Assembly: GCF_900113085.1 (NCBI RefSeq)
Contig: NZ_FOOC01000009.1
Span: forward strand, 62,001 to 126,000
Origin: Fontimonas thermophila
Lineage (GTDB): Bacteria > Pseudomonadota > Gammaproteobacteria > Nevskiales > Nevskiaceae
Direction of reading: 5' to 3'
Length of the DNA stretch: 64,000 nt
Shown here: positions 1-64,000 of the stretch, piece after piece
Layout of the letters: every line of letters begins with the position of its first letter
Position numbering within the stretch: position 1 is the stretch's first letter
Notes under the pieces: generated by a model
The model's database searches: none
The model's input: only the letters and a program-made list of their open reading frames with translations
Told to the model about the DNA's origin: nothing
Program-made: the position numbers and the translations under genes

Positions 1-70
1 ACTGTCCAGCCAAGTCGCGAGACGGCGAATGCGCTGGCGCGCCGCATGCACGGCCGCGGTTTGTGACTCA

Positions 71-98
71 TTTGCCATCGGATGGCCTGGGTTACACT
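71..98 (+). promoter_or_regulatory. Possible sigma70 promoter for plsB
   Basis: TTTGCC at 71-76 is followed after 16 bases by TACACT at 93-98, four of six matches to the -10 consensus. A transcript would start near 105. That lies downstream of an in-frame ATG at 63, which argues for the later plsB start at 183. Bases 1-70 show nothing else recognisable. Hexamers judged by eye only. Confidence 0.35.
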
Positions 99-182
99 TC
101 CGCGATAAAACCTATCGAGATGGCGGGACACCGGCCATCCCGGCGCCAAAATTTGCACTCGCGGGACTGTATCGAGAAACTC

Positions 183-2678
183 ATGCGCGCGCTGCTCAAC
201 CGGGCCTTGTATGAATTCGTATGGTGGCTGTTCCGGCCGTTCAATGGCCTGATCCGCTACCGCACGGCTCCGCATCCGCTCGCGGAGAGCCTCAAACTCG
301 ATCCGGCCAAGCCCGTGGTCTATGTGCTCGCCAACCGTTCCTGGGTCGATTACTTCGTCCTCGAACGCATCTGCAAGGATATGGGCCTGCCCAAGCCCAA
401 TCGCACCGGATCCAATTTTCCGACACCCGAACGCGCCGGTGTGGTGTACATGCCGGCACTGCTGGAAACACGTGTGCGCAATACCGAGCTCTTGCAGCTC
501 ATCGAAACCGGCGTGGCGACACGCTCGTTCGACGCGCAAATCGTGCCGGTGTCGATTTTCTGGGGGCGCGACCCCGACAAGGAAACGAGCTGGTTCAAGC
601 TGATCTTCGCCGACAGCGTCCAGGCCGGACGCGTCCGCAAGTTTTTCATCATGATCGCCAACGGCCGCAACGTGTTCGCGAACTTCGCCATGCCGCTGTC
701 GTTCCGCGAGCAGATGGACAAGGGCCCGGACTCGACCACGGCGATCCGCAAACTGATCCGTGCGCTGCACTTCCATTTCCTGCGCGCGCGCACCGCCGCA
801 CTCGGCCCGACGCTGCTGCGCCGTCAGGTGGTCATCGAGTCGCTGCTGGGCAGCCCGGTCGTGCAGCGGGCGATCGAGCGCGAGGCGGGCACGACGCTGA
901 CGCTCGAAAAAGCCCAGGCCTATGCCCGCAAATGTGCCGAGGAAATCGCCGCCGATTATTCCACGGCGAGCATCCGCTTCCTCGAACGCTTTCTGACCGT
1001 CGTCGTCTTCAAGCGCGTGTTCTCCGGCATCGACGTGCGCGGGCTCGAACGCGTGCGCGAATGGGCACAGCAGTATGAGATCGTCTACATGCCGGCCCAT
1101 CGTTCGCACGCGGATTATCTGCTGGTGTCGTACTCGCTGTATCACGCCGGGCTGGTGCCGCCCCACATCGCCGCCGGCGTGAACCTGAATTTCTGGCCGG
1201 TCGGCGGCCTGCTGCGCCGGTGCGGCGCCTTCTACATGCGCCGCAGCTTCTCCGGCGACCGCATCTACACCGCGGTGTTCCGCGCTTATGTCGATTCACT
1301 GATCCAGCGCGGCTATTCGATCGAGTTCTTCCCCGAGGGCGGACGCAGCCGCACCGGCCGTCTGCTCGCGCCCAAAACCGGACTGCTGTCGATGGTGGTC
1401 GAGGCCGGCCTCAAGCAGACCACGCGCAAAATCCTGCTGGTGCCGGTTTACATCGGTTATGACCGCTGCTGGGAAGTGGGCAGCTACGCCAAGGAACTGC
1501 GCGGCGCCCAGAAACAGAAAGAGTCCGCCGAAAGCCTGCTCAAGGCCGGCAAGATTCTCGGCAAGTCCTACGGCAAGGCCTATATCAACTTCGGCGAACC
1601 GATCCATCTGCAGGACTACGCCGACCAAAAACTGCCCGGCTGGCGCGAGTATTTCGCTGCCAATGCCGAGGGCGCGCCCGAGGGCTTCAAGCGCTTCGTC
1701 AACGATCTGGCGCTGGAAAACGCGCGCCGCATCAACGAAGCTGCGGTCGCCAATCCCACAGGGCTTGCCGCCGTCGCGCTGCTGTCCTCACCGCAGCGCG
1801 TCGTCTCGCAGGATGAATTCGTCGAGCAGATCGGCCATCTGATCTGGCTGCTCAAGGGCAATCCTTATAGCGAACACCAGTACATTCCGGAAACCGCACC
1901 GCGCACGATCGTCGAAAGTAGCCTGCCGATCGCCCGCATCGCCCGCGTGCCGCACGCCTGGGGGGATCTTTTTGGCATCGCCGCACGCGACGCCGTCGCT
2001 CTCACGTATAACCGCAACAACATCCAGCATCTGTTTGCGATCCCCTCGCTGATCGCCAATCTGTTCCGCACGCGCCTGCTACTGTCCGACGAGGTGATCG
2101 TCACCGGCGTGCGCGCGCTCTATCCGTTCCTGCGCACCGAATTCTTCCTGCGCTGGGCAACGGATGAAACCGAGAGCGTCACCCGGCGCTGGATCGAGGT
2201 CATGGTCCAGCTCGGTCTGCTGACGCGCGAGGGCGAGCGCCTGCGCCGGCCCGATGCCGGAGATCCCGCCTATTCGACGCTGGCCATGCTCGGACGCGTA
2301 CTCGGCGAGACGCTCGAGCGCTACTGCATGACCGCGCTGCTGCTCGCCGAAGAGCGGCGGACGCATCAAGAACTCAAGCGCGAACGCTTCGAGGAAGACT
2401 GCCGCCTGATGGCCGAGCGCATGGCCATCCTCACCGGTCGCGATGCACCGGAATTCTTCGACAAGGCACTGTTTCGCGGCTATCTCAATACCCTGATCGA
2501 GATCGGCCTGGTCACCAAGACCGGAGAGCAGGGCTTGCAGGTGGACGCACGCATCGAGCGCATCGCCGAGCGCTCACAGGAGCTGCTGTCCGACGAATCC
2601 CGGCAGATGCTGCTGCAGCTGCTGTCGCGCCGCAAACAGCCGGAGAGCACACCCGCCCAGCGCGGCGGCCCGGCTTAA
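183..2678 (+). CDS. plsB: Glycerol-3-phosphate 1-O-acyltransferase PlsB
   Basis: Membrane-bound acyltransferase that acylates sn-glycerol-3-phosphate at position 1, the first step of phospholipid synthesis. With the ATG at 183 the protein is 831 residues, against about 807 in E. coli. The H-x4-D catalytic motif then falls at His306/Asp311, and the substrate-binding block F-P-E-G-G-R-S-R places Glu385. These are the same numbers as in E. coli PlsB, which is the main reason for rejecting the in-frame ATGs at 63 and 120. The gene stands alone upstream of an FKBP gene and is followed by its own hairpin with a T run. Family identity is very secure; the start is inferred. Confidence 0.95.
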   Translation: MRALLNRALYEFVWWLFRPFNGLIRYRTAPHPLAESLKLDPAKPVVYVLANRSWVDYFVLERICKDMGLPKPNRTGSNFPTPERAGVVYMPALLETRVRNTELLQLIETGVATRSFDAQIVPVSIFWGRDPDKETSWFKLIFADSVQAGRVRKFFIMIANGRNVFANFAMPLSFREQMDKGPDSTTAIRKLIRALHFHFLRARTAALGPTLLRRQVVIESLLGSPVVQRAIEREAGTTLTLEKAQAYARKCAEEIAADYSTASIRFLERFLTVVVFKRVFSGIDVRGLERVREWAQQYEIVYMPAHRSHADYLLVSYSLYHAGLVPPHIAAGVNLNFWPVGGLLRRCGAFYMRRSFSGDRIYTAVFRAYVDSLIQRGYSIEFFPEGGRSRTGRLLAPKTGLLSMVVEAGLKQTTRKILLVPVYIGYDRCWEVGSYAKELRGAQKQKESAESLLKAGKILGKSYGKAYINFGEPIHLQDYADQKLPGWREYFAANAEGAPEGFKRFVNDLALENARRINEAAVANPTGLAAVALLSSPQRVVSQDEFVEQIGHLIWLLKGNPYSEHQYIPETAPRTIVESSLPIARIARVPHAWGDLFGIAARDAVALTYNRNNIQHLFAIPSLIANLFRTRLLLSDEVIVTGVRALYPFLRTEFFLRWATDETESVTRRWIEVMVQLGLLTREGERLRRPDAGDPAYSTLAMLGRVLGETLERYCMTALLLAEERRTHQELKRERFEEDCRLMAERMAILTGRDAPEFFDKALFRGYLNTLIEIGLVTKTGEQGLQVDARIERIAERSQELLSDESRQMLLQLLSRRKQPESTPAQRGGPA

Positions 2679-2725
2679 GCCCGCGCAGCGAACCGGACAT
2701 CCCCAAACGGCGACACAAACGGCGC

Positions 2726-2731
2726 TATAAT
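2726..2731 (+). promoter_or_regulatory. Consensus -10 box for the FKBP gene
   Basis: A perfect TATAAT in a GCGC context lies 49 bases upstream of the FKBP start. No good -35 hexamer stands at the usual distance. The predicted transcription start, near 2738, lies just before a strong hairpin. Confidence 0.5.
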
Positions 2732-2741
2732 CAAGCCGACC

Positions 2742-2763
2742 GGGGCACTTTCTGCCCCTTTTT
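2742..2763 (+). terminator. Hairpin with T5 tract between plsB and the FKBP gene
   Basis: GGGGCA (2742-2747) pairs with TGCCCC (2753-2758) around a 5-base loop, followed by TTTTT (2759-2763). By form it is an intrinsic terminator for plsB. It sits immediately downstream of a TATAAT box, so it would also lie at the very start of the FKBP transcript. Confidence 0.65.
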
Positions 2764-2779
2764 CATACCCGGGAATCCC

Positions 2780-3502
2780 ATGAATACACGTATTCGTTTT
2801 GCTGCGACCGGCATCGTCCTGGCGCTGGTCGCGGGTTGTGCCAAGAAGGAGGAAAACGCCAGCGCCACGGCACTCGACACCGACGCGCAAAAATTCGGCT
2901 ACGCCATCGGCGTGGACCTTGGCCGCTCGCTGCAGCCGGTCAAACAGGATGTGGACATCGCCGCGCTCAAGGCCGGACTCGACGATGTTTTCGCCGGCGC
3001 TACGCCCAAGCTCGATGATGCCGCGCGTGAGGAAATCAAGAACACCGTCGCGCGCAGGATGCAGGAGCGCCAGCAGCAGGAGCGCGCCGCGCAGGCCGAG
3101 AAGGCCAAGGCCGAGGGCGAGGCCTTCCTCGCCGAGAACGCGAAGAAACCCGGCGTGAAGACCACGGCTTCGGGCCTGCAATACGAAGTGCTGACCGAAG
3201 GCAAGGGCGAGCACCCGACCGCTGAAGACCGGGTAACCGTGCACTACCGGGGCACGCTGATCAACGGCGAAGAATTCGACAGTTCCTACGCCCGCGGCCA
3301 GCCGGTGACCTTCCCGCTCGCCAACGTGATCCCGGGCTGGACCGAAGGCGTGCAGCTGATGACCCCCGGCTCCAAGTACAAGTTCTACATCCCGTCGAAT
3401 CTCGCCTATGGCGAGCGCGGTGCCGGTGTGAAGATCGGGCCCAACGAGACCCTGATCTTCGAAGTGGAGCTGCTGTCGGTCGAAAAACCCGACAAGAAAT
3501 AA
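2780..3502 (+). CDS. FKBP-type peptidyl-prolyl isomerase, lipoprotein (FkpA/Mip-like)
   Basis: Periplasm-side peptidyl-prolyl cis-trans isomerase and chaperone. The 240-residue protein begins with a lipoprotein signal ending V-A-G-C, so Cys20 would be lipidated. Residues about 30-130 form the charged helical dimerisation region typical of FkpA/Mip, rich in Glu, Lys and Gln. The FKBP fold follows from about 147 to 236, with the conserved V-x-V-H-Y-x-G entry, an F-D-S-S strand, V-I-P-G-W and an I-P-x-x-L-A-Y-G loop. The length suits the family. It is a single-gene unit with its own -10 box and a very strong terminator. Confidence 0.92.
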   Translation: MNTRIRFAATGIVLALVAGCAKKEENASATALDTDAQKFGYAIGVDLGRSLQPVKQDVDIAALKAGLDDVFAGATPKLDDAAREEIKNTVARRMQERQQQERAAQAEKAKAEGEAFLAENAKKPGVKTTASGLQYEVLTEGKGEHPTAEDRVTVHYRGTLINGEEFDSSYARGQPVTFPLANVIPGWTEGVQLMTPGSKYKFYIPSNLAYGERGAGVKIGPNETLIFEVELLSVEKPDKK

Positions 3503-3526
3503 CCCGGCGAGACGTCATGCAACAGG

Positions 3527-3553
3527 CGGCCGGCTCTTGCCGGCCGTTTTTTT
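3527..3553 (+). terminator. Intrinsic terminator after the FKBP gene
   Basis: A perfect 8-bp stem, CGGCCGGC (3527-3534) with GCCGGCCG (3539-3546), closes a TCTT loop and is followed by seven T (3547-3553). This is the clearest rho-independent terminator in the window. Confidence 0.93.
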
Positions 3554-3631
3554 GGCGCGCCGCCGGATCCCGCGCATGCGCTGCGATCCTTGCGGCACAA
3601 TGGCCGCACACCCTTCTCACCGCACGCTTCC

Positions 3632-4513
3632 ATGGCCTATCGCACACTCGATTGGACGCTCTCCGACGGCATTCTCACCCTCACGCTCAACCGCCCCGAC
3701 CAGCTCAATGCGTTCACCGTCGAAATGGCGAACGAGCTCGAGGATGCGTTTGGGCGTGCCAGCGCTGATCCAGCGGTGCGCGCCATCATCGTCACCGGCG
3801 CGGGACGCGCATTCTGCGCCGGCATGGATCTGAACCGCACCGGCAATGTCTTCGGCCTGGACGAGACATTGCAGCCGACCTTGGCCGACATGGACGAGCG
3901 CCTGGACGATCCGGCGATTCACAGCGGCGTGCGCGACACCGGCGGCCGCGTGACCTTGTCGATCTTCAATTGCACAAAGCCGGTGATCGCCGCGATCAAC
4001 GGGCCGGCCGTCGGCATCGGCGCGACGATGACGCTGGCGATGGACGTGCGTCTGGCGTCCGAGAAAGCGCGGATCGGCTTTGTCTTCGGCAAGCTCGGTA
4101 TCGTCCCGGAAGCGTGTTCGAGCTGGTTTCTGCCGCGGATCGTCGGGCTTTCCCAGGCCCTCGAGTGGTGTTACCGCGCCGACCTCCTCGATGCGGAAGA
4201 GGCGCACCGCGGCGGCCTGGTCAAAGCGGTATTGCCGGCCGACCGGCTGTTGCCGGAAGCCCATGCGCTGGCGCGCCGCTTCGTCGATCAGCGCTCGCCG
4301 GTGGCGATCGCGCTGACGCGCCAGATGCTCTACCGCAATGCCGCCCAGCCGCACCCGCTGGCGGCGCACAAGATCGATTCGCTGGCGATGTTCTACACGA
4401 GCCGCCAGGACGGCAAGGAAGGCGTGCAGGCCTTCCTCGAAAAGCGCACGCCGCGGTTCACCGCCACGGTCCCGGACGACCTGCCGCCGTTCTACAAGGA
4501 GTGGGCGAAGTAG
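3632..4513 (+). CDS. Enoyl-CoA hydratase/isomerase (crotonase) family protein
   Basis: Crotonase-fold protein of 293 residues expected to act on an acyl-CoA. The start at 3632 gives the usual N-terminus (M-A-Y-R-T-L), rather than the in-frame ATG at 3590. The oxyanion-hole segment G-R-A-F-C-A-G-M-D-L and the N-G-P-A-V-G-I-G turn are clear. The two glutamates of classical enoyl-CoA hydratase are not kept: the first is replaced by Thr in G-A-T-M-T and the second by Phe. A Glu does occur in I-V-P-E-A-C-S-S. An isomerase or another crotonase reaction is therefore as likely as hydration. It stands alone, convergent with the CoA-transferase operon. Confidence 0.85.
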   Translation: MAYRTLDWTLSDGILTLTLNRPDQLNAFTVEMANELEDAFGRASADPAVRAIIVTGAGRAFCAGMDLNRTGNVFGLDETLQPTLADMDERLDDPAIHSGVRDTGGRVTLSIFNCTKPVIAAINGPAVGIGATMTLAMDVRLASEKARIGFVFGKLGIVPEACSSWFLPRIVGLSQALEWCYRADLLDAEEAHRGGLVKAVLPADRLLPEAHALARRFVDQRSPVAIALTRQMLYRNAAQPHPLAAHKIDSLAMFYTSRQDGKEGVQAFLEKRTPRFTATVPDDLPPFYKEWAK

Positions 4514-4539
4514 CGGCGCGGCCGCCTCGCAGCATGAGC

Positions 4540-4572
4540 CCGGGGTGCGGCGAAACCGGCGCCGCACCCCGG
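4540..4572. terminator. Shared hairpin between convergent genes
   Basis: A perfect 13-bp inverted repeat (4540-4552 with 4560-4572) closes a 7-base loop between the crotonase stop and the CoA-transferase stop. There is no T run on either strand. It probably ends or protects both convergent transcripts. Confidence 0.65.
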
Positions 4573-4585
4573 AGCCTACGGGCCT

Positions 4586-7147
4586 TTATTTCTTCTTCGC
4601 CGCCTGCTCGAGCATCCCGGCCATGCCGGGCTTGGGCGCGGCGGCCTGCGTCGCGGCCGGGCGCGGCGGCATACGCGGCATGCCGACGAAGCCGATGGCG
4701 AACTGCTCCTCCATCTGCTGCATCTGCTCTTCGCTGTAGCCCATCGTGGCCAGAATCTCCTTGGTGTGCTCGCCCACCAGCAAGGGCCGGCCCTGGATGA
4801 CGCCCGGTGTGTCGGACAGATCCACGAGCAACCCGATCTGGTCGAGCTTGCCGACGACGGGATGCGGGTAGGACACCACCCACTTGCGTTTCTGGAATTC
4901 CGGATCGTCGTGCAGGCGGCGGGAGAAAGTCTCATCGACGATCTCGCAGGGCACGCCGGCGGCATCGAGCTCTTTGAACCACTCCTCGGCACTGCGCGTC
5001 TGCAGACGCCCGGCGATGAAGCTCGCCAGCTGTTTGTCGTTCTTCTGCCGCGCCTCGAAGGTCGCGAAATGCTCGTCGATGGTCAGCCGAGGCGCGCGCA
5101 GCACCGCGAACAAGGCGTCCCAGTGCGCCTGCTCGACCAGCACGAAGCACAGCCAGCGGCCATCCTTGCACCGGTAGATGCGATGGCCCGCGGAATAGCC
5201 GACCTGATCGCCGCCGATGCGCGGACGCTCGAATCCGGAGCCGTCGGGCCTGGCCACGGCGTAACTGGTATTGAGCAGCGCGGCGTTGATGATCGAGGTA
5301 TCGACGAACTGCCCCTGCCCGGTCTTGTCGCGGTGGTAGATCGCGTTGATGACCGCGATCGCGGAAAGAAAGCCGTTGCCGGTGTCGCCGAAGCTGGTGA
5401 AGCTCCACAGCGGGCGACCGATTTCGCCGTTGTCCCCGACGCGGCCCATGCCGCCGTCCTCGTACTGAATGCCGGACAGACAGGCGCCGGTCTGGTCATT
5501 GCCGGGCAGGCTCTGGCGCGGCCCGCGCTCAAAACCGCGCGTGTGGCAGTAAATCAGCCGGGGGTTGATTTTCTTGAGCGATTCGTAATCGATCTTCAAC
5601 CGTTCGGCGGCGTCGTAGCGCATGTTGTGGTGAACGACGTCGGCCTGGGCGACGAGGTCCAGAAAGATTTTCATCGCCCGCGGATCCTTGAGGTTGAGCG
5701 TGATGCTCTTCTTGCCGCGGTTGGCCATATAGGCGATGTGCACGCGGTGCCAGAACAGATCGTACAGGCCGTTGATCTTGATGACCGTCGCGCCCATGTC
5801 CGAAAGCAACTGCGTGCCAAACGGCCCGGCGATGGCCAACCCCAGGTCGAGCACGGTGATGCCTTCGAGCGGCGCCTTCAGATCGCCCTTCTTCTGCGCG
5901 GCCGTCGCTGCCTTGGCTTCGGCGATGATCTTGGCCGCCTCGGCCTTGACCTCGTCGGTATGGGCACCGGGCGCCACTGGCGGATGCCCCGGCTGCCCTT
6001 GGGTCAGGCTCATGTTGTAGGCATTACCGACGGCGCGGATCGTGCCGAGCTCGGGATCCTGCATTTCGGTCACGCAACCGTCGGCAAGAAACGCCGGATC
6101 GGCGAGCGATTCCTCGATCGAGCGCACCGGCTGCATCGTCATCTCGGCGATGGCCGCTGCCTCGATCCAGTCCTTCACCGGGAATTTGGCGACGGCTTCG
6201 GCAAGTAGCGGCTGGTAGTGCGCCATCACCAGGATTTCTTCCGGACCGGTGCCAAAGCGGTCCGGATCGTTCTGGACCGTGAGGTCGGGCGTGGCGTTGA
6301 GGGTATCCCCGGCCGCGGCCTGCAGAATGAAGCGCGGATTCGGCACCCAGTTGTGCAGCCACTTGCCGTCCTTGGCCTGGAAATGCCCTTTGGGCGACTT
6401 GGAATTGAGGATCCAGGTGTCGAACCCGGGGGCATCCGGCTTTTCGGCGCGCTGCCAGACGCCGGCGGCAGCAGCGAGCGCGCCTTGCAGCAGCGAGGTC
6501 TCGACCCATTGCCCGCGGCCGTTGATCTCGCGCGCCCGCAAGGCCGCAGCGATGCCCAGCGAGGCGTTGAAAAAGGCACCCAGACTGGGCCAGTGCGAGG
6601 CGACGAACAGCGGCCCTTCCCGCGGCGCGCCCTGCACCCAGTCCTGCGGAATCTCCAGATCCGGATACGGATCGGGCAGCCCGCTGATGTGGCGGAGCGC
6701 GCCTTCCGGCCAGCCGCGCTGCTCATACATCAGTCCGGTGCGCGCCTGCACCAGCGCGTCGTACGCGGGCCGCTGGCTGTGCGCGTTGTCGCGGCCGTAG
6801 CCGGTGATCGAGCAGTAGATCAGGCGCGGATTGAGTTTGGAGAGCGTGGCGTAGTCGATGCCGAGCTTCTCGGTCGTGCCGGGCGAATACGACTCGACGA
6901 GGATGTCGGCAACCCGTGCGAGCGCAAGAAAGGTTTGCCGGTCCTCATCCTTTTTCAGGTCCAGGATCGCGCTTCTCTTGCCGCGCTGCCAGACGCGGTA
7001 GCCGAGCTGGTTGCGGAACGGATCGCCGCCAGGTGGTTCGATCTTGGTGACCTGCGCGCCGTTGTCGGCGAGCAGCATCGTCGTCATCGGACCGGCAATG
7101 CCCCAGCTCAGATCGAGGACTTTGAGACCTTGGTAAACGCCTGCCAT
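4586..7147 (-). CDS. Double-module family III (CaiB/BaiF) CoA-transferase
   Basis: An 853-residue protein made of two complete CaiB/BaiF-type domains in tandem, roughly residues 1-410 and 424-825. Each opens with a V-L-D-L-x-x-x-I-A-G-P signature and contains a K-x-N-P-R-L-I-Y-C segment. The family's nucleophilic Asp position appears filled in both halves, at Asp130 and Asp551. A normal family III enzyme is about 400 residues and forms an interlocked dimer, so this chain may be a covalent pseudo-dimer. The C-terminus is a Pro/Ala/Lys-rich tail. The ATG at 7147 follows GAGAAA and begins the conserved domain. It is the last gene of the ipdF-like operon; its acid and CoA donor are unknown. Confidence 0.9.
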   Translation of the reverse strand: MAGVYQGLKVLDLSWGIAGPMTTMLLADNGAQVTKIEPPGGDPFRNQLGYRVWQRGKRSAILDLKKDEDRQTFLALARVADILVESYSPGTTEKLGIDYATLSKLNPRLIYCSITGYGRDNAHSQRPAYDALVQARTGLMYEQRGWPEGALRHISGLPDPYPDLEIPQDWVQGAPREGPLFVASHWPSLGAFFNASLGIAAALRAREINGRGQWVETSLLQGALAAAAGVWQRAEKPDAPGFDTWILNSKSPKGHFQAKDGKWLHNWVPNPRFILQAAAGDTLNATPDLTVQNDPDRFGTGPEEILVMAHYQPLLAEAVAKFPVKDWIEAAAIAEMTMQPVRSIEESLADPAFLADGCVTEMQDPELGTIRAVGNAYNMSLTQGQPGHPPVAPGAHTDEVKAEAAKIIAEAKAATAAQKKGDLKAPLEGITVLDLGLAIAGPFGTQLLSDMGATVIKINGLYDLFWHRVHIAYMANRGKKSITLNLKDPRAMKIFLDLVAQADVVHHNMRYDAAERLKIDYESLKKINPRLIYCHTRGFERGPRQSLPGNDQTGACLSGIQYEDGGMGRVGDNGEIGRPLWSFTSFGDTGNGFLSAIAVINAIYHRDKTGQGQFVDTSIINAALLNTSYAVARPDGSGFERPRIGGDQVGYSAGHRIYRCKDGRWLCFVLVEQAHWDALFAVLRAPRLTIDEHFATFEARQKNDKQLASFIAGRLQTRSAEEWFKELDAAGVPCEIVDETFSRRLHDDPEFQKRKWVVSYPHPVVGKLDQIGLLVDLSDTPGVIQGRPLLVGEHTKEILATMGYSEEQMQQMEEQFAIGFVGMPRMPPRPAATQAAAPKPGMAGMLEQAAKKK

Positions 7148-7254
7148 TTTCTCAACCCGTGTGACGTAAAGACGAAAAGCCGTGCGCCGCCGGATGGGAG
7201 CACGGGGAACTTCTTCGGCGGCTTTCGCGCCGGCCCCTGGCGGGCACGCTGCGC

Positions 7255-8355
7255 TCAGCCCAGGCCAAAGGTCCGCAGCGCATTGCCGGATGTGATCTTG
7301 ACGCGGTCGGCCTGCGGAATTCCTGCTTCCTTGAACTGGCTGACGACCTGCTTGCGCGAGTTGGGCCAGCACGTCGCCGGATGCGGGAAATCCGTGGACC
7401 AGTACAGGCAATCCGGACCGAAATACTCATAGGCGGCCTTCAGGCCCTTGGGCTCATACATGAACGTGGCCCCGCATTGCAGGCGGAAAGTTTCCGACGG
7501 CGGCCGCTTGACGCCAGGGAATTCGTAGTGCTGGTGCATGCGCGGATCGAGCAGGGTCTCGAAGAACCAGGGCAGCCAGCCCAACCCCGGCTCGACGAAC
7601 AGCACCTTCATCTTCGGATACTTCTCGAGCGTGCCGGTGAGAATCCACATGCAGATCGTCTCGGCCAGCGGTGCCCAGGCCAGCCCGGTGAAAATGCCCT
7701 TCTGCGGCGTCGGATCGCGGCGGAACACATCCCACAGCGAGGCACGCAGATCCAGGTGATTGAGGATGACCAGACCGGTTTCCTCGATCGTCTTCCACAG
7801 CGGTTCGTAGCGCTTGTCGTAGAAATCCGGCAGCCCCAGGTCGGATGGAAACGGCGTCAGTTGCACGCAACGCGCCTTGCGGTCACGCGCCAGGCGGATG
7901 ACCTCCTTGACCGCGAAATCGATGTCGTAGAGCGGCAACTGGTAGGCACACATCAGGCGTACCGGGTCGTAGCTGGCGAAATCCGCCATCGCGTTGTTAT
8001 AGCCCTGGAAGACCTCCTTCCAGTCATTGCCCATCAGATGCGGATTGACGATCTTGGCGCCGGCAATCTCGGGGAAGATCACCTCGGCGTAGACACCGTC
8101 ACGGTCCATCGCCGCGAGCTTGCCGCGGGGCTCGAAATGACCGGGATCGCGTGCCGCATCCGGATCGACGAAATCTTCCAGCTCGAGATTCTTCTGCCCG
8201 CCGCGCAAGACCTTGGCCGCGTATTCCTCGGCCTTGCGGTTGGCTTCGTCCCAGACCGCGTGCAACGGCTTGCGCAACCGCTCCTTGATCCAGTCATCGG
8301 TGAAATGGACGTGAGAGTCCACGGATACCAGCTTTTCGGTGGCCAGCTCGGTCAT
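7255..8355 (-). CDS. Amidohydrolase-2 family metal-dependent hydrolase or decarboxylase
   Basis: TIM-barrel protein of 366 residues from the PF04909 group, which includes ACMSD-like decarboxylases and some C-C or C-N hydrolases. It shows the H-x-H metal motif at His15/His17 (V-D-S-H-V-H), a barrel N-H-L-D segment and a late catalytic-type Asp in S-T-D-F-P-H-P. The start at 8355 follows a good GGAGG. It lies between the RND transporter and the double CoA-transferase in the same operon, so a CoA-ester, carboxylated or ring-derived intermediate is plausible. The substrate cannot be read from the sequence. Confidence 0.85.
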   Translation of the reverse strand: MTELATEKLVSVDSHVHFTDDWIKERLRKPLHAVWDEANRKAEEYAAKVLRGGQKNLELEDFVDPDAARDPGHFEPRGKLAAMDRDGVYAEVIFPEIAGAKIVNPHLMGNDWKEVFQGYNNAMADFASYDPVRLMCAYQLPLYDIDFAVKEVIRLARDRKARCVQLTPFPSDLGLPDFYDKRYEPLWKTIEETGLVILNHLDLRASLWDVFRRDPTPQKGIFTGLAWAPLAETICMWILTGTLEKYPKMKVLFVEPGLGWLPWFFETLLDPRMHQHYEFPGVKRPPSETFRLQCGATFMYEPKGLKAAYEYFGPDCLYWSTDFPHPATCWPNSRKQVVSQFKEAGIPQADRVKITSGNALRTFGLG

Positions 8356-8512
8356 GACGCATCCTCCAGGCACGTTTTCATGCGCTCGCGCACCCGACCT
8401 TACGGCCGGCCGCGCGTCGCCTGCATGCCTCAAACGGATGAGTTTGTGAAACCGCTTCGGAAAGGCCGCTACACGCCCGCGCCAGGTGCCAGCCCAACGC
8501 GGGTGCGACCGA

Positions 8513-11089
8513 TCAGGCCTGCGGTACGGCGGCCGGCATCCCCGGCGCACGGTCGCGGTAGAACCACGCACCCAACGCCGGCAGCAGGCAGATCGCGCCC
8601 AGCACGTTGACCAGGAACATGAAGGACAGCATCACGCCCATGTCCGCCTGGAACTTGAGCGCCGAGAACATCCAGGTCGCGACGCCGACCGACATTGTCA
8701 CGGCGGTGAACACCGCGGCGCTGCCGCGCTCGACCATCGCGCGCTCAAAGGCCTCGCGAAAACTCACCGAAGCATCCTGCAGATGGACCTGGATGCGCTC
8801 GAACAGATACAGACCGTAGTCGACGCCAACGCCCACGCCGAGCGCGATCACCGGCAGCGTCGCCACCTTGAGCCCGATGCCCAGGGTCGCCATCAGCGCG
8901 TTGCAGAAGACGGTGACCAAGGTCAGCGGAATCATCACGCAGATCACGCCGATCCATGAGTGGAACGTGAGATAGCAGAACAACACCAGCGAGCCGAAAA
9001 TCGCGAGCAGCATCTTGACCTCGGCCTCGGCGACGGCCTCATTGGTCGCCGCCATCACACCGACGTTGCCGGAGGCCAGGCGCAGCGTCACCCCCTCCAC
9101 CGGATTCTCGGCGATGAAGCGCTTGATCTCGGAAACCACGTGGGCGATGGTGTCGCCCTCGTGGTCTTTGGTGAAGATCATGACCTGGATCGCCTTGCAG
9201 CCTTCGGTGTTGAACCCGAGATTGGGATCGAAGGCCTTGGAACCCGCCGACAGGCCGACTTGTGTCCGCGGCAGCGCGCGCCAGCGCGGATTGCCCTCGT
9301 TGAAGGCCGCGATTACGAGCTTGCCGATACCGCCGACGCTGATCACCGAGTGCACGCCCTCGACACCCTTCATGAACAGCTCGAGACGGTCCACGGTATT
9401 GACAACCGGATAATGCAGGCAGGAATCGCCCTCGAAGTCCGGCGCCTCGACGATGACCGTGAGCACATCGACGCCGATGTCATACGTGCTTGCGATCATG
9501 CGGCTGTCCCGGTTGTAGCGGGAATCCTCATGCAGTTCGGGGACACCCTGGCCAGAGTCGCCGATGACGAGGTCGCGTGATTTCCACGTTGCCCCCACGA
9601 GCAGCGCGATGCTCGCCGCGAACACCACGAGCGCAAAGCGCGGCTCGGCACAGGCACCGATCGCGCGTACCAGGGGATGCCGCTTCTCGACGGTCTGCGT
9701 CTCGGCACGGCGCCGCGCCGAATCCTCCAGCCGCAGGTAAGACAGGATGATGGGCAGAATCATCTTGTTGGTGATGATCATCAGCAGCACGCCCAGGCAG
9801 GCGGTGATACCCAGTTCGTGCACGATCGGGATATCGATCAGCATGATCACGCCAAACCCCAACGCCTCGGTGAGCAGCCCCGCCGCACCGGGGATAAACA
9901 ACTTGCAGAACGAGGCGTGCGCGGCTTCGACGGCGTTCTTGCCCGACATCACCTCCATGCGCCAGGCGTTGGTCATCTGCACCGCGTGTGAAACCCCGAT
10001 CGAGAAGATCAGGAACGGCACCAGGATCGACATCGGATCGATCCCATAGCCGATCAACGGCAAGACCCCGATCAGCCACAGCACCGGCAGCATCGCCACA
10101 ACCAGTGCCACCAGCGTCACGCGGATCGAACGCGTGTACCAGAACAACAGCAGCGCCGTGATCGCGAACGCAACGCCGAAGAATGCAAACACCCCGAGCA
10201 ATCCCTTGATGACGTCGCCGAGCAAACGGGCAAAGCCGATGATGTTGATCTCGATGTTCGGGTTGTACTCCGGGTTGTCGACTGTCTCGACGGTGAGCTC
10301 GCTGCCCTTGACCTCGAAGGTCTGCTTGCCCTCCTGGCCCGGCACGTCGCGCAGCACCTTGAAGGTCTGCATACCGAGCAGGGCGCCGTAATCGACGTAA
10401 CCCTCATAGACGATCTCGCCGGCCGCAAACGGCGGGCGGGCCTGCTTCATCCGGTAAACGTATTTGACCGGGCTTTCGTAGCGGCCACGGATTTCCTCGA
10501 GCTTGGCCTGCACCTCCCAATAATCGACCTTGATACCGGCCTCGGGGTCGTATTCGTGCAGGTCGGCGCGCACCATCGCGCCCTTGAGATCCCTGGCGAC
10601 GAGTTGTCCGATCTGGCCGGAGTGCTCGACGTTCTTGCGAACGCGGTCGAGATCTTCCTGCGATCCGGAATAGCGCGCCGGCACCACCGGCTCACCGTTG
10701 AAACCGTCCTCGGTGATCTCGATGTAGTAGACGTCGGGCGTGAACAGCGAGGACACGCGCGTGCGGTTGATGCCCGGAATGAAGAAAACCTCGTCGGTGG
10801 TTTTCTGCAGGGCGTCCATGAACGCCTTGTTGTAGATATCGCCCTCGCCCTTCCAGCGCAGGTTCACGAGAATCGTGTTTGCGCCGGAGAAGTCCCGCAT
10901 GTACTGCATCATCGTCTTCATGTACGGATGCTCGATCGGGATCAGCTTGAGAAAACCCGGATCGAGCTGCACACGCGTGGCGCAGACACCCAGCACGATG
11001 GTGACGAGCGCGAAGAACACGGCGAGCGGCCGACGACGCCGCAGCAGAAAATCGGCAAAGCGTTCGACGTAATACTCGGTGCGGCTCAT
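8513..11089 (-). CDS. RND/MMPL-superfamily transporter (copy 1)
   Basis: An 858-residue inner-membrane protein with two similar halves. Each half has one N-terminal helix, a large periplasmic loop and a bundle of five or so further helices, as in MmpL, HpnN and other RND-superfamily lipid transporters. Helix-rich blocks lie near residues 20-40, 300-460, 480-500 and 690-840. The start overlaps the YCF48 gene's stop by ATGA, so the two are translationally coupled. Its place in an operon with steroid-type acyl-CoA genes suggests movement of a hydrophobic substrate or product. Direction and substrate are not shown. The C-terminus is soluble, short and Pro/Ala-rich. Confidence 0.88.
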   Translation of the reverse strand: MSRTEYYVERFADFLLRRRRPLAVFFALVTIVLGVCATRVQLDPGFLKLIPIEHPYMKTMMQYMRDFSGANTILVNLRWKGEGDIYNKAFMDALQKTTDEVFFIPGINRTRVSSLFTPDVYYIEITEDGFNGEPVVPARYSGSQEDLDRVRKNVEHSGQIGQLVARDLKGAMVRADLHEYDPEAGIKVDYWEVQAKLEEIRGRYESPVKYVYRMKQARPPFAAGEIVYEGYVDYGALLGMQTFKVLRDVPGQEGKQTFEVKGSELTVETVDNPEYNPNIEINIIGFARLLGDVIKGLLGVFAFFGVAFAITALLLFWYTRSIRVTLVALVVAMLPVLWLIGVLPLIGYGIDPMSILVPFLIFSIGVSHAVQMTNAWRMEVMSGKNAVEAAHASFCKLFIPGAAGLLTEALGFGVIMLIDIPIVHELGITACLGVLLMIITNKMILPIILSYLRLEDSARRRAETQTVEKRHPLVRAIGACAEPRFALVVFAASIALLVGATWKSRDLVIGDSGQGVPELHEDSRYNRDSRMIASTYDIGVDVLTVIVEAPDFEGDSCLHYPVVNTVDRLELFMKGVEGVHSVISVGGIGKLVIAAFNEGNPRWRALPRTQVGLSAGSKAFDPNLGFNTEGCKAIQVMIFTKDHEGDTIAHVVSEIKRFIAENPVEGVTLRLASGNVGVMAATNEAVAEAEVKMLLAIFGSLVLFCYLTFHSWIGVICVMIPLTLVTVFCNALMATLGIGLKVATLPVIALGVGVGVDYGLYLFERIQVHLQDASVSFREAFERAMVERGSAAVFTAVTMSVGVATWMFSALKFQADMGVMLSFMFLVNVLGAICLLPALGAWFYRDRAPGMPAAVPQA

Positions 11090-12222
11090 GGCGCCTCTCC
11101 CTGTGTGGCAGCCGCCCCGGCCGCCGTTTGTATGGCGAGCCCGTTGTCGCCGCCGCCGAGCCAGCGCCCGTCGTCGAGCGGCAACAGCGCGGCGATGGTG
11201 TTGCCGGCCGACGGCGTCAGCAGCTCGTAGGTCCGGCCATCGTCACGCGACGACAGCACGGTGTTACCGGCGCCGGCGAGAAACACGCGGTCCTTGGCAA
11301 CGGCACCGGCGAATAGCGAGGTGGCGACCGGGACTTTCGCTTCCTGCCAGCTCAAGCCGTTGTCCTCGCTGCGGAACGCATGGCCGCGCATCCCGAACGC
11401 CACCAGCGTCTTCGACGGCAGGGTGAGCACACCGAACAGCGAACCGGGGTAGATCTCGTCGAGCTGGGTCCAGGTTTCGCCGCGATCGGTGGAGCGCAGC
11501 AGCAAGCCACGCTCGCCGACCAGCACGAGCGCGCCATCGGCGGCACGCGCCATGTCGTTGAGGTGTCCGGTACCCCCGAGCGTGCTGCTGTCGAAGTTGG
11601 CGAACGGATCGGCATTCGGATCGGTGCTGGCAAACGGATCGGCCGCAGGCGATGTCTGCGCGGCGGCATTGGCGATCACGAGTTCACGCCTGTGCCAGGT
11701 CTGCCCCAGATCCTCGGACACCAGGTACAGGCCGAAGGCGCCGAAGGCAAACAGCCGGCCGTCGTAAGGCCCGGCGACACCGAGCAAAGGGTCGCTGCCA
11801 TCGCCGCCGTAGTGCACCTCGCTCCAGTGCGCGCCGCCATCTGTGCTGCGCACGATCCAGCCGTCGTGACCGACGGCGACGGCCACCCCGTCGCCGACGA
11901 AGCGCACGCGCGTGAACGTCGAGCCGCGTTGCGGCTCGACGGACGCGCTGTGCCAGGGGCCTTGCGCGGCATCGGCGATGAGAATCTGGCCTTGTTCGCC
12001 AACCGCGATCAGACGCTCGCCCTGGCGGTCCAGCCCGGTCACGAGCAGGCGGTCGGGATAAATCTGGGTCGGCGCAAAAACCGGTTGCGGCCGCGGCGAG
12101 AACGAATAAACGGCCGCCACAATCACCAAGGCTGCAACCGCGATCGACGGCCAGGCCGCCCCCCATGCTGCCGCGCGCTGCGCGGTGCGCGGCACCGCCT
12201 GCGCACGTGTGTCGTCATTCAT
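11086..12222 (-). CDS. YCF48/BNR-type beta-propeller protein, membrane-anchored (copy 1)
   Basis: A 378-residue protein with one predicted membrane helix near residues 28-50 and a beta-propeller built from repeats of the form G-x-x-G-x-I-x-x-S-x-D-x-G-x-x-W. Successive S-T-D-G-G-x-x-W, S-E-D-L-G-Q-T-W, S-T-D-R-G-E-T-W, S-E-D-N-G-L-S-W and S-R-D-D-G-R-T-Y blades can be counted. The family name comes from a photosystem II assembly factor, but relatives occur widely in non-phototrophs. The start at 12222 follows GAGGAGAG. The stop overlaps the RND start (ATGA), which argues for a protein-protein partnership such as assembly or gating of the transporter. Confidence 0.85.
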   Translation of the reverse strand: MNDDTRAQAVPRTAQRAAAWGAAWPSIAVAALVIVAAVYSFSPRPQPVFAPTQIYPDRLLVTGLDRQGERLIAVGEQGQILIADAAQGPWHSASVEPQRGSTFTRVRFVGDGVAVAVGHDGWIVRSTDGGAHWSEVHYGGDGSDPLLGVAGPYDGRLFAFGAFGLYLVSEDLGQTWHRRELVIANAAAQTSPAADPFASTDPNADPFANFDSSTLGGTGHLNDMARAADGALVLVGERGLLLRSTDRGETWTQLDEIYPGSLFGVLTLPSKTLVAFGMRGHAFRSEDNGLSWQEAKVPVATSLFAGAVAKDRVFLAGAGNTVLSSRDDGRTYELLTPSAGNTIAALLPLDDGRWLGGGDNGLAIQTAAGAAATQGEAP

Positions 12223-12350
12223 GTGTCTCTCCTCGCCGGCCCAGCGATCCGGACCGACGCGTCCGGACCGTTCCCCCTGTCGGGTCCTCGCACCCTGGCT
12301 TTCAGTCTGCGCGCGTCCATCGACGCGGGCAACCCGGCTGCGGCGGGGCA

Positions 12351-13553
12351 TCAAACCAGCTCGAACAGGCCGGCGGCACCCATGCCGCCGCCGATACACA
12401 TCGTCACCACGACGTACCGCACGCCGCGGCGGCGCCCTTCAAGCAGCGCGTGCATGACCATCCGTGCGCCGGACATGCCGAAGGGATGGCCAATGGCGAT
12501 CGCCCCGCCGTTGACGTTGAGCCGGTCATTGGGAATGCCCAGCCGGTCGCGGCAGTACAGCACCTGCACGGCAAAGGCTTCGTTCAATTCCCACAACCCG
12601 ATGTCGGCCACCGTCAAGCCATGCTGCGCGAGCAGCTTGGGCACCGCATAGACGGGGCCGATACCCATTTCATCCGGCTTGCAGCCGGCAACTGCGAATC
12701 CACGATAGACGCCGAGCGGCGCCAGGCCGCGCCGCGCCGCTTCGCTGCGGCACATCACGAGGACAGCGGCCGCCCCATCGGACAACTGCGAGGCATTGCC
12801 GGCCGTGATGAAGCGGCCGGTTTTCACGAAACGGCCGTCCTTCCACACCGGCTTGAGCGCGGCAAGTGCCTCGAGCGTGGTGTCGGGACGATTGCCCTCG
12901 TCCTGCGCGATCGTCACGCGCTGTTTCCCGGCCGGCTGGCCATCCTTGTCGAACAGCTGCTTGTCCACCGTGATCGGGACGATCTCTTCGGCAAACGCGC
13001 CGGCGCGCTGCGCCGCTGCGGTGCGTTGCTGACTCTGCAGCGCATATTCGTCCTGCGCAGCGCGCGGAATACCGTAGCGTTCGGCGACGATCTCCGCCGT
13101 CTCAATCATCTGGATGTAAGCCGCCGGCTGTGCCGCAATCACGGCTTCAGAAAAAAACCGGTAGGTGTTCTTGTGCGCATTCTGCACCAGCGAGATCGAT
13201 TCGAGCCCACCGGCGACGACGATCTTCTGCTCGCCGCAGATGATGTTCTTAGCCGCAAGCGCGATCGCCTGCAGCCCCGATGCGCACTGGCGATCCAGGG
13301 TCATGCCCGGCACGCTGTCCGGCAATCCGCCGGTATAGGCGCAGAGCCGGCCGAGGTTATAGGCCTGCGTGCCCTGCTGTGCCGCACAGCCGATGATCAC
13401 GTCATCCACTTCGGCAGGGTCGATGCCAGCTCGCGCAACAACCGCGCGTACGACATGCCCGCCCAGCACCGGCGCCTCGGTGTCGTTGAATGCGCCGCGA
13501 TACGCCTTGCCGATCGCCGTGCGTGCCACCGCGACGATGACGGCCTCGGTCAT
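12351..13553 (-). CDS. Thiolase (acetyl-CoA acyltransferase)
   Basis: A 400-residue thiolase that cleaves 3-oxoacyl-CoA with free CoA. The nucleophile is Cys90 in D-R-Q-C-A-S-G. The His loop N[11 protein letters not shown] and the C-terminal M-C-I-G-G-G-M-G Cys loop are intact. The start at 13553 follows a GAGGGCGGA region and begins the conserved domain (M-T-E-A-V-I-V). It sits between MaoC and YCF48 genes in the ipdF-like operon, so it probably performs a beta-oxidation-type thiolysis in the same pathway. Confidence 0.93.
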
Positions 13554-13689
13554 CGTCCGCCCTCTGCATCCCGCCGCAACGCGCAGCGCACGCTGCTCAC
13601 CACGCATCCCATCGCCGTTCTCCTGCCGCCGGTTGTGTGCCGGTTGTGTATCTGGTTACGGTACGCAACGCGGAGTCATGCAGCTTCAT

Positions 13690-14145
13690 TCAAAAGTAGT
13701 AGCGGGAAAGGGTGTCGGCGATGCACGCCGGCTTGTGGCCGTTCTCGATCTCCACGGTGACGCGAATCGTCGCCTGCACGGCGCCATCCTTGGTGCGCTC
13801 CGCGGCGATCAGCTCGCCGCGCCCGCGGATGCGGCTGCCCACCGGCACGGGCGCCGGGAAGCGCACCCTGTCGCAGCCATAGTTCACGCCCATTTTCATC
13901 CTGACGTCGATGATCTCGGGCAAGAAGCGCGAGATCAGCGACAGGGTCAGATACCCATGCGCGATGCAGGCACCGAACGGACCCGCCTTGGCGCGTACCG
14001 GATCGACATGGATCCATTGATGATCGTCGGTTGCGTCGGCAAACCGGTTGATGCGCTCCTGGGTGATCGTCAACCACTCGCTCACGCCCAGCGGCTGACC
14101 GACGGCGGCCAGCAAAGCGTCTGCGGTTTCAAACACGGCGGGCAT
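13690..14145 (-). CDS. MaoC-type (R)-specific enoyl-CoA hydratase
   Basis: A compact 151-residue single hot-dog domain. The hydratase-2 dyad D-x4-H is present as Asp41/His46 in the A-T-D-D-H-Q-W-I-H context, followed by G-P-F-G-x-x-I-A-H-G-Y. The ATG at 14145 has GGAGG four bases upstream. An overlapping ATG three bases earlier is out of frame. It lies 38 bases after the IpdF-like SDR gene, which suggests paired hydration and oxidation steps on one CoA thioester. Confidence 0.9.
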   Translation of the reverse strand: MPAVFETADALLAAVGQPLGVSEWLTITQERINRFADATDDHQWIHVDPVRAKAGPFGACIAHGYLTLSLISRFLPEIIDVRMKMGVNYGCDRVRFPAPVPVGSRIRGRGELIAAERTKDGAVQATIRVTVEIENGHKPACIADTLSRYYF

Positions 14146-14183
14146 GCATCCTCCCTCAAACAGACGGCAGCGCAAAAAACGCT

Positions 14184-14975
14184 TCAAGCCCTCTGGCTCG
14201 ACGCGGAAATCACCTCGCCGACGAGATACGAGGCATAGTCGGACGCCAGAAACACGATCACGTTGGCGATCTCCCAGGCCTCGGCGCCACGGCCGAAAGC
14301 CTCGCGGCTGGCGAGCTCCTGGAGCAGGGACTCTGGCGCACTCTTGCGCAGATGTTCGTGGAACACGATCGACGGCGACACCGCATTGATGCGGATGCCA
14401 TATTCGGCGGCCTCCAGCGCCGAACAGCGGGTCAGGGCCATGACGCCGGCCTTGGCCGCCGCGTAGTGCGCTTGCTCCTTTTGCGCGCGCCAGCCGAGCA
14501 CGGAAGCGTTGTTGACGATCGCCCCGCGTCCGCGCGGCTGCATCTTTTTGAGCATCGCGCGGGTCATGCGGAAGGTGCCGGTGAGCGTCACGTCGATGAC
14601 CTTGAGCCACTCTTCGTCACTCATGTCGACGACACGCCGGCTTCCACCGAGCCCGGCATTGTTGATCAGCACATCGACACCGCCGAGTTGGGCTTCCGCC
14701 GCATCGACCAGCGCCTGCACCTCCGTTTCCTGGGTGACATTGCACACCTGCGCATACACCTGCGCCTGAGGAAACGCGCGCGCCAGCGCCTGCGCCGCTT
14801 CCTCGGTGCGGCGCGGATGCATGTCGGACAGCATCAAGCCCCGCGCACCCTCTTCGAGGCAGCGCTTGGCCGTCGCAAAACCGATACCGGCACCGGCCGC
14901 GGCGGTGATCAGCACGGACTTGCCGGCCAGCAGGCCGTGCGCAGGTACATAAGGCGGGGGCGGAACGATTTTCAC
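14184..14975 (-). CDS. Short-chain dehydrogenase resembling IpdF of the steroid HIP pathway
   Basis: A 263-residue SDR beginning at a GTG (14975). The cofactor loop is I-T-A-A-A-G-A-G-I-G, the N-N-A-G motif is at about 105-108, and the catalytic residues are Ser158, Tyr171 and Lys175. The segments L-L-x-G-K, N-N-A-S-V-L-G-W-R-A-Q, T-R-C-S-A-x-E-A-A-E-Y-G and S-D-Y-x-S-Y-L-x-G-E-V-I-S match what I recall of IpdF (Rv3559c), which acts on 5-oxygenated HIP-CoA in steroid C/D-ring breakdown. No alignment was run. It is the first gene of a seven-gene operon, divergent from the SulP gene. The ribosome site is weak, so the start is moderately sure. Confidence 0.85.
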   Translation of the reverse strand: MKIVPPPPYVPAHGLLAGKSVLITAAAGAGIGFATAKRCLEEGARGLMLSDMHPRRTEEAAQALARAFPQAQVYAQVCNVTQETEVQALVDAAEAQLGGVDVLINNAGLGGSRRVVDMSDEEWLKVIDVTLTGTFRMTRAMLKKMQPRGRGAIVNNASVLGWRAQKEQAHYAAAKAGVMALTRCSALEAAEYGIRINAVSPSIVFHEHLRKSAPESLLQELASREAFGRGAEAWEIANVIVFLASDYASYLVGEVISASSQRA

Positions 14976-15069
14976 GAGTCTGCGATTCGATCTTCGGACC
15001 GAGAGCAATCGCAGTGTGCCGGCGTGCGCCGGATCCGTCCTCAGCCGGATAGACGAGCCGAGATCCGGC

Positions 15070-15098
15070 AGGACATGAACATCATGTGTTAATATTCT
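15070..15098 (+). promoter_or_regulatory. Possible promoter for the SulP transporter gene
   Basis: AGGACA at 15070-15075 and TATTCT at 15093-15098 are 17 bases apart, each with four of six consensus matches. The surrounding AT-rich patch (15088-15097) stands out in GC-rich sequence. The divergent ipdF-like gene starts at 14975, so this 150-base gap probably serves both directions. Confidence 0.3.
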
Positions 15099-15125
15099 GC
15101 ACATCGAGTGCATATCGGGCCGCTG

Positions 15126-16775
15126 ATGATCGCGATCGTAGAGGCCACGCGCGCTGGCTTGTTGCGCCGCGAACACTGGAGCCGCAACATCGTGGCGGGC
15201 ATCATCGTCGGCATCGTGGCCTTGCCGCTGGCCATGGCATTCGCGATTGCCTCCGGCGTGCGTCCCGAACGGGGTATCTACACGGCGATCGTGGCGGGCC
15301 TGACCGTCTCACTGTTCGGTGGCTGTCGCATCCAGATCGCCGGTCCAACCGGCGCTTTCATCGTGATCCTCGCCGCCGTGACTGCGCGCCACGGCGTCGA
15401 TGGCTTGCTGCTCGCCACAGCAATGGCCGGTCTGATCCTGATCACACTCGGCCTGGCCGGTTTCGGCAGCGTGCTGCGCTTCATCCCCGATCCAGTCGTC
15501 ACCGGCTTCACGGCAGGCATCGCCGTGGTGATCTGGATCGGGCAATGGAGGGACTTCTTCGGCCTGCCCGCAATGGTATCTGGCGAACACTTCCATGAGC
15601 GCCTGTGGGCACTGCTGAAGACCTTGCCGCACCTTGATCTCCCTACTACGACGCTTGCGCTCGGAAGTTTGTTGATTGCCGTCTACGGCCCACGCATCCC
15701 GCACCTGGCACGCATACCGGGCCCCTTGCTGGCGATGGTGGTCGCCACCACGGCCCAGACAGTGGCCGGTCTGGACAGCGTGGCTACCATCAGCAGCACA
15801 TTCGGAGCCATTTCAAGCGAATTCCCAATCCCGTCCCTGCCCGCCATCAGCTTCGATCGCATCGTCTCGCTGCTGCCCTCGGCATTCACAATCGCCATGC
15901 TGGGCGCGATCGAGTCGTTGCTGTCCGCAGTGGTCGCCGACAACCTGGCCGGCACACGGCACGACTCCAATCAGGAATTGATCGGCCAAGGCATTGCCAA
16001 CGTCATTGCGCCGATCTTCGGGGGTTTTGCCGCTACCGGCGCGATCGCGCGTACCGCCACCAACTTCCGTAACGGCGCCACCAGCCCGCTGGCTGGCATC
16101 GTCCATGCATTGACCCTGCTCGTGATTTTGCTCGTATTGGCACCGCTGGCCGGCCGCATTCCGCTGTGCGCCTTGGCCGCGATCCTGTTCGTCGTCGCGT
16201 GGAACATGAGCGAAACACGCCGCTTCCTGGAAATGGTACGCACCGCACCAGGCGCAGACGTCGCGATTCTGCTGATCACGTTTCTGCTTACCGTGTTCGC
16301 CGATCTCGTGATCGCCGTCAACGTCGGTGTGATCCTGGCCATGCTGCTGTTCGTGCGGCGCATGGCCAATGCCGTCAAAGTACGGCGCCAGACCGATACA
16401 GAGCTGGACTCACAACGAGCTCCAAACGTGCCTCCAATCACGGATGACGTCGCCGTGTTCGTGATCGAAGGACCCCTGTTCTTCGGAGCAGTCGATCAGC
16501 TCGAGCAGGCGCTCGATGAACTGACGCATCAACCGCGCGCAGTGATCATCCGGCTACCCCAGGTGCCGTTTCTAGACATCACCGGGATCCAGGCGCTGGG
16601 AACCGAAATACAGGCCCTGGAGAAGCGCGGAGTGCGCGTAGCGCTGACCGAAGCGCGCAGCAATGTGCTGCGTAAGCTGGTCCGCGCTGGCCTGATTCGC
16701 AAGTCAGCGCACCCGTTGCGCTACTACCGCACGTTCGCCGACGGTCTCGCGGATCTCGTCTCGGTAACGCCGTGA
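15126..16775 (+). CDS. SulP-family anion transporter with STAS domain
   Basis: A 549-residue inner-membrane transporter with about 10-14 hydrophobic segments through residue 420. The N-terminal SulP signature has G-I-V-A-L-P-L-A-M-A-F followed by a G-V-x-P-E-x-G-I-Y turn and a G-P-T-G-A-F segment. A C-terminal STAS domain (about residues 440-540) has the D-I-T-G phosphorylation-type loop. Bacterial members carry sulfate, bicarbonate or dicarboxylates; the anion cannot be assigned here. The ATG at 15126 is preferred over 15108 because it fits the candidate promoter. The 3' end overlaps the convergent small regulator gene by 52 bases. Confidence 0.88.
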   Translation: MIAIVEATRAGLLRREHWSRNIVAGIIVGIVALPLAMAFAIASGVRPERGIYTAIVAGLTVSLFGGCRIQIAGPTGAFIVILAAVTARHGVDGLLLATAMAGLILITLGLAGFGSVLRFIPDPVVTGFTAGIAVVIWIGQWRDFFGLPAMVSGEHFHERLWALLKTLPHLDLPTTTLALGSLLIAVYGPRIPHLARIPGPLLAMVVATTAQTVAGLDSVATISSTFGAISSEFPIPSLPAISFDRIVSLLPSAFTIAMLGAIESLLSAVVADNLAGTRHDSNQELIGQGIANVIAPIFGGFAATGAIARTATNFRNGATSPLAGIVHALTLLVILLVLAPLAGRIPLCALAAILFVVAWNMSETRRFLEMVRTAPGADVAILLITFLLTVFADLVIAVNVGVILAMLLFVRRMANAVKVRRQTDTELDSQRAPNVPPITDDVAVFVIEGPLFFGAVDQLEQALDELTHQPRAVIIRLPQVPFLDITGIQALGTEIQALEKRGVRVALTEARSNVLRKLVRAGLIRKSAHPLRYYRTFADGLADLVSVTP

Positions 16776-16957
16776 GGCTCGGAACCTCGCCCCTGGGGTT
16801 TGCTCGAATAAGTGACCCCATGCGCCGCGAGGTAATCGCGGATGAGCTGGCGAACCACTTGCGAGGGCGTGAGATCCTGTTGTGCACAGAGCCGCTCGAA
16901 GGCTTTTTTCTTCTGCGGGTCAATGAGCAGCGTCAGTCGTGCGGTCTTGGATTCCAT
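16724..16957 (-). CDS. Small ribbon-helix-helix (CopG-like) DNA-binding protein
   Basis: A 77-residue basic protein. Residues 1-50 fit the ribbon-helix-helix pattern: a short beta strand (T-A-R-L-T-L-L-I), a helix with K-K-K-A-F-E-R-L-C, a turn at D-L-T-P-S-Q, then V-V-R-Q-L-I-R-D-Y-L. The tail is Ser/Arg/Gly-rich. No toxin gene neighbours it, so a toxin-antitoxin role is not supported. A 10-bp palindrome lies just upstream of its start and could be its operator. The ribosome site is weak, and the gene overlaps the convergent SulP 3' end. Confidence 0.65.
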   Translation of the reverse strand: MESKTARLTLLIDPQKKKAFERLCAQQDLTPSQVVRQLIRDYLAAHGVTYSSKPQGRGSEPHGVTETRSARPSANVR

Positions 16958-16963
16958 GTGCCG

Positions 16964-16973
16964 ATGCTAGCAT
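16964..16973. promoter_or_regulatory. Palindrome upstream of the ribbon-helix-helix gene
   Basis: ATGCTAGCAT is a perfect 10-bp palindrome beginning 7 bases upstream of the gene's ATG. Ribbon-helix-helix proteins commonly bind short palindromes at their own promoters. No binding evidence exists here. The rest of the gap to modC (16958-17150) shows nothing else. Confidence 0.35.
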
Positions 16974-17150
16974 GCAGTGCGCATCGGGTTAACACATGCT
17001 CCCACCTTCCCGGGCCAGGGGCATCATCCACGAAAGACCGCGCGCCTGACACAACCCGAGCGGTGTATCCCCAAACCCACCACCGCTGCCGCCCGTCCGC
17101 TTGCGGCGATTCGTCGCGCACTTCTGGCCAAAACGTCGGGATTCAATCCA

Positions 17151-18218
17151 TCACAGCATCAAGGCGGCCGACTTGACCTGTACCCACACCTCCTGCCCGA
17201 CGGCCAGCTGGAGTGCCGAAGCCGCGCGCTGGGTCAGCCGGGCGAGCAGCAGGGACGGCCCCACCCGAACGCGCACCCGCATCAAACTGGGGTGCTCGTC
17301 CTCGCCGATCGCGTCCACCGTGCCGCGCAGCACGTTCTGAATGCTGCTTATCCCCGGTTCTCTGGCCAGGCTCACATCCCGTGCCAGCACGCGCAGGCGC
17401 AGGCGCTCTCCGGTGGCGTGACCGTCGTCGCGCACCCACAGGCTGCCGCCGGCGAACTCGACGCGCGCCAAGTGCCAGTGCCCGTCCCGTTCCACCACCG
17501 TGCCCTCGAGGACGACCCCGACGTCCTCGCCAAGGCGGACCGGCCAATCGAGGCGCGTCAGCGTTTCGACCAGCGCCCCGCTCATCAGCACCCGCCCCCG
17601 CTCCATGACCACCATGTGATCGGCCAGCCGCGCGACTTCTTCCGGCGCATGGCTGACATAAAGCACCGGGATATCCAGCTCATCGTGCAGGCGCTCGAGG
17701 TAGGGCAGGATTTCCTGTTTACGCTGGAGATCGAGCCCGGCCAGCGGCTCATCCATCAGCAACAGGCGGGGACTCACCGCCAGCGCGCGGGCCATCCCCA
17801 CCCGCTGGCGTTCGCCACCGGAAAGCGCGTCCGGCTTGCGGTCGAGCAAATGGCCGATGCCCAGCAACTCGATGGCGTGGTCGAGACTGACGCGCTGCGG
17901 CTTGCCGCTGCGCTTCATGCCATAGCGCAGGTTGCCGAGCACAGTCAGATGCGGGAACAGGCTGGCCTCCTGGAACACATAACCGATGGGTCGCTTGTGC
18001 GTCGGCACCCAGCGTTCGGTGTCCTGCCAGACCTCGCCATCGACAACGAGCCGCCCCTGTGGCGCGCGTTCCAGACCGGCGATGCAGCGCAAAAGCGTGG
18101 TCTTGCCGGCCCCCGAGTGGCCGAACAAGGCGGTTATGCCGCGCCCGGGCAGCGCAAGATCCACGTCGAGGGAAAAACCCGGCCGGTCCAGCCGGAACCG
18201 CGCGTCGATGCCCGCCAT
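17151..18218 (-). CDS. modC: Molybdate ABC transporter ATP-binding protein ModC
   Basis: A 355-residue ATPase energising molybdate import. The Walker A is G-H-S-G-A-G-K-T-T (near residues 30-38), the ABC signature L-S-G-G-E-R-Q-R-V-G and the Walker B L-L-L-M-D-E-P-L-A-G-L-D. The C-terminal third holds a molybdate-binding Mop/TOBE domain, which separates ModC from other importers' ATPases. The ATG at 18218 follows the modB stop with a one-base gap. It is the last gene of modABC. Confidence 0.94.
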   Translation of the reverse strand: MAGIDARFRLDRPGFSLDVDLALPGRGITALFGHSGAGKTTLLRCIAGLERAPQGRLVVDGEVWQDTERWVPTHKRPIGYVFQEASLFPHLTVLGNLRYGMKRSGKPQRVSLDHAIELLGIGHLLDRKPDALSGGERQRVGMARALAVSPRLLLMDEPLAGLDLQRKQEILPYLERLHDELDIPVLYVSHAPEEVARLADHMVVMERGRVLMSGALVETLTRLDWPVRLGEDVGVVLEGTVVERDGHWHLARVEFAGGSLWVRDDGHATGERLRLRVLARDVSLAREPGISSIQNVLRGTVDAIGEDEHPSLMRVRVRVGPSLLLARLTQRAASALQLAVGQEVWVQVKSAALML

Positions 18219-18219
18219 C

Positions 18220-18897
18220 TCACAGGCCCTTCTTCGGACCGGACCGCCAGGCGTAGAGCGCCAGCAGGACAACAAAAGAGAAGATCAGCATCACCGCCGC
18301 CAGGCGGTGTGCGTGGGCGTATTCCAGCGCCTCGACGTGATCGTAGATCTGCACCGAGGCCACCCGGGTGACGCCCGGCAAGTTGCCGCCGATCATCAGC
18401 ACCACGCCGAACTCGCCCACGGTGTGGGCGAAGGTCAGCACCGCGGCGGTCAGAAACCCCGGCGCGGCCAGTGGCACCGCAACGGTGAAGAAAGCATCGA
18501 GCGGCGAGGCGCGCAGCGTGGCCGCTACTTCCAGCGGCCGGTCACCCACGGCTTCGAAAGCCGTTTGCAGCGGCTGCACCATGAAGGGCAGGGAATAGAA
18601 CACCGAGGCGATCACCAGGCCCCAGAAAGTGAACGGCAGCAGCCCGATACCCAGCGCCTGGGTGAGCTGCCCCACCGGCCCGTTCGGCCCCATCGCCAGC
18701 AGCAGATAGAAACCCAGTACCGACGGCGGCAACACGAGTGGCAGCGCGACCACCGCGCCCACGGGGCCCCTCCACCTGGACTGGGTGCGGGCGAGCCACC
18801 AGGCGATGGGCGTGCCAAGCACGAGCAGAATCAGGGTGACGATGCCCGCCAGGCGGGCGGTCAGCCAGAGCGCTTGCAGGTCGCTGTCGGTCAGCAT
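18220..18897 (-). CDS. modB: Molybdate ABC transporter permease ModB
   Basis: A 225-residue inner-membrane permease with five or more hydrophobic segments starting [13 protein letters not shown]. The cytoplasmic coupling loop has the form [15 protein letters not shown], with the EAA-like Glu and G-G typical of ModB and CysT/W-type permeases. Length and order (modA, modB, modC) match the family. It starts 8 bases after modA ends. Confidence 0.94.
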
Positions 18898-18905
18898 CGT
18901 CTCGT

Positions 18906-19676
18906 TTACTGGCCGGTGGCCTCATCCGGCAGAACGAAGCCGTACCGGATCATCACGGCGCGCGCGGGCGCGCTGGCCATGTAATCGGCAAAGCGGCGGG
19001 CAAGCGCGTTGCCGGCCGCGCGCCGGGTGATGATGTAACCCTGCACCAGCGGCTCGTGCAGATTGTCCGGGATGAGCCTGTAACGACCTTTGCTCGCCAG
19101 CTCAGGACTCAGCGCCAGCGACAAGGCGATGATGCCGACCTGGGCATTCCCCGTCTGCACGAAATGGGCGGTGTGGGCAATGTTCTCGCCATAAACGAGC
19201 TTGGGCTTGAGCTTCTCCCACAGACCTGCGGCACGCAAGGCCTGCTCGGCCCGTTGGCCATAAGGAGCATGCTTGGGATTGGCGATGGCGATGCACGTGA
19301 TCGTCGGATCGGCAAGACTCGCCAGCGTCATCGTGCTGGCGTCCAGGCTGGCGCTCCACAGCACGATGCGGCCGACCGCATAAGGCCTGACCTCGGAGGC
19401 GGCGAGCCCCGCCGCGGCCAGCTCGCGCGGATATCCGATGTCGGCCGAGAAAAACAGATCGTAAGGCGCGCCCTGCCGAATCTGCGCGTAAAACTTGCCC
19501 GAAGAACCGTAGATGACCTCGACCTCGTCGGTCGGATGATCCACCTTGAAGGTCGTCACGATCTCGTCCATCGCAAACTTCAGGTCGGAGGCTGCCGCGA
19601 TGATGATCTTCTCGGCATGGGCGTTTGCCATGGCGAGCAGGGCACTGACCGCAAAAAACAGGCGCAGAAATTTCAT
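18906..19676 (-). CDS. modA: Molybdate-binding periplasmic protein ModA
   Basis: A 256-residue solute-binding protein with a Sec signal peptide ending A-N-A-H-A (about residue 19). The mature protein starts [12 protein letters not shown], the oxyanion-binding A-A-S-D-L motif of the molybdate group. Later segments Y-G-S-S-G-K-F and G-Q-R-A-E-Q-A-L fit ModA. The start at 19676 follows AAAGGAT. An earlier in-frame ATG at 19787 would bury the signal peptide and is rejected. Confidence 0.93.
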
Positions 19677-19726
19677 GAACAAATCCTTTTGCTTCTGGCT
19701 CTGGCGCAAACAAACCTGATGCACCG

Positions 19727-19747
19727 GGCGGGGCTGCTGACCCCGCC
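19727..19747 (-). promoter_or_regulatory. Hairpin in the modA leader
   Basis: A 7-bp GC stem (19727-19733 with 19741-19747) closes a 7-base loop about 50 bases upstream of the modA start. It has no terminator-like T run on the modA strand. It could be a leader structure, but I could not match it to a molybdenum-cofactor riboswitch. Confidence 0.3.
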
Positions 19748-19780
19748 GGGCTCGGCCACCAACGGCGAGTCCCAATGGTA

Positions 19781-19802
19781 GCGTCATGTAATTGCGTCAT
19801 GT
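19781..19802. repeat. Direct repeat upstream of modA
   Basis: GCGTCATGT occurs at 19781-19789 and again at 19794-19802, a 13-base period, about 105-125 bases upstream of the modA start. It does not look like a ModE box. A regulator half-site pair is possible. Confidence 0.4.
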
Positions 19803-19928
19803 CCGGCACAGCCGCGACAGACGCGATCCGCTCACTCGCTCACGCAACTCCTGCGGTTGCTGCGCACGCTGGCTTTCAGACGCGTCTCCAGCGCATCTAA
19901 CGTTCACCGCGTCGCCGGCACCAGCACG

Positions 19929-20975
19929 TCAGGGCACGGCATCGCGCACCGCCCTCGCCACCGCGGCGCGCCCGACGAGCCGGCGCCGGAATACGCCTGG
20001 CGCAAGCCCAGTCCAGCGCTTGAAGGCATGGGCGAAATTTGCCGGCTCGCTGTACCCGAGCGCATCGGCCACCGTCTCGATCGAGACGGTGGGATCGCCG
20101 AGCAGCCGGATGGCCCGCTCGCGGGATACCGCTTCGCGCAGGGTGCGAAAAGCGGTGCCGCCTGCACGCAGGCGCCGCTTGAGGGTAGCCACCGACATGC
20201 CCAGAGCCGCGGCGGCGGCCTCGACCGAGACCCGTTGCGGTCGCTGGTACAGCAGCTCACGGAGCTGTTCGATCAGCGGATCGGTGGGCATGCGTGTCGC
20301 CGCCAGCGCGGCCAGTTGGGCACGGTGGGTGGAATGATCGGCAAAGCGGCACTCGATGGTGAGCTCCGACGCCGGCAACCACAGCCGATGCCGCGCGGCG
20401 TCAAAGCGCGGCATCGGATTGCATGGATCGTCGGGCAAGCCCCGCGGGCGCGGGGCGGCGAGCGCCACGTTCAGCGTCAATGGGCGCACCGCGAGCAGAC
20501 TCAGCAGACGCGGAAAAGCCGCCGCGAAGTAGAACGCCACGAATGCGTCGAGGACCGGGTCGCGGGCACGCGGCGAGAAGCGGATGTCCACGGTCGGCTC
20601 CAAGTGGGTGACTTCGGCATGCAAGGCGTTGGTGACCACTGGCAAATAATCGAGCAGCCGGACCACTTCGGCGACCGTGGACGCGCTGATCAATGACAGG
20701 CTCAGCGGCGGAAACGTCGTCGGCCGCACTTCGCGGCCTGCCGCATAGCCGATGCACGCGGCACGCTCGGCGGTGAGTCCGGTCCCGGGCGGTGCGAGCC
20801 AGCGCAGCGGCACCGGCAGAGCGTCGCGGATCAGATGCGCGAGCGTTACCCCTTCGTCAGCCATTGCACGCCGTATCGACTGCGCTGCCTCGGGCGGAAG
20901 CGCCGCCGACTCCAGCAGCTGTACCAGCACCGCTGCCGTGACCCAAGGTTCGCACGCAATGGCGGCGGTACGCAT
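19929..20975 (-). CDS. AraC-family transcriptional regulator (CYP153 side)
   Basis: A 348-residue regulator with an N-terminal ligand-binding-type domain of the OruR/ArgR-like class (about residues 1-225) and two C-terminal helix-turn-helix motifs (about 245-330). The second includes S-I-E-T-V-A-D-A-L-G-Y-S-E-P-A-N-F-A-H-A-F-K, with a break between helices. It is divergent from the ferredoxin-CYP153 genes, as alkane-hydroxylase activators often are. The ATG at 20975 leaves 103 bases for divergent promoters; an in-frame ATG at 21053 would leave 25. The ribosome site is poor at both, so the start is uncertain. Confidence 0.85.
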   Translation of the reverse strand: MRTAAIACEPWVTAAVLVQLLESAALPPEAAQSIRRAMADEGVTLAHLIRDALPVPLRWLAPPGTGLTAERAACIGYAAGREVRPTTFPPLSLSLISASTVAEVVRLLDYLPVVTNALHAEVTHLEPTVDIRFSPRARDPVLDAFVAFYFAAAFPRLLSLLAVRPLTLNVALAAPRPRGLPDDPCNPMPRFDAARHRLWLPASELTIECRFADHSTHRAQLAALAATRMPTDPLIEQLRELLYQRPQRVSVEAAAAALGMSVATLKRRLRAGGTAFRTLREAVSRERAIRLLGDPTVSIETVADALGYSEPANFAHAFKRWTGLAPGVFRRRLVGRAAVARAVRDAVP

Positions 20976-21078
20976 GGCTGAGCCGTTCTCACAATCCCGG
21001 CGTTCGCGCCGCACATAGACGCGCAAAGCGGCGCGCGACACGATCCGATGCATCAGCGATCACAGGAGGTCTTGCGTC

Positions 21079-21399
21079 ATGCCCGCCGTCACCTTCGTCC
21101 TTGCATCCGGCGCCATCCAGGAGGTCCCACTCACTGAAGGTTCCTCGCTGATGGAAATCGCCAAGATGCACGCCGTGCCCGGCATCGATGGTGATTGCGG
21201 CGGATGCTGTGCCTGCGGGACCTGCCACGTGATCGTCGATGAGGCCTGGCGCAACCGTCTGCCGCCGATCACCTCTGCGGAAGCGCAAATGCTGGCGATC
21301 CATGCCGGCGCCGATCCGGGCTCGCGGCTGGCCTGCCAGATCCCGGCAACGGCCGCACTGGACGGATTGCGCGTTCGCGTCCCCGACCATCAATTCTGA
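21079..21399 (+). CDS. Adrenodoxin-type [2Fe-2S] ferredoxin
   Basis: A 106-residue vertebrate/adrenodoxin-type ferredoxin. Ligand spacing is C-x5-C-x2-C-x36-C at Cys40, Cys46, Cys49 and Cys86, exactly that of P450-partner ferredoxins. A strong AGGAGG precedes the ATG. The stop is followed at once by the P450 reading frame. It should carry electrons to the P450. No ferredoxin reductase gene is present in the window. Confidence 0.93.
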   Translation: MPAVTFVLASGAIQEVPLTEGSSLMEIAKMHAVPGIDGDCGGCCACGTCHVIVDEAWRNRLPPITSAEAQMLAIHAGADPGSRLACQIPATAALDGLRVRVPDHQF

Positions 21400-21414
21400 A
21401 TGCGGAGCACCGCC

Positions 21415-22836
21415 ATGAAGCTGACCGATCGGATCACCGAACTCTCTCATCTGGACCGAAGCTTGCAGGCCGTCCAGGCGCGCGTGCCGATGGACCTGCA
21501 GATCAAGGGCATGCACCTGTACCAGCGGCTGAAGCGGCGACTCACGGGCCGCGCAGCCGAACCGCGCTTCATCGAGTACCCTCTGCCTGCCGCCGACGCC
21601 GTGCCCATCGAGGCACTGGACCCCACCAGTCCCTTCCTCTACCGGCAAGGTCTCTGGCAGTCGTATTTCAAACGCCTGCGCGACGAGGCGCCGGTTCACT
21701 GGAACGGGCATACGCCTTTCGGCGGCGTCTGGTCGATCACCCGCTACGACGACATCATGACCGTCGATCGCGACCACGAGCGCTTCTCCGCCGAACCCTT
21801 CATCGTCATGGGCGAACCGCCGGAGGGGCTCGATCTGGCGATGTTCATCGCGATGGATCCACCGCGCCACGACCGCCAGCGCATGGCTGTGCAAGGCGTG
21901 GTATCGCCCAGGAATCTGCAGGAGATGGAGTCGCTGATCCGTAGCCGCACCCGCGAGGTGCTCGACAGCCTGCCACTGGGCACACCCTTCAACTGGGTGG
22001 AACGCGTCTCGATCGAGCTGACCGCGAGAATGCTGGCGACCCTGCTCGATTTTCCATACGAACAGCGTCACCGACTCGTCAAATGGTCGGATACGGCAGC
22101 CAATCTGGCCTCGGCGACGGGCGGCACCGTCACCGCCGACGAAGCCTTTTCGGCGATGGCGGAGATGGCCGCCGCCTTTACGCGCCTGTGGCACGACAAG
22201 GCCCGGCGCATCGCTGCCGGCGAACCGCCGGGTTTCGACCTGATCAGCCTGCTGCTGACTAGCCCGGATACCCGCGACATGATCGAGCGTCCGCTCGAGT
22301 TCCTGGGCAATCTCGCGCTGCTGATCGTGGGCGGCAACGACACCACGCGCAATTCGATGAGCGGCGGTGTCTATGCCCATCATCTCTACCCTTCCGAGTT
22401 CGCCAAGCTCAAGGCGAACCCGGAGCTGATTCCGAACATGGTCGCGGAAATCATCCGCTGGCAGACACCGCTGGCCCACATGCGCCGGGTGGCGACCCGC
22501 GACACCCGGCTGGGCGGTCAATTCATCCGGCGCGGCGACAAGCTGATCATGTGGTATGCCAGCGGCAACCGCGACGAGCGCAAGTTCGAAAACGCCGACG
22601 CTTTCATCATCGACCGTCCCAATGCGCGCCAGCACATGTCGTTTGGTTTCGGCGTCCACCGCTGCATGGGCAACCGTCTGGCCGAGTTGCAGCTGCGCAT
22701 TCTCTGGGAAGAAATCCTGCCGCGCTTCGATACGATCGAGGTGCTCGAAAAGCCGCAGATCGTGCAGTCCAACTTCGTGCGCGGCTACTCGCGGCTGATG
22801 GTCCGGCTCACGCCGGCGCGGCGGCAAACCTCTTGA
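21415..22836 (+). CDS. Cytochrome P450 of the CYP153 alkane/fatty-acid hydroxylase family
   Basis: A 473-residue P450 expected to hydroxylate medium-chain alkanes or acids at the terminal carbon. The CYP153 hallmarks are the I-helix L-I-V-G-G-N-D-T-T-R-N-S-M, then R-W-Q-T-P-L-A-H-M-R-R and the heme loop F-G-F-G-V-H-R-C-M-G-N with axial Cys417. A C-terminal S-N-F-V-R-G-Y-S segment fits too. The ATG at 21415 has GGAG at proper spacing and is preferred to the ATG at 21400, which abuts the ferredoxin stop. It forms a two-gene operon with the ferredoxin, convergent with the AlkB/RND operon. Confidence 0.92.
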   Translation: MKLTDRITELSHLDRSLQAVQARVPMDLQIKGMHLYQRLKRRLTGRAAEPRFIEYPLPAADAVPIEALDPTSPFLYRQGLWQSYFKRLRDEAPVHWNGHTPFGGVWSITRYDDIMTVDRDHERFSAEPFIVMGEPPEGLDLAMFIAMDPPRHDRQRMAVQGVVSPRNLQEMESLIRSRTREVLDSLPLGTPFNWVERVSIELTARMLATLLDFPYEQRHRLVKWSDTAANLASATGGTVTADEAFSAMAEMAAAFTRLWHDKARRIAAGEPPGFDLISLLLTSPDTRDMIERPLEFLGNLALLIVGGNDTTRNSMSGGVYAHHLYPSEFAKLKANPELIPNMVAEIIRWQTPLAHMRRVATRDTRLGGQFIRRGDKLIMWYASGNRDERKFENADAFIIDRPNARQHMSFGFGVHRCMGNRLAELQLRILWEEILPRFDTIEVLEKPQIVQSNFVRGYSRLMVRLTPARRQTS

Positions 22837-22862
22837 GACGCAGCGCAGGCACCCGCCGGCGA

Positions 22863-22891
22863 GGCGCGGCGGATCTGGGGCACGCCGCGCC
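22863..22891. terminator. Hairpin between the P450 and YCF48 genes
   Basis: GGCGCGGCG (22863-22871) pairs perfectly with CGCCGCGCC (22883-22891) around an 11-base loop. It lies in the 67-base gap between two convergent operons. There is no T run, so rho or stalling may assist. Confidence 0.55.
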
Positions 22892-22903
22892 ATCGTCTGG
22901 CGA

Positions 22904-23911
22904 TCAGCGACCCACCGACCAACGCTTGACTCCGGCATCGCCCACCGTGATCAGCACGCCCTCGGACAGCGCCAGCACGTCTGCGTAACTCGCGCCCTCC
23001 TGCTCGCGCCGCGGCTTCAGGCCTTGGTCATCGTCGATCTTGGCCGGCAACCGCCGCAGATCGGGCGAACGAACCTGCAGATTGGGCATCACCGCCAGCA
23101 GGCTCTGGTTGAGACCGGCGAGCCAGATCACATCACCCGCTGCCGATGTGCCGAACACCGACTGCACTGAATCGGTCTGCACCCGCTGCCACTCACCGGA
23201 CCGGACGTCGGTGCTGACGAACACATTGCCGCGCAGGCCGGCAATCAAGGCGCCGCGCTCACCGATGGCTTGAAAAGTGAACAGCGAGCTGTCGTAAGGC
23301 GATGCAAGACGCGTCCATTGCCGTCCACCATCGTCGGAGATGGCCAGCATGCCTTGTTCGCCCACCAGCAGCAGGCTGCCGTCGCCCAGACGACCGAGCG
23401 CATTGAAATGCACACCTTCCTCGGTGAGATCGTTCGTGACCTCGTTCCAGTGCGCGCCGCCATCCTCGGTGGCCAGCATCTGCCCGTAGGCGCCGACGGC
23501 GTAGCCGCGCTCGGCGTCGAGGAACAAGACATCGAGCAGCGGTGAGCGCTTGGGGTCGAACTGCTGCAGTCTCCAGGTCTGCCCGCCGTCCGTCGTCTGC
23601 AGAATCACGGCATCGTGACCCACGGCCCAGCCGCGGCGCTCGTCGACGAAGGTCACCGAGGTCAGCAAGCTGCTGACCGGCACGTCGGCCTGGGTCCAGG
23701 TCGCGCCACGGTCGTCGGAGTAGAGAATGTGCCCGCGCGCACCGACGCTGACCAGTCGCGAGCCTGCGCTCACGATGCAGATCAGCAAGTCCTCGGCGGC
23801 GCGCGGCGCGCGCTCCGCAGGGCGTGGCGTTTCCTGCGCGCGCGCATGGGCGGGCGAGAGTATCAACACGAGTGCCAGGCCCAGCGCGCGAACAGCAGCG
23901 TACGAATCCAT
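22904..23911 (-). CDS. YCF48/BNR-type beta-propeller protein, secreted (copy 2)
   Basis: A 335-residue protein with a signal peptide (about residues 1-25, ending A-R-A) and a propeller of repeated S-D-D-R-G-A-T-W, T-T-D-G-G-Q-T-W, T-E-D-G-G-A-H-W and S-D-D-G-G-R-Q-W blades. Unlike copy 1 it appears free in the periplasm, although its helix could stay uncleaved. GGAG stands at good distance from the start. It is the last gene of the alkB operon, immediately after the DUF1302 gene. The repeated partnership with RND transporters is the main clue to its role. Confidence 0.85.
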   Translation of the reverse strand: MDSYAAVRALGLALVLILSPAHARAQETPRPAERAPRAAEDLLICIVSAGSRLVSVGARGHILYSDDRGATWTQADVPVSSLLTSVTFVDERRGWAVGHDAVILQTTDGGQTWRLQQFDPKRSPLLDVLFLDAERGYAVGAYGQMLATEDGGAHWNEVTNDLTEEGVHFNALGRLGDGSLLLVGEQGMLAISDDGGRQWTRLASPYDSSLFTFQAIGERGALIAGLRGNVFVSTDVRSGEWQRVQTDSVQSVFGTSAAGDVIWLAGLNQSLLAVMPNLQVRSPDLRRLPAKIDDDQGLKPRREQEGASYADVLALSEGVLITVGDAGVKRWSVGR

Positions 23912-23923
23912 GCAGACGCTCCG

Positions 23924-26413
23924 TCAGAATTGGTACTTGAAGAAAAAGCCCAAGTTGTCGCGGTCGCGGTAAACGTTGTTGGAACCCGCGCCCCAGAACG
24001 CGTTGTAGGCGATCGTGAACGAAAACGACTTTTCGTAGCGCGTTTCCAGCAGGAAGTTGAACTGCTTGCGGCCTTCGACGAAGTTGGGCGCCGGCCCCGG
24101 GGCGTTACCCTTGATGTCGTGAAAGAGAATGAACAGAGGTTGCACGCTGATGCCCGGCAACACCGATTCGTAACTGATCCGGCCGACGATCCGGTAACCC
24201 CACGAAAAAGCATCGGCAAAGGCACGGCGCGGTGCCTGGAACGGGTTGAAGCGGACACCATCGGGGCCGATGCTGCAGGCCGGATTGGTCGAGCAGGCCA
24301 GGCGCGAGCCATCCGCGCCGCTGCCATCCGCGCCGGCGCTGGCATGGGTCGTCGCAAATGCAGGCCCCTCGATCTGCAACTCGTCAAACTTCGGCATGTT
24401 CAGCACGTGCGTCGCGGCGAATTCGTACAGCAGGATCACCTGATCCGCCCCGATCCAGTTTTCGGACGCACCGAGCACGCGCGTGGCGCCAAAGTTGTAC
24501 TGGAGCACCTTGCCGGGGATCCAACCCTGGATGTAGCTGTTCGGCGGGTTTTCGCCGACCACGCCGCCACGGTACGGGATGATGAAATTTGGGAAAGACC
24601 GCGCCGAACCCGGCGCGCCGCCGACCAGAAGGTTGATCGTATCCGGATACGGATTGTTGCCGCTGGCATCGACGAAGTCGTCATTGTCATAGACGACGTA
24701 ATTGCCGGCCTCGTCGAACCCCAGGGCGGCGCTGGTGCCAGCGCAGCCGATCGCCGGATCGTGACAGCGGGTCAGGGTCGGCCCAAAGGCGGCAAACGCC
24801 AGATCGACCACGGCGACCTGCAGCGGCAGATTCGGCCGGTACGCGATCTCGCCCTGGAATGAATAGTCCCCGTAGGTCGTGGTGAAATCCACGCCGTAGA
24901 GCTGCCGGTCCTCCGGGTACTCGATCTGGATCCGCGCGCTATCGAACGGCACGGCATCCGACTGCGGCGCGCCGGGCACCGGCAGCAAGGCTTGGGCCAA
25001 CCCGATGAGATCTCCGCCCAGCTCAGCCGCGACACCAGGGCGCTGCGCCAGTAGCACACCCGCATCCGCGAGCACATTGGCCTGGCCGCGCAGAGGGATC
25101 GTCGTGATCGGCAGGTTGGGGCAGGCGCGGAAGAACTCGGTGGTGTTGCGCGCATCGATGCCCAGTGCGTTGCCCTCGCGGCGCGCGCAGCTCGCATCGG
25201 TGGAAAAGAAGCTGATGTACGGCAGCTTCGAGTGGTAGTTCATCGCATAAAAACCAAACTCGGTGCCGTTGTTGATCGCATCCGAGTAATACTTGAGCGA
25301 GACGCCAAACTGGCCCTGGTCGCGCGCCTCGCGGTCCGGATTGCGTAACGCCGTCAGCGACGTCGGCGTGATCAGGGTCAACGGATTGGCCAGCCGCCCG
25401 CCGGCGAGCATCTCCGGATCTTCGGGCGAACCGCCGAAATGCAGCGAGACCCGGTCGCGCTGGTTGTCGGTACCGACATCGGCAAACGACATGAAGCTGC
25501 CGGCCGTCGGAATCTCGATCGGTTCCCACTCGTACTGGTAGTAGGCTTCGACCGTGCCCCCCTCGAACAGCTCGGTGCTGGCGCGCACCATGCCCACTGG
25601 CACGAACAGCTCCTCGAGCAGACCGAAGCCGAGCCGGTACAGCGCATTGGCGTTGACCGGCTGCGCCTGGTTCAGGCTGTTGATGATGGCGACGGTGCTC
25701 TGCCCCCAGTTCACCGTCTGCCGCCCGATGCGGAAGGTGAATTCTTTTTCCCCGTCCGCGTAGGGAATCCGGCCGAAGAAATTCGCATCGAGGATGTCAT
25801 AGCGCAGGCCGATCTCGCGGGCCTCGCGGGGATCGCGCTCGATCTTGGTGAATTCCCCGGGACCGTACACACGGTCTAAGTAGCGGTTGTCGGTCTGGTT
25901 CTGTCCGGTCGTGCCCACCCGGTTGATGTTCTCCGACGTGATCAGGTTCGGCTTGATCGTTTTGAAATCGTGGTAGTTGACGTAGTCGTAAATGCCGATC
26001 CCGCGGAAGAACAGGCCGTAGTCACCGAACAAAAGCCGGAAATCCTGGGTGATCTTCAGCGGTGCCTGGATGATATCGCCCCGTTTGTAGTTGAGATTGC
26101 CGTCGTCGAAATTGATGGACGCCATGCCGGGTGCATCGCGCAGACGCTCGGCGGGAAAACTCTGCAGACGGTGCAAACCCTGGCAGGACTGGAATTGACC
26201 GCTGCAAACATTGGGATTGAGATTGCTCTTGCCGATCAAATCCGCCGCCGGATCCTGCAACCGCCAGGAGTACCCGAACGTCACCGAGTTGTTGAGAACG
26301 GCACTGAACCGCGTATCCAGCCAGTCGAACCCGAACTCGATTGCCTCGGCCGGCTGCAGCATCCCAGCCGCAATGACCGTCATCACGGCCATGATTCGCG
26401 TGCTTCTTCTCAT
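23924..26413 (-). CDS. DUF1302 family predicted outer-membrane protein
   Basis: An 829-residue protein with a signal peptide (about residues 1-24, ending A-E-A) and a composition typical of a large outer-membrane barrel: alternating hydrophobic residues, many Tyr/Phe/Gly, and a C-terminal F-F-F-K-Y-Q-F ending in Phe. The G-R-Q-T-V-N-W-G-Q-S segment and D-I-L-D-A-N belong to the DUF1302 family as I know it. No enzymatic motif is evident. The start at 26413 follows AAGGAGAG. It sits between DUF1329 and YCF48 genes in an operon led by alkB, so it may form the outer-membrane part of a hydrophobic-substrate route. Confidence 0.88.
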   Translation of the reverse strand: MRRSTRIMAVMTVIAAGMLQPAEAIEFGFDWLDTRFSAVLNNSVTFGYSWRLQDPAADLIGKSNLNPNVCSGQFQSCQGLHRLQSFPAERLRDAPGMASINFDDGNLNYKRGDIIQAPLKITQDFRLLFGDYGLFFRGIGIYDYVNYHDFKTIKPNLITSENINRVGTTGQNQTDNRYLDRVYGPGEFTKIERDPREAREIGLRYDILDANFFGRIPYADGEKEFTFRIGRQTVNWGQSTVAIINSLNQAQPVNANALYRLGFGLLEELFVPVGMVRASTELFEGGTVEAYYQYEWEPIEIPTAGSFMSFADVGTDNQRDRVSLHFGGSPEDPEMLAGGRLANPLTLITPTSLTALRNPDREARDQGQFGVSLKYYSDAINNGTEFGFYAMNYHSKLPYISFFSTDASCARREGNALGIDARNTTEFFRACPNLPITTIPLRGQANVLADAGVLLAQRPGVAAELGGDLIGLAQALLPVPGAPQSDAVPFDSARIQIEYPEDRQLYGVDFTTTYGDYSFQGEIAYRPNLPLQVAVVDLAFAAFGPTLTRCHDPAIGCAGTSAALGFDEAGNYVVYDNDDFVDASGNNPYPDTINLLVGGAPGSARSFPNFIIPYRGGVVGENPPNSYIQGWIPGKVLQYNFGATRVLGASENWIGADQVILLYEFAATHVLNMPKFDELQIEGPAFATTHASAGADGSGADGSRLACSTNPACSIGPDGVRFNPFQAPRRAFADAFSWGYRIVGRISYESVLPGISVQPLFILFHDIKGNAPGPAPNFVEGRKQFNFLLETRYEKSFSFTIAYNAFWGAGSNNVYRDRDNLGFFFKYQF

Positions 26414-26508
26414 TGGAGCTCTCCTTCTGCACATGCGCACTCGCATTTTTTGCCCGGCCTTCCGCCGGCCGGCATCCAGCCGGCCGGCGGAATCCCTCGC
26501 CCATATGC

Positions 26509-27873
26509 TTACTTCGACGCGCGGCTCTGCACGGTGTTGGCGTCGAAGAAATTGCTCGCGTAAGTGACCGTCGGATCGTACGGCTGATCTTCGTTGATCA
26601 TCGCCGTCACGAAATAGCGACCGGAGTTGAAGTGGTAGATCACTTCCGGAATCGTCGTATGCACCTGCAGGTTCTGATAGCTCACCAGATGTCCCTCCTG
26701 GAACTGCATCAGCTTGCCCTGCTGGTCGTAGTTGTCGACCATCACCGTGTTCCAGGTGTCCTCGTCGATGTAGAAGCGCCGGAACTTGAAGGTGTGGCGC
26801 AGCTCCGGCCGGTTTTCCGCCTCGACGATCCAGACGCGCCGCAGCTCATAGCGCGGCAGGTCGCTGTTCAGGTGATTGGGTCGCGCCATGTCGGCGTACT
26901 TGACCGTCGGCCCGGCGAGCTTGTTGCCGTTGACCGGGATGAACATTTCCTTCTTGCCGACCAGCTTCCAGGTGAAGCGCTCGAACACGCCGTTGTACAT
27001 GTCGACCTGGTCGTAGAACTGGTGACCGTCGGTGCCCTCATACGGGTTGTCGCAGCAGACGGCCGGTGCGCGGCGGATGCGCTTGAGCGCCGGTGCATAC
27101 AGCCATGCGGCACGACCCTCGGGTCCAAAACCCGCTTTCTCGTGCACCAAGATGTACGTGCCGGCGATCCGTGGCGGCGCCACCGTCTCGGACAAATAGT
27201 TGATGAAGGTCGTTCCGGGCTTGAGCTCCAGCGGCGGGTTGCGCTTTAAACTGGCATAGACGAATTCCACGTCCTCGACGATCTTGGTGAGCGTGAACTT
27301 GCCGTCCTGCTGCACGATCATCTGGTTGTTGGAACGGCGGATGGTCTCGCTGCGCCATTTGGCGCGATGGTTCCAGAGCGGCTCGGTCCCGGTCTTGGGG
27401 ATCGGAAACGGGAATCCGATGTAAGCGCCGGATGGATTGTCGACACCGTTGAGACTCGCACGCGTCGCGTTCTTGATCGTCTCCTCGTAGATCCGCTCCG
27501 GGAAGCTCGCGTGCCGGCGGCTCGGATACACATTGAGCTTGTACGTGTTGTAGCGCCGCAGCAGCTCCTTGTGCCCCTCGCTGAGCTTGTCGGCGTACTG
27601 CGCCATGTTCGCCTGGGTGATGGTGAACAGGATCTTGTCGCCGTCGATGTCCGGGTTCGACGGAAACATTGGCTTGATCTCCCCGCGCTGCGGCGCCGGC
27701 TTCCATTCGGGAATCGTGCCGTCGGCATTGCCGGCGCGCTCGGCGCCGATCGGGGTCAGGTTCTTGCCGAGCTGTGCAGCCTCTTCCGGGCTGACCTTGG
27801 CCCAACTCGGCGTCGCTGCCAAAGTGGCAGCGGTGAGAATGACGGCTCGCAATACTGCAGTGTCCATGATCAT
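26509..27873 (-). CDS. DUF1329 family periplasmic protein (copy 1)
   Basis: A 454-residue protein with a signal peptide ending P-S-W-A (about residue 25). The conserved opening A-x-x-L-G-x-x-L-T-P-I-G-A-E-R-A-G-N and a central R-R-x-P segment before a C-C-D-N-P-Y-E-G-T-D patch are typical of DUF1329. Known members have a LolA/LolB-like lipid-binding fold, which fits carrying a hydrophobic molecule across the periplasm. GAGGAG precedes the first of two in-frame ATGs. It lies between the RND and DUF1302 genes, the expected order for a trans-envelope pathway. Confidence 0.88.
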   Translation of the reverse strand: MIMDTAVLRAVILTAATLAATPSWAKVSPEEAAQLGKNLTPIGAERAGNADGTIPEWKPAPQRGEIKPMFPSNPDIDGDKILFTITQANMAQYADKLSEGHKELLRRYNTYKLNVYPSRRHASFPERIYEETIKNATRASLNGVDNPSGAYIGFPFPIPKTGTEPLWNHRAKWRSETIRRSNNQMIVQQDGKFTLTKIVEDVEFVYASLKRNPPLELKPGTTFINYLSETVAPPRIAGTYILVHEKAGFGPEGRAAWLYAPALKRIRRAPAVCCDNPYEGTDGHQFYDQVDMYNGVFERFTWKLVGKKEMFIPVNGNKLAGPTVKYADMARPNHLNSDLPRYELRRVWIVEAENRPELRHTFKFRRFYIDEDTWNTVMVDNYDQQGKLMQFQEGHLVSYQNLQVHTTIPEVIYHFNSGRYFVTAMINEDQPYDPTVTYASNFFDANTVQSRASK

Positions 27874-27920
27874 CGGTCTCCTCTCGTGGTGATCCCCAGG
27901 TGCATCGCGATCGAAAATTC

Positions 27921-30530
27921 CTAGCCCGTCACGACCGGCCCCGCCTCGTCTGGTGCGGCGACCACCAGCGGCTCCTTCGGCGGCTTGAGCAAAAAGGTCG
28001 CGAACGCCGGCAGCAGCACGGCGGCCGCAATCGCGTTGGCAAAGAACATCAGCGTGAGCAGGATGCCCATGTCCACCTGGAATTGGAGATTGGAGAACAT
28101 CCAGGTGCACACCGTCGCGCCGAGCGTGAGTGCGGTGAAAATGACCGCCTTGCCGGTCTGATGCAGGGTATTGGCATAGGCCTCGCGCATGGGCATGCGT
28201 TTGATCAGCACGTTCTCCTCGAGCACGCTGTAGATGTAAATGCCGTAATCCACACCGATGCCTGCGGCAAAGGCCGCCACGGCGAGATTGGAGAATTTGA
28301 CGCCAATCCCGAGCCACACCATCACCGCGTAGCTGACCACGTGCACCAGCGCCAGCGGCACCATGACGCAGATCAGCGAGGCAAAGCTGCGGAACGACAG
28401 CACGACGCAGACCCCGATACCGACAAACAGCCACAGCAGTACGGTGTATTCGGTTTCCTTGATGACATCGTTGACCGCGGCCATGACGCCGACGTTGCCG
28501 GAGGCGAGCTGGAACTTGACCGGGCTGTCGGGCGCCTGTTCGGCCTTGAACTTGTCGATGGCATCGATGATCACATCGATGGTCTCGGCCTTGTGATCCT
28601 CGGTGAAGATGAACACGGGCATCGCGCTGCAGTCTTCGTTGAGCAGCCCCGTGGAACTGGGAAATGGCTGGACGGTCACCACCAGCGCGCCGCTTTCGCG
28701 CGGCAGCGCGTTGAACTTGGGGTTGGACTCCATGTAGCTGTTGTAAACCTTGAGCTGAAGCTTGGGCAGCGACAGCGTGGATTGCACGCCCGGGGTGTTG
28801 TCCATGCGCCAGGCGAAACGCTCCATCTCCGCAAGGATCGGATATTCGATGCAGCCATCGGTCTTGCCTTCGGCGATGACCTTGAGCACGTCCACGCCGA
28901 TCGAAAAATCGCGGACGATGCGCGCGGAGTCGAGGTTATAGCGCGCATCCGGCCGCAGCTCGGGCACACCATCGTGCAGCTCGCCGATCTTCAGATCGCG
29001 CGCGACCCAGTGGCCGGAGGCCCATAGCGCGCCGCCGAGCAGCAGCACGACCACGGCCACCGGTTTGAGCGTGATCGCGGACAGGGCGTGCCAGACCGGC
29101 TTGAGCCGCTCGTCGCGGCGGTGCTGATGGGCGCGGAACCGCTCGGGGTTCTTGAGTTTCGCGAACGACAGCAGGCACGGCAGCAACACCTTTTTGCACA
29201 GCACGATCGCGATCAGGCCAAACATCGCGTTGAGCGCCATCTCGCGGATGATGTCGATGGGGATCAGCAGGATCGTGCCGAAGCCGACGAAGTTGGTGGC
29301 CAGCGCGGATAAGCCCGGAATCACCAGGCGCCGGTACGTGGCGACCGCGGCGTCGAAAGCCCCGAGTCCGTGGTCCGCCGACTCGTTGAGCCAGAAGTTG
29401 GTGATCTGGATGCCGTGTGAAGTGCTGATGGCCAGCACGATGAACGGCATCAGGATTGCGAAGGGATCCAGGCCAAAACCGAAAAGATGCATCAGGCCCA
29501 GTTCCCAGGTGACGGCGAGCAGTCCGCAGATCGTCGGCATCAGCGCGACCAGCAGCGATCCGCAATACCACGACAGCAGCAACCACACCAGAAAGGCGGT
29601 GATCCCGAAGTAGCTGAACACTTCGAGCGCGCTGTCGGCGATGTCACCGACCGCTTTGGTGAAGCCGATGATGTGAATGTCGATGTCGGGGTTGTAATCC
29701 GGATTGTCGCGTTCGATGACCTCGACTTGTGATCCGCGCAGCCGGATCGTTGGACTCGCCGTATCGATTGGATCGACCGGCACCTCGAACGTTTCGAAAC
29801 GGAACAAAAAACCGCGTTCGTCGCGATACAGCGTGCGCACGACCGCCCCCGCCTCGAACGGCGCGACGGCCTCGCGCAGCTTGTACTCATAGAGCTTGGG
29901 GCTGGTGAAGCGCTGACGGATGTCCTCGAGCCGGTGCGCGGTCTTGATGTAATCGAGCTTCTCGCCGGTGACCGGATGGCGCTCGAGCAGCTCGGCAAAC
30001 ACCATGGCGCCCGTCTGGTCATTGGCCACCAAACGGCCGATGATCCCGGCCTTTTCCACGTTGGCCTGCACGCGCGCGAGCATCTCGGGCGTGGGCGTGA
30101 AATCGGCCGGCACCACGTTGCCGCCGGCGAATCCCCCCTCGACCACTTCCAGATAGCGCACATTGGGCGTGAAGATCGAGCTCACGCGCGCGCGATCGAC
30201 ACCGGGCGTGAAATACACCGCGTCGGTGAGCGCGCGCAGCGTCTTCATGAACGCGGGGTTGTAGATCGTCCCCTTTTTCTGGGTCAGTGCCACCAGCGTG
30301 GTATTGGCACCGCCGAATTCCCGCTCGTATTTCTTGTAGATCTGGATATACGGGTGGTGCAGCGGAATCTGCTTTTCGAAGCCGGCATCGATCTTGAGAT
30401 GGCTGGCCTGCCAGCCCAGCAGTGCGGTGAGCACTGCCAGCACACTCAGGGTCAGCAGCCGCCGCTTGAAGATCAGCGGTTCGGTCAGACGGACGAAGGC
30501 CTGTGCGAACGCACTCCGCGTATCGTGCAT
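27921..30530 (-). CDS. RND/MMPL-superfamily transporter (copy 2)
   Basis: An 869-residue inner-membrane protein of the same family as the copy at 8.5-11.1 kb. It has the same H-H-P-Y-x-x-x-Y-x-x-Y-x-x-E-F-G-G-A-N-T opening after the first helix, two halves with large periplasmic loops and a N-F-V-G-F-G-T-I-L-L-I-P-type helix. A strong GGGGAG precedes the start. It is the second gene of the alkB operon and is followed by DUF1329, DUF1302 and YCF48 genes. Substrate and direction are unknown; context suggests alkanes, their oxidation products or cell-envelope lipids. Confidence 0.88.
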   Translation of the reverse strand: MHDTRSAFAQAFVRLTEPLIFKRRLLTLSVLAVLTALLGWQASHLKIDAGFEKQIPLHHPYIQIYKKYEREFGGANTTLVALTQKKGTIYNPAFMKTLRALTDAVYFTPGVDRARVSSIFTPNVRYLEVVEGGFAGGNVVPADFTPTPEMLARVQANVEKAGIIGRLVANDQTGAMVFAELLERHPVTGEKLDYIKTAHRLEDIRQRFTSPKLYEYKLREAVAPFEAGAVVRTLYRDERGFLFRFETFEVPVDPIDTASPTIRLRGSQVEVIERDNPDYNPDIDIHIIGFTKAVGDIADSALEVFSYFGITAFLVWLLLSWYCGSLLVALMPTICGLLAVTWELGLMHLFGFGLDPFAILMPFIVLAISTSHGIQITNFWLNESADHGLGAFDAAVATYRRLVIPGLSALATNFVGFGTILLIPIDIIREMALNAMFGLIAIVLCKKVLLPCLLSFAKLKNPERFRAHQHRRDERLKPVWHALSAITLKPVAVVVLLLGGALWASGHWVARDLKIGELHDGVPELRPDARYNLDSARIVRDFSIGVDVLKVIAEGKTDGCIEYPILAEMERFAWRMDNTPGVQSTLSLPKLQLKVYNSYMESNPKFNALPRESGALVVTVQPFPSSTGLLNEDCSAMPVFIFTEDHKAETIDVIIDAIDKFKAEQAPDSPVKFQLASGNVGVMAAVNDVIKETEYTVLLWLFVGIGVCVVLSFRSFASLICVMVPLALVHVVSYAVMVWLGIGVKFSNLAVAAFAAGIGVDYGIYIYSVLEENVLIKRMPMREAYANTLHQTGKAVIFTALTLGATVCTWMFSNLQFQVDMGILLTLMFFANAIAAAVLLPAFATFLLKPPKEPLVVAAPDEAGPVVTG

Positions 30531-30573
30531 GAATGCTCCCCGCGCTTGGTTTGGCTATGTGTGTGGGTGTTCT

Positions 30574-30595
30574 TGGGTTTTATATGGGTTTTATA
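30574..30595. repeat. Perfect tandem 11-bp repeat between alkB and the RND gene
   Basis: TGGGTTTTATA occurs twice head-to-tail (30574-30584 and 30585-30595). The second copy contains the alkB stop codon. On the coding strand this gives two TATAAA boxes one helical turn apart in an AT-rich patch. Together with the G/T-rich stretch 30555-30573 it makes an unusual 60-base gap, possibly a secondary promoter or regulator site. Confidence 0.7.
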
Positions 30596-32033
30596 CGGCT
30601 GTCGCACATCGTCTGGATGCCGGCAGCGTCACGAAGTCGATCTTGTCGCGGACCGCGCAGTCAGGACACGACCAGTCGTCTGGCAGGCTGGACCAGGGCG
30701 TGCCCGGCGGATACCCCTCCCGCGGACAGCCAACCGCCGGGTCATAGACGTACCCGCAGTTCGGACACTGGTGCGCCAGGGTATCGGCTGCCTGGGGAAG
30801 CGGCGCAGCGTTGGCAGGCGATGCCGTGCCGGCAAGATCCGCCGGTGCTGGGCCTTGCGCCTGATCCCGCCCCATCCAGCGGCGCAGCAACTGCGCGCGG
30901 CGCGGCGGATGCAGGTTGGCGCGGGTCAGATCGCCGCCGTAGTGCCGGACCACCCGCGGATCCATTAACCGGAACCATAGCGGCGGAACGTAGGCGATCA
31001 AGATCATCGACGCGTATCCGGACGGCAGCTGCGGACTGTCGTCGAAGTTGCGCAGACTTTGGTAACGGCGCGTCGGATTGGCGTGGTGGTCGGAATGGCG
31101 CTGCAACTGATAGAGCAGCAGATTGGTCACCACGTGATTGCTGTTCCAGGAGTGCTGCGGCTGGCACCGCTCGTAGCGGCCGCTGGCATCCTTCTGGCGC
31201 AGCAGGCCATAGTGCTCGAGGTAATTGACGACCTCCAGCAACGAGGCGCCGTACGCCGCCTGTGCGATCAGAAACGGCAGCGCCCACGGACCGAGCCAGA
31301 GGGTGATGGCCGCGAACAGCAGGAGGGTCATCGCAAAGGCCTGCAGGATTTCGTTGTGGTGCGAGAACACCGGCTTGCGATCACGCTGCAGACGGGCACG
31401 CTCGATGCGCCAGGCCGAGCGCAGACTGCCGATCACGGTCCGCGGCAAGAAGGCCCAGAAGCTCTCGCCCATGCGCGCGCTGGCCGGGTCTTCCGGCGTG
31501 GCCACGTGTTTGTGATGACCCTTGTTGTGCTCGATGAAGAAATGGCCGTAGGCAACCGGCGCCAGCGTGATCTTGGCCAGCCAGCGCTCCAGTGCATTGG
31601 TCTTGTGACCGAGCTCATGGGCTGTGTTGATGCCGACGCCGTTGATGAGCCCGACCGTGAGCACCAGCCCGATCAGCGCCCAGCCCGCATATCCGCCGTT
31701 GACGGCGAGCCAGCTGCCGTACAGCGTCACGGCGTACTGGGTGGGGATGTAGGCATAGACGATCCAGCGGTAGTACGGATCCGCTTCCAGGGCCGGCACC
31801 GCGCGCTCGGGCGGATTGCAGGCGTCGGCACCGATCAGCCAGTCGAGCAGTGGCACGAGGACGTAGAACACGACCGGCATGGCCCACAGCCACAGCCCGT
31901 TGCCGGTGACCTGCGCCAGCACAAGCGCGATCAGGGCCATGACCGGCAGCGCCGGGCTGAGCAGCCATGCATAGCGCTTGGTATCCGTCCACGCCGTATC
32001 GCCGGGCAACCCGGCAGTGGTCAGATGGCTCAT
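30591..32033 (-). CDS. alkB: Alkane 1-monooxygenase AlkB with fused C-terminal rubredoxin
   Basis: A 480-residue integral-membrane di-iron hydroxylase that converts n-alkanes to 1-alkanols. Histidine boxes are complete: H-E-L-G-H-K (139-144), E-H-N-K-G-H-H (168-174), N-Y-L-E-H-Y-G-L (270-277) and L-Q-R-H-S-D-H-H-A (310-318). Six or so hydrophobic segments precede residue 265. After an Ala/Pro-rich linker (about 390-420), a rubredoxin domain begins with Cys423-x2-Cys426 and ends with Cys456-x2-Cys459. Electrons can thus arrive on the same chain. GAGGAG precedes the ATG at 32033. It heads a five-gene operon and is divergent from an AraC gene. Confidence 0.96.
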
Positions 32034-32071
32034 CAAACCGTCTCCTCTCGGTGCCGCTGACAAACCCCATG

Positions 32072-32095
32072 CTGTCCGACAGACACCCGACGGAC
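32072..32095. promoter_or_regulatory. Palindrome and 11-bp-phased repeats between alkB and the AraC gene
   Basis: CTGTCCGACAG (32072-32082) is an interrupted palindrome. CCGACAGAC (32076-32084) and CCGACGGAC (32087-32095) are direct repeats one helical turn apart with one mismatch. More CTGTC copies follow at 32096 and 32117. A CATAAT box at 32121-32126 faces the AraC gene. This is the expected form of an AraC-family operator in a 98-base divergent gap. Confidence 0.45.
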
Positions 32096-32131
32096 CTGTC
32101 GATTTCGGACAATGAACTGTCATAATGCGAC

Positions 32132-33187
32132 ATGCTCCGCAGCACCAGCAGCAGCCGACTTCTGGTTCCGGCCCGGTACTACATGCGCCTGGCCGACATC
32201 CTCCCCCGCCACGGAATCGATCTGCACGCCGTGCTGCGCGCGCTGGACCTGCCGGAGGATGCGCTCCAGCAGGCCGACGCGCGCATCGCCCTTGCCGACG
32301 TCGAGCGGCTGATCGCCACCATCGTCGGTGCCGGCGCGCCGTCCGAAACCGGCTTCGAGCTGGGCCGCTTGCTCTCGGTCAGCACCCATAGTGTCGTCGG
32401 CTTCGGCATGCTCAGCAGCCCGACGATGGATGATGCGCTGCGCTTCGTCGCGCGCTACTTCAGCCTGGTGATGCCAAGCTTCCGCCTGCGCTATCGCAGT
32501 GACCGCGACGGCGGCACGTTGCTGTTCACGCCCGTGGTGGCGATGAGTCGCGTCTGCCTGTACTTTCATCTGGAGACGATCGCAACCGCCGCGCTGCGCG
32601 ATCTGGACGATTTGACCGGTGGCCGCCGGCCGCGCTGCCGGTTGACCCTGTCGATGCCCGCGCCGCCGCACGTGCGCCGCTATGAAGCCTTGCACGATGT
32701 CGAATGCCGCTTCGGCGCCGAGTCCAGCACCGGCCCCTTCATCCAACTGGACATCTTCGAAGATCTGCGCACGATTCCGCTGCGCCTGTCGGACCCCAAT
32801 GCCCTGCGCGTGGCCGAGGCGCGTTGCCGCGCGCTGATCGACCAGGTCACCGGCATCGAGCGTTTTTCCGAGTGGATCGCGATGACGATCCGCGAAATGG
32901 GCGACGACGTGCCGACGCTGCAAGAGCTGTCGCGGATACTCAATCTGACGACGCGCACGCTCAACCGCTATCTCGAACGCGAGGGCACCTGCTATCGCGA
33001 GCTGGTCGGCAACATCCGCTTCGAACTCGCCTGCGAACGTCTGACGACGAGCATGATGAGCGTGACCGAGATCGCCTACTCGCTCGGCTTTCACGACTCC
33101 GCGAACTTTGCGCGCGCGTTCCGTGCGAGAGCCGGCTGCACGCCGAGTGAGTACCGGCGCCGGTTCGGTATGCGCCGGCCTGCCTGA
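32132..33187 (+). CDS. AraC-family transcriptional regulator (alkB side)
   Basis: A 351-residue regulator with an N-terminal OruR/ArgR-like sensing domain (about residues 15-220) and two C-terminal helix-turn-helix motifs (about 250-345), including [21 protein letters not shown]. It is divergent from alkB and probably activates it. A CATAAT box 6 bases upstream of the ATG means either a near-leaderless mRNA or a later start at 32183. Homologs usually have a few residues before the R-Y-Y-M segment, so 32132 is kept. Its stop abuts the stop of the convergent dehydrogenase gene. Confidence 0.86.
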
Positions 33188-33200
33188 TCAGCCGGCCGGC
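33174..33200. terminator. Hairpin over the abutting stops of AraC and dehydrogenase genes
   Basis: GCCGGCC (33174-33180) pairs with GGCCGGC (33194-33200) around a 13-base loop holding both stop codons (TGATCA). It may end both converging transcripts, but it has no T run. Confidence 0.4.
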
Positions 33201-35515
33201 CGCGGCTCGCGCGGCATGCCCAGGCCGCGCTCGGCGATGATGTTGAGCTGGATTTCGTTGGTGCCGGCGTAAATCGTGTCGGCACGCGAGAAGAAGAACA
33301 ACTGCTGCAGCGGCCGGATCGCCGGGTCGTCGGAACGCACGTCGCCATCAGCACCGAGCACATCCATCGCGAGCTTGCCGAGGTCGCGGTGCCAGTTCGA
33401 CCAGTAGTATTTGTAGATCAGCGCCTCGCGCTGCAAACCTTGTTCGCCACCGCCGGCGAGCATGCGCAGCGCGTTGGCGCGCATCACGCGCAAGCCGACC
33501 CAGGCCTGGGCGATGCGCGCGCGGATCGCAGGATCGCGGGCGCGTCCGTTACGCCGGGCGGCTGCGATGATCAGCTCGAGCTCGTGGGCAAACCGCATCT
33601 GCTGGCCGAGCGTGGACACGCCGCGCTCGGCTTCGAGCAACCCCATCGCCACCTTCCAGCCATCGCCAGGTGCGCCGACGATGTGATCCTTCTCGGCGCG
33701 CGCACCGTCGAAGAACACCTCGTTGAATTCGGCGCCGCCGCCGAGCTGGCGGATCGGCCGGATCTCGATTCCCGGCTGCTTGAGCGGCAACAGCAGAAAC
33801 GCCAGACCTTTGTGTCCCTTGGATCCCGGCTCACAGCGCGCGAGCACGAAGATCCAGTCGGCCTCGTGGGCGAGCGAGGTCCAGATCTTCTGCCCCTGCA
33901 CCCGCCATGAACCGTCGGCTTCCTGCCAGCAGCGCGTCTGCACGTTGGCGAGATCCGATCCCGCGCCGGGCTCGGAGTAGCCCTGCGCCCAGAATTCGCG
34001 GCCGGCGATGATCGGTGGCAGAAAGCGCTGTTTTTGTTCCGGCGTGCCGTAGCGGATCAGGGCCGGGCCGATCAAACCTTCGCCGATGTGCCCCATGCGA
34101 CCGGGGCCGCCGGCGCGCGCATATTCCTCGTGGAAGATGACCTGCTGGTCGATCGACAGCCCGCGGCCGCCGACTTCTTTCGGCCAGCCGATGCAGGTCC
34201 AGCCGCCGGCGGCAAGCTCTTGTTCCCAGGCCTTGCGCAGCGCCGGTTCGAAATCCTCGTCACCGGGCCCGCCGCGGTGCTTGAGCACCGCATAGGGTCC
34301 GCACAAGTGCGTGCGCATCCACTCCGCGACCTCGGCGCGGAAACGCGCGTTCTCGGGGTCGTCGGCGGTTGTCGCGATCACCGGCAGGCTGCCGGCATCG
34401 AGCAGCGCCGCGGCGAGCTCCGCGCGCAGTGCATCGGCGGTGCCAAAGACATGGCTCGTCGCCTGCGCGCGCTTGAAGTAGAGCTGCGGATCGTATTCCC
34501 AGGTGAAGCCGACACCGCCGTGCAACTGGATCGCCTCCTGCGCGCACCAGAAGAAGGTGTCGGCGGCGAGCAGGCGCGCGCCCGCGCACTCGGCGGCAAA
34601 CAGGGCGCCATCACCGGTGGCGGCCTGCGCGGCGGCGGCATACACCGCCGAACGCAGGGACTCGATCCTCACCATCATCTCCGCGCAGCGGTGCTTGACT
34701 GCCTGAAAAGCAGCAATCGGGCGGCCGAACTGCCGGCGCGTCGCGGTATAGGCCACAGTGAGATCCAGACACTGCTGGGCGCCGCCGAGCTGCTCGGCGG
34801 CGAGATACAGCCGCACCAGTGCACCGAACCGCGGCCAGCCCGAAGCGGTGCGCGCCGGATCGTCGATGCGCTCGGCGGCAACCCCGGCAAAGCAGGCAGC
34901 GGCAATCCGCCGGGTCTGATCCCAGGTGGGAAGTGGGGTGACCGACAGCCCTGCGGCCGTTCGCGGCACGGCAAAAACGCCTGTTCCTGCATCCGGCAAG
35001 GCGGCGAACAGCAAAAGCCAGTCCGCGCTCACGCCGTCGAGCAGTTGGCGCACCTCGCCATCGAGCACCCAGGTACCGGCGGCATGCCGTGCCGTCAGCG
35101 GATTCACCGCCGCACGCCAGGGCTCGGGATCCCCATACAGCGGCACGGCCAGCCGTAACGCACCCGCGGCAATGTGCGGCAAAAAGCGGGCTTGCGCGGC
35201 ATCGGTGCCGACGGTCTGAAGCAGCGTCGCACCGACACAGACCGTCGCAAAAAAAGGCGCACACAGCAGCCGCCGGCCGGCCTGCTCCTGGATCAGCACC
35301 AGTTCGACCGGACCAAGCCCGAGCCCGCCGTAGGTCTCGGGAATGGCAATTCCACACCAGCCCAGTTCGCGGCCGATGCGCCGCCAGACATCCTCGTCAT
35401 ACCCGGATGCGCTCGCCATTGCACGGCGGACGGCGGCGCTGTCGCTGACGTCGGCGAGAAACTGTTCCGATGTGTCGCGGATCAGGCGCTGGTCTTCGGT
35501 GAGCGTGAGCTGCAT
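33188..35515 (-). CDS. Fused two-domain acyl-CoA dehydrogenase (FadE30/FadE34-type context)
   Basis: A 775-residue chain holding two acyl-CoA dehydrogenase units. Residues 1-370 form the first, with Q-L-H-G-G-V-G-F-T-W-E-Y near its end. Residues about 385-770 form the second, with G-W-P-K-E-V-G-G-R-G, Y-S-E-P-G-A-G-S-D-L-A-N and an A-G-T-N-E-I-Q terminus. The second half resembles FadE30 of the steroid CD-ring pathway. Steroid dehydrogenases of this group work as alpha2-beta2 heterotetramers, so the fusion may join both subunits, as in FadE34. It is the last gene of the 13-gene set, 83 bases after the thioesterase gene. Confidence 0.9.
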   Translation of the reverse strand: MQLTLTEDQRLIRDTSEQFLADVSDSAAVRRAMASASGYDEDVWRRIGRELGWCGIAIPETYGGLGLGPVELVLIQEQAGRRLLCAPFFATVCVGATLLQTVGTDAAQARFLPHIAAGALRLAVPLYGDPEPWRAAVNPLTARHAAGTWVLDGEVRQLLDGVSADWLLLFAALPDAGTGVFAVPRTAAGLSVTPLPTWDQTRRIAAACFAGVAAERIDDPARTASGWPRFGALVRLYLAAEQLGGAQQCLDLTVAYTATRRQFGRPIAAFQAVKHRCAEMMVRIESLRSAVYAAAAQAATGDGALFAAECAGARLLAADTFFWCAQEAIQLHGGVGFTWEYDPQLYFKRAQATSHVFGTADALRAELAAALLDAGSLPVIATTADDPENARFRAEVAEWMRTHLCGPYAVLKHRGGPGDEDFEPALRKAWEQELAAGGWTCIGWPKEVGGRGLSIDQQVIFHEEYARAGGPGRMGHIGEGLIGPALIRYGTPEQKQRFLPPIIAGREFWAQGYSEPGAGSDLANVQTRCWQEADGSWRVQGQKIWTSLAHEADWIFVLARCEPGSKGHKGLAFLLLPLKQPGIEIRPIRQLGGGAEFNEVFFDGARAEKDHIVGAPGDGWKVAMGLLEAERGVSTLGQQMRFAHELELIIAAARRNGRARDPAIRARIAQAWVGLRVMRANALRMLAGGGEQGLQREALIYKYYWSNWHRDLGKLAMDVLGADGDVRSDDPAIRPLQQLFFFSRADTIYAGTNEIQLNIIAERGLGMPREPRPAG

Positions 35516-35598
35516 GACCGCATTATCGCGGTCACCTCAGAGGGTCTCATCATCCGTTGAGACGACGCCGGCGCGCAGCCTGTACACCACGAACGCGC

Positions 35599-36069
35599 TC
35601 ATGGCGCTGCGGCGAGATAGGGCCGAAGCCGCGCGATCTCATCCTCGTCGAGCGCAACGGCACGGCGCGTGTGCATGTCGATGCGCACGAGCACCGTGAC
35701 CGCGGTGGCGACGCAAGATCCGTTCGCGAACATGCCGAGTCCCAGGGTGAAGGCGCTGCGCCCGATGCGCAGCACACGAACGCCAATGCGCAACGCGTTC
35801 GGATAATGCAGCTCGCGCAGATAGTCGAGCTCGATACGCGCGACCACGTTCTGGCGCTGCGCATCGCGCTGCCACAGGCCGGTGGCCTGCAGGAACGCGA
35901 CGCGACCGCTCTCGGCATAGGTCATGAACGCCTTGTTGTTGACGTGGCCGAGCAGGTCGAGATCGGCAAAGCGCACGCGCTCTTCGGTCCAGAACCCGTA
36001 GGCCGTCATGCACCGTGCCGCATCCTCGGTGCGGCCACGCCAGCCTTCCGGCGTCGTCTCAGGTGCCAT
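35599..36069 (-). CDS. Acyl-CoA thioesterase, 4HBT hot-dog fold
   Basis: A 156-residue hot-dog thioesterase expected to release CoA from an acyl or ring-derived thioester. It has the helix signature R-F-A-D-L-D-L-L-G-H-V-N-N-K-A-F, whose second Asp is the likely catalytic residue, and Y-L-R-E-L-H-Y-P. The start at 36069 overlaps the SDR gene by 11 bases and has AGAAGG at good distance. An ATG at 36009 also begins the domain but lacks a ribosome site. Within this operon it may relieve CoA trapped in dead-end intermediates. Confidence 0.86.
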   Translation of the reverse strand: MAPETTPEGWRGRTEDAARCMTAYGFWTEERVRFADLDLLGHVNNKAFMTYAESGRVAFLQATGLWQRDAQRQNVVARIELDYLRELHYPNALRIGVRVLRIGRSAFTLGLGMFANGSCVATAVTVLVRIDMHTRRAVALDEDEIARLRPYLAAAP

Positions 36070-36940
36070 ACACCTTCTGCGGCACCGGCGCCTCGCGCAG
36101 CAGCTCGTCGATCACCGGCGTGAGCTCCGCCGGTGCCCAGCGTGCTTTCTTGTCGCGCATCGGGCCGGTGCGCCAGCCGGTGGCGATCGACACCTTGCCG
36201 CCCTCGACCTCGAAGACGTGCCCGGTCACGTGCGCGGACAGCGGGCTGCACAGCCAGACGACCAGCGGTGCGACGTTCTCCGGCGCGTAATGATCGAAGG
36301 CGTTGGGATCGTCCGGTTTTTTCATCAGCGCGCCGAACACCGGCTCGGTCATGCCGGTACGCGCCGCCGGCGCGAGGGCATTGGCGGTGATGCCATAGCG
36401 GCGCAACTCGGCGGCCTGCACCAGCGTCAACGCGGCGATGCCGGCCTTGGCCGCGGCGTAATTGCTCTGGCCGACCGAGCCCTGCAAACCCGCACCCGAG
36501 CTGGTGTTGATGATGCGCGCATCGACGCGCTGCCCGGCCTTGGCCTGGTCGCGCCAGCGCTGCACGAGGATGCGCGTGATGCAGAAATGCCCCTTGAGGT
36601 GCACCTTGATGACCTGATCCCAGTCCTCCTCGGTCATCGACACGAACATGCGGTCGCGCACGATGCCGGCGTTGTTGACGATTCCGTGTATGTCGCCGAA
36701 GGCGCGGATCCCGGCAGCGACGATGCGCTCGGCACCGTCCATGCTGGTGATGTCGTCGCCTGCGACGATGGCCTTGCCGCCGGCCTGGGTGATCTCGGCA
36801 ACGACGGCCTCGGCGGCGTCGCGACGGATATCGTTGACGACGACGCTCGCGCCCTCGGCGGCGAGCGCGTGCGCATAGGCGCGGCCGAGTCCGGCGCCGG
36901 CGCCGGTCACGATGATGCTGCGGTTCTCACAGATACCCAT
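36059..36940 (-). CDS. SDR-family dehydrogenase, 17-beta-HSD4-like
   Basis: A 293-residue NAD(P)-dependent oxidoreductase. The cofactor loop T-G-A-G-A-G-L-G lies near residues 13-20, N-N-A-G-I-V-R-D follows, and the catalytic set is S-S (I-I-N-T-S-S-G) with Y-A-A-A-K. The R-D-R-M-F and G-N/Q-S-N-Y style matches the hydroxyacyl-CoA dehydrogenase part of peroxisomal multifunctional enzymes. The ATG at 36940 has GGGAGAG upstream. It sits 26 bases after the FadA6-like thiolase, which suggests the hydroxyacyl-CoA oxidation step before thiolysis. Confidence 0.88.
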   Translation of the reverse strand: MGICENRSIIVTGAGAGLGRAYAHALAAEGASVVVNDIRRDAAEAVVAEITQAGGKAIVAGDDITSMDGAERIVAAGIRAFGDIHGIVNNAGIVRDRMFVSMTEEDWDQVIKVHLKGHFCITRILVQRWRDQAKAGQRVDARIINTSSGAGLQGSVGQSNYAAAKAGIAALTLVQAAELRRYGITANALAPAARTGMTEPVFGALMKKPDDPNAFDHYAPENVAPLVVWLCSPLSAHVTGHVFEVEGGKVSIATGWRTGPMRDKKARWAPAELTPVIDELLREAPVPQKVYGT

Positions 36941-36966
36941 TGCACTCTCCCTCGATGCGATTACGG

Positions 36967-38115
36967 CTAGAGCCGCTCGATGATGGTGACGTTGGCCACG
37001 CCGCCGCCTTCGCACATGGTCTGCAATCCGTATCGCTTGTGCGTGCGTTCGAGCTCATGCAGCAGCGTCGTCATCAGCTTGGCACCGGTCGCACCGAGCG
37101 GGTGGGCCAGCGCGATCGCACCGCCGTTGACGTTGGTTTTCTCGTGCGGATAGCCGGTTTCCTCGAGCCAGGCCATGACCACCGGCGCAAACGCTTCGTT
37201 GATCTCGACGAGATCGATGTCTTCGAGTTTCATGCCTGCTTTTTTCAGCGCCACCTTCGTCGCCGGGATCGGCGCGGTGAGCATGAAAATCGGGTCGTCG
37301 CCATAGACGCTCATATGATGGATGCGGGCGCGCGGCTTCAGGCCATAGCGCTTGAGCGCGCGCTCGCTGACGATCAGCAGGGCCGCGGCACCGTCGCCGG
37401 TTTGGCTGGACACCGCCGCGGTGATCGTACCGCCGGGGGCGAGCGGCTCGAGCGCCGCCATTTGTTCGAGCGAGGTGTCGCGCACGGTCTCGTCCATCTT
37501 CAGCCCCGCGGTTGCGATCAGCTCGCGGTCGAAGCGGCCTTCGTGCTGGGCACGCCGTGCGCGCAGATGCGATTCCAGTGCAAAGCGCTCCATCGCCGCG
37601 CGCGACAATCCCCACTTGTCGGCGATCAGTTGCGCGGCGTGGAACTGCGACACCGGCGCATCGCCGAAACGCGCACGCCAGCCCTCGGAGCCGGAGAATG
37701 GATCGTTGAAGCCCAGCGGCCTGGCCGCCGTCATCGCCGATCCGATCGGGATCTGCGACATGGTCTGCACGCCGCCGGCGACGACCACGTCCTGCGTGCC
37801 GCTCATGACCGCCTGCGCGGCGAAATGCACGGCCTGCTGCGAGGAGCCGCACTGGCGGTCGACGGTCACGCCGGGCACGTGCAGCGGCAGTCCGGCGGCG
37901 AGCCAGCAGGTGCGCGCGATATTGCCGGCGAGCGGCCCGATCGCATCGACGCAGCCGAAGATCACGTCATCGTAATCCTCGGCGGGAATCGGGTTGCGCG
38001 CCACCAGAGTCTTGAGCACGTGGGCGCCCAGATCGGCGGCGTGGAGATGGGCGAGACTGCCCCGGCGCTTGCCGGTGGGCGTGCGTAAGGCATCGACGAT
38101 GAATGCTTCGGCCAT
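36967..38115 (-). CDS. fadA6: Thiolase resembling FadA6 of steroid C/D-ring degradation
   Basis: A 382-residue thiolase. Cys89 in V-D-R-Q-C-G-S-S-Q-Q-A is the nucleophile, N-G-G-A-I-A-L-A-H-P-L-G carries the His, and the C-terminus is T-M-C-E-G-G-G-x-A-N-V-T-I-I-E-R-L. Segments A-G-N-I-A-R, G-G-V-Q-x-M-S-Q-I-P-I, D-P-I-F-M-L-T-x-P-I-P-A-T and V-E-I-N-E-A-F-A-P-V-V-M-A-W-L match FadA6 (Rv3556c) as I recall it. In that pathway it thiolyses the open-chain intermediate after IpdAB. It lies 50 bases downstream of the FadE32-like gene. Confidence 0.92.
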   Translation of the reverse strand: MAEAFIVDALRTPTGKRRGSLAHLHAADLGAHVLKTLVARNPIPAEDYDDVIFGCVDAIGPLAGNIARTCWLAAGLPLHVPGVTVDRQCGSSQQAVHFAAQAVMSGTQDVVVAGGVQTMSQIPIGSAMTAARPLGFNDPFSGSEGWRARFGDAPVSQFHAAQLIADKWGLSRAAMERFALESHLRARRAQHEGRFDRELIATAGLKMDETVRDTSLEQMAALEPLAPGGTITAAVSSQTGDGAAALLIVSERALKRYGLKPRARIHHMSVYGDDPIFMLTAPIPATKVALKKAGMKLEDIDLVEINEAFAPVVMAWLEETGYPHEKTNVNGGAIALAHPLGATGAKLMTTLLHELERTHKRYGLQTMCEGGGVANVTIIERL

Positions 38116-38165
38116 GAGAACCGTCCCGTGGATGGATAGGCGGTGGAAAAAGCGCGCAGGCCCGT

Positions 38166-39224
38166 TCAGGTGAAGGTTTCCCCGGGACCGAGCCGCGCGT
38201 TCGGATCGAACAGGAATGCAGCGATGCGCGCCTTGTGGAATTTGCGGTCACCCCAGGTTGCGTCGAGCGCCCAGGCGCGCTTCATGAACATCTGCAGATC
38301 GGCCTCCCAGGTGTACCCCATCGCGCCGTGTACCTGCAGGCTCTTGCGCGCCGCCAGCAGCGCCGCCTCGCCGGCAACGAGCCGCGCCTGCGAGACATAC
38401 AGCGAGGCGTGCGGATCGTCCTTGGCCAGCGCGTAGGCGGCGCGGTACACGACCGGCTCGGCGAACTCGATCTTCACCGCGACGTCGGCCATGTGATGCT
38501 TGACCGCCTGGAAGCTGCCGATCGGCTTGCCGAACTGCTTGCGCTGGGCGGCGTGATCCACGCCCAGATCGAGCATGCGCTGGGCAAGCCCGAGCAACTG
38601 GGCGCTGATCGCCACTCCGGCGCGGTCGAGCGCGCCGGCCCACAGCGCGCGGCCGATGCTGGCCTTGCATACGCGCGTTGCCTCCGACGGCGTCCACTCG
38701 ACCTTGTACAGCCGGCGCGACAGATCGATGCTCGGATTGAGCCGCGTCTTGACCTGGTCCTGGCGCAGCGCGTGGATCTCGTCGTCGTGCCAGAGCAGCA
38801 AGAGATCGGCATTGGCGGCGTCGGCGACGAACGGATTCACCGGATGGCCGACGGCGATGCGCGCCTTGCCCGAGGCGATCCGCGGCAGCCATTCGCGCTT
38901 GAGCGCGACGTCCGCCGGCAGATGGGTGAGCAGATAGACCGCGAGGTAGGCGGTGGCCGTCAGCGAGTCAGGAATCGCGAAATAACCCAGCTCCTGCTGC
39001 ACCAGTACCCAGTCCAGATCGCCGAGCCCGATGCCGCCGAAATCCTCGGGCACCGACAGCGCGGTCAAGCCCTGGTCGGCGAGCTTGGCGCGCAGCTCCG
39101 CGGAGCGGCCGCTTTGCGTCGTCTCCCAGATCTCGCGTAGCCACTCCGGCGCTGCCTCGACCATCAGGAATTTGCGCACCGCGTCGCGGAATGCGAGTTG
39201 CTGTTCTTCGAATGTGAAGTCCAT
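38166..39224 (-). CDS. Acyl-CoA dehydrogenase, FadE32/FadE33-like subunit
   Basis: A 352-residue acyl-CoA dehydrogenase-fold protein. It opens M-D-F-T-F-E-E-Q-Q and has Q-F-G-K-P-I-G-S-F-Q-A-V-K-H-H-M-A-D and H-G-A-M-G-Y-T-W-E-A-D toward the end. The middle region is short and poorly conserved, as in the partner subunits of steroid heterotetrameric dehydrogenases. It starts 12 bases after the FadE31-like gene, the order seen for FadE31-FadE32 in mycobacteria. If the upstream gene is truly frameshifted, this subunit may lack its partner. Confidence 0.87.
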   Translation of the reverse strand: MDFTFEEQQLAFRDAVRKFLMVEAAPEWLREIWETTQSGRSAELRAKLADQGLTALSVPEDFGGIGLGDLDWVLVQQELGYFAIPDSLTATAYLAVYLLTHLPADVALKREWLPRIASGKARIAVGHPVNPFVADAANADLLLLWHDDEIHALRQDQVKTRLNPSIDLSRRLYKVEWTPSEATRVCKASIGRALWAGALDRAGVAISAQLLGLAQRMLDLGVDHAAQRKQFGKPIGSFQAVKHHMADVAVKIEFAEPVVYRAAYALAKDDPHASLYVSQARLVAGEAALLAARKSLQVHGAMGYTWEADLQMFMKRAWALDATWGDRKFHKARIAAFLFDPNARLGPGETFT

Positions 39225-39236
39225 ATCGACCCCGAT

Positions 39237-40399
39237 CTACCTCGGCAGCCCGAGCATGCGCTCCGCGATGATGTTGCGCTGGATCTCGTTGGTGCCGGCG
39301 TAGATCGGCCCTGCTTGGGCGAACAGAAAGCCGTCGAGCCAGTGGCCGACGTCGCCGGCATCCGGCGCATGCGCCATCAGCTCGGCCCGCGCGCCCAGGA
39401 TCGCCATCGCGGTTTCGTGCATCAGCAAGTCGAGCTCGGACCAGAAGATCTTGTTGGTGGACGCCTCGGCGCCGATCTGACCGCCCTTGGCCAGGCGACA
39501 GGCGGTGCGGTAGGTGGCGAGCGCATAGGCTTCGGCGGCGACCCAGCTACGCATCACCGCATCGCGGATCGACGGGTCGGCATCGGCGGCCTCGCGGTGC
39601 CGGAGATAGAGCGCCACCAACTGCTTGGCGGTCTGCTGGAAGCGCGCCGGCGAGCGCAGCATCAGGCCGCGTTCGAAGCCGGCGGTGCCATGGCGATGGC
39701 CCAGCCGGCGCCCTCGTCGCCGACGCGATTGGCGACCGGCACCTCGACGTCGTCGAAGAAGATCTCGGCGAATCCGGTCAGGCCGTTGAGCTGCTTGATC
39801 GGCCGGATCGTGATCCCGGGTGCGTCGAGCGGCACGAGCAGAAACGTCAGACCGTGGTGGCGCTGCGACTCCGGATCGGAGCGGAACAGGCCGAACAGCC
39901 AGTCCGCCCAGACCGCGCGCGTGGACCAGATCTTCTGACCATTGATGACGTAACAGCCGTTGCGGCGGATCGCCTTGCAGCGGATCGCCGCCATGTCCGA
40001 CCCGGCGCCCGGCTCGGACCAGCCTTGCGCCCAGATGTCATCGGCCCTGGCCATGCGCGGCAGAAAGCGCGCCTTTTGTTCCGGCGTGCCGTACTCCATC
40101 AAGGTCGGCGCCAGCAGGAACACACCGTTTTGGTTGACACGCAGCGGCGCGCCCGCGGCCCAGTATTCCTCCTCGAAGATCAGCCACTCGATGAGATCAC
40201 AGCCGCGCCCACCCAGCTCTTTGGGCCAGGTGACCGCGGAAAACCCCTGCTCCGAGAGCTTGCGCTCCCAGGCGCGATGCTGCTCGAACCCTTCCTGGGT
40301 ATCGAAACTCGCCAGCGGCTCCTTGGGCACGTTGGCCGCAAGCCACTCCCGCACCTCGGCGCGAAACTGTTTTTGTCGTTCGGTGTATTCCAGACGCAT
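39237..40399 (-). pseudogene. FadE31-like acyl-CoA dehydrogenase, broken by a one-base frameshift
   Basis: The N-terminal 237 or so residues read in one frame from the ATG at 40399, through T-W-P-K-E-L-G-G-R-G, W-S-E-P-G-A-G-S-D and F-A-E-I-F-F-D-D-V-E-V, to G-W-A-I-A-M. That frame then turns to A-P-P-A-S-N-A-A and stops at 39662. The expected continuation T-A-G-F-E-R-G-L-M-L-R-S-P-A-R-F lies one frame over and runs to 39237, ending I-Y-A-G-T-N-E-I-Q-R-N-I-I-A-E-R. Adding one base near 39687 would restore a 387-residue FadE31-like enzyme. There is no slippery sequence. It is either a recent mutation or a sequence error. Confidence 0.88.
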
Positions 40400-40449
40400 G
40401 AGACTAAAGCTCCGAGAACATGCGACCACCGATCCTCGATACGAGAGAA

Positions 40450-41211
40450 TCAGAACTTGGCATCGCGTTTCTCGACGAAGGCGCGGCGGGCTTCCGCCGA
40501 GTCCCGTTCGGTGTAGGCCTGCAGCGTGAAGCCCTGCTCCCAGCGATACTTGTCCTCGAGGTTGCCGTCCTCGATGCCATTGAGCGATTCCTTGGCGAGC
40601 CGGATCATCGCCGGGCTTTTGGCGGCGATCTTGCGCGCGATATCGAGCGCGGCCTCGCGCAGCGCGCTGCGCGGCACGACGCGCTCGATCGCGCCCAGAC
40701 GGTAGGCTTCGGCGGCACTGATCGGCTCGCCGGTGAAATACATCATGCGCACCTTCTGCACCGGGAACAGGCGCTGCAGATGCGCCCCGCCGCCCATCGC
40801 GCCGCGATCGACCTCCGGCACGCCGAACGTCGCGTCCTCGGCGGCGACGACGATGTCCGCCGCGCCGGCGAGCCCGATGCCGCCGCCGAGCACAAAGCCG
40901 TGCACGGCGACGATCACCGGCAGCGGGTTGCGGTGCACGGCGCGGAACGAGCGGTAATTGCCGGCGTTGACCGACACGATTTTTTCCGGATGCCGGGCAA
41001 GCTCCTTGATATCGACGCCGGCACAAAAGCCGCGACCCTCGGCGCGGATCACGAGCACGCGGGCGGCCGGATCGGACCCGATGCGTTCGATCTCGTCGGC
41101 GAGCGCATGCCAGGCGGCATCGTCGAGCGCGTTGACCGGCGGGCGGTCGATCACCAGCTCGGCGATACCGTCGCTGATCGTGGTCGTCAGTCCGTGATTG
41201 CCGTGATTCAT
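40450..41211 (-). CDS. echA20: EchA20-like crotonase, steroid ring-opening hydrolase
   Basis: A 253-residue crotonase resembling EchA20 (Rv3550), reported to open ring D of the HIEC-CoA intermediate in steroid degradation. Shared segments include Y/R-P-P-V-N-A, R-A-E-G-R-G-F-x-A-G-V-D-I-K-E, V-x-G-G-G-I-G-L and F-G-V-P-E-V-D-R-G-A. Glu133 is kept while the first hydratase Glu is Gly, as in the named enzyme. The start overlaps the IpdC-like stop (ATGA). The gene order IpdC, EchA20, then FadE genes supports the assignment. Confidence 0.9.
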   Translation of the reverse strand: MNHGNHGLTTTISDGIAELVIDRPPVNALDDAAWHALADEIERIGSDPAARVLVIRAEGRGFCAGVDIKELARHPEKIVSVNAGNYRSFRAVHRNPLPVIVAVHGFVLGGGIGLAGAADIVVAAEDATFGVPEVDRGAMGGGAHLQRLFPVQKVRMMYFTGEPISAAEAYRLGAIERVVPRSALREAALDIARKIAAKSPAMIRLAKESLNGIEDGNLEDKYRWEQGFTLQAYTERDSAEARRAFVEKRDAKF

Positions 41212-42293
41212 ATCCTGTCGTCCTGCGCACAAAAAGCGGAAAGTGCCGAGAGCCGTGCCTCGGCCTGCCGCACGATGGTCTCGATCAGCTCGGCAACGCT
41301 CGGCAGCGTGTCGATCACCGCCGCGACCTGACCGCTCGGCAGCACGCCCTCGTCGGGCCGGCCCTCGACCATCGCGCGCTGGATCAGCATCGGGGCGTTG
41401 GCGGCCATCAGCGTCTGGATCGCGGTATCGCCCTCGCGCAGCGCGGCGAAGAAGGTGCGCACCATGTGCGCCAGCGACATCCCGGTGTGCGCGCGCCAGC
41501 GCCAGGCGCTGGCCAGCGCGACGCCCAGGCGGCGGAGAGTCCCGCCGCTTTCGAGCCGGCGCAGGACGGGGTTTTCGATCATGCGCTGCGGCAGGCCATC
41601 GACCGCGGTCGAGGTGCGGATGCGCGCCGGGTCTTTGACGTCGAGATAGTGCTGCAGGGTTGCACGCGGCACCGGCGATTCGGCGGTCATCAGAAAACGC
41701 GTGCCCATCGCGATGCCGACGGCGCCATATGCGAGCGCGGCGGCGAGCCCGCGGCCATCGAAAAACCCGCCGGCGGCGACGACCGGCACGGAAACGGCAT
41801 CGAGCACCTGCGGCAGCAGCAGTGTGGTCGGCACCGCGCCGGTGTGTCCGCCGCCTTCGGCGCCCTGCACGGTGATCAGATCGGCGCCGAGCTCGACCGC
41901 CTTGACCGCATGCTTGAGCGCCCCGACCGTGGGCATGCATACGATGCCGGCATCCTTGAGCCGCCGGATCGTCTTGGCATCCGGGCCACGGCCGTAGGAG
42001 ACGGCGCGCACACGGTCCTTGTGTTCGATGCACAGCGCGATGACGTCCTGTGCGTTCGGCTGGAACATGTGGAAGTTCACACCGAAGTTGGCCGGCGTGG
42101 CCGCGCGCACCTCGGCGATCGCGCGCGCGAGCGCCTCGGTGGACATCGTCGCCGCGGCGAGAAAACCAAAACCGCCGGCATTGCCGGTGGCCGCGACCAG
42201 GCGGGCATCGGCGACCCAGCCCATCGCCGTCTGCACGACCGGGTAACGGCAGCCGAGCCGGCGTGTCAGTTCAGTGGCCAGACCTGTGCTCAT
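41208..42293 (-). CDS. ipdC: IpdC-like FMN-dependent oxidoreductase (nitronate monooxygenase fold)
   Basis: A 361-residue TIM-barrel flavoprotein. Family motifs are P-V-V-Q-T-A-M-G-W at the N-terminus, Q-G-A-E-G-G-G-H-T-G (FMN/catalytic His region) and G-G-F-F-D-G-R-G-L-A-A-A-L-A-Y-G-A. Nitronate monooxygenase is the usual automatic name. Placed directly between the thiolase-like gene and EchA20, with IpdA and IpdB just upstream, it best fits IpdC (Rv3553) of the HIP-CoA pathway. Both its start and its stop overlap neighbouring genes by ATGA. Confidence 0.88.
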   Translation of the reverse strand: MSTGLATELTRRLGCRYPVVQTAMGWVADARLVAATGNAGGFGFLAAATMSTEALARAIAEVRAATPANFGVNFHMFQPNAQDVIALCIEHKDRVRAVSYGRGPDAKTIRRLKDAGIVCMPTVGALKHAVKAVELGADLITVQGAEGGGHTGAVPTTLLLPQVLDAVSVPVVAAGGFFDGRGLAAALAYGAVGIAMGTRFLMTAESPVPRATLQHYLDVKDPARIRTSTAVDGLPQRMIENPVLRRLESGGTLRRLGVALASAWRWRAHTGMSLAHMVRTFFAALREGDTAIQTLMAANAPMLIQRAMVEGRPDEGVLPSGQVAAVIDTLPSVAELIETIVRQAEARLSALSAFCAQDDRI

Positions 42294-43474
42294 GGCCGCA
42301 CGACGATCACCGAGGAGCCATGACCGAACAGCCCCTGGTTGGCGGTGATGCCGACCCGGGCGTTTTCCACCTGGCGCGCGCCGGCCTGCCCGCGCAACTG
42401 CCAGGCCAGCTCGCAGACCTGCGCCAGCGCCTGTGCCGGCACCGCCTCGCCGAAGCAGGCCAGCCCACCGGACGGATTGACCGGGATGCGCCCCCCCAGC
42501 GCGGTCTCACCACGGCGCAGCAGGGCCGCGGCCTCGCCGCGCGCGCACAGCTGCAAATCCTCGATCCAGTCCAGTTCCATCGCGGTCGACAGGTCATACA
42601 CCTCGGCGACATCGACGTCCTTGGGATCGACCCCGGCTTCCTCATAGGCTTTCCGCGGCAACGCAGCGCGAAACGACTGCGCCGGTGCAGCGACGGCGGA
42701 ATCGGTGGCGATGTCCGGCATCTCCACCAGCGCAGAAGCGAACGTCGGCGTGACCGTGGAAATCGCGCGGATGCGCGGCGCATCCGCTTTTCCGATTCGC
42801 TTCGCATACGCCAGGCTGGAGACGACGACGGCCGCACCGCCGTCGGACGTCGCACAGATGTCCATCAGGCGCAGCGGATCGGCCACCATCGGCGATGCCG
42901 CCACCTCCGACAGCGTGAACCGCTTGCGGTAGCGTGCGTAGGGATTCTCGGCGCCGTGCTCGGCGTTCTTGACCTTGACCCGTGCGAAGTCCTCGAGCGT
43001 GTCGCCGTAGAGCGCCATGCGCCGGCGCGCATACAGCGCGAAATACGTCGGGTTGGTGATGCCCATGCGAAAGCGCACCCAGTCCGGATCGTCCGGGCGC
43101 TCGCCCGGAGCGGGCCTCAAGAATCCCTTGGGCGTGGTATCGGCGCCGACGACGAGCGCAAGCTCGCATTCGCCGGCGAGAATCTTCGCGCGTGCCGCGG
43201 CGAGCGCCTGCGCGCCCGAGGCACAGGCGGCATACGAGGTATTCACCTCGGCGCCCTGCCAGCCCAGGGCCTGCGCAAAAGTCGCGCCGGCCACCTGGCC
43301 GGGATAGCCGTTGCGGATCGTCGCGGCGCCGGAGACGAATTGCACCTCGCGCCATGTCACACCCGCGTCGGCAAGCGCATCGCGCGCGGCCTTGACGCCG
43401 TACTCGACGAAATTGCGCCCCCATTTACCCCAGGGGTGCATGCCGACACCGAGAATCGCAATCTCCTTGCTCAT
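42290..43474 (-). CDS. Thiolase-fold protein partnered with DUF35 (SCP2-thiolase/retro-aldolase type)
   Basis: A 394-residue thiolase-fold protein. Cys84 in A-A-C-A-S-G-A-Q is at the nucleophile position. The usual G-H-P loop reads G-G-L-A-C-F-G-E-A, so the catalytic His is replaced, and the C-terminal Cys loop reads N-Q-G-L-F-G-H-G. Proteins like this, paired with a DUF35 OB-fold, include steroid aldolases (Ltp2) and thiolases acting on bulky CoA esters. The stop overlaps the IpdC start and the start overlaps the DUF35 stop (both ATGA). The exact reaction is open. Confidence 0.82.
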   Translation of the reverse strand: MSKEIAILGVGMHPWGKWGRNFVEYGVKAARDALADAGVTWREVQFVSGAATIRNGYPGQVAGATFAQALGWQGAEVNTSYAACASGAQALAAARAKILAGECELALVVGADTTPKGFLRPAPGERPDDPDWVRFRMGITNPTYFALYARRRMALYGDTLEDFARVKVKNAEHGAENPYARYRKRFTLSEVAASPMVADPLRLMDICATSDGGAAVVVSSLAYAKRIGKADAPRIRAISTVTPTFASALVEMPDIATDSAVAAPAQSFRAALPRKAYEEAGVDPKDVDVAEVYDLSTAMELDWIEDLQLCARGEAAALLRRGETALGGRIPVNPSGGLACFGEAVPAQALAQVCELAWQLRGQAGARQVENARVGITANQGLFGHGSSVIVVRP

Positions 43475-43905
43475 GCAGCCGGCTTCCACTTCCAGATCAG
43501 CTTGCCGTCATCGAGCGGTTCGAGCACGAGTTCCATGCGCTGGCCGATGCAAAGCCGCGCCAGATCGACGCCGCGCGCCAGTTGCCCGAGCACGATCATG
43601 CACTCGCGCTCCAGCTCGACGGCGGCGATCCCGAACGGCTGGTAAGGCTCCTTGACGACATAGGGTTCGGGCGGCGGGTAGGCGGCATTGGTGTACGACC
43701 ACAGCGTCCCGGTGCGCGACAGCGCCACGTCCTCGAAGGTTTCGCCGGCGCAGTCCGGATTGCGGCAGAAAAGCTGCTGCCGGGGGAAGTAGTACGTGCC
43801 GCACGCCGTGCAGCGCGTACCCAGAAGCTGCGGGCGCACGGGATCGAGCGTGAACCAGCCGGGCAGGGCCGCAACCGCTGCGGACAGGGTGGAAGAATCG
43901 CTCAT
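43471..43905 (-). CDS. DUF35 zinc-ribbon/OB-fold acyl-CoA-binding protein
   Basis: A 144-residue protein with a rubredoxin-like zinc ribbon (Cys32, Cys35, Cys47, Cys52) followed by an OB-fold (about residues 60-140). DUF35 proteins form complexes with thiolase-fold enzymes and bind acyl-CoA. Coupling to the next gene by ATGA overlap supports an obligate partner. It starts 66 bases after IpdB. Confidence 0.9.
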   Translation of the reverse strand: MSDSSTLSAAVAALPGWFTLDPVRPQLLGTRCTACGTYYFPRQQLFCRNPDCAGETFEDVALSRTGTLWSYTNAAYPPPEPYVVKEPYQPFGIAAVELERECMIVLGQLARGVDLARLCIGQRMELVLEPLDDGKLIWKWKPAA

Positions 43906-43971
43906 ACCAAACTCATGGCCTTACGTGCGCAGCAGCCGGCGGGCTCACCCAATGCGGGCGACGATGGCGGC

Positions 43972-44766
43972 TCATGCTCGGCGTCCCGGCGGGTTGCCCT
44001 TGATCTGCTGGCTGCGCAGGTTCTGCGGATCCAGCTGGCGGATGATCGCGAGCTGTTCTTCGGTCGGATGCGCGGTCTCGACCAGGTCCGCCGCCTTGAC
44101 GAGCGCAAATCCAGTCGCCGCCTGCACCGCGTCGAAGCTCACCCCGGGATGCAGGCTGATCACGCGGATGGCATGGTCGGGCCCGCCGAAATCCATCACG
44201 CACAAGTCGGTGACGATGCGGTGCAGGCGCATGAAATCCTGCCTGATGCCGGAACCCCAGCGCTCGCGCCGGTAACCGACCGAGCAGACCACATCCACCT
44301 CGCCAGAGACGAAGACACGCGGGCTGTGATGGGGCACGAAAAACGAGTTGGTGTGGTTGATGCTGTTGCCCGGAAAGCCACGCAGCCCGAGCAACTGACG
44401 CTTGGGCCTGGCGAAGTCACCGACGCAGGAGATGTTGGCCTGCCCCCAGCGATCGATCTGCACCGGACCGACGAGGGCGTGCCGCCGGCCGCTCCAGACG
44501 TTGTCGAACACACGCGCATACGGCATCCAGCCGGCATACACGCGGCCCTCATGGTTCTTTGCGCCGAGTGCGACCGGGTTCTCGGTGAGATAGGCCTCGC
44601 CGTCGGTGATCATCAGCTGCGGGCTGTGCGTGAGCTTGGCCAGCCCCTGCGCAAGGCGCGGAATCACGCCGATGCCGGTGGCGAGCACCTCGCCGTCGCC
44701 ACGCCAGACCTCGGCGCAGGCACAGATCAGCAATTCGGCGAGCGTGAAATCGGATGCGGTGGCCAT
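43972..44766 (-). CDS. ipdB: IpdB-like beta subunit of the steroid ring C CoA-ester hydrolase
   Basis: A 264-residue class I CoA-transferase-fold subunit resembling IpdB (Rv3552). Matching stretches include L-T-x-x-P-x-L-x-x-T-D-G-E-A, G-W-M-P-x-x-R-V-F, G-x-x-Q-x-D-R-x-G-x-x-N-I-S, G-x-x-G-N-x-I-N-H, V-x-D-F-G-G-P-D-H and V-S-L-H-P-G-V. IpdAB is reported to hydrolyse ring C of COCHEA-CoA during steroid catabolism. It begins one base after the IpdA stop, consistent with a heterodimer. It is often annotated as a glutaconate CoA-transferase subunit. Confidence 0.92.
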   Translation of the reverse strand: MATASDFTLAELLICACAEVWRGDGEVLATGIGVIPRLAQGLAKLTHSPQLMITDGEAYLTENPVALGAKNHEGRVYAGWMPYARVFDNVWSGRRHALVGPVQIDRWGQANISCVGDFARPKRQLLGLRGFPGNSINHTNSFFVPHHSPRVFVSGEVDVVCSVGYRRERWGSGIRQDFMRLHRIVTDLCVMDFGGPDHAIRVISLHPGVSFDAVQAATGFALVKAADLVETAHPTEEQLAIIRQLDPQNLRSQQIKGNPPGRRA

Positions 44767-44767
44767 G

Positions 44768-45670
44768 TCAGAACACCTGGCGCGGCAGCGCGCGGATCGC
44801 ATCGAGGCCGCCGACGGCGGCCTGGTAGGCCGCCTCGTCGCCATGCAGGAAGGTTCGCGCATACTGCGCAAAGCCATCGTCCGCCTCGGCCAGCGTGCAG
44901 TAGCGCGCAAGATGCGCACCATCCCAGCCATACCCGCAGCCGGCGCTGCGGACATCGACGTTGGACGTCGGATGGGCGCCGCCCGGCGCATGCACGACGC
45001 CGGTGATGCGATTGCGCTCGACGAGATGGAAGCGGGCGTCGATCTCATCGCCGGCGATGCGCTCGACGAGTTGCTCGCAGCTCACGTAGCAGCGTTCGGC
45101 GGCGCGCGCGAACAGCTCGTCGAAAAACGGATCGGGCGCATAGACGCGCACGTTGCCGATGGCATCCGCGCAATGCACGTGCAGCAGCGCGACATCGAGT
45201 TTGAGCGCCGGCATCGCCAGCAAGACCTCGCCATCCTCGTACGGCGAGGTCACGGTGCGCAGCCCCGGATACGCCTTGCCGATCTGGTCGGTGGCCAGGC
45301 CCACGCGCGTCGGCAAAAACGGCAGGCGCATGGCCGCGGCGCGCAGACCCCAGTGCAGCAGCCCCTCGTCGAGCTCGATCGCCTCGACGGCGCCGGATTC
45401 GCGCGCCTTGCGGAAGAACGGCTCCAGCGGAATGAAATCGAGCGAGACAAAGGCGTAGATCAGCTTTCTGACCTTGCCTGCGGCGCACAGCAGACCGACG
45501 TCGGGGCCGCCGTAGGCCACGACGGTCAGATCCCGAAGATCCGAGCGCAGGATCTCGCGCACGATCGCCATCGGCTTGCGTCGCGGCCCCCAGCCGCCGA
45601 TGCCCAGCGTCATGCCATCGCGCAGCGTTGCGACGACCTCGGATGCGGTCATCCGTTTGTCGAAACTCAT
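44768..45670 (-). CDS. ipdA: IpdA-like alpha subunit of the steroid ring C CoA-ester hydrolase
   Basis: A 300-residue partner subunit. D-K-R-M, G-W-G-x-R-R-K-P-M-A, L-T-V-V-x-Y-G-G-P-D-x-G-L-L-C, F-V-S-L-D and A-E-R-C/R-x-x-S-x-E match IpdA (Rv3551) as remembered. Glu102 in the L-D-E-G-L-L segment probably corresponds to the catalytic Glu reported for rhodococcal IpdA. The gene follows the dioxygenase gene with no gap (TAA-ATG). Confidence 0.92.
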   Translation of the reverse strand: MSFDKRMTASEVVATLRDGMTLGIGGWGPRRKPMAIVREILRSDLRDLTVVAYGGPDVGLLCAAGKVRKLIYAFVSLDFIPLEPFFRKARESGAVEAIELDEGLLHWGLRAAAMRLPFLPTRVGLATDQIGKAYPGLRTVTSPYEDGEVLLAMPALKLDVALLHVHCADAIGNVRVYAPDPFFDELFARAAERCYVSCEQLVERIAGDEIDARFHLVERNRITGVVHAPGGAHPTSNVDVRSAGCGYGWDGAHLARYCTLAEADDGFAQYARTFLHGDEAAYQAAVGGLDAIRALPRQVF

Positions 45671-46561
45671 TTACCGGAACCCCACCGAGAAATCATGCCC
45701 CCAGACCGACACCCGTTGGGTTTCGGTGGCCTTCCAGGTCTGCGGATCGACGCTGATGCCGCCCCAGCCGTACTCGAGCGCGAAGTTGCCCGGCGTCATC
45801 ATGTAGAACGAGGTCATGCGGTCGTTCTCGTGCTCGCCGAGCGTGGCCATCAGCTTGATGCCGTGCTTCTCGCGGCGCTCCAGCGCAAGCCCGACGTCGG
45901 TCATCGACAGCACCTCGACCATCACGTGCACGCACCCGCTCGGCGCCGGCATCTCGGCGAATGCGAGGCTGTGATGGCGGCCGCTCGATGCGTGCAGGAA
46001 ATGGATGCGGATCACCGGCGCATCGGGCGCGGGGCGGAAGTTGAACACGTCGGACAGACCGAAGCCGAGCACCTCGCGGAACAGCTTGACGGTGGCGTCA
46101 AAAGCACCGACGGCCGGCAGCACGGTATGCCCCATACCCTGGGCACCGGTCTTGAAGCCGCCGACACCGATCGGCGAGACGAAAGGCACACTGCCGCCGG
46201 TATAGCCGTGCACGAGCTCATGGCGGTTGCCGGAGGGATCGGTGAACACGGCCATGCGCTGCACGCAGCGCAGCGCGCGCTCGGCATCGCTGCCCTCGTG
46301 CACCGCGATGCCAGCCTGGCGCAGCGCAGCGACCGCCTCGGTAAACGCCTGTGCGCTCGTCGTCTCCCACCCGGAGGCAACATAGCGATCGGCCGCACCC
46401 GGCACGATGAGCATGCGGTGCACCCGCTCGTCGAGCTTGACGTAGAGCGCGCCGCCGTTCGCCGATGTCGTGGCCGCACCGAGCACCTGCTCGGCGTAGT
46501 GCCGCCACTGCGCGACGTCGGTGCTTTCCGCGACGATGTAGGCCAAGGCTTGGATTTTCAT
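45671..46561 (-). CDS. Type I extradiol dioxygenase, HsaC/TesB-like
   Basis: A 296-residue two-domain vicinal-oxygen-chelate enzyme cleaving a catechol meta to its hydroxyls. The iron ligands are His145, His212 and Glu263. His197, His244 and Tyr253 fit the second-sphere residues of BphC. With IpdA and IpdB next door, the likely substrate is the steroid A-ring catechol 3,4-DHSA, cleaved by HsaC (actinobacteria) or TesB (Comamonas). The ATG at 46561 follows AGGAG. An in-frame ATG at 46597 lies so close to a -10-like box that it is less likely. It is the first gene of the steroid operon. Confidence 0.9.
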   Translation of the reverse strand: MKIQALAYIVAESTDVAQWRHYAEQVLGAATTSANGGALYVKLDERVHRMLIVPGAADRYVASGWETTSAQAFTEAVAALRQAGIAVHEGSDAERALRCVQRMAVFTDPSGNRHELVHGYTGGSVPFVSPIGVGGFKTGAQGMGHTVLPAVGAFDATVKLFREVLGFGLSDVFNFRPAPDAPVIRIHFLHASSGRHHSLAFAEMPAPSGCVHVMVEVLSMTDVGLALERREKHGIKLMATLGEHENDRMTSFYMMTPGNFALEYGWGGISVDPQTWKATETQRVSVWGHDFSVGFR

Positions 46562-46603
46562 GGTCGATGCGGCTCCTGCCGGGCCGGTACTGGTCATGCC
46601 GGC

Positions 46604-46609
46604 ATTATC
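46604..46609 (-). promoter_or_regulatory. Candidate -10 box upstream of the steroid operon
   Basis: On the minus strand this reads GATAAT, five of six matches, about 43 bases before the dioxygenase ATG. No convincing -35 element lies 16-18 bases further upstream, so an activator or another sigma factor may be needed. Confidence 0.3.
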
Positions 46610-46648
46610 GAAACGCGCCGGCGCGCAAGCTTCATCCGTTGGGGTGAG

Positions 46649-46682
46649 CAGACGGCCGCACCGTGCCCTGGCGGTTCGTCTG
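46649..46682 (-). terminator. Hairpin downstream of the orphan DUF1329 gene
   Basis: CAGACG (46649-46654) pairs with CGTCTG (46677-46682), and the inner CCGC pairs with GCGG. It lies between DUF1329 and the dioxygenase gene on the same strand. It may separate them into two transcripts; no T run is present. Confidence 0.4.
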
Positions 46683-46719
46683 TTTGCAGGAGCCGCACGT
46701 TAAGAGCCGGGCGACGCGT

Positions 46720-48096
46720 CTAGCGCAGCGGGCGCGCCGCCGCCTCCGGCGCGAACATCGCCGGATTCATCGGTGTGTTGAACCGCCACCCATTCTCCGC
46801 GCCGCGCTCGTTGACGAGATTGATCGCCTCGTAGGCGCGGGCATCGAGATCGTGGAAGATCTGCACGCCGCGGTGGAACGCCGCCGCCTCCTGCGCATAG
46901 AAGGACAGACTCACCGGGATGCGCCAGAGACTGCCGCGCGCATCGTAATGATCGGCCGTGAGCACCTGCCAGCTATCCTCATCGATGTACAGCCGGCGCC
47001 TGGCGTAGATGTGCCGCATGCCCGGCTTGAGCGTGGCCTCGACGATCCAGACCCGGTGCAGCTCATAGCGCAGCAGCTCCGGATTGAGCGTGTACGGCGT
47101 CAGCAGCTCGCGGTAAGTGAGCGCCGGATCGTTGATGCGGAAATTGTGATAGGGGACGTAGAGCGCTTTTTTGCCGACCAGCGTCCACTGGTAGCGCTCG
47201 GGCGAACCGTTGAAGCCGCCGTCCTCGTCGGATGTATGCATGCCGGTCGGCGGCACCGGGTAGTCGAAGCCGACTTCTGGCGCCTGGCGCACACGCCGGG
47301 TGCCGGGCTGGTATTCCCAGGCGTGTGTCGAGCCTTCGGTGAAGTTGTTGGCCTGAAATCCGACCGATACGCGCCCACGATCGCGCTCCGGCAGCAGCAT
47401 CGCCGCATAGAAATACGTGCCGATACGCTCCGACAGCGATGGCCGCTGCGGTCCGGGCTTGTGCATCGGGCTCATCGTCATCAGCCGGTAGCGGCCCCAG
47501 GCGATCTGGCCGCCGGGATAAACGGTGGCGACATCGAACTCGGCCTTTTCGGTCCAGGCGCGGTAGGCCGTCTGCACCGAGCGGATCGCCTCGAGCCCGT
47601 CGCGCGGAAACGGGAACGCCGGCGCGCCGCCCACGGCCCCACGCACGCTCAGACCCTCATCGCCGAGCGTGGCGTGCTGGGCGTTGTGGCGGGCCGCGGC
47701 GCAGACCCAGTCCGGCACGCCGAAATCGCGGTGGCTTGGATAGATGCGCATGCGAAAGTGATCCGGATAGGCCTTGAACAGGGCTTTCTGACCCTCGGTC
47801 AGCCTGTCGGCATGCTGCGCCATGTTCTGCGCGGTGATCGTCAGCACCGGCTTTTCATCGGCATAAGGACCGGGGGTATAGCCGTGTGCCTGCTGCAGGC
47901 CGGGCCAGTGCCCGACCCATCGTCCGGTGTAGGTGGCGACGCCGTCCGCAGTGCCGGCACGCTCGGCGCCCAGACAGGTCCGCTCCGGATCCTCGGGCGC
48001 GGCTGGCTGAGCGGCGGACGGCGGCGCCATCGCCGCATGCGCAAGACACCATCCCACGGCCGCCCACCGCACGGCCCGTACATGACCGATCGGCAT
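46720..48096 (-). CDS. DUF1329 family periplasmic protein (copy 2, without its usual partners)
   Basis: A 458-residue protein with a signal peptide ending S-A-A-Q (about residue 30). It shares with the copy at 26.5-27.9 kb the G-A-E-R-A-G opening, the A-Q-N-M-A-Q-H-A-D-x-L-T-E-G motif, the Y-P-S-H-R-D region and R-Y-E-L-H/R-R-V-W-I-V-E-A with D-E-D-x-W. Unlike that copy it has two extra Cys residues and no RND, DUF1302 or YCF48 neighbour. A GAGGAGGAG sequence precedes the ATG. It lies directly upstream of the steroid operon, suggesting a steroid-specific carrier role. Confidence 0.87.
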   Translation of the reverse strand: MPIGHVRAVRWAAVGWCLAHAAMAPPSAAQPAAPEDPERTCLGAERAGTADGVATYTGRWVGHWPGLQQAHGYTPGPYADEKPVLTITAQNMAQHADRLTEGQKALFKAYPDHFRMRIYPSHRDFGVPDWVCAAARHNAQHATLGDEGLSVRGAVGGAPAFPFPRDGLEAIRSVQTAYRAWTEKAEFDVATVYPGGQIAWGRYRLMTMSPMHKPGPQRPSLSERIGTYFYAAMLLPERDRGRVSVGFQANNFTEGSTHAWEYQPGTRRVRQAPEVGFDYPVPPTGMHTSDEDGGFNGSPERYQWTLVGKKALYVPYHNFRINDPALTYRELLTPYTLNPELLRYELHRVWIVEATLKPGMRHIYARRRLYIDEDSWQVLTADHYDARGSLWRIPVSLSFYAQEAAAFHRGVQIFHDLDARAYEAINLVNERGAENGWRFNTPMNPAMFAPEAAARPLR

Positions 48097-48221
48097 TCGC
48101 TCCTCCTCGCGCTCCGGGCATGCGCATGGTCATCCCGGTGTCGCCGATCGTAGCGGCCTGCCGTCCGAAGACCTGATCCTTTCGGACGGGGACGGCCGCC
48201 CTGCACGCGGACGGATCCGCG

Positions 48222-48929
48222 TCAGCCCAGCGCGAGCGCCCGTTCCGGATAATCGGTGAACACGCCATCGACGCCGAGCGCGCGCAGCTGCTGCAACTCC
48301 TCCGGCGCGTTGACGGTATAGACGTTGAGCTGCAGGCCGCGCGCATGCGCATCCGCGATCAGGCGCGGATCGACGAATTCCGCGGAAATGTTCAGCGCCA
48401 CCGCACCCAGCTCGGTGGCAATGCCGGCCCAGTCCAGCGGCACGCCGCAGTAGAGCACCCCGAGGGGTACTTCCGGCAACAGTTGCTTGAATTCCCACAG
48501 CTCCGGCAGATGGAAGGACGAGACCAGGAAGCGCTCGGCCGGCCAGCCATCGGCGATGTAGTCGCGCAGCACGGCCGCCACCGCCGCGGCGCAGCCGTTC
48601 CAGGACTTCAGCTCGATGTTGACTCCGACGCGCTGTTCGATCAGGTCGAGCGCTTCCGGCAGGGTCGGGATGATCTCCCCGCCGCCGGCGTCGAGCCGGC
48701 GCAGGGCCGCGGCCGTGTGCGCGGTCAGCAAACCCTTGCCATTGGTCGTGCGGTCGAGCGTCAGGTCGTGCATCAGCCAGAGCTCACCGTCGTGATGCTG
48801 GACATCGATCTCGACGTAGTGCGCGCCCAGGCGGATCGCGGTGTCGATCGACAGCAGCGTGTTCTCCGGTGCGTGACCGCAGGCACCGCGGTGGCCGATG
48901 ACGGTGAAACCACAGGTATTCGCAGGCAT
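48222..48929 (-). CDS. ugpQ: Glycerophosphodiester phosphodiesterase, UgpQ-like
   Basis: A 235-residue cytoplasmic TIM-barrel enzyme that splits glycerophosphodiesters into glycerol-3-phosphate and an alcohol. The signature G-H-R-G-A-x-x-x-A-P-E-N-T near residues 12-24, E-I-D-V-Q with a metal Glu/Asp pair, and M-H-D-x-T-L-D-R-T-T-N are intact. There is no signal peptide, so it is UgpQ- rather than GlpQ-like. The ATG at 48929 follows GGAG. It neighbours pyruvate kinase with no functional link evident. Confidence 0.93.
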   Translation of the reverse strand: MPANTCGFTVIGHRGACGHAPENTLLSIDTAIRLGAHYVEIDVQHHDGELWLMHDLTLDRTTNGKGLLTAHTAAALRRLDAGGGEIIPTLPEALDLIEQRVGVNIELKSWNGCAAAVAAVLRDYIADGWPAERFLVSSFHLPELWEFKQLLPEVPLGVLYCGVPLDWAGIATELGAVALNISAEFVDPRLIADAHARGLQLNVYTVNAPEELQQLRALGVDGVFTDYPERALALG

Positions 48930-49003
48930 GGTGACGGCTCCGTGTGCGCCAGCAGGCTCCCGGACAAGCCTACTCCGCTGCGCGGCGGCTGCGGCCCATC
49001 CGG

Positions 49004-50431
49004 TCAATGCTCGCCGACCCTGACGATCTTCATCGTATTGGTGCCACCCGAGCCGGTGCCATCCCCCTTGGTCAGCAGCACGCGGTCGCCGTCTTGCAGC
49101 ACACCGCGCTGCTTGAGCCTCTCGATGGCCTCATGCACCTGGTTTTCCAGATGATCGACCGTGAACGCCACCGGCGTGACCCCGCGGCACAGCGCCATGC
49201 GCCGGCGTGTTCTCTCATGCCGTGTCAGCGCATAAATCGGGATCTGCGTCTCGGTCCGCGAGATCATCAGCGCGGTTGCGCCCGACTCGGTGAGCGCGAC
49301 GATCGCACGTGCATGCATCTGTCGCGCGGTCCACGTGGTCGCCATCGCGATCGCCTCGTCGGTGCGCTGGAAGTGGGTCTCGATGCGCCGGATATCGCGC
49401 CGCGGCAGGTGGTGCATGCTCGATTCGGCGCCGATGCAGACACGCGCCATCGCCTGCACGACCTTGATCGGATACTTGCCGGTGGCGGTCTCGGCGGAGA
49501 GCATCACGGCGTCGGTGCCATCCATGACGGCGTTGGCGACGTCGAGCACTTCCGCACGCGTCGGGATCGGATTGGCGATCATCGATTCCATCATCTGCGT
49601 CGCGGTGATCGCCATTTTGTTCTGCTCGCGCGCCTCGGCGATGATGCGCTTCTGCCAGCCCGGCAGCTCGGCGTCGCCGATCTCCACCCCCAGATCGCCG
49701 CGTGCGACCATGACCGCGTCGCTGGCGGCGACCAGCTCGCGCAGCACGGACAGCGCCTCGGCACGCTCGATCTTGGCGACCAGCGCGGCACCGCTGCCGG
49801 CCTCGCGCGCGAGCCGGCGCGCCTGTTCCATGTCACCGGGCGAGCGCGGAAAAGACACGGCGATGAAATCCACATCGAGCGCGGCCGCGGTGCGGATATC
49901 GGCGCGGTCTTTGTCGGTCAGCGCCGCGGCCGACAGCCCGCCACCCTGCTTGTTGATGCCCTTGCGGTTGGACAGCACGCCGCCGGTGAGCACGGTGCAG
50001 ATCACGCGCGTATCCTCGACCGCCTCGACGCGCATCGCGATCGCGCCATCGTTGAGCAACAGGGTGTCGCCGGGCTTGACGTCCTTGGGCAGGTCGGCGT
50101 ACGCGCAGCCGACGACGGAAGCGTCGCCGGCATTGGCGCCGAGCGCGGTGTCGAGCGTGAAACGCTGGCCTTCCTGCAGTTCGACCGCCCCATGTGCAAA
50201 CGACTCGATGCGGATCTTCGGCCCCTGCAGATCGGCGAGGATGCCGACGTCCACACCCAGTTCCCGGGCGATCTCGCGCACCATGCGCGCACGCCGGGCA
50301 TGGTCATCGGCGCTGCCGTGGGAAAAATTCAAGCGCACGACATCGACTCCGGCAGCGATCATCTTGCGCAGGATGTGGGGGTCGTCCGTGGCGGGGCCGA
50401 GGGTGGCGACAATCTTGGTGCGGCGCTGCAT
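49004..50431 (-). CDS. pyk: Pyruvate kinase
   Basis: A 475-residue glycolytic enzyme converting phosphoenolpyruvate and ADP to pyruvate and ATP. It starts [12 protein letters not shown], with R-L-N-F-S-H-G near residue 34 and the signature region [16 protein letters not shown] and A-E-T-A-T-G-K-Y-P complete the active site. Length matches the PykA type. AAGGAAG precedes the ATG. It is divergent from purT across an 85-base gap. Confidence 0.95.
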
Positions 50432-50443
50432 GGGATCTTCCTT

Positions 50444-50457
50444 CACTACAATTAGTG
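50444..50457. promoter_or_regulatory. Divergent promoter element between pyk and purT
   Basis: CACTA (50444-50448) and TAGTG (50453-50457) form an inverted repeat with a 4-base spacer. On the plus strand it contains TACAAT (50447-50452), a good -10 for purT. The overlapping minus strand offers TACACT (50459-50454) for pyk. Both genes may share this site. Confidence 0.4.
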
Positions 50458-50516
50458 TATGCCCACGGCCATGGCGCTTGATGGCGTGGATTCCCCCAAT
50501 CAGACGGATACGCGCG

Positions 50517-51710
50517 ATGACGATGCTCGGAACCCCGCTCAGCGACGGCGCGACACGCATGCTGCTGCTTGGCAGTGGCGAGCTCGGCAAGGAAGTCGTC
50601 ATCGAGGCGCAGCGGCTTGGTGTCGAATGCATCGCGGTGGACCGCTACGCGCACGCCCCGGCAATGCAGGTCGCGCACCGCAGCCATGTGATCCCGATGC
50701 TCGACGGCGCTGCGCTGCGGCGCGTCGTCGAAGAGGAGCGACCGCATTTCATCGTCCCGGAGATCGAGGCGATCCATACGCCGACACTGCTCGATCTCGA
50801 ACGCGAGGGCTACACCGTCATCCCGACCGCGCGCGCCGCCTATCTGACCATGGACCGGGAAGGCATCCGCCGGCTCGCTGCGGAAGAGCTCGGCCTGCCG
50901 ACATCCCCCTACCGTTTCGCCGCCACTTACGACGAATATCGCGCGGCGGTCGCCGCGCTCGGTCTGCCCTGCGTGGTCAAGCCGGTGATGTCGTCCTCGG
51001 GCAAGGGTCAGTCGACGGTAAAAACCGAAGCGGACATACAAAAGGCCTGGGATTACGCGCAAGCCGGCGGGCGTGCCGGCGCCGGGCGCGTGATCGTCGA
51101 GGGCTTCATCGACTTCGACTACGAGATCACGCTGCTGACGGTGCGCCATGCCACACCCGGCGGTGCGATCTCGACACGTTTCTGCGCACCGATCGGCCAT
51201 CTGCAGATCGACGGCGACTACCGCGAGTCCTGGCAACCGCATCCGATGCCCCCGGTCACGCTCGAAGCGGCACAGGCGATCGCGCGCCGCATCACCGATG
51301 CCCTCGGCGGGCGCGGGATCTTCGGCGTCGAGCTGTTCGTGAAGGGCGACACGGTGATCTTCTCGGAGGTCTCGCCGCGCCCGCACGACACCGGATTGGT
51401 CACGCTGATTTCGCAGGATCTGTCGGAGTTCGCATTGCACGTGCGCGCGATCCTCGGGCTGCCGATCCCGGCGATCCGCCAGCACGGCCCGGCGGCGTCC
51501 TGCGCGCTGCTGTGCGCCGGCGACCGCAAGGCACCGCGCTACGCCGGCCTCGAAACCGCGCTCGCCGAACCCGATACGGCGCTGCGCCTGTTCGGCAAAC
51601 CGGAGATCGTCGGCAAGCGGCGCATGGGCGTGGCGCTCGCCCTCGCCGAGTCGATCGACGCGGCGCGCGCCAAGGCACAACGGGCCGCCGCGGCGATCGC
51701 CGTCCGCTGA
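50517..51710 (+). CDS. purT: Formate-dependent phosphoribosylglycinamide formyltransferase PurT
   Basis: A 397-residue ATP-grasp enzyme making formyl-GAR from formate in purine synthesis. The N-terminal [10 protein letters not shown], then [19 protein letters not shown] and the late [11 protein letters not shown] are diagnostic. Another ATG lies six bases on, so the first residues are uncertain. It is followed by a 20-bp palindrome and then typA, with its own promoter. Confidence 0.95.
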
Positions 51711-51722
51711 CCTGGCGTCTTT

Positions 51723-51742
51723 GCCGCGCCAGCTGGCGCGGC
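51723..51742 (+). terminator. Perfect 20-bp palindrome after purT
   Basis: A perfect self-complementary 10+10 bp sequence, GC-only at its ends, begins 13 bases after the purT stop. As RNA it would fold into a tight hairpin. It lacks a T run, so it may be a transcript end or stability element. Confidence 0.5.
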
Positions 51743-51772
51743 CGTGGGCCTGCGTCGCCACTGCCGCTCGCG

Positions 51773-51778
51773 TACAAT
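51773..51778 (+). promoter_or_regulatory. Candidate -10 box for typA
   Basis: TACAAT, five of six matches, 97 bases upstream of the typA start and after the purT hairpin. No clear -35 is visible. Confidence 0.35.
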
Positions 51779-51874
51779 CCCCGCCCTTTTCGCGCACCGC
51801 GTGCACACCGCCCCATCCGCTGGACGACGATCTTGCGGACGGGCAAACCCGCTCCGCTTTTTCCGCGTCACCCC

Positions 51875-53713
<1,839 letters not shown>

Positions 53714-53759
53714 GCAGTCGGACTTGTGCCGCCGGGGCATCCTGCGCAAAGCTGCGCGC

Positions 53760-54590
53760 ATGGACGAACCGAATCTGCACGGCCGACGCATCGCCGTCCC
53801 CGAGACGCGCGAGCTCGACGTCTTCGCTGCGATGCTCGAACGCCGCGGCGCGCAGGTGCTGCGCTGCCCGCTGGTCGCAATCCGCGACGCGCCCGACCCG
53901 GCACCCGTGCTGGAGTGGATCCGCGCGTTCAACGCCGGGCGCTGCACCGATCTGGTCTTGCTCACCGGCGAGGGTTTGCGCCGGCTGCTGTCCTGCATCG
54001 AGCGCCACGACCCGGCCTTGCGCGCGCCCTTCGTCGCACGTCTGGGCACCGTGCGCATCATCGCGCGCGGTCCCAAACCGGGCCGGGCGCTGCGTGAACT
54101 GGGCCTCAAGCCCACGCTCACCGCCGCCGAGCCCACGACGGCCGGCGTCATCGCCACGCTGCGCACGCTCGACCTGCGCAACCGCTGCGTCGGCGTGCAG
54201 CTCTACGGCAGCGAGCCCAATCACGCCTTGCAGGATGCGCTGCGCGCCGCTGGCGCGGAAGTGCTACCGGTGGCGCCCTATGTCTATGCCGACGCAGCCG
54301 ACACTGCGCGCGTCGTCGCCCTGATCGACGAACTCGCGCGCGGCACGGTCGATGCGATCGCGTTCACGAGCATGGCCCAGGTCGATCGCCTGTTCCGTGT
54401 CGCCGCGGAGACGGCGCGCAGCCAGACCCTCGCAGACGGGCTTGCGCGAACCCGTGTCGCCGCCGTCGGCCCGGTGGTCGCCGATGCGCTCGCGGCGCGC
54501 GGCATCGCCATCGCCGCGATGCCGGCGCACGATTACTTCATGAAGCCGCTGATGCGCGCGCTCGGCGACGCATTGGACGCACCCGCCTGA
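53760..54590 (+). CDS. Uroporphyrinogen-III synthase family protein
   Basis: A 276-residue HemD-fold protein of two alpha/beta lobes. HemD cyclises hydroxymethylbilane in tetrapyrrole synthesis. Typical features are R-I-A-V-P-E-T-R at the N-terminus, L-L-T-G-E-G-L-R-R-L-L, the linker Y-G-S-E-P-N and A-F-T-S-M-A-Q-V-D-R-L-F in the second lobe. HemD is poorly conserved and is often found beside hemC, which is absent here, so a divergent paralog is possible. The start is chosen at 53760; no clear ribosome site. Confidence 0.8.
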   Translation: MDEPNLHGRRIAVPETRELDVFAAMLERRGAQVLRCPLVAIRDAPDPAPVLEWIRAFNAGRCTDLVLLTGEGLRRLLSCIERHDPALRAPFVARLGTVRIIARGPKPGRALRELGLKPTLTAAEPTTAGVIATLRTLDLRNRCVGVQLYGSEPNHALQDALRAAGAEVLPVAPYVYADAADTARVVALIDELARGTVDAIAFTSMAQVDRLFRVAAETARSQTLADGLARTRVAAVGPVVADALAARGIAIAAMPAHDYFMKPLMRALGDALDAPA

Positions 54591-54601
54591 CCCGCACAGA
54601 T

Positions 54602-54631
54602 AAAGAGAACCTGCCCGCGGGAGGTCTCTTT
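54602..54631. terminator. Bidirectional terminator between hemD-like and Lrp genes
   Basis: A long imperfect hairpin: AAAGAG plus ACCT pairs with AGGT plus CTCTTT, with a single bulged A and a GC-rich tip. A T run closes each strand. It sits between convergent genes and touches the stop of the Lrp-type gene. Confidence 0.8.
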
Positions 54632-55110
54632 CAATCGCGCAACGGCCGCAGCGGCAGACGCGTCGTATAGACGGTCTGGCTCATGGAAATCGACGAGCTG
54701 ATCTCCTGCACACCGTCGATCTTCGACAGTTTCTGCCAGAAGAACTGCTCGTAATCCTCCACGCTCTCGACCATGATCTTGAGCAGGAAATCGACGTCGC
54801 CCATCAGCGTGTGGCACTCGATGACCTGCGGGAACAACTGCACCGCCTCGATGAAGCGCGGCAGTACGTCACGACCGTGCCGCGCCATCTTGACGTGCGC
54901 GATCACCATCACGCCGAGACCGACCTTGCGGTGGTCGAGCACCGCGACGCGGCCGCGGATGACACCGGCGTCGAGCAGCTTCTGGATCCGGCGCCAGACC
55001 ACGGTCTTGGAGGAGGCGACACGCTCGGCGATGTCGGCGATCGGCAGTGTGGCGTCGCGCTGCAGCAGATCGAGGATGCGCACGTCGAGCGCATCGAGCG
55101 GATAGCGCAT
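54631..55110 (-). CDS. Lrp/AsnC-family regulator, probable BkdR
   Basis: A 159-residue regulator with an N-terminal helix-turn-helix (L-D-x-x-D-x-x-I-L-x-L-L-Q, I-A-x-x-V-A-S-S-K-T-V-V-W-R-R-I) and a C-terminal RAM effector domain with G-D-V-D-F-L-L-K. It is divergent from the branched-chain keto acid dehydrogenase operon, the same arrangement as bkdR in pseudomonads, where it activates in response to branched-chain amino acids. The ATG at 55110 has GGAGAAA upstream; the ATG at 55122 supplies part of that site and is rejected. Confidence 0.9.
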   Translation of the reverse strand: MRYPLDALDVRILDLLQRDATLPIADIAERVASSKTVVWRRIQKLLDAGVIRGRVAVLDHRKVGLGVMVIAHVKMARHGRDVLPRFIEAVQLFPQVIECHTLMGDVDFLLKIMVESVEDYEQFFWQKLSKIDGVQEISSSISMSQTVYTTRLPLRPLRD

Positions 55111-55134
55111 GTGTTTCTCCATGACGTGGCTGAC

Positions 55135-55149
55135 TGGAACATTATTCCA
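55135..55149. promoter_or_regulatory. Lrp-like inverted repeat
   Basis: TGGAA and TTCCA (55135-55139 and 55145-55149) flank five bases, a 15-bp dyad typical in size for Lrp-family sites. It lies 25 bases upstream of the regulator gene, so it may mediate autoregulation. Confidence 0.45.
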
Positions 55150-55175
55150 CTTGCTGGCGGTTTGGGTGGAAATCA

Positions 55176-56512
<1,337 letters not shown>

Positions 56513-56582
56513 CCATGATGCCGCCGTCCATCGGAGCGCGTACGCACCGCACCCGTTGCTCCGTCACCGTGGGGAGCCTGTC

Positions 56583-57596
56583 ATGAGCACCATGAACATG
56601 ATCCAGGCGATCAATTCCGCGCTCGACGTGATGCTCGGCCGCGACGACAACGTCGTCGTCTTCGGCGAGGACGTCGGCTATTTCGGCGGCGTGTTTCGCG
56701 CCACCGCGGGGTTGCAGAAGAAGTATGGCAAGACCCGCGTGTTCGACACACCGATCGCCGAGGGCGGCATCCTCGGCACCGCCATCGGCATGGGCGTCTA
56801 TGGCCTGCGTCCGGTCGCGGAAATCCAGTTCGCCGACTACATCTACCCGGCCTTCGACCAGCTCGTATCGGAAGCCGCCCGTCTGCGCTACCGCTCGGGC
56901 GGCGAATTCTGGGCGCCGATCACGGTGCGCGCGCCCTGCGGCGGCGGCATCTTCGGCGGGCAAACCCACTCGCAGAGCCCGGAAGGGGTGTTCACCCATG
57001 TCTGCGGCCTGAAGACCGTGATTCCCTCCAACCCCTACGACGCCAAGGGGCTTTTGATCGCCGCGATCGAAGACGACGATCCGGTGATCTTCTTCGAACC
57101 CAAGCGGATTTATAACGGCCCCTTCGACGGCCATCACGACCGTCCGCTGCAGCCGTGGTCGAAATTCCCGCAGAGCGAGGTCCCCGACGGGTATTACCGG
57201 ATCGAACTGGGCAAGGCCGCGGTCGCGCGGCCGGGCAGCGCGGTGACGGTGCTCGCCTACGGCACGATGGTGCACGTCTGCCTGGCGGCCGTCGAGGAAA
57301 CCGGGATCGACGGCGAGGTCATCGACCTGCGCACGCTGGTGCCGATCGATCTGGACACCATCGTCGAGTCGGTGAAGAAGACCGGCCGCTGTGTGATCGT
57401 GCACGAGGCCACGCGCACGAGCGGCTTCGGCGCCGAGTTGTCGGCGCTGGTGCAGGAAAACTGCTTCTACCACCTCGAAGCGCCGATCGAGCGCGTCACC
57501 GGCTGGGACACGCCCTATCCGCACGCCTTCGAGTGGCAGTATTTCCCCGGACCTGCGCGCGTCGGCCGCGCGCTGAAGAAGGTCATGGAGGGCTAG
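56583..57596 (+). CDS. bkdA2: Branched-chain 2-oxoacid dehydrogenase E1 beta subunit
   Basis: A 337-residue transketolase-like partner of E1 alpha. Conserved stretches are V-F-G-E-D-V-G-Y-F-G-G-V-F-R-A-T, E-I-Q-F-A-D-Y-I-Y-P-A-F-D-Q and I-D-L-R-T-L-V-P-I-D. The ATG at 56583 follows GGGGAG. The 70-base gap after E1 alpha has no obvious signal. Confidence 0.94.
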   Translation: MSTMNMIQAINSALDVMLGRDDNVVVFGEDVGYFGGVFRATAGLQKKYGKTRVFDTPIAEGGILGTAIGMGVYGLRPVAEIQFADYIYPAFDQLVSEAARLRYRSGGEFWAPITVRAPCGGGIFGGQTHSQSPEGVFTHVCGLKTVIPSNPYDAKGLLIAAIEDDDPVIFFEPKRIYNGPFDGHHDRPLQPWSKFPQSEVPDGYYRIELGKAAVARPGSAVTVLAYGTMVHVCLAAVEETGIDGEVIDLRTLVPIDLDTIVESVKKTGRCVIVHEATRTSGFGAELSALVQENCFYHLEAPIERVTGWDTPYPHAFEWQYFPGPARVGRALKKVMEG

Positions 57597-57600
57597 ACAC

Positions 57601-58881
57601 ATGGGCAAATACGTCTTCAGGCTGCCCGACATCGGCGAGGGCATCGCCGAATCCGAGATCGCCACCTGGCGCGTGCAGGTCGGCGACCGGGTGAGCGAGG
57701 ATCAGCCGCTGGCCGACATGCTCACCGACAAGGCCGCGGTGGAGATTTCCTCGCCGGTCGCCGGCACCGTGCTCGAGCTGCGCGGCGCGCCCGGTGACAA
57801 GATCCCGGTCGGTGCGCCGCTGGTGGTGCTGGAAGTCGAGGGCGCCGGCAACGCCCGCGAGGAAGCGGCATCCGCGCCGCCCCCGCCAGTGCCCGCATCA
57901 CCGCCTGTACCGGCTGCCTCCACGCCACCGCCCACACCGCCATCCATGCCGGCGGCGCCGACGCCACGGACGGATCCCCCTGCAGCGACGATGCGCCCTC
58001 CGGGCGTCAAACCCGTTGCTGCGCCGGCGGTACGTGCGCGGGCGCGCGAGCTCGGCATCGAACTGCAGTACGTACCCGGCAGCGGTCCGGCCGGACGCAT
58101 CACCCATGCCGATCTCGATGCCTATCTGCGCCAGCGCGCCGAGGGCTCCATGCCGGCGGCGCCGGCACGCCCGGCAGCGCGCACCGCCGTCGAGGAAGTC
58201 AGAATCATCGGCCTGCGCCGCAAGATCGCCGAGGCGATGCAGCGCGCCAAGCAGCGCATCCCGCATTTTGCTTACGTCGAGGAGGTCGACGTCACCGAGC
58301 TGGAAGCGCTGCGCGCCCACCTCAACCAGACCCGCGATCCGGCGCAACCCAAACTGACATTGCTGCCCTTTTTGCTGCGCGCACTGGTGCGCGTGCTGCC
58401 GCGCTTTCCCCAGATCAACGCCACCTATGACGACGAAGCCGGGGTTCTGCGCCGCTACGCCGCCGTACATTGCGGCATCGCCACGCAGACCGCGCAGGGC
58501 CTGGTCGTGCCGGTGCTGCGCCACGCCGAGACGCTGGACGTCTGGCAGATGGCTGCGCAGATCAAACAGCTTGCAGACGCCGCGCGCGCCGGCAAGGCCA
58601 CGCGCGAACAGCTCTCCGGTTCGACGATCACGATCAGCAGCCTCGGCGCGCTCGGCGGCATCGTTTCGACACCGGTGATCAACGCACCGGAAGTGGCGAT
58701 CGTCGGCGTCAACAAAATCGTCGAGCGCGCGGTGTTCCGGGGCGCCACGGTCGTCCCACGGCAGATGATGAACCTGTCCTCGTCGTTCGATCACCGCATC
58801 GTCGATGGTCATGACGCCGCCTCGTTCATCCAGGCGGTCAAGCAGCACCTGGAACATCCGGCGACGCTGTTCATGGAGTAA
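57601..58881 (+). CDS. bkdB: Branched-chain 2-oxoacid dehydrogenase E2 (dihydrolipoyl acyltransferase)
   Basis: A 426-residue core enzyme. One lipoyl domain (about residues 1-80) has the modified Lys in M-L-T-D-K-A-A-V-E-I. A Pro/Ala-rich linker follows, then an E3-binding domain (about 140-175, V-R-A-R-A-R-E-L-G-I) and the catalytic domain, with D-H-R-I-V-D-G-H-D-A near the end. It starts four bases after the E1 beta stop. Confidence 0.94.
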   Translation: MGKYVFRLPDIGEGIAESEIATWRVQVGDRVSEDQPLADMLTDKAAVEISSPVAGTVLELRGAPGDKIPVGAPLVVLEVEGAGNAREEAASAPPPPVPASPPVPAASTPPPTPPSMPAAPTPRTDPPAATMRPPGVKPVAAPAVRARARELGIELQYVPGSGPAGRITHADLDAYLRQRAEGSMPAAPARPAARTAVEEVRIIGLRRKIAEAMQRAKQRIPHFAYVEEVDVTELEALRAHLNQTRDPAQPKLTLLPFLLRALVRVLPRFPQINATYDDEAGVLRRYAAVHCGIATQTAQGLVVPVLRHAETLDVWQMAAQIKQLADAARAGKATREQLSGSTITISSLGALGGIVSTPVINAPEVAIVGVNKIVERAVFRGATVVPRQMMNLSSSFDHRIVDGHDAASFIQAVKQHLEHPATLFME

Positions 58882-58884
58882 GCC

Positions 58885-60300
58885 TTGAGCGAGATGATCG
58901 ATACCCGGGTTTTGGTCGTCGGCGGCGGTCCCGGCGGCTATGTGTGCGCGATCCGTGCCGGGCAGCTCGGGCTGGACACCACGCTGGTCGAGTCCGGCCG
59001 GCTCGGCGGCACCTGCTTGACCCGCGGCTGCATTCCATCCAAAGCCCTGATCCAGGCCGCGAGCCGGTTCGACGCGCTGACCCGTCACGTCGGCGACGGC
59101 CACATGGGCATCTCGCTTGCCGCTGCTCCCCGCTTCGATCTTGCGCAGGCCGTGCGCTGGAAAGACGGCATCGTCGAGCGGTTGAGCCACGGCGTCGCCG
59201 GACTGTTGAAGAAAGCCAAGGTGCGCGTCGTGTACGGGCATGCGTGCTTTAGCGATGCCAAGACCTGCACGGTGACGCGCAGCGACGCGCCGCCGCTACG
59301 CATCCGGGCCGAGCACGTGGTGCTCGCGACCGGCTCGGTGGCCGCGCCGCTGCCGCACCTGCCCTATGGCCCCGATGTGCTGTCGTCGACGGAAGCGCTG
59401 GCGCTGACCGAGCTGCCGCGGCGGCTCGTCGTCGTCGGTGCCGGCTACATCGGTCTGGAGCTGGGCATCGCCTTCGCCAAACTCGGCGTCGAGGTGAGCT
59501 TCGTCGAGGCCCAGGCGCGCATCCTGCCGGGCTATGACGCCGCACTGGTGCGCCCGGTCGAGCAGTGGCTCAGAACGCACGGCATCGCCGTGCATGTGAA
59601 CACCAGGGCGCTGGGCATCGAGCGCCGTGCCGACGGTCTGCATCTGTCGGTGCAGACCGGAGCGGATCCCGCGCGCACCATCGCCTGCGACAAGGTGCTG
59701 GTCGCCGTCGGCCGCCGCCCGTGCACCCAGGGCTGGGGCCTGGAGCAGATGGCCATCGACATGAACGGCCCCTTCGTCAAAATCGATGCGCGCTGCCACA
59801 CCTCGATGCGCAACGTCTGGGCGATCGGCGATCTGGTCGGCGAACCGATGCTCGCGCACAAGGCCTCGGCGCAGGGGGAAATGGTCGCCGAAGCGATCGC
59901 CGGTCACCGCCGCGCCTTCGATCCGGTGGCGATTCCGGCGGTGTGCTTCACCGAGCCGGAGATCGTCGCCGTCGGCCTCACGCCCGAGCAAGCGAAGGCA
60001 CAGGGCATCGCCGTCGTCACCGGGCAATTCCCGTTGGCCGCCAATGGCCGCGCGCTGACCATGGACGCCGGCGCCGACGGCGGATTCGTGCGCGTGACCG
60101 CGCGCGCCGACAACCACCTCGTGCTCGGGATCCATGCCGTCGGTGCACACGCATCGGAACTGTCGGGCGAATTCGCACATGCCCTGGAAATGGGTGCCGT
60201 ACTCGAAGATCTGGCGCACACGATCCACGTGCATCCCACCCTCGGCGAGACCGTGCCAGAAGCCGCACTCGCTGCGCTGGGTCGCGCGATCCACATCTGA
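58885..60300 (+). CDS. lpdV: Dihydrolipoamide dehydrogenase (E3) of the bkd complex
   Basis: A 471-residue FAD-dependent disulfide oxidoreductase reoxidising E2 lipoate. FAD loop V-V-G-G-G-P-G-G-Y, redox pair G-G-T-C-L-T-R-G-C-I-P-S-K, NAD loop V-V-G-A-G-Y-I-G-L-E and the C-terminal H-V-H-P-T-L-G-E catalytic His-Glu are all present. The start appears to be TTG at 58885 with GGAG six bases upstream, inside the E2 stop region. An ATG at 58894 is the alternative. Confidence 0.93.
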   Translation: MSEMIDTRVLVVGGGPGGYVCAIRAGQLGLDTTLVESGRLGGTCLTRGCIPSKALIQAASRFDALTRHVGDGHMGISLAAAPRFDLAQAVRWKDGIVERLSHGVAGLLKKAKVRVVYGHACFSDAKTCTVTRSDAPPLRIRAEHVVLATGSVAAPLPHLPYGPDVLSSTEALALTELPRRLVVVGAGYIGLELGIAFAKLGVEVSFVEAQARILPGYDAALVRPVEQWLRTHGIAVHVNTRALGIERRADGLHLSVQTGADPARTIACDKVLVAVGRRPCTQGWGLEQMAIDMNGPFVKIDARCHTSMRNVWAIGDLVGEPMLAHKASAQGEMVAEAIAGHRRAFDPVAIPAVCFTEPEIVAVGLTPEQAKAQGIAVVTGQFPLAANGRALTMDAGADGGFVRVTARADNHLVLGIHAVGAHASELSGEFAHALEMGAVLEDLAHTIHVHPTLGETVPEAALAALGRAIHI

Positions 60301-60371
60301 ACCGCCGGCGCGCCAGCCCACCCGGGCGCCGGTCGTGCCAGACTCGCGCGGTCGATCCGAGGAGATGCCGT

Positions 60372-61148
60372 ATGCAATCCACCACCATCCGCATCGAGCG
60401 GCGCGAGCCGCTGCTCGTCGTCACCATCGACCGGCCCGAGGTCCGCAATGCCGTGGATGGACCGACCGCGCACGCGCTGGCCGAGGCCTTCCGCGCCTTC
60501 GATGCCGATGATGCGCTCAAGGTCGCGATCCTCACCGGCAGCGGTGGACACTTCTGCGCCGGCGCCGACTTGAAAGCAGTGGCCGATGATCCGGCGCGGG
60601 CCAACCGCATCGCCGCGGACGGCGACGCCCCGATGGGGCCGTCGCGTCTGCAGCTCGGCAAGCCGGTGATCGCCGCCGTATCCGGTTATGCGGTGGCTGG
60701 CGGGCTCGAGCTCGCCTGCTGGTGCGACCTGCGCGTCGCCGATGAAACCGCGGTGTTCGGCGTGTTCTGCCGCCGGTTCGGCGTGCCGCTGATCGACGGC
60801 GGCACGGTGCGTCTGCCGCGCCTGATCGGCACCAGCCGCGCGCTCGACCTGATTCTCACCGGCCGTCCGGTCGATGCACGGGAAGCCGAGCGCATCGGCC
60901 TGGTCAATCGTGTCGTCCCCGCAGGTCAGGCGCTGACGCAAGCCGAAACACTCGCGCGCCAGATCGCCGCGTTTCCACAAACCTGCCTGCGCAACGATCG
61001 GCGCAGCGTCCATGCGCAATGGGGTTTGTCCGAGGACGCGGCGCTCGCCAACGAGTTCCGCCTGGGTCTTGCCACCCTGCACTCGGGCGAAACCGCGGAC
61101 GGAGCCGGCCGGTTTGCGCGCGGCGCCGGCCGGCACGGCCAGTTCTGA
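60372..61148 (+). CDS. Crotonase-family protein linked to bkd, atypical active site
   Basis: A 258-residue crotonase with a good GAGGAGA site. The oxyanion region G-G-H-F-C-A-G-A-D-L-K and A-G-G-L-E-L-A keep the first catalytic Glu. At the second Glu position the sequence reads V-F-G-V-F-C-R-R-F-G-V-P-L, so a Cys lies where hydratases have Glu. Classical hydration is therefore doubtful. The 71-base gap and orientation put it with the bkd genes, so a branched-chain acyl-CoA step is possible. The C-terminus is short and Gly/Arg-rich. Confidence 0.85.
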   Translation: MQSTTIRIERREPLLVVTIDRPEVRNAVDGPTAHALAEAFRAFDADDALKVAILTGSGGHFCAGADLKAVADDPARANRIAADGDAPMGPSRLQLGKPVIAAVSGYAVAGGLELACWCDLRVADETAVFGVFCRRFGVPLIDGGTVRLPRLIGTSRALDLILTGRPVDAREAERIGLVNRVVPAGQALTQAETLARQIAAFPQTCLRNDRRSVHAQWGLSEDAALANEFRLGLATLHSGETADGAGRFARGAGRHGQF

Positions 61149-61160
61149 CCGCCCCGCCGG

Positions 61161-62795
61161 CTACCCGGCTCCGCTCGCCGGAGATCCGGCGCAAGCTTCG
61201 GTGCCCCCCGGCATCGGCGCGATCCCCACGCGTCCGCGTCCGGCCTGCTTGGCCGCGTACATGGCCGCATCGGCGCGCGCCAGTACCGCTGCGGCCGATG
61301 CATCGGCCGGTGCGGCCATCGCCACACCGACACTCGCACCGATCTGCACCTGCACGCCGTCGCCGAGCGCGATCGGCCGCTGGATCTCATCGACGATGCT
61401 GCGGGCGATGCGCTCGGCCTTGGCGAGACCATCGATGCCCACCAGCGCGACGACGAATTCATCACCGCCGAGACGGGCGACCAGATCGGTACGGCGCACC
61501 GCGCGTTCGAGGACGCCGGCGACATGACGCAAAACGGCGTCGCCGGCGGCATGACCGTGGGTGTCGTTCGCCTGCTTGAAATGGTCGAGATCGATCAGCA
61601 GGAGCGCCACCGCGAGCCCTGGCTCTCGCTTGCGCCGCTCGAACACGCTGGCGAGTCCGGCTTCGAGACCGCGCCGGTTGAGCACCCCGGTGAGCGTATC
61701 GCGCACGGCCAACTGCCGTGCAGCGAGCTCGGCGTGTTTGCGCTCGGTGATGTCGTCGACCACGCCTTGCAGCATCGTCTCGTCCACCGGCGTCAGCGAG
61801 AGCTCGACCCATCGCGTCGATCCATCCGAGCCGGACAGCTCCAGATCCGCCTCGCGGACCGCGCCGGTTGCGAGACTGTCGTCGATCAGCGCACGCAGCT
61901 GTTCGGCATGCTGGGGCAGCAGCGCCTGCAACTGCGGCGGTTCGGGCGGCGGCCCGAGCGTATGCACGAATGCGGGATTCCACGAGCGCAACAGACCGCT
62001 GCGCTCGATCTCGAAAATACCGGTGTGGACTTTTTCGAAGATCAGCGCGAGACGGCGCTCGTTGGCCTCGCGTTCCAGGCGCAGCCGGCGCTCGGTGTCG
62101 ATCAACGCGGTGAGCCTGGCGATCAGCGCATTGACGTCGCTGACCAGCCGCCCGAGTTCATCTTTCTCGTTGCGGCGCGGCACGCGCAGGCGCATGCCGG
62201 TGCGCAGTTCCAGTCGGTGCAGCTCGTCGGAAATGCTCTTGATCGGCCGCGTAATCAGGTTGTAAACGACCCAGGCCACCGCCAGCGCCATCAACGCGAC
62301 CTCCAGACCGATCACGAAAACGACGTAGCGGATGTAGTTCAGCGCGAGTTCGTGCAGCGTCGAGCGCGAAGCGTACAGCACGATCTCGCCGACCTGTTCG
62401 CGCGTATCGAACGGGGAATACACCGGATGCGTGATGGCGAGCGAGGCGTCGCGGTGGTCCGCCAGCGCACCGGAGCGCGTCTGCTCGGACAGCGTCACGC
62501 CATCGGCGACGATGCGTGCGCCGGCGACAATGTCATTGCTCATCAAGCCCGCGACGATTTCGCGCGCGAGCACCTCGTCCTTGACGAAGCAGGCCACGCT
62601 GACCGTTTTCTCGACGGTGGACAGCAGCGCGTCGAGCCGCTGGGTCAGGCGCGCCTTTTCGCTGCCGTAGAGCAGCCACGTGGCCAGCCCGGTGAACAGG
62701 GCACCGAGCAGCACCGCCAACGTGATGATCGCAAGCGTCGTGCGGCCGACGATGCTGCGCGGCAGCCACCGGCGCGTCCATGCGGCGATGGTCAT
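61161..62795 (-). CDS. Membrane diguanylate cyclase: periplasmic sensor, HAMP, PAS, GGDEF
   Basis: A 544-residue protein. The first helix is about 18-45, a periplasmic sensor about 46-150, the second helix about 155-180, HAMP to about 235, a PAS-like domain about 245-365 and GGDEF to about 520. The active motif G-G-D-E-F is intact and R-R-T-D five residues before it is the product-inhibition I-site, so it should make cyclic-di-GMP under feedback. The sensor has a Cys in V-A-C-F-V. Layout is close to YfiN/TpbB with an added PAS. The start overlaps the stop of the PBP-like gene (ATGA). Confidence 0.92.
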   Translation of the reverse strand: MTIAAWTRRWLPRSIVGRTTLAIITLAVLLGALFTGLATWLLYGSEKARLTQRLDALLSTVEKTVSVACFVKDEVLAREIVAGLMSNDIVAGARIVADGVTLSEQTRSGALADHRDASLAITHPVYSPFDTREQVGEIVLYASRSTLHELALNYIRYVVFVIGLEVALMALAVAWVVYNLITRPIKSISDELHRLELRTGMRLRVPRRNEKDELGRLVSDVNALIARLTALIDTERRLRLEREANERRLALIFEKVHTGIFEIERSGLLRSWNPAFVHTLGPPPEPPQLQALLPQHAEQLRALIDDSLATGAVREADLELSGSDGSTRWVELSLTPVDETMLQGVVDDITERKHAELAARQLAVRDTLTGVLNRRGLEAGLASVFERRKREPGLAVALLLIDLDHFKQANDTHGHAAGDAVLRHVAGVLERAVRRTDLVARLGGDEFVVALVGIDGLAKAERIARSIVDEIQRPIALGDGVQVQIGASVGVAMAAPADASAAAVLARADAAMYAAKQAGRGRVGIAPMPGGTEACAGSPASGAG

Positions 62796-63250
62796 GGCCC
62801 GGCTCCCAGATCGAGCACGACTTTGACGCTGCCATCGACGGCGGAACGGTCCACGTAGGCGATCGCGGCCGGATTGCTGGCGACCAGCCGTACCGCGGCC
62901 CGGTCATCCGGCACTTTCAGCGGCGGTGACGTCTGTCCGGAGAACACCAGCCGTGCCCAGTAGGCATCGATCTCGGCCAGATCCTTGCGCACGATCCGGC
63001 GGTAGAACGCCTCACGCTCCGGGCTGCGGTCGCCGATGTCGATCGGGAATGCGGCCAGACCGGATGGCAGCCTGCGGTAACGGCCCATGAAGATGTTGAC
63101 GGCATCGGCCGGGGTGAGCGCGTCCACGCCGCTGCTCGGATGGACGATCACGACGAGCTGCGGCGCCCGGCGCGGTTCGGCCGCCCGTGCCGTGAGCAGC
63201 GCCATGGCGGCGACCGCACACAATCCGGTGAGCAGCGTGCGCATGGCCAT
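62792..63250 (-). CDS. Small periplasmic phosphate-binding-protein-like domain protein
   Basis: A 152-residue secreted protein (signal ending A-R-A-A, about residue 23) resembling one lobe of a PstS-like substrate-binding protein: L-V-V-I-V-H-P-S-S-G-V-D and I-F-M-G-R-Y-R-R-L-P-S-G. Later segments W-A-R-L-V-F-S-G and N-P-A-A-I-A-Y-V-D fit the family. It is far too short for a full binding protein. Translational coupling to the cyclase gene suggests it regulates or feeds the sensor, as YfiR does for YfiN. Another in-frame ATG is at 63244. Confidence 0.8.
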   Translation of the reverse strand: MAMRTLLTGLCAVAAMALLTARAAEPRRAPQLVVIVHPSSGVDALTPADAVNIFMGRYRRLPSGLAAFPIDIGDRSPEREAFYRRIVRKDLAEIDAYWARLVFSGQTSPPLKVPDDRAAVRLVASNPAAIAYVDRSAVDGSVKVVLDLGAGP

Positions 63251-63251
63251 C

Positions 63252-64000
63252 TCAGAACACGAAATCGAGAGCCAGACCGAACAGCGTCAGCGCGTCCTCG
63301 CCGCGCTGCGGACGCTGACCCTCGTACACCAGCGTGGTGCCGTCCATCCAGACGCGATCCACCTGGACCTTGAGCGCGAGCTTGGGGCGAATGTCGTACC
63401 GCACTCCCAGCGCCAGGCTGCTCTGGTTGTTGTCGGTCAGTGCCTGCACGGCCGCGGCACCGGCGTTGAGCGCGGCGTATTCGGGGGTATCCGGCAGCCC
63501 GGTCGGCGCGATGCCCGCGCGGTTGTCGACGAACGACCCGCGCAGGTACGGCGTGAGGACGCCGGTGTCGTAGCCGGCCACGATCAAGCCGGTGTTGATG
63601 TTCAGGCCGACCGTGCTGTCGCTCTCGGTACGCCCGAAAAACAGGCGCACCTGGAACGGCCCCTCGTCATAGGCGGCCCCGCTGGCGAGAAACAGGGTCT
63701 TGCGTTCGCGGCGCGCGAAGCGCTCGGCGAGCGCCGCGGCCTGCGGCTCGCCGGTCGCACGCAGCCCCGACACCAATGCCGCGAGGTCCGGCACCTCGTC
63801 GGCCAGGAAGACGCCGACCCCCAGGCGCAAGACCCATGCTCCATACAGATAATCGAAGTGCCCGCCCCAGGCCTTGCTGCCGCCGAAGTTGTTGATCGAG
63901 CCATCGGCGCGCACGAGCTTGCCGGATGCGTTCCCGCCGTAGAGCTTGAATGTGAGCAGGCCGACGCCCAGTGGGTGGGTGAGCGCAACCTCGGCGCCGT
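63252..64000 (-). CDS. Outer-membrane beta-barrel protein, cut by the window edge
   Basis: The frame is open from 64000 to the stop at 63252; a GTG at 63914 is internal, not the start. About 249 residues are visible, with alternating polar and hydrophobic strands, many Gly/Tyr, G-V-R-Y-D-I-R-P-K-L-A-L-K-V-Q-V-D-R-V-W and a terminal L-A-L-D-F-V-F ending in Phe, as expected for a porin-like barrel. No specific family is recognised. It ends two bases before the PBP-like gene, making a barrel, PBP-like and cyclase operon. Confidence 0.78.
   Translation of the reverse strand, partial: GAEVALTHPLGVGLLTFKLYGGNASGKLVRADGSINNFGGSKAWGGHFDYLYGAWVLRLGVGVFLADEVPDLAALVSGLRATGEPQAAALAERFARRERKTLFLASGAAYDEGPFQVRLFFGRTESDSTVGLNINTGLIVAGYDTGVLTPYLRGSFVDNRAGIAPTGLPDTPEYAALNAGAAAVQALTDNNQSSLALGVRYDIRPKLALKVQVDRVWMDGTTLVYEGQRPQRGEDALTLFGLALDFVF

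Follow-up and report, generated by a model that had tools for sequence, protein, structure and literature searches.

The closest described counterparts of the locus analysed here are the HIP (steroid C/D-ring) operon of Comamonas and the KstR2 regulon of Mycobacterium and Rhodococcus (Rv3548c-Rv3564). According to the portions of the sources available to us (C. testosteroni CNB-2 locus tags, PMC8399759; PMC13101464), the Comamonas operon has the same genes in the same order, tesB-scdL1L2-(slot)-scdK-scdY-scdM1M2-scdF. It differs in that the crotonase gene scdN occupies the slot between ipdB and ipdC, where our locus carries a DUF35 gene and an Ltp gene; in addition, the scdC pair is fused here, and scdG, scdD and scdJ were not recognised in our operon. 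The KstR2 regulon shares with our operon counterparts of ipdA, ipdB, ipdC, echA20, fadA6 and fadE30/31/32/33, but the order is different, FadE33 and FadE30 are fused here, and no KstR2, FadD3 or IpdF gene lies in our operon. The end of the C/D-ring pathway, i.e., the fate of delta2-MOODA-CoA, was called unclear by Crowe et al. 2017 in the part of that paper available to us (PMC5380842).

Gene content and order of the operon

The window (the whole 64,000-nucleotide stretch of DNA that was analysed) contains thirteen consecutive genes at 33188-46561, all on the minus strand, exactly as the sequence-only reading had placed them. Based on homology and gene order, we predict, with a probability of about 0.9, that this locus is the HIP operon of a steroid-degrading bacterium of the Solimonas group. 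Third-position GC is 81-90% across 13 in-frame slices (14 ORFs, IpdB left out). The names HsaC/TesB, IpdA, IpdB, IpdC, EchA20, FadE32 and FadA6, already proposed from the sequence, are backed by family and PDB searches.

The first gene (45671..46561) encodes an HsaC/TesB-type extradiol dioxygenase, predicted to catalyse meta-cleavage of aromatised ring A. It scores 284 bits against the NCBIfam HsaC family (cut-off 450; BphC family 270) and 226.6 bits against PDB 2zi8, which we take to be HsaC, versus 177.3 for BphC (1han), and it lies immediately upstream of ipdA in nearly all loci of the order (Nevskiales). A DUF1329 gene (46720..48096, minus strand; PF07044, 361.6 bits) immediately precedes the operon. 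Next come IpdA (ScdL1; 44768..45670) and IpdB (ScdL2; 43972..44766, frame checked), the putative alpha and beta subunits of COCHEA-CoA hydrolase. Genes 4 and 5, which had been left unnamed, are a DUF35 (ChsH2-type) protein (43471..43905), presumably the Ltp partner, with zf-ChsH2 and OB_ChsH2_C domains (PF12172 and PF01796, both above gathering), and an Ltp protein of SCP2-thiolase fold (42290..43474; PRK06059 family, NF004715, 698 bits, cut-off 424).

These are followed by the FabK-like flavoenzyme IpdC (ScdK; 41208..42293), whose likeness to FabK is published and whose match to the FabK family, 219.6 bits, is below the cut-off of 453; by EchA20 (ScdY; 40450..41211; PRK07938, 386 bits, cut-off 260), the putative ring-D hydrolase; by FadE31 (ScdM1; 39237..40399); and by FadE32 (ScdM2; 38166..39224), a putative MOODA-CoA dehydrogenase subunit, recognised by its conserved position and by an IpdE2-family match of 153 bits (below the cut-off of 450). 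The FadA6 (ScdF) thiolase (36967..38115; PRK07801, 692 bits, cut-off 591) precedes an SDR (36059..36940; PRK07791, 443 bits, cut-off 373), which, by analogy with the Comamonas gene order, is probably the ScdE/Rv3548c-type 3-hydroxyacyl-CoA dehydrogenase. A 4HBT-fold acyl-CoA thioesterase (35599..36069; PF13279, 75 bits) and a fused acyl-CoA dehydrogenase (33188..35515) complete the operon. ipdA, ipdB, ipdC, echA20, fadE31, fadE32 and fadA6 are contiguous, fadE31 being frameshifted. The "many" ATGA couplings noted earlier amount to three pairs that overlap by four bases (DUF35/Ltp, Ltp/IpdC and IpdC/EchA20), whereas IpdA and IpdB are one base apart; the SDR starts at the ATG at 36940 and does not overlap FadA6.

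Solimonas soli, Sinimarinibacterium and other Nevskiales have the same operon, and the Comamonas-type gene order is also found in named relatives. Identities across loci of the order are 73-82% for IpdC (41 loci), 76-89% for EchA20 (40), 63-85% for FadE32 (39) and 74-89% for FadA6 (39), i.e., 63-89% overall. The genome analysed here belongs to the genus of Solimonas soli and Sinimarinibacterium, and ipdA was found in all 11 genomes searched in that genus. The operon by itself is ordinary for its genus.

IpdA and IpdB match a ring hydrolase rather than a CoA-transferase

By annotation, the IpdAB pair could be taken for a common CoA-transferase of an aromatic-acid operon, acting on acetate, glutaconate or 3-oxoadipate; indeed, NCBIfam matches IpdA best to acetate CoA-transferase alpha (51 bits) and to 3-oxoacid CoA-transferase A (49 bits), although neither score comes near its cut-off. 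We regard this explanation as very improbable. The structures 6con and 6co6, deposited as CoA-transferase alpha, are presumably IpdA of M. tuberculosis and Rhodococcus, and in a comparison of scores this solved actinobacterial pair outranks glutaconate and 3-oxoacid CoA-transferases by a wide margin: IpdA scores 266 bits against 6con and 262 against 6co6 versus 80.8 for the best glutaconate CoA-transferase, and IpdB scores 220.2 against 6co6_B and 206.7 against 6con_B versus 44.2 for the best glutaconate-type chain. Moreover, the ITDGEA motif of IpdB aligns with Gly57 of RHA1 IpdB and places a Gly where transferases have their catalytic Glu. When 56 IpdB rows were aligned by this motif, the position held Gly in 21, Ser in 33, Ala in 2 and Glu in none. 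The neighbours (EchA20, IpdC, FadE and HsaC) also argue against a transferase. No gene of the genome other than ipdA matches CoA_trans at E<=0.001. Together, the matches to solved structures and the absence of the Glu rule out a CoA-transferase identity.

The ipdAB pair itself seems to have been repeatedly exchanged inside syntenic operons. The trees and the AU test come from quick IQ-TREE runs without a mixture model, and the AU-test group was picked after the operon tree had been seen, so that its p value is indicative only.

IpdE2 and IpdE1 are fused in one chain

The last gene had been described as a FadE30/34-like fusion. NCBIfam and PDB matches identify the 775-aa chain instead as IpdE2-IpdE1 (FadE33-FadE30, ScdC-type) and not FadE34-like: its N half scores 180.8 bits against the NCBIfam IpdE2 family and 106.2 against 6wy8_A (Tcur3481), and the best PDB match of its C half is 6wy9_A (Tcur3483; 192.9 bits). 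We take these structures, together with the NCBIfam match, to be IpdE2 and IpdE1, respectively. Both subunit types of the IpdE1-IpdE2 heterotetrameric acyl-CoA dehydrogenase are thus recognisable but, unlike in the heterotetramer, lie in a single chain in the order IpdE2-IpdE1. The two halves are not one open frame in 34 of the 36 loci that have both; they are fused in this operon and in one relative locus (L132).

FadE31 is interrupted by a one-base deletion

FadE31 was correctly recognised from the sequence, but its frame is broken. Compared with all 10 aligned Nevskiales relatives, in which the gene is intact, one base is missing near 39687, and this deletion splits FadE31 into the ORFs 39662-40399 and 39237-39662. 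As sequenced, the presumed MOODA-CoA dehydrogenase would therefore be one subunit short. This raises the question of whether the operon is a relic, i.e., whether the frameshift is real and a small genome is shedding steroid degradation. In line with such decay, the deletion falls outside any long homopolymer, no second intact FadE31 copy exists in the genome (no other match exceeds 41% identity), and the genome measures 2.73 Mb, versus 3.2-4.7 Mb (mostly 4-4.7) in 10 other genomes of the genus. However, every other gene of the operon (12 in all) has an open frame and clear relatives, and conservation is equal in both parts of FadE31 (81% and 85% identity to one intact protein), which implies either a very recent loss or an assembly error. 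We consider a relic unlikely.

A DUF35-Ltp pair occupies the ipdB-ipdC slot

The DUF35 gene accompanies Ltp in 29 of 29 loci and is found in none of the 27 others (56 loci in total), and ScdN has no match in this genome. Compared with SCP2 thiolase and BbsB, Ltp keeps the Cys (YAACASG), while the His of HD.F is replaced by Tyr and that of GHP by Glu. These altered motifs are the same in all 29 rows, so that Ltp departs from canonical SCP2/BbsB thiolases. A plain thiolase for 2-methyl-3-oxoadipyl-CoA was considered and held less likely, since both His motifs are gone. The Ltp2-ChsH2(DUF35) and Sal-Shy(DUF35) side-chain aldolases likewise combine a thiolase fold, a DUF35 partner and the loss of canonical thiolase residues; in contrast to them, our Ltp keeps the Cys, sits in a ring operon and has no attached hydratase domain. 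It scores 100.8 bits against Ltp2 (6ok1) versus 171.7 against SCP2 thiolase. Mycobacteria also have an Ltp protein, Ltp3 (Rv3523).

ScdN shows a similar loss. At two positions that we take, from rat crotonase, to be those of the catalytic Glu residues, the ScdN of locus L032 has Met and Val, whereas 4k29 has both Glu. The Met (GGLMLAW) is found in 37 of 37 ScdN rows and the Val in at least 90%, a departure from the two-Glu pattern of crotonases. AlphaFold models built from 10-row alignments (mean pLDDT 36.6 for Ltp and 58.7 for ScdN) were too poor for use.

ScdN and Ltp alternate across genomes

Among the 43 ipdA-positive genomes of the order, 15 carry Ltp only, 16 ScdN only, 12 both and none neither, although about 5 would be expected in the last class (Fisher p 0.00015). 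Each trait has changed repeatedly, at least 7 times for one and 8 for the other. A simulation of independent evolution on the operon tree, covering 40 of the 43 genomes, gives P 0.0047, and 10 of 3179 when only draws with a similar frequency are counted (P 0.003-0.005); an independent-pairs test has 5 usable pairs on supported branches, a number that cannot reach significance. Beyond the order, Ltp is found away from the slot in two genomes whose slot is empty, and ScdN away from the slot in three others. One of 20 genomes there has neither, although its locus is a deletion that joins pieces of ipdB and scdN.

In a plasmid collection, 29 of 32 IpdA records also have ScdN, a comparison of limited use because one record need not contain a whole genome. 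The three exceptions are Tsukamurella, one of two Sphingobium herbicidovorans replicons, and the 11.85-Mb record of Nonomuraea gerenzanensis, which lacks ScdN but has a partial IpdA and an Ltp (68%). Apart from this Ltp, the collection yields a single Ltp-like match, from Sphingopyxis (41%).

These results make us lean slightly towards two unrelated enzymes being interchangeable at the ScdN/DUF35-Ltp slot, a pattern of which our literature search found no description. The competing explanation is that they are unrelated accessories set by the steroid diet, with ScdN serving bile-acid-derived HIP, Ltp serving branched sterol side chains, and the empty "neither" class arising by chance. Several reports, as far as the portions available to us go, are compatible with it: RHA1_RS22405, in the ScdN row of a review table (PMC8399759), is EchA13; 7-hydroxy-HIP, formed from cholate, was suggested as the substrate of EchA13 (PMC5380842); and Ltp3/Ltp4 were reported as aldol-lyases for C24-branched side chains (PMC8708139, PMC6678751). 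The 12 genomes with both enzymes also fit. Against it stand the simulated improbability of an empty "neither" class under independence and the published role of TA441 ScdN, in the part of that work available to us, as a hydratase after C-ring cleavage. Finally, the place of Ltp is between ipdB and ipdC in all 27 loci of the order and also in two cut contigs; just two ipdA-less genomes have Ltp, and in both it is on such a contig, ending inside the operon. We consider the dietary explanation plausible, at less than even odds.

Remaining steroid genes and regulation

A search of the genome for steroid ring-opening genes returned candidates, several below curated cut-offs, and those for HsaA, HsaB, HsaD, KstD, KshA and FadD3 lie on contigs 16 and 19. 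Of the two outcomes that would have overturned the sequence-only reading, a transferase identity of IpdAB and a genome devoid of ring-opening genes, neither was observed. The FadD3-family ligase on contig 16 (744 bits) and a TIGR03217 aldolase (557 bits) are above cut-off. Below it are a KstD-like protein (604 bits, cut-off 788; a second FAD-binding protein is also present) and the candidates for HsaA (378 bits, cut-off 450), HsaB (145 bits, cut-off 230; HsaB is not its best family), HsaD (174 bits, cut-off 400) and HsaE (TIGR03220 hydratase, 389 bits versus 409). HsaE- and HsaF-like genes are present, HsaG was named by eye, and the KshA candidate is suggested by its Rieske domain and neighbourhood, with no NCBIfam match at 1e-30. 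In many Nevskiales, KstD2-SDR3-FadD-SDR4 adjoin the operon divergently; here they are on contig 16.

The label "KstR2-type" given to the operon fits its gene content only: none of the 13 operon genes encodes a TetR regulator (KstR2). The regulator gene closest to the operon is of AraC type (32132-33187) and runs divergently from alkB. KstR1/KstR2 homologues are described as absent from bile-acid-degrading Proteobacteria in the part of PMC8399759 available to us.

Proposed pathway and implications

With pathway steps taken from the literature and genes assigned by homology and gene order, HIP would be activated by the FadD3-family ligase, and its propionyl chain would be shortened by the fused IpdE2-IpdE1 dehydrogenase, the SDR and thiolase enzymes. 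IpdC would then desaturate ring C, EchA20 would hydrolyse ring D and IpdAB ring C, and FadA6 would remove acetyl-CoA to give MOODA-CoA, the predicted substrate for desaturation by FadE31/32. At the next stage, served by ScdN in Comamonas, DUF35-Ltp would do a job that makes ScdN dispensable.

Tentatively, Proteobacteria may use either ScdN or DUF35-Ltp in the same slot at the last stage of ring catabolism; both lack the standard residues of their folds and might cleave a C-C bond of ring-opened MOODA-CoA intermediates, in which case ScdN would be no simple hydratase. That the job of DUF35-Ltp is specifically a C-C cleavage (retro-aldol) of hydrated delta2-MOODA-CoA is a more doubtful proposal. 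A point against the slot exchange is that a hydratase cannot simply be substituted by an aldolase, which leaves the chemistry of the exchange without an explanation.

If repeated ipdAB exchange in otherwise stable operons is true, it would be a clean example of a key ring-opening enzyme being replaced in place. If two unrelated enzymes do replace each other at the delta2-MOODA-CoA stage, the step would be directly testable by swapping them, and genes now annotated as "enoyl-CoA hydratase" or "lipid-transfer protein" in a large number of genomes would gain a function.

Steroid C/D-ring operon and candidates for the rest of the pathway

The sequence-only reading proposed a thirteen-gene minus-strand run for the breakdown of HIP (46561 to 33188), and gene reading together with family searches supports it. 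In order, the genes encode HsaC/TesB, IpdA, IpdB, DUF35, Ltp, IpdC, EchA20, FadE31, FadE32, FadA6, an SDR, a 4HBT thioesterase, and a 775-aa acyl-CoA dehydrogenase fusion, with four-base overlaps at three adjacent pairs (DUF35/Ltp, Ltp/IpdC, and IpdC/EchA20). Since steroid degradation in Gammaproteobacteria has been described previously (PMC4810484), the operon itself is of an already known kind. The same operon is found in Solimonas soli (locus L031, equated with genome G411 by its identical contig coordinates), which belongs to the window's genus, and in Sinimarinibacterium, Solimonas marina, S. variicoloris, and Nevskia-type MAGs. ipdA is present in 11/11 genomes of the genus and 43/85 of the order Nevskiales, and IpdA in 5/369 of the class sample, a count that includes the window genome.

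The best PDB chains for IpdA were 6con (266 bits) and 6co6 (262 bits), compared with 80.8 bits for the best glutaconate-type chain; for IpdB, the PDB matches scored 220.2 and 206.7 bits, compared with 44.2 bits. Both 6con and 6co6 are deposited as CoA-transferase subunits, and we take them to be IpdAB of M. tuberculosis and Rhodococcus. According to Crowe et al. (PMC5380842), IpdAB does not have the Glu on which type I transferases rely for catalysis, the RHA1 residue being Gly57. A Gly of the window IpdB aligns with Gly57, and at the catalytic-Glu position, located by motif in 56 IpdB rows, we found Gly in 21, Ser in 33, Ala in 2, and Glu in none. Altogether, the scores and the replacement of the transferase Glu by Gly uphold the naming of IpdA and IpdB.

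The operon dioxygenase scored 226.6 bits against 2zi8, presumably HsaC, compared with 177.3 bits against BphC (1han); its score with the NCBIfam HsaC model was 284 bits, under the cut-off of 450. By sequence, the 775-aa fusion is IpdE2-IpdE1: its N half matches the IpdE2 family at 180.8 bits (cut-off 450) and Tcur3481 at 106.2 bits, and the top PDB chain for its C half is Tcur3483, the partner of Tcur3481, at 192.9 bits. Among the 36 loci with both halves at 45% or more, out of 111 searched, the two form a single open frame in 2 and not in the other 34. The second fusion (L132, 17269-19620) lies in G374, a genome of the same family as the window.

FadE31 (39237-40399) is broken in two by the loss of one base near 39687, outside any long homopolymer; the protein is intact in 10/10 aligned relatives, and the two pieces are 81% and 85% identical to one intact protein. 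No intact second copy was found in the genome, where the next match is at 41%. The deletion may be an assembly error or a recent mutation. An M. smegmatis fadE32 mutant is reported to show only slower growth on HIP (PMC5380842).

The genome (G000; 2,733,540 bases, 28 contigs, 99.6% complete), of which the window is 62001-126000 on contig C8, has further pathway candidates on two contigs. Proteins encoded on contig 16 resemble HsaA (an oxygenase; 378 bits, cut-off 450) and KstD (604 bits, cut-off 788). The same contig has a KshA candidate, a Rieske oxygenase for which NCBIfam gave no match at 1e-30, along with SDRs, a second FAD-binding protein, and a ligase of the FadD3 family, which scores 744 bits, above the 657 cut-off. 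Contig 19 encodes, at 311858-315511, HsaD-like (174 bits, cut-off 400), HsaE-like (TIGR03220; 389 bits, cut-off 409), HsaG-like (named by eye), and HsaF-like (TIGR03217; 557 bits, above cut-off) proteins and, at 323804, a flavin reductase whose top family is another reductase (221 bits; HsaB 145, cut-off 230). Since these candidates are present and IpdAB scores higher with the solved IpdAB chains than with glutaconate-type ones, neither observation that would count against the steroid assignment, IpdAB grouping with glutaconate or 3-oxoadipate CoA-transferases or a genome lacking ring-opening genes, was made.

Contig 16 also carries CRISPR-Cas-operon-like genes, named by eye (G000:C16:25600-36390; 5600-16390 of stretch L021), for a helicase, a Cas4/Cas1-like fusion, and Cas2-like proteins. 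Within the window, a minus-strand row of YCF48-like, DUF1302, DUF1329, and MMPL-type RND genes (22904-30530) is possibly a lipid or steroid transport set. A second DUF1329 gene (46720-48096) adjoins the operon. At 30591-33187, a fatty-acid-desaturase/AlkB-type hydroxylase-rubredoxin fusion (510 aa) diverges from an AraC-family regulator across an 8-base gap.

ScdN or Ltp lies between ipdB and ipdC

By locus tags, the order in C. testosteroni CNB-2 is TesB, ScdL1, ScdL2, ScdN, ScdK, ScdY, FadE31, FadE32, and ScdF (PMC8399759), with ScdN, a crotonase, where the window instead has DUF35 and Ltp. ScdN (query from locus L032, E ≤ 1e-60) and Ltp (window query, E ≤ 1e-120) were sought in each of the 85 genomes of the order. 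Among the 43 ipdA-positive genomes, 15 (window included) have Ltp only, 16 have ScdN only, 12 have both, and none has neither (Fisher p 0.00015, uncorrected for kinship). The slot between ipdB and ipdC is where Ltp sits in 27/27 order loci and ScdN in 27/28, the remaining one being cut by a contig end.

On the operon tree, which holds 40 of these 43 rows, ScdN requires a minimum of 7 changes and Ltp 8. When two-state models were fitted separately to ScdN and Ltp and run independently for 20,000 draws, 4.9 "neither" rows were expected, and zero occurred in 0.47% of draws (10/3179 among those of similar frequency). In the 42 ipdA-less order genomes, ScdN is found in none and Ltp in two, in both of which the contig stops within the operon.

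In 20 hand-picked genomes from outside the order, ScdN is present in 15, Ltp in 5, and neither in 1; the L074 genome is counted in both, its ScdN being at just 47% identity. The slot is empty at L038 and L043, with Ltp elsewhere in the genome, and ScdN is located elsewhere for L054, L059, and L081. The genome with neither (L108, an Erythrobacter MAG) has a short ORF at 3053-3271 that joins the start of ipdB to the end of scdN, which may reflect a deletion or a misassembly. No report of a ScdN/Ltp exchange was found among the titles and abstract openings of papers returned by full-text searches of open-licence PubMed Central.

Probable replacement of ipdAB in place

The window IpdA is 69-77% identical to that of 7/10 other genus members and 58-60% identical to that of the remaining three, and the other operon genes show no such two-way split. 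In the IpdAB tree, the window falls in a clade of 17 rows, apart from near relatives by operon, S. variicoloris among them, which fall in another group of 27. The IpdAB type (identity >64.5%) changes at least seven times on the operon tree. When nine close relatives by operon were constrained to group together in the IpdAB tree, the log-likelihood fell by 582 units; this group was picked after the operon tree was viewed. The operons are otherwise syntenic. The simplest reading is that the ipdAB pair (43972-45670) was replaced in place.

Possible roles of Ltp-DUF35 and ScdN

Ltp belongs to family PRK06059 (698 bits, cut-off 424). Its Cys is conserved with respect to SCP2 thiolase and benzoylsuccinyl-CoA thiolase, but Tyr stands for the His of HDxF and Glu for the His of GHP, a pattern invariant in 29/29 rows. 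DUF35 accompanies Ltp in 29/29 cases (27 order loci, L071, and L084). The Ltp2 and Sal aldolases are described as having DUF35 partners (PMC12502768, PMC11321319). ScdN is described as a hydratase acting after C-ring cleavage (PMC13101464, PMC6678751). In an alignment with 4k29, however, the two Glu of that protein are Met and Val in L032 ScdN; all 37 rows share the Met, and the Val is kept in at least 90%.

Crowe et al. called the fate of delta2-MOODA-CoA unclear (PMC5380842). A rival reading of the ScdN and Ltp distribution is that the two are markers of different steroid diets. We infer instead a putative action of both ScdN and Ltp on ring-opened CoA esters near delta2-MOODA-CoA, where Ltp, at a guess, might carry out a retro-aldol cleavage.
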